Notes under the pieces: generated by a model | Databases searched by the model: none | What the model was told of the DNA's origin: nothing | Seen by the model: the letters and a program-made list of their open reading frames with translations, nothing else | Origin: Chloroflexi bacterium RBG_19FT_COMBO_55_16 | Lineage (GTDB): Bacteria; Chloroflexota; Anaerolineae; Anaerolineales; UBA4823 | DNA: 13,362 nt | Assembly (NCBI GenBank): GCA_001795335.1 | Contig: MGOK01000128.1 | Location: 1,991 to 15,352, forward strand | Reading direction: 5' to 3' | Position numbers and translations under genes: made by a program | Part shown: one piece after another, positions 1-13,362 of the stretch | How positions within the stretch are numbered: the first letter of the stretch is position 1 | How the letters are laid out: each line of letters begins with the position of its first letter

Positions 1-236
1 CCACCAGCCCAGACCCTGCGGAGGCAGCCGAAAGGACAGACCAGCGGAGACGCGTTCGAGCAGTGCTCGCCCAGATGCAGCCGCGCGCCGCGAAGGTGTT
101 GATTTTACGCTTTTCAGGTTTTACTTACGCCGAGATCGCAGCCGCCATCGGAGTGGCGCCTAATTCAATTGGCACTTTGCTGGCGCGCGCCGAAGGAGAA
201 TTTGAGAACATCTACCGTAAGTTAGAAGGAGCATGA
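1..236 (+). CDS. ECF-type RNA polymerase sigma factor, C-terminal part (5' truncated by window edge)
   Basis: Reading frame 3 is open from the window edge to a TGA at 234-236, giving the last 77 residues of a protein. The visible part is a sigma-70 region 4 helix-turn-helix: the run VLILRFSGFTYAEIAAAIGV is the usual scaffold and first helix (cf. 'GFSYEEIA..LG'), followed by PNSIGTLLARAEGEF as the recognition helix that would contact the -35 element. Regions 2 and upstream lie outside the window. The stop overlaps the ATG of the next gene (ATGA, 233-236), an arrangement typical of an ECF sigma factor and its anti-sigma partner. An AGAAGGAG sequence inside the sigma 3' end (224-231) serves the next gene. 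Its target promoters cannot be deduced from this fragment. Confidence 0.88.
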   Translation, partial: TSPDPAEAAERTDQRRRVRAVLAQMQPRAAKVLILRFSGFTYAEIAAAIGVAPNSIGTLLARAEGEFENIYRKLEGA

Positions 237-1414
237 AGATGCATCTCACAGATGGGGAAATCCGTGCCTTACTAGACCGTGAACTGAGTGCTCTCGAAAA
301 GGAAAGAGTCGAGCAGCACCTGGGTGAATGCTCTCAGTGCAGGACGCAAGCCGAAACACTATCCGAGCGCGCCGGGCAAATCGGCGCGCACCTGGCAGTC
401 CTGGCTCCCCAATCCGGCGAGGCGCCGAGCCCGGCTAACCTTGCCCGAGCCCGGCTAGAGACTCGGGTTATAAATATGGAGGAAAAAACTATGTTTAAGA
501 AGATATTTGCTCGCCAATACCGGCTGGCCTGGGTGGCAGTGGCTATCATTGCCTTCCTGGCTGTTGCCCTGGCCTTCCCCCCGGTGCAGGCCATTGCCAA
601 CAGTTTTCTCGGTCTGTTCCGCGTCCAGCAGGTCACATTCGTCCAGGTCAATCCTGGCAACCTGCCTGACCAGCTCGGCTCTTCATCACAATTTGAGTAC
701 ATGCTCTCGGAGGATGTTCGATTCGAAGAGATGGGTGAGCCACAGAAGGCAGCCGACGCGGCCGAAGCCAGCGCCCTGGCAGGCATCGCCGTCCGCTTAC
801 CGGACTCTATCGAAGGCGATCTGCGTTTGGAAGTCCAGCCTGGGACACAAGCATCTTTCAAGGTTAATTTAGCTCGCGTGCGAGCTGTGTTGGCCGAACT
901 CGGCCAGGCTGACCTCCAGTTGCCTGACGAGATAGATGGGGCTACCATAACCCTGGAACTGCCTACATCCGTAGTTGCCGCATACGGTGATTGCGAGGTA
1001 GACTCTGAGGCAGGCCAGGCAGCCGGTTCTGACCCTGATGCCCCGACCCCACGTCTACCAGAGTGCACCACCCTGGCGCAGATGATCAGTCCGACCATCA
1101 CAGCCCCACCTGGGCTAGACCTGGCCAAAATCGGCGAGGCTTTCCTGCAAGTGATGGGAATGTCGCCCGAAGAAGCAGCCCGTTTCAGCCAAACCGTGGA
1201 TTGGACAACGACCCTGGTCATACCCATTCCGCGCTACGGAACGGATTATAAGGACGTCCAGGTAGATGGTGTGCAGGGGTGGTTTATCCAGCAATCCCTC
1301 GAGGACCAAGCCGACCAGTATCTGCTGATCTGGATAAAAGACGAAATTGTATATGCCCTCACCGGCCCTGGGAACATTAGCACTGCCCTAACGATTGCAG
1401 AATCGCTGAAGTAA
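233..1414 (+). CDS. Probable membrane zinc-finger anti-sigma factor
   Basis: 393 residues. The N-terminus carries a zf-HC2/ZAS-type motif, H29-x3-C33-x2-C36, in the usual helix context (LTDGEIRALLDRELS...). Such domains bind and hold an ECF sigma factor. A linker leads to one hydrophobic helix at about 98-115, preceded by a basic stretch (KKIFARQYR). The remaining ~275 residues would be outside the membrane and presumably sense envelope conditions. No enzymatic motif was recognised there. The start is ATG 233, with AGAAGGAG just upstream and a 4-bp overlap with the sigma gene. In-frame ATG 491 (Met87) has its own strong Shine-Dalgarno sequence, so a second, finger-less product is possible. 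The zinc motif, membrane topology and gene order are seen; the anti-sigma role is inferred from them. The outer domain is unassigned. Confidence 0.85.
   Translation: MKMHLTDGEIRALLDRELSALEKERVEQHLGECSQCRTQAETLSERAGQIGAHLAVLAPQSGEAPSPANLARARLETRVINMEEKTMFKKIFARQYRLAWVAVAIIAFLAVALAFPPVQAIANSFLGLFRVQQVTFVQVNPGNLPDQLGSSSQFEYMLSEDVRFEEMGEPQKAADAAEASALAGIAVRLPDSIEGDLRLEVQPGTQASFKVNLARVRAVLAELGQADLQLPDEIDGATITLELPTSVVAAYGDCEVDSEAGQAAGSDPDAPTPRLPECTTLAQMISPTITAPPGLDLAKIGEAFLQVMGMSPEEAARFSQTVDWTTTLVIPIPRYGTDYKDVQVDGVQGWFIQQSLEDQADQYLLIWIKDEIVYALTGPGNISTALTIAESLK
478..493 (+). promoter_or_regulatory. Internal ribosome binding site and in-frame ATG within the anti-sigma gene
   Basis: GGAGG at 478-482 lies 8 nt before an in-frame ATG (491-493, Met87), ideal Shine-Dalgarno spacing. 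Initiation here would give a ~307-residue protein that starts just before the membrane helix and lacks the zinc finger. The spacing is observed; use in the cell is not shown. The motif could also be the relic of an earlier gene boundary. Confidence 0.45.
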
Positions 1415-1432
1415 GGTAAAATCGAGACTCGA
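1395..1432 (+). promoter_or_regulatory. Candidate promoter for the ABC transporter genes, with adjacent small palindrome
   Basis: TTGCAG (1395-1400) and TAAAAT (1417-1422) are separated by 16 nt, acceptable for a sigma-70 type promoter, though the -35 box is weak. The perfect 11-bp palindrome TCGAGACTCGA (1422-1432) begins at the last base of the -10 box and covers the expected transcription start, where an operator could act. The promoter overlaps the anti-sigma stop codon (1412-1414). This is a motif-based guess. Confidence 0.35.
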
Positions 1433-1437
1433 AACGG

Positions 1438-1476
1438 AAAGCGTGAAACGTGGTCACGCATCACGTTTCACGCTTT
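1438..1476. repeat. Long perfect palindrome, terminator-like hairpin (repeat copy 1)
   Basis: The arms 1438-1452 (core GCGTGAAACGTG, 1441-1452) and 1462-1476 (core CACGTTTCACGC) pair perfectly over 15 bp around a 9-nt loop. The right arm runs into TTTTA, so the hairpin could terminate transcription after the anti-sigma gene. If the promoter at 1395-1422 is real, it could instead act as a leader hairpin before the ABC genes. A related sequence occurs at 9956-10002, so this is probably a copy of a dispersed palindromic repeat rather than a one-off terminator. Confidence 0.7.
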
Positions 1477-1519
1477 TACGTTCCTACGCCTTGCTTTTCA
1501 CGGATCACGAGTTCAATTG

Positions 1520-2449
1520 ATGTCTGCTGCCTCCCTTCCACCTGCCATCGAAATCCATGGATTACGGAAAGAATTCGGCGATAAAATAGCTGTCGCGGAC
1601 CTCACTCTGCGTGTCGAGCGCGGGGAAGTGTTTGGTTTCTTGGGGCCAAATGGAGCCGGCAAGACCACCGCGGTCAAGATGTTGCTAGGGTTGATTCACC
1701 CGACGGCCGGGGAAGGCCAGCTGCTCGGTGCGCCGCTTGGCGATCACCGCCGGCGCGCCCGGGTTGGTTTCTTACCAGAACATTTCCGCTTTCATGACTG
1801 GCTGACAGCGACTGAATTTCTCACGCTGCATTGCAACCTCTACCACATGCCGCGCGACATCACCGACCGGCGCGTGCCTGAATTATTGGAACTGGTCGGC
1901 CTGAGTCCCCATGCCGGGAAGAGATTGCGCGCCTTTTCGAAGGGCATGCTCCAGCGCATTGGCCTGGCTCAAGCTTTGCTCAATGACCCACAGTTGGTCA
2001 TCCTGGATGAGCCAACTTCCGGGCTAGACCCGGTTGGGCGCCGCCTGGTGCGGGATATCATTCGCGAGCAATGTGAGCAGGGCACCACCGTATTCCTTAA
2101 TTCGCATCTGCTTAGCGAGGTGGAGATCACCTGCGATCGTGTAGCGTTTATCAAACAAGGCGAAATCCTGCGCACAAGCCAGCTGCAAACCCTGGTCGAA
2201 GGGGAGCTGACTGTGGAAGTGCGCGCCCGCAACCTGAGGCCAGAGATCGTCGCTGGGTTGTCTCGCTGGAGTCAGAATGTGCGCGCCGACGGAGAGCATC
2301 TATCCTTAACCCTGATGAACGAATCCGATTTGCCGCTTATCAATCGATATCTGGTCGAGGGCGGAGTCGACGTATTTGCCCTGCGGCCGCAGCACCTTTC
2401 GCTTGAAGACCTGTTCATTCAGATTGTCGGCACGGATGGAGGCCTGTGA
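1520..2449 (+). CDS. ABC transporter ATP-binding protein
   Basis: 309 residues from ATG 1520; a TTG directly upstream (1517) is an alternative start, and neither has a good Shine-Dalgarno sequence. All ABC ATPase signatures are present: Walker A GPNGAGKT (42-49), an atypical Q-loop region GFLPEHF (83-89) with Glu where Gln is usual, signature FSKGMLQ (139-145), Walker B LVILDEPTSGLDP (159-171) and the switch His196. The region after about residue 220 is the regulatory tail common in exporter-type ATPases of the CcmA/NosF kind. It is followed directly by a permease gene, with which it should form an ABC-2 type complex: two ATPases driving a membrane partner. The substrate cannot be told from sequence. 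Position after an ECF sigma/anti-sigma pair hints at an envelope-related role, but the candidate promoter at 1395-1422 allows separate control. Confidence 0.93.
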   Translation: MSAASLPPAIEIHGLRKEFGDKIAVADLTLRVERGEVFGFLGPNGAGKTTAVKMLLGLIHPTAGEGQLLGAPLGDHRRRARVGFLPEHFRFHDWLTATEFLTLHCNLYHMPRDITDRRVPELLELVGLSPHAGKRLRAFSKGMLQRIGLAQALLNDPQLVILDEPTSGLDPVGRRLVRDIIREQCEQGTTVFLNSHLLSEVEITCDRVAFIKQGEILRTSQLQTLVEGELTVEVRARNLRPEIVAGLSRWSQNVRADGEHLSLTLMNESDLPLINRYLVEGGVDVFALRPQHLSLEDLFIQIVGTDGGL

Positions 2450-3285
2450 TGGCGACGCTGGTCATAGCTCGTCTCACCTTTCGTGAAGCTGCCCGGCGCA
2501 AGATCCTCTTGGCGGCGTTGCTCCTGGGGATAGTTTTTTTAACCATCTATGGCCTCGGATATCACTATGTAAATGTAGAATTGAACCGCACTGGCAGCGG
2601 TCCAGGTATGTTACAGCGCAATGAGATCCGCAACTTTCTGCTGATGGCCGGCCTGTATGTAGTTAACTTCCTCACTGTCATGATGGCAGTCCTGACTTCG
2701 GTAGATACCTTATCCGGTGAAATCGCCTCCGGGACAATCCACACGTTGGTTTCCAAACCACTGCAACGTTGGGAAATCATCCTGGGCAAATGGTTGGGAT
2801 TTACCGGTATGCTAACCCTCTACCTGCTGCTCATGGCTGGGGGCGTGATCGGGTTGGTATTCTTAATCTCGGGATACATTGCCCCCCACACCTCGCAGGG
2901 GCTTGTGCTGATGTGGCTCAATGGTGTTCTTCTGCTGGGCGTCTCTCTCCTGGGTGGGGCGATGTTCTCCACGCTTGCCAATGGGGTAATGGTCTTCGGG
3001 CTTTACGGCATCGCCTTCTTAGGCGGTTGGATTGAGCAGATCGGCTCGTTTATCCAGAATCAGACGGCGGTCAATATCGGGATTATCTCCAGCCTGATTA
3101 TCCCGAGCGAGGCGCTCTGGAAACGGGCAGCCTTCGAGATGGAGTCTCCTCTGGTGAGGGCACTGGGTTTTTCACCCTTCTCCGCGCCAACTGTCCCCAG
3201 CCCGGTGATGGTTGGCTACGCCGTCGTCTACGCCATTGTCGCATTGATCCTGGCGATCCGGCAGTTCAACCGAAGGGATTTATAG
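2449..3285 (+). CDS. ABC-2 type transporter permease
   Basis: 278 residues with about six hydrophobic segments (near 20-40, 65-87, 112-140, 150-175, 178-195 and 252-272). The N-terminus (ARLTFREAARRKILLAALLL) and the SGEIASGTIHTLVSKP segment followed by RWEIILGKW are characteristic of NosY-like ABC-2 permeases. It should be the membrane half of the transporter whose ATPase ends at the same base. The start chosen is ATG 2449, six nt after GGAGG (2438-2442) and overlapping the ATPase stop by one base (TGATG). GTG 2446 is an alternative giving one extra residue. The tight coupling implies equimolar synthesis with the ATPase. Substrate unknown. Confidence 0.88.
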   Translation: MATLVIARLTFREAARRKILLAALLLGIVFLTIYGLGYHYVNVELNRTGSGPGMLQRNEIRNFLLMAGLYVVNFLTVMMAVLTSVDTLSGEIASGTIHTLVSKPLQRWEIILGKWLGFTGMLTLYLLLMAGGVIGLVFLISGYIAPHTSQGLVLMWLNGVLLLGVSLLGGAMFSTLANGVMVFGLYGIAFLGGWIEQIGSFIQNQTAVNIGIISSLIIPSEALWKRAAFEMESPLVRALGFSPFSAPTVPSPVMVGYAVVYAIVALILAIRQFNRRDL

Positions 3286-3289
3286 CTCA

Positions 3290-4294
3290 GTGCGCTCTGT
3301 GATGCGCTTTGCCAGTGGGGCATACCTGGTTTTGCTCCTGGTCTGGCTTATGGCCTACCTGCTGACCGGGGATCGTTTTACTTTCATAGCCCTGGTTAAC
3401 TACCTGGCTGTCTACCTTTTCTTCCCCTTACCGCTGGTTCTGATCGTTGCGCTCCTCTGCAAGGAACGCAACTTGTGGATCGGTTTTTCCCTGGGCCTTA
3501 TTGCCTTCCTTTGGCTATGGGGAGGCCTTTTCGTACCGAGCCTCAAGCGCCCCTCGCCAACGGAACCCTCCCTAACGGTGATGACTTATAATGTTTTGGC
3601 CTGGCATCAATATAACGAAGCGGTGTTGCAAACCATTCGCGCCGAAGACCCCGACATTGTCCTTTTGCAAGAGCTCAACCGCGGCCTGGCCCGGACGCTG
3701 GAGACGGAGCTGGGCGAGGAGTATCCCTATCAGGTGCTTGAGCCAGTGGATAACCCCACCGGGATTGGTGTGATCAGTAAATATCCAATCCATCCAACTG
3801 GCGAACAATTATCCTTAAAATGGGTTGGTGGGCCGCAAGTACTCAAGTTGCTTTGGAATGGGGAGACAGTGAGACTGGTCAACTTCCACATGTATCCGAC
3901 AACCAGCCTTGGTCCTGCCAATGTCGTCGAAGCCAGTATCCGTTTACGGGAAGCGGAGGCGCGCCTGCTCGCGGACCTTGCCCACCTTTCAGGGCCGGCG
4001 ATCATGGGCGGCGATGCCAATTCTGCGCCGCTTAGTAAATCCTATCGAATCCTGACCAGCGAATTACAGGATGCCTGGCATCCGGCCGGCTTTGGGTTGG
4101 GCCATACTTTTCCCGGCAGCACCATCCCAGGCAGCGATCGCCCTCGCCTGGGTAGCTGGTACGTACCTCCCTGGCTGGTGCGGATTGACTATGTGTTCCA
4201 TTCCGCTGATTGGGTCACGCTGTCGGCCAGGTTAGCGCGCTTTGATGGGGTTTCTGATCACCGGGGAGTCGTCGTGGTGCTCAAGCTCAAATAG
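3290..4294 (+). CDS. Membrane-anchored endonuclease/exonuclease/phosphatase (EEP) family protein
   Basis: 334 residues. Three hydrophobic segments at about 10-27, 32-57 and 62-82 anchor the protein. The rest is an EEP fold with the full metal/catalytic set in order: TYNVLAW (Asn101), DIVLLQEL (Glu128), NFHMYP (His200), GGDANSAPL (Asp242, Asn244), RIDYVF (Asp300) and SDHRG (Asp323-His324). The family hydrolyses phosphodiester or phosphomonoester bonds in DNA, RNA, inositol phosphates or sphingolipids. The specific substrate is not readable; a membrane-tethered form could act on phospholipid or extracytoplasmic substrates. The start is GTG 3290, four bases after the permease stop, with GAAGGG at 3272-3277 somewhat far upstream; ATG 3302 (Met5) is possible. 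The close spacing suggests one operon with the ABC genes. Confidence 0.85.
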   Translation: MRSVMRFASGAYLVLLLVWLMAYLLTGDRFTFIALVNYLAVYLFFPLPLVLIVALLCKERNLWIGFSLGLIAFLWLWGGLFVPSLKRPSPTEPSLTVMTYNVLAWHQYNEAVLQTIRAEDPDIVLLQELNRGLARTLETELGEEYPYQVLEPVDNPTGIGVISKYPIHPTGEQLSLKWVGGPQVLKLLWNGETVRLVNFHMYPTTSLGPANVVEASIRLREAEARLLADLAHLSGPAIMGGDANSAPLSKSYRILTSELQDAWHPAGFGLGHTFPGSTIPGSDRPRLGSWYVPPWLVRIDYVFHSADWVTLSARLARFDGVSDHRGVVVVLKLK

Positions 4295-4378
4295 TTGGGG
4301 GAAGTTCGCTTGAAAAGAACGACCGTAAATCTAAATCATCCAAAATTGCGTAACATTATCATAATATCCCGGTGATGA

Positions 4379-4387
4379 TGGTAAAAT
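4379..4387 (+). promoter_or_regulatory. Extended -10 promoter box just before the CDP-alcohol phosphatidyltransferase gene
   Basis: TGGTAAAAT (TGn plus TAAAAT at 4382-4387) ends 7 nt before ATG 4395, so transcription would start at or next to the start codon. No Shine-Dalgarno sequence is present, which fits a leaderless mRNA. No convincing -35 box was found. The rest of the 100-bp gap 4295-4394 shows no gene and no clear terminator. Confidence 0.5.
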
Positions 4388-4394
4388 CCTGACT

Positions 4395-5603
4395 ATGCTC
4401 TCGCGGTCTTTAAATCATAATTCTTCCCTCACCAGCCTGCGCATCAGGTGGCTTGGTCTGGCTTTGGCTTTAACCCTGGTGGTGACGACCGGCTCTGCCT
4501 GGTTATATACAGCCTGGCAGCCGGGTTATGCCTTGCGTTGGCTGGCCTTGGCAGCTGGTATGTCCGTCTACTTGTCGGGGATACTCTGGCGGTATCTGCC
4601 GGATAACCACCGCGCTGAGGAAAAGCGCCTCTTGCCCTATTTCGGGGCTGGCAACAACCTTACCCTACTGCGTGGAATCCTTTTGGTGGCTCTGGCAGGA
4701 TTTCTGTTTTCCCCGCTTCCGCCGGGGGGGCTGGCCTGGCTGCCCGGCCTTATCTACACCCTGGCTGCCATCGCCGACCTGTTCGATGGATATCTGGCGC
4801 GCCGGTCGAACCAGGTGACACAATTGGGCGAGAAGCTGGATATGAGCCTGGATGGGCTGGGAGTCTTGATCGCCTCGGTTTTGGTCGTGCAGTACGGGCA
4901 AGTGCCAGCCTGGTATCTACTCGTTGGGCTGGCGCGTTATCTCTTCCTGGCCGGCACCTGGCTGCGGCGAAGGTTGGGGAAGCCGGTCTATGAACTGGCA
5001 TCCAGTTCCACGCGTCGCCCCTTTGCCGGAGCTCAAATGGGGCTGATTGCCGTTGTCATGTGGCCGATTTTTTCGCCGCCGGGGACCTCTCTTGCAGCCA
5101 CACTGTTTGCCTTACCATTTCTGATCGGTTTCACCCGGGATTGGCTGACGGTTAGCGGAGCCCTCATCGCTGGAGCAGATCGATCCAACCTCAAGTCTGA
5201 CGTTTCAGGAATCACTTCTTCATCTGCCGCTATGGAGCCGGGTTATTGGCCAGGGCGCTTCATTGCAGATTGGGCACCAGTCATTTTACGTGCCAGCATT
5301 ATCATTCTCCTCGCCCCAGTCTTGGTTCAAAGAATAGGGGGTTTTCCAGCCAGTTTCTGGACCGCCCTGGCTAACTTGTTGGCTGTGGCCGGGGTGATTC
5401 TGCTGGCTTTCGGGGCTGCCGGGCGTGTGGCTGCTTTGGCCGTGTTGTTTTCCCTCGGCATCTACCAACAGTATTCAAATCTTACTGTGACCGATTCCAT
5501 CGCGATTGTCGCGGCATGTGGTTTATTCTTCCTGGGGACGGGCGCCTTCTCCTTGTGGACCCCGGAGAAGCGGATCATCAACAAACGAATTGGGGAGGCC
5601 TGA
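4395..5603 (+). CDS. CDP-alcohol phosphatidyltransferase with C-terminal DoxX-like membrane domain
   Basis: 402 residues, about twice the usual family length. Two N-terminal hydrophobic segments (about 16-40, 46-64) precede the transferase domain, which holds a perfect CDP-OH-P motif: D128-x2-D131-G132-x2-A-R-x8-G-x3-D149-x3-D153. These Asp residues bind the metal and CDP in enzymes that move a phosphoalcohol or phosphatidyl group from a CDP donor to an alcohol, as in phosphatidylglycerophosphate or phosphatidylinositol synthesis. From about residue 292 there are four more hydrophobic segments with a DoxX-like pattern (GAAGRVAALAVLF, then LGTGAFSLW), suggesting a fusion; that part is a weaker call. 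The start is ATG 4395, with a -10 box just upstream. The following flippase-like gene uses a ribosome binding site inside this gene's 3' end, so the two are coupled. The acceptor alcohol is unknown. Confidence 0.85.
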   Translation: MLSRSLNHNSSLTSLRIRWLGLALALTLVVTTGSAWLYTAWQPGYALRWLALAAGMSVYLSGILWRYLPDNHRAEEKRLLPYFGAGNNLTLLRGILLVALAGFLFSPLPPGGLAWLPGLIYTLAAIADLFDGYLARRSNQVTQLGEKLDMSLDGLGVLIASVLVVQYGQVPAWYLLVGLARYLFLAGTWLRRRLGKPVYELASSSTRRPFAGAQMGLIAVVMWPIFSPPGTSLAATLFALPFLIGFTRDWLTVSGALIAGADRSNLKSDVSGITSSSAAMEPGYWPGRFIADWAPVILRASIIILLAPVLVQRIGGFPASFWTALANLLAVAGVILLAFGAAGRVAALAVLFSLGIYQQYSNLTVTDSIAIVAACGLFFLGTGAFSLWTPEKRIINKRIGEA

Positions 5604-5607
5604 ACCC

Positions 5608-6651
5608 TTGCTACCCAGGACATGGAACGAGAGCCCTAAGCCAGTTGATCCGCAAGGGGATCAGCCATTAGCCACCCGTGCGCGAAGGCCTTTTTGGTTG
5701 CTTTTCTGGTTGGCCATTCCGCTGGTCTTGTGGTGGTCTTTCAGGGATATCCCCCTCCGAGAGGTCTGGGGAATCTTGCGCAGCTTGCAGTTGGATTCTG
5801 TCCTGATCCTGGTCAGCCTCAATGTTGCCATCCTGCTGCTGTTTAGCAGTCGCTGGTGGTTGATCCTGCGCACCCAGGGATACGCCCGCTCCTACTTATC
5901 CCTGGTCGGTTATCGACTGGCAGGGTTTGGCATCACTTACTTCACCCCAGGCCCACAGCTGGGGGGCGAACCGTTCCAGGTCTACCTGCTGCATCGCCAC
6001 CAAGGAGTTCCCCCCACGACAGCAGTCGCTAGCGTAACCCTGGATAAGATGCTGGAGCTTCTGGCCAATTTCACCTTCCTCTTGGGAGGGGTGGCGACGA
6101 TCACGGCTGCCGGATTGTTCTCTCGCCCGTCCAGCCTGGCGTTGTTGCTCGTGCCACTTGGGCTGCTGGCCTTGCCAATCGGTTACTTGATCGCTCTCTG
6201 GAATGGCCGGCTGCCGGTCACCCGCATGTTTGCCGGGATTTCACTTGCTTTCCCAAGATCATCCTGGCAGCCGAAGGCGCAAGCCGTTGCGCTTTCTGCA
6301 GAGAGTCAGATTGCGCAGTTTTGCAAGGGTCATCCTTGGGCGCTCGTTCAGGCCCTGTTCCTTTCATTCATGATCTGGGCCGTACTTATATTTGAGTTTG
6401 GTTTAGCCTTACGCTTTTTGGGGTTGCGCCTCGAATTGCCTCAGATCATCACCTTGCTTACCGCAGCTCGGATCGCCTTCCTTCTGCCCATCCCTGCTGG
6501 CCTAGGCACTCTGGAAGCCGGTCAGGTGCTGGCGACGCAGGCCTTGGGGCTCAACCCCGTGGTGGGCATCAGTCTGAGCCTGCTGATCCGGGCGCGAGAC
6601 ATTGGGTTGGGGGCTTTGGGGCTGTGGTGGGGCGGTGTCTTGTCCCGTTGA
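5608..6651 (+). CDS. Flippase-like membrane protein, lysylphosphatidylglycerol synthase TM-region family (YbhN/UPF0104)
   Basis: 347 residues from TTG 5608, chosen because GGGGAGG (5592-5598) lies 9 nt upstream. The same frame is open back to 5506, but that would overlap the preceding gene by about 100 bp and give an unlikely N-terminus. The protein is highly hydrophobic, with roughly seven or eight membrane segments. It carries family landmarks: TPGPQLGGEPFQVYLLHRHQG at about 113-133 (the conserved PGG-x-GE-like loop), LDKMLELL at 145-152, and a Pro/Gly-rich IPAGLGTLEAGQ segment near the C-terminus. Relatives include the MprF flippase domain and proteins thought to move lipid-linked substrates across the membrane. 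It follows the CDP-alcohol transferase by four bases, so the pair may make and translocate one lipid. The substrate is inference only. Confidence 0.8.
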   Translation: MLPRTWNESPKPVDPQGDQPLATRARRPFWLLFWLAIPLVLWWSFRDIPLREVWGILRSLQLDSVLILVSLNVAILLLFSSRWWLILRTQGYARSYLSLVGYRLAGFGITYFTPGPQLGGEPFQVYLLHRHQGVPPTTAVASVTLDKMLELLANFTFLLGGVATITAAGLFSRPSSLALLLVPLGLLALPIGYLIALWNGRLPVTRMFAGISLAFPRSSWQPKAQAVALSAESQIAQFCKGHPWALVQALFLSFMIWAVLIFEFGLALRFLGLRLELPQIITLLTAARIAFLLPIPAGLGTLEAGQVLATQALGLNPVVGISLSLLIRARDIGLGALGLWWGGVLSR

Positions 6652-6689
6652 ATCTAACCCGTCCATTTATCTTCAAGCTTAATTCAGTC

Positions 6690-6696
6690 AAAGGAG
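6690..6696 (+). promoter_or_regulatory. Strong Shine-Dalgarno for the small membrane protein
   Basis: AAAGGAG lies 9 nt before ATG 6706 and fixes that start. The 54-bp gap 6652-6705 contains no other clear signal. Confidence 0.7.
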
Positions 6697-6705
6697 AGAG
6701 AAACG

Positions 6706-7071
6706 ATGAAAGCAAACCAAATGAAGTTCGGAACACTTCAAATCGGGATCTTCTTGCTAACTTTGGTGACGGCCGCCGTCCATTTGATCATTTTGAACAT
6801 CCAAATGGTCAATCTCAAAGGCAGTATCGATCCCCTCTTTACCCTCAACGGGTTGGGCTACCTAGTCTTGCTGGCCGCATATTTCTTGCCGATCCCGCTA
6901 GCCAAAAACAACCGCAGCCTGGTACGTTGGGTTTACATAGGCTTTACCATCCTAACGATCCTAGCCTGGGTGGTCATGGGAGTAAAATCCGGACCCGGAG
7001 CGTTATTTGGGTATATTACCAAAATCGTCGAGGTAGCGTTGGTCGTGCTCCTTTGGTTGGACAGGCGCTAA
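6706..7071 (+). CDS. Small four-helix membrane protein of unknown function
   Basis: 121 residues, almost entirely membrane. Four hydrophobic segments lie at about 10-30, 41-62, 69-90 and 97-118, separated by short loops; the C-terminus is basic (LDRR) and predicted cytoplasmic. There are no Cys residues and no recognisable catalytic or transport motif. A strong Shine-Dalgarno sequence supports the start. The gene sits between the flippase-like gene and GTP cyclohydrolase II, with 54 and 39 bp gaps, all on one strand, so it could be a membrane accessory of either neighbour. I do not recognise a named family. Confidence 0.75.
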   Translation: MKANQMKFGTLQIGIFLLTLVTAAVHLIILNIQMVNLKGSIDPLFTLNGLGYLVLLAAYFLPIPLAKNNRSLVRWVYIGFTILTILAWVVMGVKSGPGALFGYITKIVEVALVVLLWLDRR

Positions 7072-7096
7072 CTTCAGGAAGGAAAAGCCCATCCAT

Positions 7097-7105
7097 TGGG
7101 ATAAT
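7097..7105 (+). promoter_or_regulatory. Extended -10 promoter box before ribA
   Basis: TGG directly followed by GATAAT (7100-7105) ends 5 nt before ATG 7111. No ribosome binding site is at a usable distance; the nearest AAGGA is about 25 nt away. This fits a leaderless transcript starting at or close to ATG 7111. Only 39 bp separate the genes here, so there is no room for an FMN riboswitch. Confidence 0.45.
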
Positions 7106-7110
7106 TTGTT

Positions 7111-7767
7111 ATGAAAAAACTCGAGGTTGAACGGAAAGTTCGCGCCCGCATCCCGACTACCGAAGGAGCGTTCCAACTGTACCTTTATCACAGCAGTCGG
7201 GATGACAAAGAGCATCTGGCCTTGGTGATGGGCGATGTAGAGGGCAAGGAGAATGTCCTTGTCCGGGTACATTCGGAATGTTTCACTGGGGATGTGTTGG
7301 GCTCAAGGCGTTGCGACTGCGGCGAACAGTTGACGCATGCCCTGCAGATGATCGCCGGAGCTGGGGAAGGTGTCCTGATTTACCTGCGCCAGGAGGGGCG
7401 GGGGATCGGATTGCTGGATAAATTGCGCGCCTATAATCTCCAGGACCAGGGTTATGACACTGTCGAAGCCAACCTGGCTTTGGGTCACCAGGCCGACGAG
7501 CGCGATTACACCATCGCGGCGCGCATTCTCGAAGATTTAGGAGCACGCTCGGTGAAATTGCTGACCAATAACCCTCTGAAGATCGTCCACCTGCGGAAAT
7601 TGGGTATACCCGTCATCCGGCGTGTACCCCTGGAGGCGACAATTACTGCTGAAAATGCCGGTTACCTTTTCACCAAAGTCCAGCGCATGAACCACCTGTT
7701 GAACCTGGGACCGTTGTCGATGGCGAGAGTTAAGGGTGGCAATGGCGCACACGATGGCGCTGATTGA
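7111..7767 (+). CDS. ribA: GTP cyclohydrolase II
   Basis: 218 residues; the first ~200 align along their length with E. coli RibA. The enzyme opens GTP, releasing formate and pyrophosphate, to give 2,5-diamino-6-ribosylamino-4(3H)-pyrimidinone 5'-phosphate, the first riboflavin intermediate. Seen: zinc ligands Cys57, Cys68, Cys70 (SECFTGDVLGSRRCDCG), RQEGRGIGL (93-101), Tyr108 in RAYNLQDQGYDTVEAN, DERDY (129-133) and LLTNNP. Tyr108 matches E. coli Tyr105; retaining it argues for the normal product rather than the formyl-pyrimidine made by some Streptomyces homologues with Met there. The C-terminal motif reads RMNHLL instead of the common KMGHLL, followed by an unusual ~18-residue tail that overlaps the next gene. 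No DHBP synthase domain is attached. The neighbours (reductase, PTPS homologue, glycosyl- and methyltransferase) suggest it feeds a specialised pathway. Confidence 0.93.
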   Translation: MKKLEVERKVRARIPTTEGAFQLYLYHSSRDDKEHLALVMGDVEGKENVLVRVHSECFTGDVLGSRRCDCGEQLTHALQMIAGAGEGVLIYLRQEGRGIGLLDKLRAYNLQDQGYDTVEANLALGHQADERDYTIAARILEDLGARSVKLLTNNPLKIVHLRKLGIPVIRRVPLEATITAENAGYLFTKVQRMNHLLNLGPLSMARVKGGNGAHDGAD

Positions 7768-8500
7768 CGAAATCCTTCCTGACATCGAAAGACTGCCAGG
7801 CGCGGCGGGGCGCCCTGCAGTCACGCTCAGTTATGCTCAAAGCCTGGACGGGAGCATTGCCGCGCGCCGGGGTTTCCCCCTCCAGATCAGCGGCCCAGAA
7901 TCGACGCAGCTGACTCACCAGCTGCGCGCTGTGCACGATGCTATTCTGGTTGGCATTGGCACCGTGCTGGCGGACGATCCGCACTTGACTGTCCGCCACG
8001 GGCAAGGTAAGGACCCCCAACCGGTTGTCCTGGATAGCGAGTTGCGGTTTCCCCTGGGAGCCAAATTGCTGCGTGGGCGATCCCCCTGGATTGCCACTAC
8101 CGGCCAGGCTGATGGAAATAAGGCAGGATCTTTAACAGCTGCCGGAGCGATCTTGCTGACTATGCCTTCCGATGCAGTTGGCAGGGTGCATCTTCCAAGT
8201 TTACTGGCGCGCCTGTGTGAGCTGGGGATAAAGAAACTGATGGTGGAGGGGGGCGCCGCGGTAATCACCAGCTTTCTCCGCCAGCAGATGGTCGACTTCG
8301 TCGTACTGACCATTGCCCCAGTGTTTGTCGGTGGCCTGCATGCAACGGAGGACATTGCAGGACAAAATGCCATGCGAAGCGAAGCTTCGCCATTTTCCTC
8401 CCACTCATTCCCCAGGCTGCAAGGATTAGGGACCGCGCAGTTGGGGGACGATCTGATCGTATGGGGCAAACCCGAATGGCCTGGATTACAATTGGGTTGA
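7742..8500 (+). CDS. RibD C-terminal-type reductase (stand-alone pyrimidine reductase-like)
   Basis: 252 residues from ATG 7742, which has AAGGG (7732-7736) five nt upstream. GTG 7736 and ATG 7754 are alternatives. The gene overlaps ribA by 26 bp and is therefore translationally coupled to it. The whole protein is the DHFR-like RibD_C domain: VTLSYAQSLDGSIA (28-40), ILVGIGTVLADDPHLTVR (68-85), and VEGG (168-171) for NADPH and substrate binding. The N-terminal cytidine-deaminase-like domain of bacterial RibD is absent. The expected reaction is NADPH-dependent reduction of the ribosyl side chain to ribityl on the pyrimidine made by GTP cyclohydrolase II, as in the fungal/archaeal order (Rib7, reduction before deamination). 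The C-terminal region (~210-225) is coded by a palindrome that looks like an insertion. Confidence 0.85.
   Translation: MAHTMALIDEILPDIERLPGAAGRPAVTLSYAQSLDGSIAARRGFPLQISGPESTQLTHQLRAVHDAILVGIGTVLADDPHLTVRHGQGKDPQPVVLDSELRFPLGAKLLRGRSPWIATTGQADGNKAGSLTAAGAILLTMPSDAVGRVHLPSLLARLCELGIKKLMVEGGAAVITSFLRQQMVDFVVLTIAPVFVGGLHATEDIAGQNAMRSEASPFSSHSFPRLQGLGTAQLGDDLIVWGKPEWPGLQLG
8364..8396. repeat. Intragenic palindrome with terminator-like shape in the RibD-like gene
   Basis: A perfect 12-bp palindrome GCGAAGCTTCGC (8379-8390) is preceded by another GCGAAGC-type unit (8374-8380) that can pair with GCTTCGC (8384-8390) around a 3-nt loop. The flanks AAAATG (8364-8369) and CATTTT (8391-8396) also pair, leaving CCAT bulged, and the 3' side ends in TTTT. 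It codes for a low-conservation stretch near the C-terminus, so it may be a small inserted repeat that kept the reading frame. Confidence 0.55.
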
Positions 8501-8515
8501 GGTTTTCCTACCCCC

Positions 8516-9535
8516 ATGGACCGCCTTTCCCTTTATTTCACAGCTCCACGGCAAATTTCTGTGCGGCAGGAGACATTGCCTTCACCCGGACGTGGGCAAG
8601 CCCTGGTGAGAACCCTCTTATCTGCCATCAGCCCTGGCACGGAGCTGCTGATCTATCGCGGAGAATTCCCTCCTGAGCTACCCTTAGACGAGAATATCCC
8701 TGCCTTGGCCGGCGGGTTCGCTTACCCTATAAAGTACGGCTACGCGGCTGTCGGGGAGGTGATTGGTCTAGGCGCTGATTTGGACTCCACCTGGTTGGGG
8801 AAACAGGTCTTTGCCTTTCAACCTCATGCCAGCCATTTCCTGGCTCCTGTGGAAGAGATGCTGCCTCTCCCGGAGGGCCTTGCCGTTGAAGAAGCAGTAT
8901 TCCTCCCCAACATGGAGACCGCCCTGAACTTTGTGCTGGATGGACAACCCCTGATCGGGGAGAAGGTAGTCGTATTCGGCCAGGGTATTGTCGGTCTGCT
9001 CACTACCGCGCTGTTGGTGCAGTTTCCTCTGGCGGACCTGATCACGTTGGACCGTTACCCTCTGCGCCGCCAGGCGTCGTTGGATTTAGGCGCCCAGGCC
9101 AGTTTGGATTCATCCGATCCTCAGGAGCTCAAACTGGGGCGCGCCAGGCTGGGAGGATCTTTCTCCGGTGCAGACCTGGTGTATGAGCTCTCTGGGAATC
9201 CGGTCGCTCTGGATCAGGCGATTGATTACTGTGGTTTTAATGGGCGCGTCGTGATCGGCTCGTGGTATGGCAGCAAACGCGCCAGCTTAGACCTGGGTGC
9301 GCGCTTCCACCGCAGCCGCATGCGCCTGATCAGCAGCCAGGTCAGCAGCCTGGCCCCCGAACTCAGTGGGCGTTGGGGAAAAGCGCGCCGTTTCCAGGTG
9401 GCCTGGGAGATGCTCCAAAAGGTGAAACCTTCCCGCTTCATCACCCATCGTTTCCCGATCACCCAGGCTGAAAAAGCCTATCAACTGATAGATCAGGATC
9501 CAAGCCAGACGATCCAGCTGGTGTTGGAGTACTGA
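8516..9535 (+). CDS. MDR-superfamily (zinc-type alcohol) dehydrogenase, BchC-like
   Basis: 339 residues. Medium-chain dehydrogenase architecture: an N-terminal GroES-like domain (~1-125), then a Rossmann domain with VVVFGQGIVGLL (G155-x-G157-x2-G160) and an Asp at the end of strand 2 (LITLDR, Asp179), which favours NAD(H) over NADP(H). The usual catalytic-zinc Cys segment is replaced by SAISPGTELLIYRGE (36-50), as in BchC-like members, and the four structural-zinc Cys are missing; the protein contains only one Cys. FAFQPHASHF (99-108) and LPNMETALNFVLDG (130-143) are further subgroup landmarks. It probably oxidises or reduces an alcohol/carbonyl on the cluster's intermediate. The start ATG 8516 follows the reductase stop by 15 bp and has no Shine-Dalgarno sequence. 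No photosynthesis gene is nearby, so bacteriochlorophyll synthesis is not implied. Confidence 0.83.
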   Translation: MDRLSLYFTAPRQISVRQETLPSPGRGQALVRTLLSAISPGTELLIYRGEFPPELPLDENIPALAGGFAYPIKYGYAAVGEVIGLGADLDSTWLGKQVFAFQPHASHFLAPVEEMLPLPEGLAVEEAVFLPNMETALNFVLDGQPLIGEKVVVFGQGIVGLLTTALLVQFPLADLITLDRYPLRRQASLDLGAQASLDSSDPQELKLGRARLGGSFSGADLVYELSGNPVALDQAIDYCGFNGRVVIGSWYGSKRASLDLGARFHRSRMRLISSQVSSLAPELSGRWGKARRFQVAWEMLQKVKPSRFITHRFPITQAEKAYQLIDQDPSQTIQLVLEY

Positions 9536-9548
9536 GAATCGGCATTAC

Positions 9549-9559
9549 AAGGAAAAGGA
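9549..9559 (+). promoter_or_regulatory. Ribosome binding site for the PTPS-like gene
   Basis: Two overlapping-register purine boxes, AAGGA (9549-9553) and AAGGA (9555-9559), lie before ATG 9568; the second has 8-nt spacing and fixes the start. Confidence 0.6.
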
Positions 9560-9567
9560 TTTGCATC

Positions 9568-9948
9568 ATGTACACCGTTGCAGTCAAACGAGATTTCATC
9601 GCCCAGCATTTTCTCATAGGGGGCGACTGGGGACCCGAGAATGAGTTGCATTCCCATCATTATCAGGTTGAGATTCAGCTGGAAGGTGAGACGCTGGATA
9701 GTCATGGTTACCTGGTAGACATCGTCGACATCGAGCAGAACCTGGAGTCGCTGTTGGCGCGTTTTCGCGACCGGACTTTGAACGAGCTGCCTGAATTTAC
9801 GGGATTGAATCCCAGCATCGAGCATTTTTCCGGGATTCTATGCGAAGCATTCCTTGCTGGAACAAATGCTCCCAATATCAGCGCTGTGACGTTAAAAATC
9901 TGGGAAAATGACATCGCCTGGGCAGCTTACAGACTGAAACGTAATTAA
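9568..9948 (+). CDS. 6-pyruvoyltetrahydropterin synthase/QueD superfamily protein with altered active site
   Basis: 126 residues, normal length for COG0720. The zinc site is intact: His14 (FIAQHF) and His28/His30 in ELHSHHYQVE, matching QueD His16, His31 and His33. The substrate-anchoring Glu is kept (Glu113 in KIWEND), as is NPSIE, corresponding to QueD NPTSE. An ungapped alignment with E. coli QueD from recalled sequence places Glu24 at the catalytic Cys27, Arg67 at Asp70 and Asp68 at His71, so the classical Cys-Asp-His triad is gone. The Gly of the HGH motif is Ser. In PTPS-III enzymes Glu replaces or accompanies the Cys, but usually one residue closer to the histidine pair. The protein should bind a pterin- or pyrimidine-like ring but probably does different chemistry from queuosine or biopterin synthesis. 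It sits between the dehydrogenase and the glycosyltransferase. Confidence 0.85.
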   Translation: MYTVAVKRDFIAQHFLIGGDWGPENELHSHHYQVEIQLEGETLDSHGYLVDIVDIEQNLESLLARFRDRTLNELPEFTGLNPSIEHFSGILCEAFLAGTNAPNISAVTLKIWENDIAWAAYRLKRN

Positions 9949-9955
9949 CGTGAAT

Positions 9956-10002
9956 ACGTGAAACGTGAAAAGATTTTGTGCTTCACGCATCGCGTTTGAC
10001 GG
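9956..10002. repeat. Degenerate palindromic repeat (copy 2) before the glycosyltransferase gene
   Basis: The left arm ACGTGAAACGTG (9956-9967) matches copy 1's left arm in 11 of 12 bases. The right part 9983-10002 (TCACGCATCGCGTTTGACGG) matches bases 1454-1473 of copy 1 in 17 of 20. The copy is an imperfect palindrome (9 of 11 positions, one of the other two a possible G:T pair), with an alternative inner hairpin CGTGAAAAG / CTTCACG. It fills almost all of the 62-bp gap after the PTPS-like gene and ends 8 nt before ATG 10011. Confidence 0.6.
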
Positions 10003-10010
10003 GTTCTCCC

Positions 10011-11108
10011 ATGCGCATTGGCTTGCTGATCTACGGCTCTCTGGAAACCCTTTCCGGGGGTTATCTGTACGACCGCCAGCTGGTGGAGCACTTGCAAGCC
10101 AATGACGACGAAGTGGAGCTCGTCTCCTTACCTTGGCGGAATTACCTGCTCCACCTGGGGGATAACATTTCAACCTCCTTGATACGCCGGTTGGAAAATC
10201 TTCCCGTAGATGTCCTGCTCCAGGATGAACTTAACCACCCCTCGCTATTCTGGGGTAACCGCGTTCTGAGCAAGCGGGTGGCTTACCCCATCATCGCCAT
10301 CGTTCACCATCTCCGCAGCAGCGAAGCTCATCCAGCCTGGTTAAACAAGTTATACCGCAGGGTAGAACGCCAGTACCTGGGAAGCGTGGATGGGTTCGTT
10401 TTCAATAGCCAGACCACGCGCCAGGTGGTTGAAGGATTGATCGGGGAAGGGCGACCTGAGGTCGTGGCTTACCCGGCGGGTGACCGGCTTCACCCAAGCC
10501 TTACCGACGACCAAATTGCTGCCCGCGCCCGGGAACCCAAACCGTTGCGCTTGTTGTTCTTAGGCAACCTTATCCCCCGCAAAGGGTTGCATACCCTCCT
10601 GGAGGCTGTGGCCAGGTTGCCCAGGCCAGCCTGGCGGTTAGCCGTTGCCGGCAGTTTGGAGATGGACAGGTCTTACGCGAACGCCATTCACCGTCAGGTA
10701 GCAGCGAATGGGCTTACAAAGCAAGTGCAGTTTTTAGGCCCGCTAAGAGATGCTGACCTCCTTTCTCATCTCCAAAACAGCCAGCTCCTGGTGGTTCCCT
10801 CAACCTACGAAGGCTTCGGCATCGCCTATTTGGAGGGGATGGGGTTTGGCCTGCCAGCCATCGCCACGACGGCGGGAGCTGCGGGAGAAGTGATCACACA
10901 CGGTGTGGACGGTTTCCTGATTTCCCCAGAAGACGCGCCAGCCTTGGCTGCTTATCTCCTCCAGTTGGTCGATGATCGGGAGTTGCTACTCAAGATGAGC
11001 CTGGCAGCGCGCCGCCGGTACGCCGCTCACCCGACCTGGGATGAGACTACCAGCCGCATCAGGGCTTTCCTGGAGATGATAAAATCCTCCCAGAAGTTGG
11101 TTAGATGA
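10011..11108 (+). CDS. GT4-family (GT-B fold) glycosyltransferase
   Basis: 365 residues from ATG 10011. A GTG at 9978 in the same frame lies inside the palindromic repeat and gives a poor N-terminus, so it was not used; no good Shine-Dalgarno sequence is visible for either start. The N-terminal domain begins [21 protein letters not shown], including the Gly-rich loop of GT-B enzymes. The C-terminal domain has [19 protein letters not shown] (181-199, Arg190/Lys191 for the donor diphosphate), [15 protein letters not shown] (261-275) with the E-x7-E motif (Glu267, Glu275), and [15 protein letters not shown] (289-303). The enzyme would transfer a sugar from a nucleotide donor with retention. The acceptor is not readable; from context it may be the pyrimidine/pterin-derived product or a lipid. 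It overlaps the following methyltransferase by 4 bp. Confidence 0.87.
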
Positions 11109-12034
11109 TGACCTTCGAATATTCCTTCATCCGTTACCTTTCTGCTAAGAAAAGCGTTGACGACCGCGCTCTGAACCGTTATGTCTGGAAAAGCCTGGCG
11201 CAAGCCCTTCCTCAGAGCAGGAAAGATGAGCCGCTGCGCGTCCTGGAAATAGGCGCCGGGATCGGCACCATGTTGGAGCGCGCCATCGCCTGGGACCTGT
11301 TAGAGCATGCTCATTACACCGCCATCGATGCCCAATCCCAAAATATAAAATTTGCCCATATAAACCTGGATAAATGGGCAGCCAAGCGAAATTTCAATGT
11401 CAAGAAAACGGAGCACGGGCTGGTTTTAGCCAACCAGACAAGAGTCGTGACGATCGATTTGGAGGCAATTGACCTGTTCGCTTTCATCGAGCGTGAACGC
11501 AGCCGGGGGACTTGGGACCTTTTAATGGCCCACGCTTTCCTGGATCTGATCGACCTCCCTTCCGCCTTGCTGGACATACTAGGATTATTAATAGATCACG
11601 GCCTTTTTTATTTCACGATCAACTTCGACGGCGTTACCTCTCTTGAACCCCTGATCGATCCCGCTTTGGATGAGCTGATCCTGGCTCTCTACCATCGTAC
11701 AATGGATGAACGCCTCACCGATGGTAAACCTTCTGGAGATAGCCACACCGGCCGGCACCTGTTCACGCAACTGAAGATAGCCGGTGCTCAAATCCTGGAG
11801 GCGGGCAGCTCAGATTGGGTCGTATTCCCCGGCGCGCAAGGGTACCCTCAGGATGAGGCCTATTTCTTGCACTTCATCGTCCACACCATTCATCAGGCCT
11901 TGGAGAACCACCCGGAGTTGGAGCCAGCCCGATTTAACGCCTGGGTTGCTGAGCGCCATGCCCAGATCGAACGTCAAGAGTTAGTTTATATCACTCACCA
12001 ATTGGATTTCGTGGGGCGGAAAGACTGGGGGTGA
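11105..12034 (+). CDS. Class I SAM-dependent methyltransferase-like protein
   Basis: 309 residues. Motif I is clear, [14 protein letters not shown] (44-57), with the acidic post-I residue in YTAIDAQ (Asp75) for the SAM ribose. [16 protein letters not shown] then [15 protein letters not shown] correspond to motifs II and III of the Rossmann-like fold. A later segment [11 protein letters not shown] and a Trp/His-rich C-terminal region ([13 protein letters not shown], after the [10 protein letters not shown] loop) form a substrate part I cannot assign. The start is ATG 11105 (ATGA overlap with the glycosyltransferase stop); ATG 11108 would remove one residue. The tight coupling suggests it acts on the same product as the glycosyltransferase, probably as an O-, N- or C-methyltransferase. 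It is the last gene before a 44-bp gap with a likely new promoter. Confidence 0.82.
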
Positions 12035-12066
12035 AATGACTGATGGTATTAGACGAATTAAACGGG

Positions 12067-12072
12067 TAAAAT
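12067..12072 (+). promoter_or_regulatory. -10-like box just before lspA
   Basis: TAAAAT, preceded by GGG, ends 6 nt before ATG 12079, the same arrangement as at 4382-4387. No clear -35 box is seen in the 44-bp gap. AGGG at 12074-12077 is too close to the ATG to be a normal ribosome binding site, so a leaderless start is plausible. Confidence 0.4.
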
Positions 12073-12078
12073 GAGGGT

Positions 12079-12657
12079 ATGGAAACAGACTGGCAGTCTT
12101 CTTCGATAAGAAATATTAGAGTATACCTGCCTTTGCTTGTTATGGCGAGTTTTGTGATCGTCATCGATCAGGTATCTAAAGCGTTAGTGCGCGCCCAATT
12201 AGAGCTGGGCGCGATCTGGGTCCCGTGGGATTGGCTAGAGCCTTATGCGCGCATCGTCCACTGGAAGAACACCGGGGCGGCTTTTGGGATGTTGCAGAGC
12301 TTTGGCGATGTCTTTACGGTGCTGGCGATCGTCGTTGCCATTGCTATCCTGTATTATTTCCCACAGGTGCCATCTGGCGATTGGCCGCTGCGCCTGGCGA
12401 TGGGACTGCAGTTCGGGGGTGCGGTGGGGAACTTAATCGACCGTTTGAGGATCGGTTGGGTGACGGATTTCATCTCAGTTGGTAGCTTTCCGGTCTTCAA
12501 CGTGGCGGATGCCAGTATCTCGATTGGCGTAGCAGTGCTACTCATTGGGGTCTGGCTGAAAGAGCGCCAAAGAAAGCCCGTCCAGCTATCAGGTGCCCCA
12601 GATTCCGCCTCGGAAAAAACGGCTGATCCGATCCCGGAGGAAGGCCTGGGTGAATGA
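12079..12657 (+). CDS. lspA: Lipoprotein signal peptidase (signal peptidase II)
   Basis: 192 residues, slightly longer than usual because of a short N-terminal extension and a charged C-terminal tail. It is an integral membrane aspartyl protease that removes the signal peptide from prolipoproteins after lipid attachment. Family blocks are present in order: IDQVSKALV (29-37), HWKNTGAAFGML (61-72), GGAVGNLIDRLR (113-124) with catalytic Asp121, and VFNVADASISIG (139-150) with catalytic Asp144. Four membrane segments lie at about 15-32, 76-94, 105-120 and 146-161. The rluD-type gene overlaps its end by 8 bp, the common lspA-rluD order, so this is the start of a housekeeping operon separate from the cluster upstream. 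Confidence 0.95.
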   Translation: METDWQSSSIRNIRVYLPLLVMASFVIVIDQVSKALVRAQLELGAIWVPWDWLEPYARIVHWKNTGAAFGMLQSFGDVFTVLAIVVAIAILYYFPQVPSGDWPLRLAMGLQFGGAVGNLIDRLRIGWVTDFISVGSFPVFNVADASISIGVAVLLIGVWLKERQRKPVQLSGAPDSASEKTADPIPEEGLGE

Positions 12658-13362
12658 GCGCCTGTTCAATATTTATTTTGAAGGAGGAGAAGAGCAACGT
12701 CTGGACAAATTCCTGGTGACTGCCCTGCCAGAATTGTCTCGTTCCCGTTTGCAGGCCTTAATCAAAGCTGGATTAGTAACTATCGACGGTCAGATGGCGC
12801 GCAAAGTGGGGCAATTGTTGGTAAAGCGAGCCCAAGTGCAGGTACGAATCCCTCCTCCCCAACCAAGCGATCTGACCCCAGAAGCGATTCCCCTCGACAT
12901 CGTTTTTGAAAATGCGGATTTGCTGGTGGTGAACAAGCCGGCCGGGATGGTGGTACACCCGGCTGCCGGGCACTCAGCGGGTACCCTGGTTCACGCCGCT
13001 TTAGCACACGTCTCGGATCTTGAAGGGATTGGGGGAGAGCAACGACCAGGCGTTGTCCATCGCCTGGACAAAAATACTTCGGGGCTAATCCTGCTGGCGA
13101 AGAATGATGCCGCCTACCATTGGTTTCAAAATCAATTCCGCGCTCGCCAGGTAGGTAAAATGTACCTGGCGTTGGTCGATGGAGCTCCGCCAACGCCGCA
13201 CGGGCGGGTCGAAGCGGCAATAGGGCGTGACCCGGCGCAGCGGAAGAAAATGGCTGTGGTCCCCCCAAAAAAGGGACGCCTCGCCTTCACCGAGTACCAC
13301 ACCCTGCAAAATTTCCCCGCTCACAGTTTGCTGGAAGTCCACCCCATCACCGGTCGCACACA
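12650..13362 (+). CDS. rluD: RluA/RluD-family 23S rRNA pseudouridine synthase (3' truncated by window edge)
   Basis: The first 237 codons of an open frame that runs off the window. The start is GTG 12650, with GGAGG at 12636-12640 nine nt upstream and an 8-bp overlap with lspA. An N-terminal S4 RNA-binding domain (about 17-60, RLDKFLVTALPELSRSRLQ, then GLVTIDG) precedes the catalytic domain: LLVVNKPAGMVVHP (91-104), then RPGVVHRLDKNTSGLILLAKN (132-152) with the catalytic Asp140 of HRLDKNTSG, and the last visible residues ITGRT begin the conserved GRTHQ-R motif. The enzyme isomerises uridines in 23S rRNA. The choice of rluD over rluC or another RluA-family member rests on the S4 domain and the lspA neighbour; the precise target sites are not known from this fragment. 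Confidence 0.9.
   Translation, partial: MNERLFNIYFEGGEEQRLDKFLVTALPELSRSRLQALIKAGLVTIDGQMARKVGQLLVKRAQVQVRIPPPQPSDLTPEAIPLDIVFENADLLVVNKPAGMVVHPAAGHSAGTLVHAALAHVSDLEGIGGEQRPGVVHRLDKNTSGLILLAKNDAAYHWFQNQFRARQVGKMYLALVDGAPPTPHGRVEAAIGRDPAQRKKMAVVPPKKGRLAFTEYHTLQNFPAHSLLEVHPITGRT

Follow-up and report, generated by a model that had tools for sequence, protein, structure and literature searches.

The six consecutive genes described here, from the genome of Chloroflexi bacterium RBG_19FT_COMBO_55_16, are part of a recurring module and are not ordinary vitamin or tRNA-modification genes. This module probably encodes a biosynthetic pathway of its own, which branches off riboflavin synthesis ahead of the deamination step and would yield a tailored pterin-like or diaminopyrimidine product. 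Within the window (the whole stretch of 13,362 nucleotides that was analysed), an ORF check with Pfam and NCBIfam searches recovered all six co-directional ORFs and the families that an earlier note had read from the sequence (Table 1). Other riboflavin genes are missing, as had been claimed: a Pfam scan of the 14 window ORFs detected no deaminase domain, ribB, ribH, ribE or GTP cyclohydrolase I (GCH I). The limits proposed for the cluster, 7111..12034, proved too narrow, as the CDP-alcohol phosphotransferase (CDP-OH) and LPG_synthase_TM genes directly upstream recur with the module and are often members of it. The flippase-like ORF has an uncertain start codon, with conservation in the alignment from near residue 48. 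The small DUF7475-like protein is a frequent companion in Chloroflexota loci (18/80 loci).

Table 1. Module genes and a companion gene in the window
Feature	Position	Strand	Family evidence
CDP-alcohol phosphotransferase (PF01066, CDP-OH_P_transf), extra C-terminal stretch	4395..5603	+	Pfam 74 bits
LPG_synthase_TM / flippase-like membrane protein (PF03706)	5506..6651	+	Pfam 129 bits
Small protein, weakly DUF7475-like, probably membrane	6706..7071	+	29.9 bits, below cut-off of 31.3
GTP cyclohydrolase II (RibA)	7111..7767	+	GTP_cyclohydro2 235 bits
RibD C-terminal reductase, without deaminase domain	7736..8500	+	PF01872 (RibD_C) 159 bits
BchC-like MDR dehydrogenase	8516..9535	+	ADH_zinc_N 31.2 bits, cut-off 31.8
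PTPS-fold protein	9568..9948	+	PF01242 85 bits
GT4 glycosyltransferase	9978..11108	+	PF00534 127.5 bits
Divergent class I SAM methyltransferase (MT)	11105..12034	+	best Pfam 21.2 bits, weak

Genome loci around the PTPS gene (n=80) were compared, with partners counted if they lay within 8 kb of it; 48 full-flank loci had at least 6 kb present on each side. Neighbourhood comparison, which the earlier note had proposed, shows the partners recurring, in changing subsets and orders, across distantly related bacteria and haloarchaea. GT4 was present in 44 of the full-flank loci (74 of all 80), MDR in 43 (70), MT in 32 (46), flippase in 21 (31) and the CDP-OH gene in 15 (22), while ribD_C and ribA were near PTPS in 32 and 28 full-flank loci; PF00925 and PF01872 occur in the PTPS neighbourhoods of 43 and 49 of the 80 loci. 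Flippase genes are additionally found in L126 and L128, and CDP-OH genes also in haloarchaeal, Streptomyces, Thiodictyon, Rhizobium and Microbacterium loci. The downstream genes lspA and rluD lie beside the module in just three of 80 loci each, and the commonest non-module ORF family reaches 12 of 86 loci, with module genes, the small membrane protein and a PTPS-overlapping family set aside; the latter (19 loci) probably consists of antisense shadows.

Varying subsets of the module occur in Chloroflexota, Alpha- and Gammaproteobacteria, Actinomycetota, a Cohnella isolate and haloarchaeal plasmids, with additional phyla represented by MAGs only. Isolates carrying it whole or in part include Haloarcula, Rhizobium, Methylosinus, Streptomyces, Cohnella and LSUCC0112. 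A single open frame encodes both RibA and RibD_C in 19 loci and is at least 433 aa long in 17 of them, and in gammaproteobacterial loci gene order and strand have changed with the gene set still together. Within 8 kb, RibD_C is missing from 16 full-flank loci, the CDP-OH gene from 33 and MDR from five (L010-L012, L039 and L059); in the genome of L012 (G002), MDR lies with RibA-RibD_C on a different contig. Two Streptomyces plasmid PTPS genes are solitary, without module partners, and one haloarchaeal plasmid carries cyclohydrolase IIa-MDR with no PTPS match.

The window RibA scores above the curated cut-offs of NF001591 (266.1 against 148) and TIGR00505 (258.7 against 205.85) and can be aligned to 2bz0. 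Tyr is kept at the position of EcRibA Tyr105 in the window and in 54/56 aligned rows, the exceptions being Met in Streptomyces L004 and Arg in L104; Met at this position in SCO6655 is reported to give a formylamino product. On three Haloarcula plasmids, the archaeal GTP cyclohydrolase IIa is annotated in the cyclohydrolase's place in the operon, and a PF05165 match confirms it in one of them. PF01872 is the sole Pfam domain in the 254 aa reductase, the N-terminal deaminase of bifunctional RibD being absent, and alignment to B. subtilis RibG puts Ser32 at the site of the specificity Lys of riboflavin RibDs (BsRibG Lys151). This Lys was counted in none of 53 module or auxotroph RibD_C rows and in 10/10 presumed riboflavin RibDs. 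In the available text of PMC3631187, T35K in yeast Rib7 moves preference toward the deaminated substrate. Against the archaeal-type DAROPP reductase model TIGR01508 (cut-off 186.45) the window protein scores 129.6, and the module member L009 passes with 189.1. Since both the deaminase domain and the specificity Lys are absent, the likely intermediate is predicted to be the non-deaminated 2,5-diamino-6-ribitylamino-pyrimidinone phosphate, a more definite branch point than the non-committal one first suggested. The first two predicted products are those of the archaeal/fungal riboflavin route, in which reduction by a Rib7-type enzyme precedes deamination, and module reductases resemble that type in having mostly Ser or Thr at the Lys151/Thr35 position. 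Unlike that route, the module cluster has no deaminase and 11/22 module genomes have no RibH match.

Matches to cyclohydrolase II and RibD_C were present in 22/22 module genomes; in 11 of these, neither lumazine synthase (RibH) nor DHBP synthase (RibB) was matched. Each of the 11 has one FMN riboswitch, followed by permease, NMT1/THI5-like and ATPase genes (assigned by eye, with Pfam checked in one), which form a RibXY-like importer; as the accessible part of PMC4418817 reports, RibXY rescued an E. coli riboflavin auxotroph. The nearest relative of the window (L015, genome G001), together with other genomes, served as proxy for the window genome. In G001 the cluster holds the only GTP cyclohydrolase II, RibD_C and PTPS matches, RibH and DHBP synthase are undetectable and the FMN riboswitch precedes an importer, so that the rib genes of the cluster look unlike its riboflavin genes. 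The earlier note had reasoned that sole ribA, ribD-type and queD genes with no recurring neighbourhood would speak for ordinary genes; the sole copies are indeed found in this relative, but the neighbourhood recurs and RibH and DHBP synthase are missing. G020 has lumazine synthase, no match to DHBP synthase and only the module's cyclohydrolase II and RibD_C, possibly reflecting a shared riboflavin role of the module genes or an incomplete 2.1 Mb genome.

A census covered 297 genomes from the class to which the nearest relative of the window belongs; of the 269 that lacked RibH, 67 had PTPS and cyclohydrolase II, four PTPS only, eight cyclohydrolase only and 190 neither. The odds ratio for co-occurrence is about 398, which overstates the number of independent events as the genomes are related and incomplete. 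In 29 of 73 census genomes with both, the two genes lay on different contigs or more than 10 kb apart, and therefore linkage alone does not account for co-occurrence, with contig breaks possibly explaining some cases. These 29 genomes and the eight RibH-negative ones with cyclohydrolase II and no module PTPS were also counted against the pathway reading. That riboflavin and tRNA-modification genes adjoin here by mere chance is highly improbable: judged by curated cut-offs, the ribA of the cluster encodes a full GTP cyclohydrolase II, and it is the sole copy in G001 and G020, but this explanation is contradicted by the census, by recurrence of the module, by retention of the ribA and RibD_C pair in RibB/RibH-less genomes, by the missing Lys, fusion ORFs and archaeal cyclohydrolase replacement, and by a score of 44.5 bits for the window PTPS against the QueD model TIGR03367 (cut-off 89.25).

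The genes might instead supply 5-amino-6-ribitylaminouracil, the F420 precursor, to the F0 branch. F0 synthesis requires a deaminated pyrimidine, at odds with a module reductase lacking the Lys and the deaminase domain. CofE (PF01996) is found in 12/22 module genomes, including all 11 without RibH, and in 68/71 PTPS-positive, RibH-negative census genomes, and among RibH-negative genomes it is associated with cyclohydrolase II (odds ratio about 14); a role of PTPS-IV in F420 synthesis has also been stated in print from unpublished work (PMC5041015, section 7). Nevertheless, CofE was not matched in the remaining 10/22 module genomes or in three census genomes with PTPS and cyclohydrolase, 119/195 RibH-negative, CofE-positive census genomes have neither cyclohydrolase nor PTPS, and the tie of cyclohydrolase II with PTPS is far stronger than that with CofE, making an F420 supply role improbable.

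In the PTPS-fold protein, H14, E24, N25, H30, D51 and E85 are invariant in 80/80 loci and E113 is kept in 79. Glu24 of its motif E24..H28-S-H30 occupies the QueD residue 27 position (the phmmer span begins at query 24 and chain 27), and position 67, where we take the QueD motif to expect Asp, is Arg or Lys in 72/80 loci. The zinc ligands are not universal, with Asn at position 28 in 18/80 loci and Ala at position 30 in the FGPAQ branch. The surrounding family is large, with matches at E <= 0.001 for 7997 of 8000 scored candidates; among the 120 matches listed and in annotated records, proteins of this branch bear the name of the queuosine enzyme 6-carboxytetrahydropterin synthase. QueD (PTPS-I) shares its fold (TM-score about 0.78), but the window protein has Glu at the residue 27 position, lacks the CxxxHGH motif and falls below the TIGR03367 cut-off. 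The PTPS-III motif, ExxHGH (PMC5041015), is absent too, Asn25 standing at the required position in 80/80 loci and HSH replacing HGH in the window.

The cluster is not wholly unrecognised, as the earlier note had termed it, and the related PTPS-IV/SCO6650 branch of COG0720 has already been noticed in earlier papers. In the accessible text of PMC5445326, the PTPS-IV cluster, mostly FGPAQ, adjoins PF00925 and PF01872, as does the window gene; PF00925 is there called GTP cyclohydrolase I/FolE2, against the Pfam name GTP cyclohydrolase II. The nearest solved structure to the window protein is SCO6650 (PDB 3d7j; E 3.4e-10, TM-score 0.88), and FGPAQ proteins are surrounded by MDR-PTPS-MT, mostly with GT4 and varying CDP-OH, RibD or flippase genes. 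The FGPAQ signature is not found in the window protein; its branch has WGPEN..HSHH instead, in which Glu takes the Cys position and an HxH pair is present, compared with Ala and HGA in FGPAQ proteins. A folate or pterin supply role, in which the protein would act like PTPS-III in place of dihydroneopterin aldolase, draws on Glu24 and on five of 22 module genomes in which GCH I was not found. It is very unlikely given GCH I elsewhere in the other 17, the Asn three residues before the first His, and GT4, MT and CDP-OH partners for which we know of no folate role. With GCH I in those 17 genomes, its absence from the window alone, on which some weight had been placed, is not telling.

For MDR, the best NCBIfam model is bchC (68.6 against 291 required). 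SxxSxGTE, YPxxYGY, GSWYGxK and RWxKxRR are conserved, and in a 62-row alignment the positions at which we assume zinc ligands, Cys and His-Glu, read Ser and YGY, so that the ligands appear to be replaced. The MT model from AlphaFold (pLDDT 91.3) has a predicted SAM-methyltransferase fold, with methyltransferases as Foldseek matches. PDB matches of GT4 include tetrahydrobiopterin glucosyltransferase (5ze7, 40 bits), recalling cyanobacterial pterin glycosides, in which a pterin is glycosylated; however, Alr3699, Tll1590, phosphatidylinositol mannosyltransferases and an inositol-phosphate glycosyltransferase match better, so that the 5ze7 match does not establish a similar substrate, and the cluster has no GCH I.

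In the proposed pathway, GTP cyclohydrolase II would form 2,5-diamino-6-ribosylamino-pyrimidinone 5'-phosphate (DAROPP), which the deaminase-less reductase would convert to its ribityl counterpart (DARIPP) with the 2-amino-4-oxo pattern intact; sequence, co-occurrence and gene replacement all speak for these predicted activities. PTPS-fold enzymes anchor that pattern via a conserved Glu. From family chemistry, the BchC-like MDR may oxidise the ribityl chain, the PTPS-fold protein may bind the product and shape or close a ring, GT4 and the SAM enzyme may glycosylate and methylate the compound, and the CDP-alcohol phosphotransferase and flippase-like protein may serve membrane attachment or transfer across the membrane. 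A pterin-like or diaminopyrimidine compound would result, carrying a sugar and a methyl group and probably associated with the membrane; no assigned product for the module or the PTPS-IV/SCO6650 branch was found in the literature. The original proposal is partly borne out: a dedicated GTP-derived pathway, in the form of a recurring module for neither riboflavin nor queuosine synthesis, is supported, as is predicted tailoring by glycosyl and methyl transfer.

With the same start, the pyrimidine ring could stay open, giving a diaminopyrimidine glycolipid or exported pigment with the PTPS-fold protein as a binder or hydrolase only. The non-universal zinc ligands and frequent CDP-OH and flippase genes make this a possibility of some substance, though a minority one, as the minimal sets ribA-ribDC-MDR-PTPS (L026, L031 and L042) keep MDR and PTPS together without GT4 or MT, suggesting scaffold chemistry over accessory binding. 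More speculative is a GCH I-independent pterin route, ending in a pterin glycolipid that would be anchored in the membrane as a cofactor or pigment common to bacteria and haloarchaea. GTP cyclohydrolase I reaches a 1-deoxy-2-keto intermediate by Amadori rearrangement; here MDR would re-oxidise the ribityl C2' of DARIPP to such an intermediate (monophosphate), the PTPS-fold protein would close it to a dihydropterin phosphate, and GT4, methyltransferase, CDP-alcohol phosphotransferase and flippase would finish the glycolipid.

If the reading of a dedicated pathway is true, module members would belong to a separate, so far unassigned metabolite pathway. It would also explain why genomes without detectable riboflavin synthesis retain riboflavin genes, and would correct predictions of vitamin synthesis in which ribA and ribD_C are counted. 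As the module, whole or partial, occurs in isolates, its product can be sought directly.

A dedicated pathway branching from 2,5-diamino-6-ribosylamino-pyrimidinone 5'-phosphate (DAROPP), or from its ribityl reduction product (DARIPP), is well supported, and all steps after the reductase are those that we infer from the enzyme families. ORF calls and profile searches place the six co-directional genes of the window exactly where the earlier note had them, in the families that it named. They are tightly packed, with overlaps of 32 bases between ribA and ribD_C and of 4 between GT4 and the methyltransferase (MT) gene. The nearest relative by gene order is L015, from Chloroflexota bacterium isolate bin26, in which the order is that of the window (ABC-EEP-CDPOH-flippase-small protein-ribA-ribDC-MDR-PTPS-GT4-MT). 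The ABC pair, upstream in both, is probably a separate unit. An RNA-family scan of the window gave no matches, and at 3200-13362 predicted promoters (6 sites, shuffles 5.4 +/- 2.1) and terminators (16, shuffles 11.8 +/- 3.1) were near background.

Features of the window and of related loci and annotated records
Feature	Source	Coordinates	Remarks
CDP-alcohol phosphotransferase (CDP-OH)	window	4395-5603	upstream of module, same strand; ORF and family match
LPG_synthase_TM, flippase-like protein	window	5506-6651	upstream, same strand; ORF and family match
Small protein, weakly DUF7475-like	window	6706-7071	upstream, same strand; same companion near PTPS in 18/80 loci
lspA and RluD-type gene	window		downstream of module; housekeeping
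zf-HC2 (anti-sigma-like) protein, then putative ABC ATPase, then ABC-2 permease	window	233-3285	
CDP-OH, MDR, PTPS, GT4, MT, flippase, RibD	Microbacterium plasmid, L128	5279-11054	59 kb; typed mobilizable
MDR-PTPS-MT, RibD, CDP-OH, cytochrome b561	Thiodictyon		annotated record
MDR-PTPS-MT, creatininase, ribA, CDP-OH	Streptomyces fungicidicus		annotated record
Flippase, CDP-OH, ribA, MDR, PTPS, GT4, MT, RibD, cytochrome b	Rhizobium SL42		annotated record
MDR-PTPS-MT module	Methylosinus trichosporium OB3b		annotated record
MDR-PTPS-MT without GT4	Rhodobacteraceae SC52		annotated record
PTPS-IV genes	Streptomyces plasmids, L122 and L123	6001-6399 (each)	no module partner within 6 kb
GTP cyclohydrolase IIa overlapping MDR	Natrarchaeobaculum plasmid, L125	5216-6990	
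PTPS match in two overlapping pieces	Haloarcula marismortui, L006	9001-9374	no gene annotated there
RibD_C-RibA-SDR triad, away from PTPS	riboflavin-auxotroph genomes, L099; L105	1315-3525; 1032-3167	Asn at RibD_C specificity position
ComB-like 2-phosphosulfolactate phosphatase	L067	1779-2456	between MDR and PTPS
YceI; cytochrome b561/b (Thiodictyon, Rhizobium clusters)	L053; L003; L126	4412-5011; 11528-12085; 10003-10542	YceI in five gammaproteobacterial loci

The recurring neighbourhood across distant lineages that the earlier note had proposed to look for was found, both in plasmid records and in a PTPS-alignment scan of a genome collection. The scan confirmed 520 matches, of which the best 80 were retained, so that these loci lean towards Chloroflexota. 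Within 8 kb of PTPS they carried MDR (70), GT4 (74), ribDC (49), MT (46), ribA (43), flippase (31), CDP-OH (22), the small protein (18), lspA (3) and rluD (3); GT4 being a broad family, a handful of its matches may have nothing to do with the module. Where PTPS had 6 kb or more of sequence on both sides (48 loci), the corresponding numbers were 43, 44, 32, 32, 28, 21, 15, 12, 2 and 2. Module families also ranked first in unbiased ORF clustering around PTPS loci, and RibA and RibD_C shared one open frame in 19 loci. The gammaproteobacterial loci have MT-GT4 and flippase-CDP-OH on other strands or sides of PTPS; all eight genes lie within 8 kb in L053, L061, L071, L072, L081 and L082, and ribA is missing from L075. 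Isolates (Cohnella silvisoli, LSUCC0112) are represented, as are MAGs titled Calditrichia, Desulfomonile, Binatota, Bacteroidetes and Opitutaceae, labels that may be wrong. Chance placement of ordinary genes was rejected, given that the partners recur in these best 80 of 520 PTPS loci.

PTPS matched 19 plasmid records, of which 14 were examined: MDR lies just upstream in 11 and does not in 2, and one record (L124) is unannotated; on the Natronorubrum plasmid, one other gene separates the two. An MDR search returned 418 records, of which 30 were listed and 6 examined, and PTPS, MT and RibD lay beside MDR in 4 of the 6. MDR-PTPS-MT, mostly with GT4, is present on plasmids of Halomicrococcus, Natronorubrum, Haladaptatus and several Haloarcula, and without GT4 on a Halobellus plasmid. 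A scan of L129 for module genes gave MDR matches only, and in L125 a hypothetical protein without a PTPS match stands in the PTPS place. The mobilizable plasmid type suggests that the module may move between Microbacterium strains. The H. marismortui PTPS copy may be broken, given its two-piece match and lack of an annotated gene.

Which INTERMEDIATE the reductase serves was read at the RibD_C specificity column (Lys/Thr/Asn). According to PMC3631187, riboflavin RibDs reduce the deaminated pyrimidine, Lys contacting the C2 oxygen; the residue here is Thr in yeast Rib7 and Asn in archaea, and T35K moves preference toward the deaminated substrate. The 53 module or auxotroph RibD_C rows scored (56 minus 3 gaps, several not beside PTPS) had Ser 30, Thr 10, Asn 5, Ala 4, Cys 3 and Gly 1, the Thiodictyon residue being Gly in one alignment and His in another. 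Lys was found in 10/10 RibDs presumed to serve riboflavin synthesis, which came from ten module genomes with RibH and were picked by frame length (374-439 aa; 8/10 near RibH), and Gln in four further RibDs (alphaproteobacterial and Microbacterium). In the Streptomyces RibA of L004, Met takes the place of EcRibA Tyr105, as in SCO6655, which forms the formylamino product. Assignment of the Streptomyces creatininase as an ArfB-type deformylase was weak (ArfB 37 bits, cut-off 180; MftE 141 of 172) and was not retained. On three Haloarcula plasmids, the place of RibA beside MDR is taken by a protein annotated as GTP cyclohydrolase IIa (PF05165; the one scanned scored 272.6 bits), which belongs to another family with an identical role at the start of the pathway. 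In archaea, the non-deaminated ribityl compound is already an intermediate of riboflavin synthesis (PMC3631187), which would explain the absence of an own RibD from haloarchaeal clusters.

The AlphaFold model of the PTPS-like protein (pLDDT 93.9) best matched SCO6650 (3d7j, TM 0.88), followed by QueD (~0.78). Residues H14, G22, E24, N25, H30, D51, F77, N81, P82, S83 and E85 are invariant over the 80 loci, E113 is present in 79 (one gap), and position 28 holds either His (62 loci) or Asn (18). In the phmmer span, residue 24 aligns to residue 27 of E. coli QueD, its catalytic Cys. A queuosine role was rejected. The FGPAQ branch has Ala at positions 24 and 30, unlike the window-type E24/H30. Judged from these residues, classical PTPS chemistry is unlikely, because of Glu24 at the Cys position, the variable residue 28 and the branch differences; pterin or pyrimidine binding via E113 is plausible. 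A PTPS-III folate bypass was also rejected, GTP cyclohydrolase I (GCH I) being present in 17/22 module genomes. Aligned MDRs share fixed motifs (SxxSxGTE, YGY, GSWYGxK, RWxKxRR), whose basic residues could hold a phosphate, and most of the DGxxAR...G...D...D pattern survives in the CDP-OH protein. The MT had no PDB match up to E = 1, and Foldseek aligned its AlphaFold model with methyltransferases of many kinds.

The 22 whole genomes were chosen from the 80 loci mostly for long contigs and lineage spread; single gene absences among them are provisional, as completeness figures are lacking. GTP cyclohydrolase II, RibD_C and the PTPS family were each present in 22/22, lumazine synthase in 11, DHBP synthase in 10 and an FMN riboswitch in 14. 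The check for separate pathways that the earlier note had suggested showed that cyclohydrolase II and RibD_C persist in 11/22 genomes with neither lumazine nor DHBP synthase matches. Each of these 11 has one FMN riboswitch. Genes for a permease, NMT1/THI5-like protein and ATPase come next in 11/11 on visual inspection, which is the RibXY(Z) arrangement; Pfam matches bear this out for G001, the bin26 genome. Chloroflexus RibXY rescued an E. coli ribB mutant (PMC4418817). With riboswitch and RibXY(Z)-like genes and no synthase matches, the 11 look like riboflavin importers keeping cyclohydrolase II and the reductase. G020 fits a non-riboflavin reading less well: lumazine synthase is present, a DHBP synthase match is absent, and cyclohydrolase II and RibD_C occur only in the module.

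A census of 297 genomes of the same class as G001, requested at a completeness of 85 or above, found cyclohydrolase II in 98, module-type PTPS (at least 130 bits) in 78 and lumazine synthase in 28. Among the 269 RibH-negative genomes, 67 had both cyclohydrolase II and PTPS, 4 PTPS only, 8 cyclohydrolase only and 190 neither (Fisher odds ratio ~398, uncorrected for relatedness); with three weak lumazine matches treated as absent, the counts were 67, 5, 8 and 192. The 28 RibH-positive genomes gave 6, 1, 17 and 4. Both genes lay on one contig within 10 kb in 44/73 genomes and not so in 29/73, indicating that the association is not just physical linkage, although contig breaks may explain some cases. 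F420 supply was rejected as the main reading, since CofE was unmatched in 10/22 module genomes. CofE occurred in 214/297 census genomes, and 119/195 RibH-negative, CofE-positive genomes had neither cyclohydrolase II nor module PTPS. An F420 link may still exist in this class, as nearly all PTPS-positive, RibH-negative genomes (68/71) also have CofE, and CofE is associated with cyclohydrolase II (odds ratio ~14, RibH-negative).

Clustering found further families near the loci (one representative scanned each), namely ComB-like phosphatase (8 loci), EamA (7), PIG-L (5) and YceI (5). The YceI and cytochrome b genes hint at a membrane redox link, and such additions, each confined to particular lineages, are in keeping with the late stages of a small-molecule pathway, although they prove nothing. 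Haloarcula is reported to contain a glycosylated pterin, sulfohalopterin. No product paper was found for SCO6650/SCO6655, PTPS-IV to VI, halopterins or the gene combination, most subscription literature lying outside the search. To this extent the earlier note's term "unrecognised" stands; it does not extend to PTPS-IV, a related branch that PMC5445326 and PMC5041015 had already noticed along with the riboflavin genes beside it. PMC5445326 describes PF00925 as GTP cyclohydrolase I/FolE2, the Pfam name being GTP cyclohydrolase II. Because that branch and its neighbours were reported before, the module counts as an enlargement and variant of an orphan already on record, and not as something altogether new.
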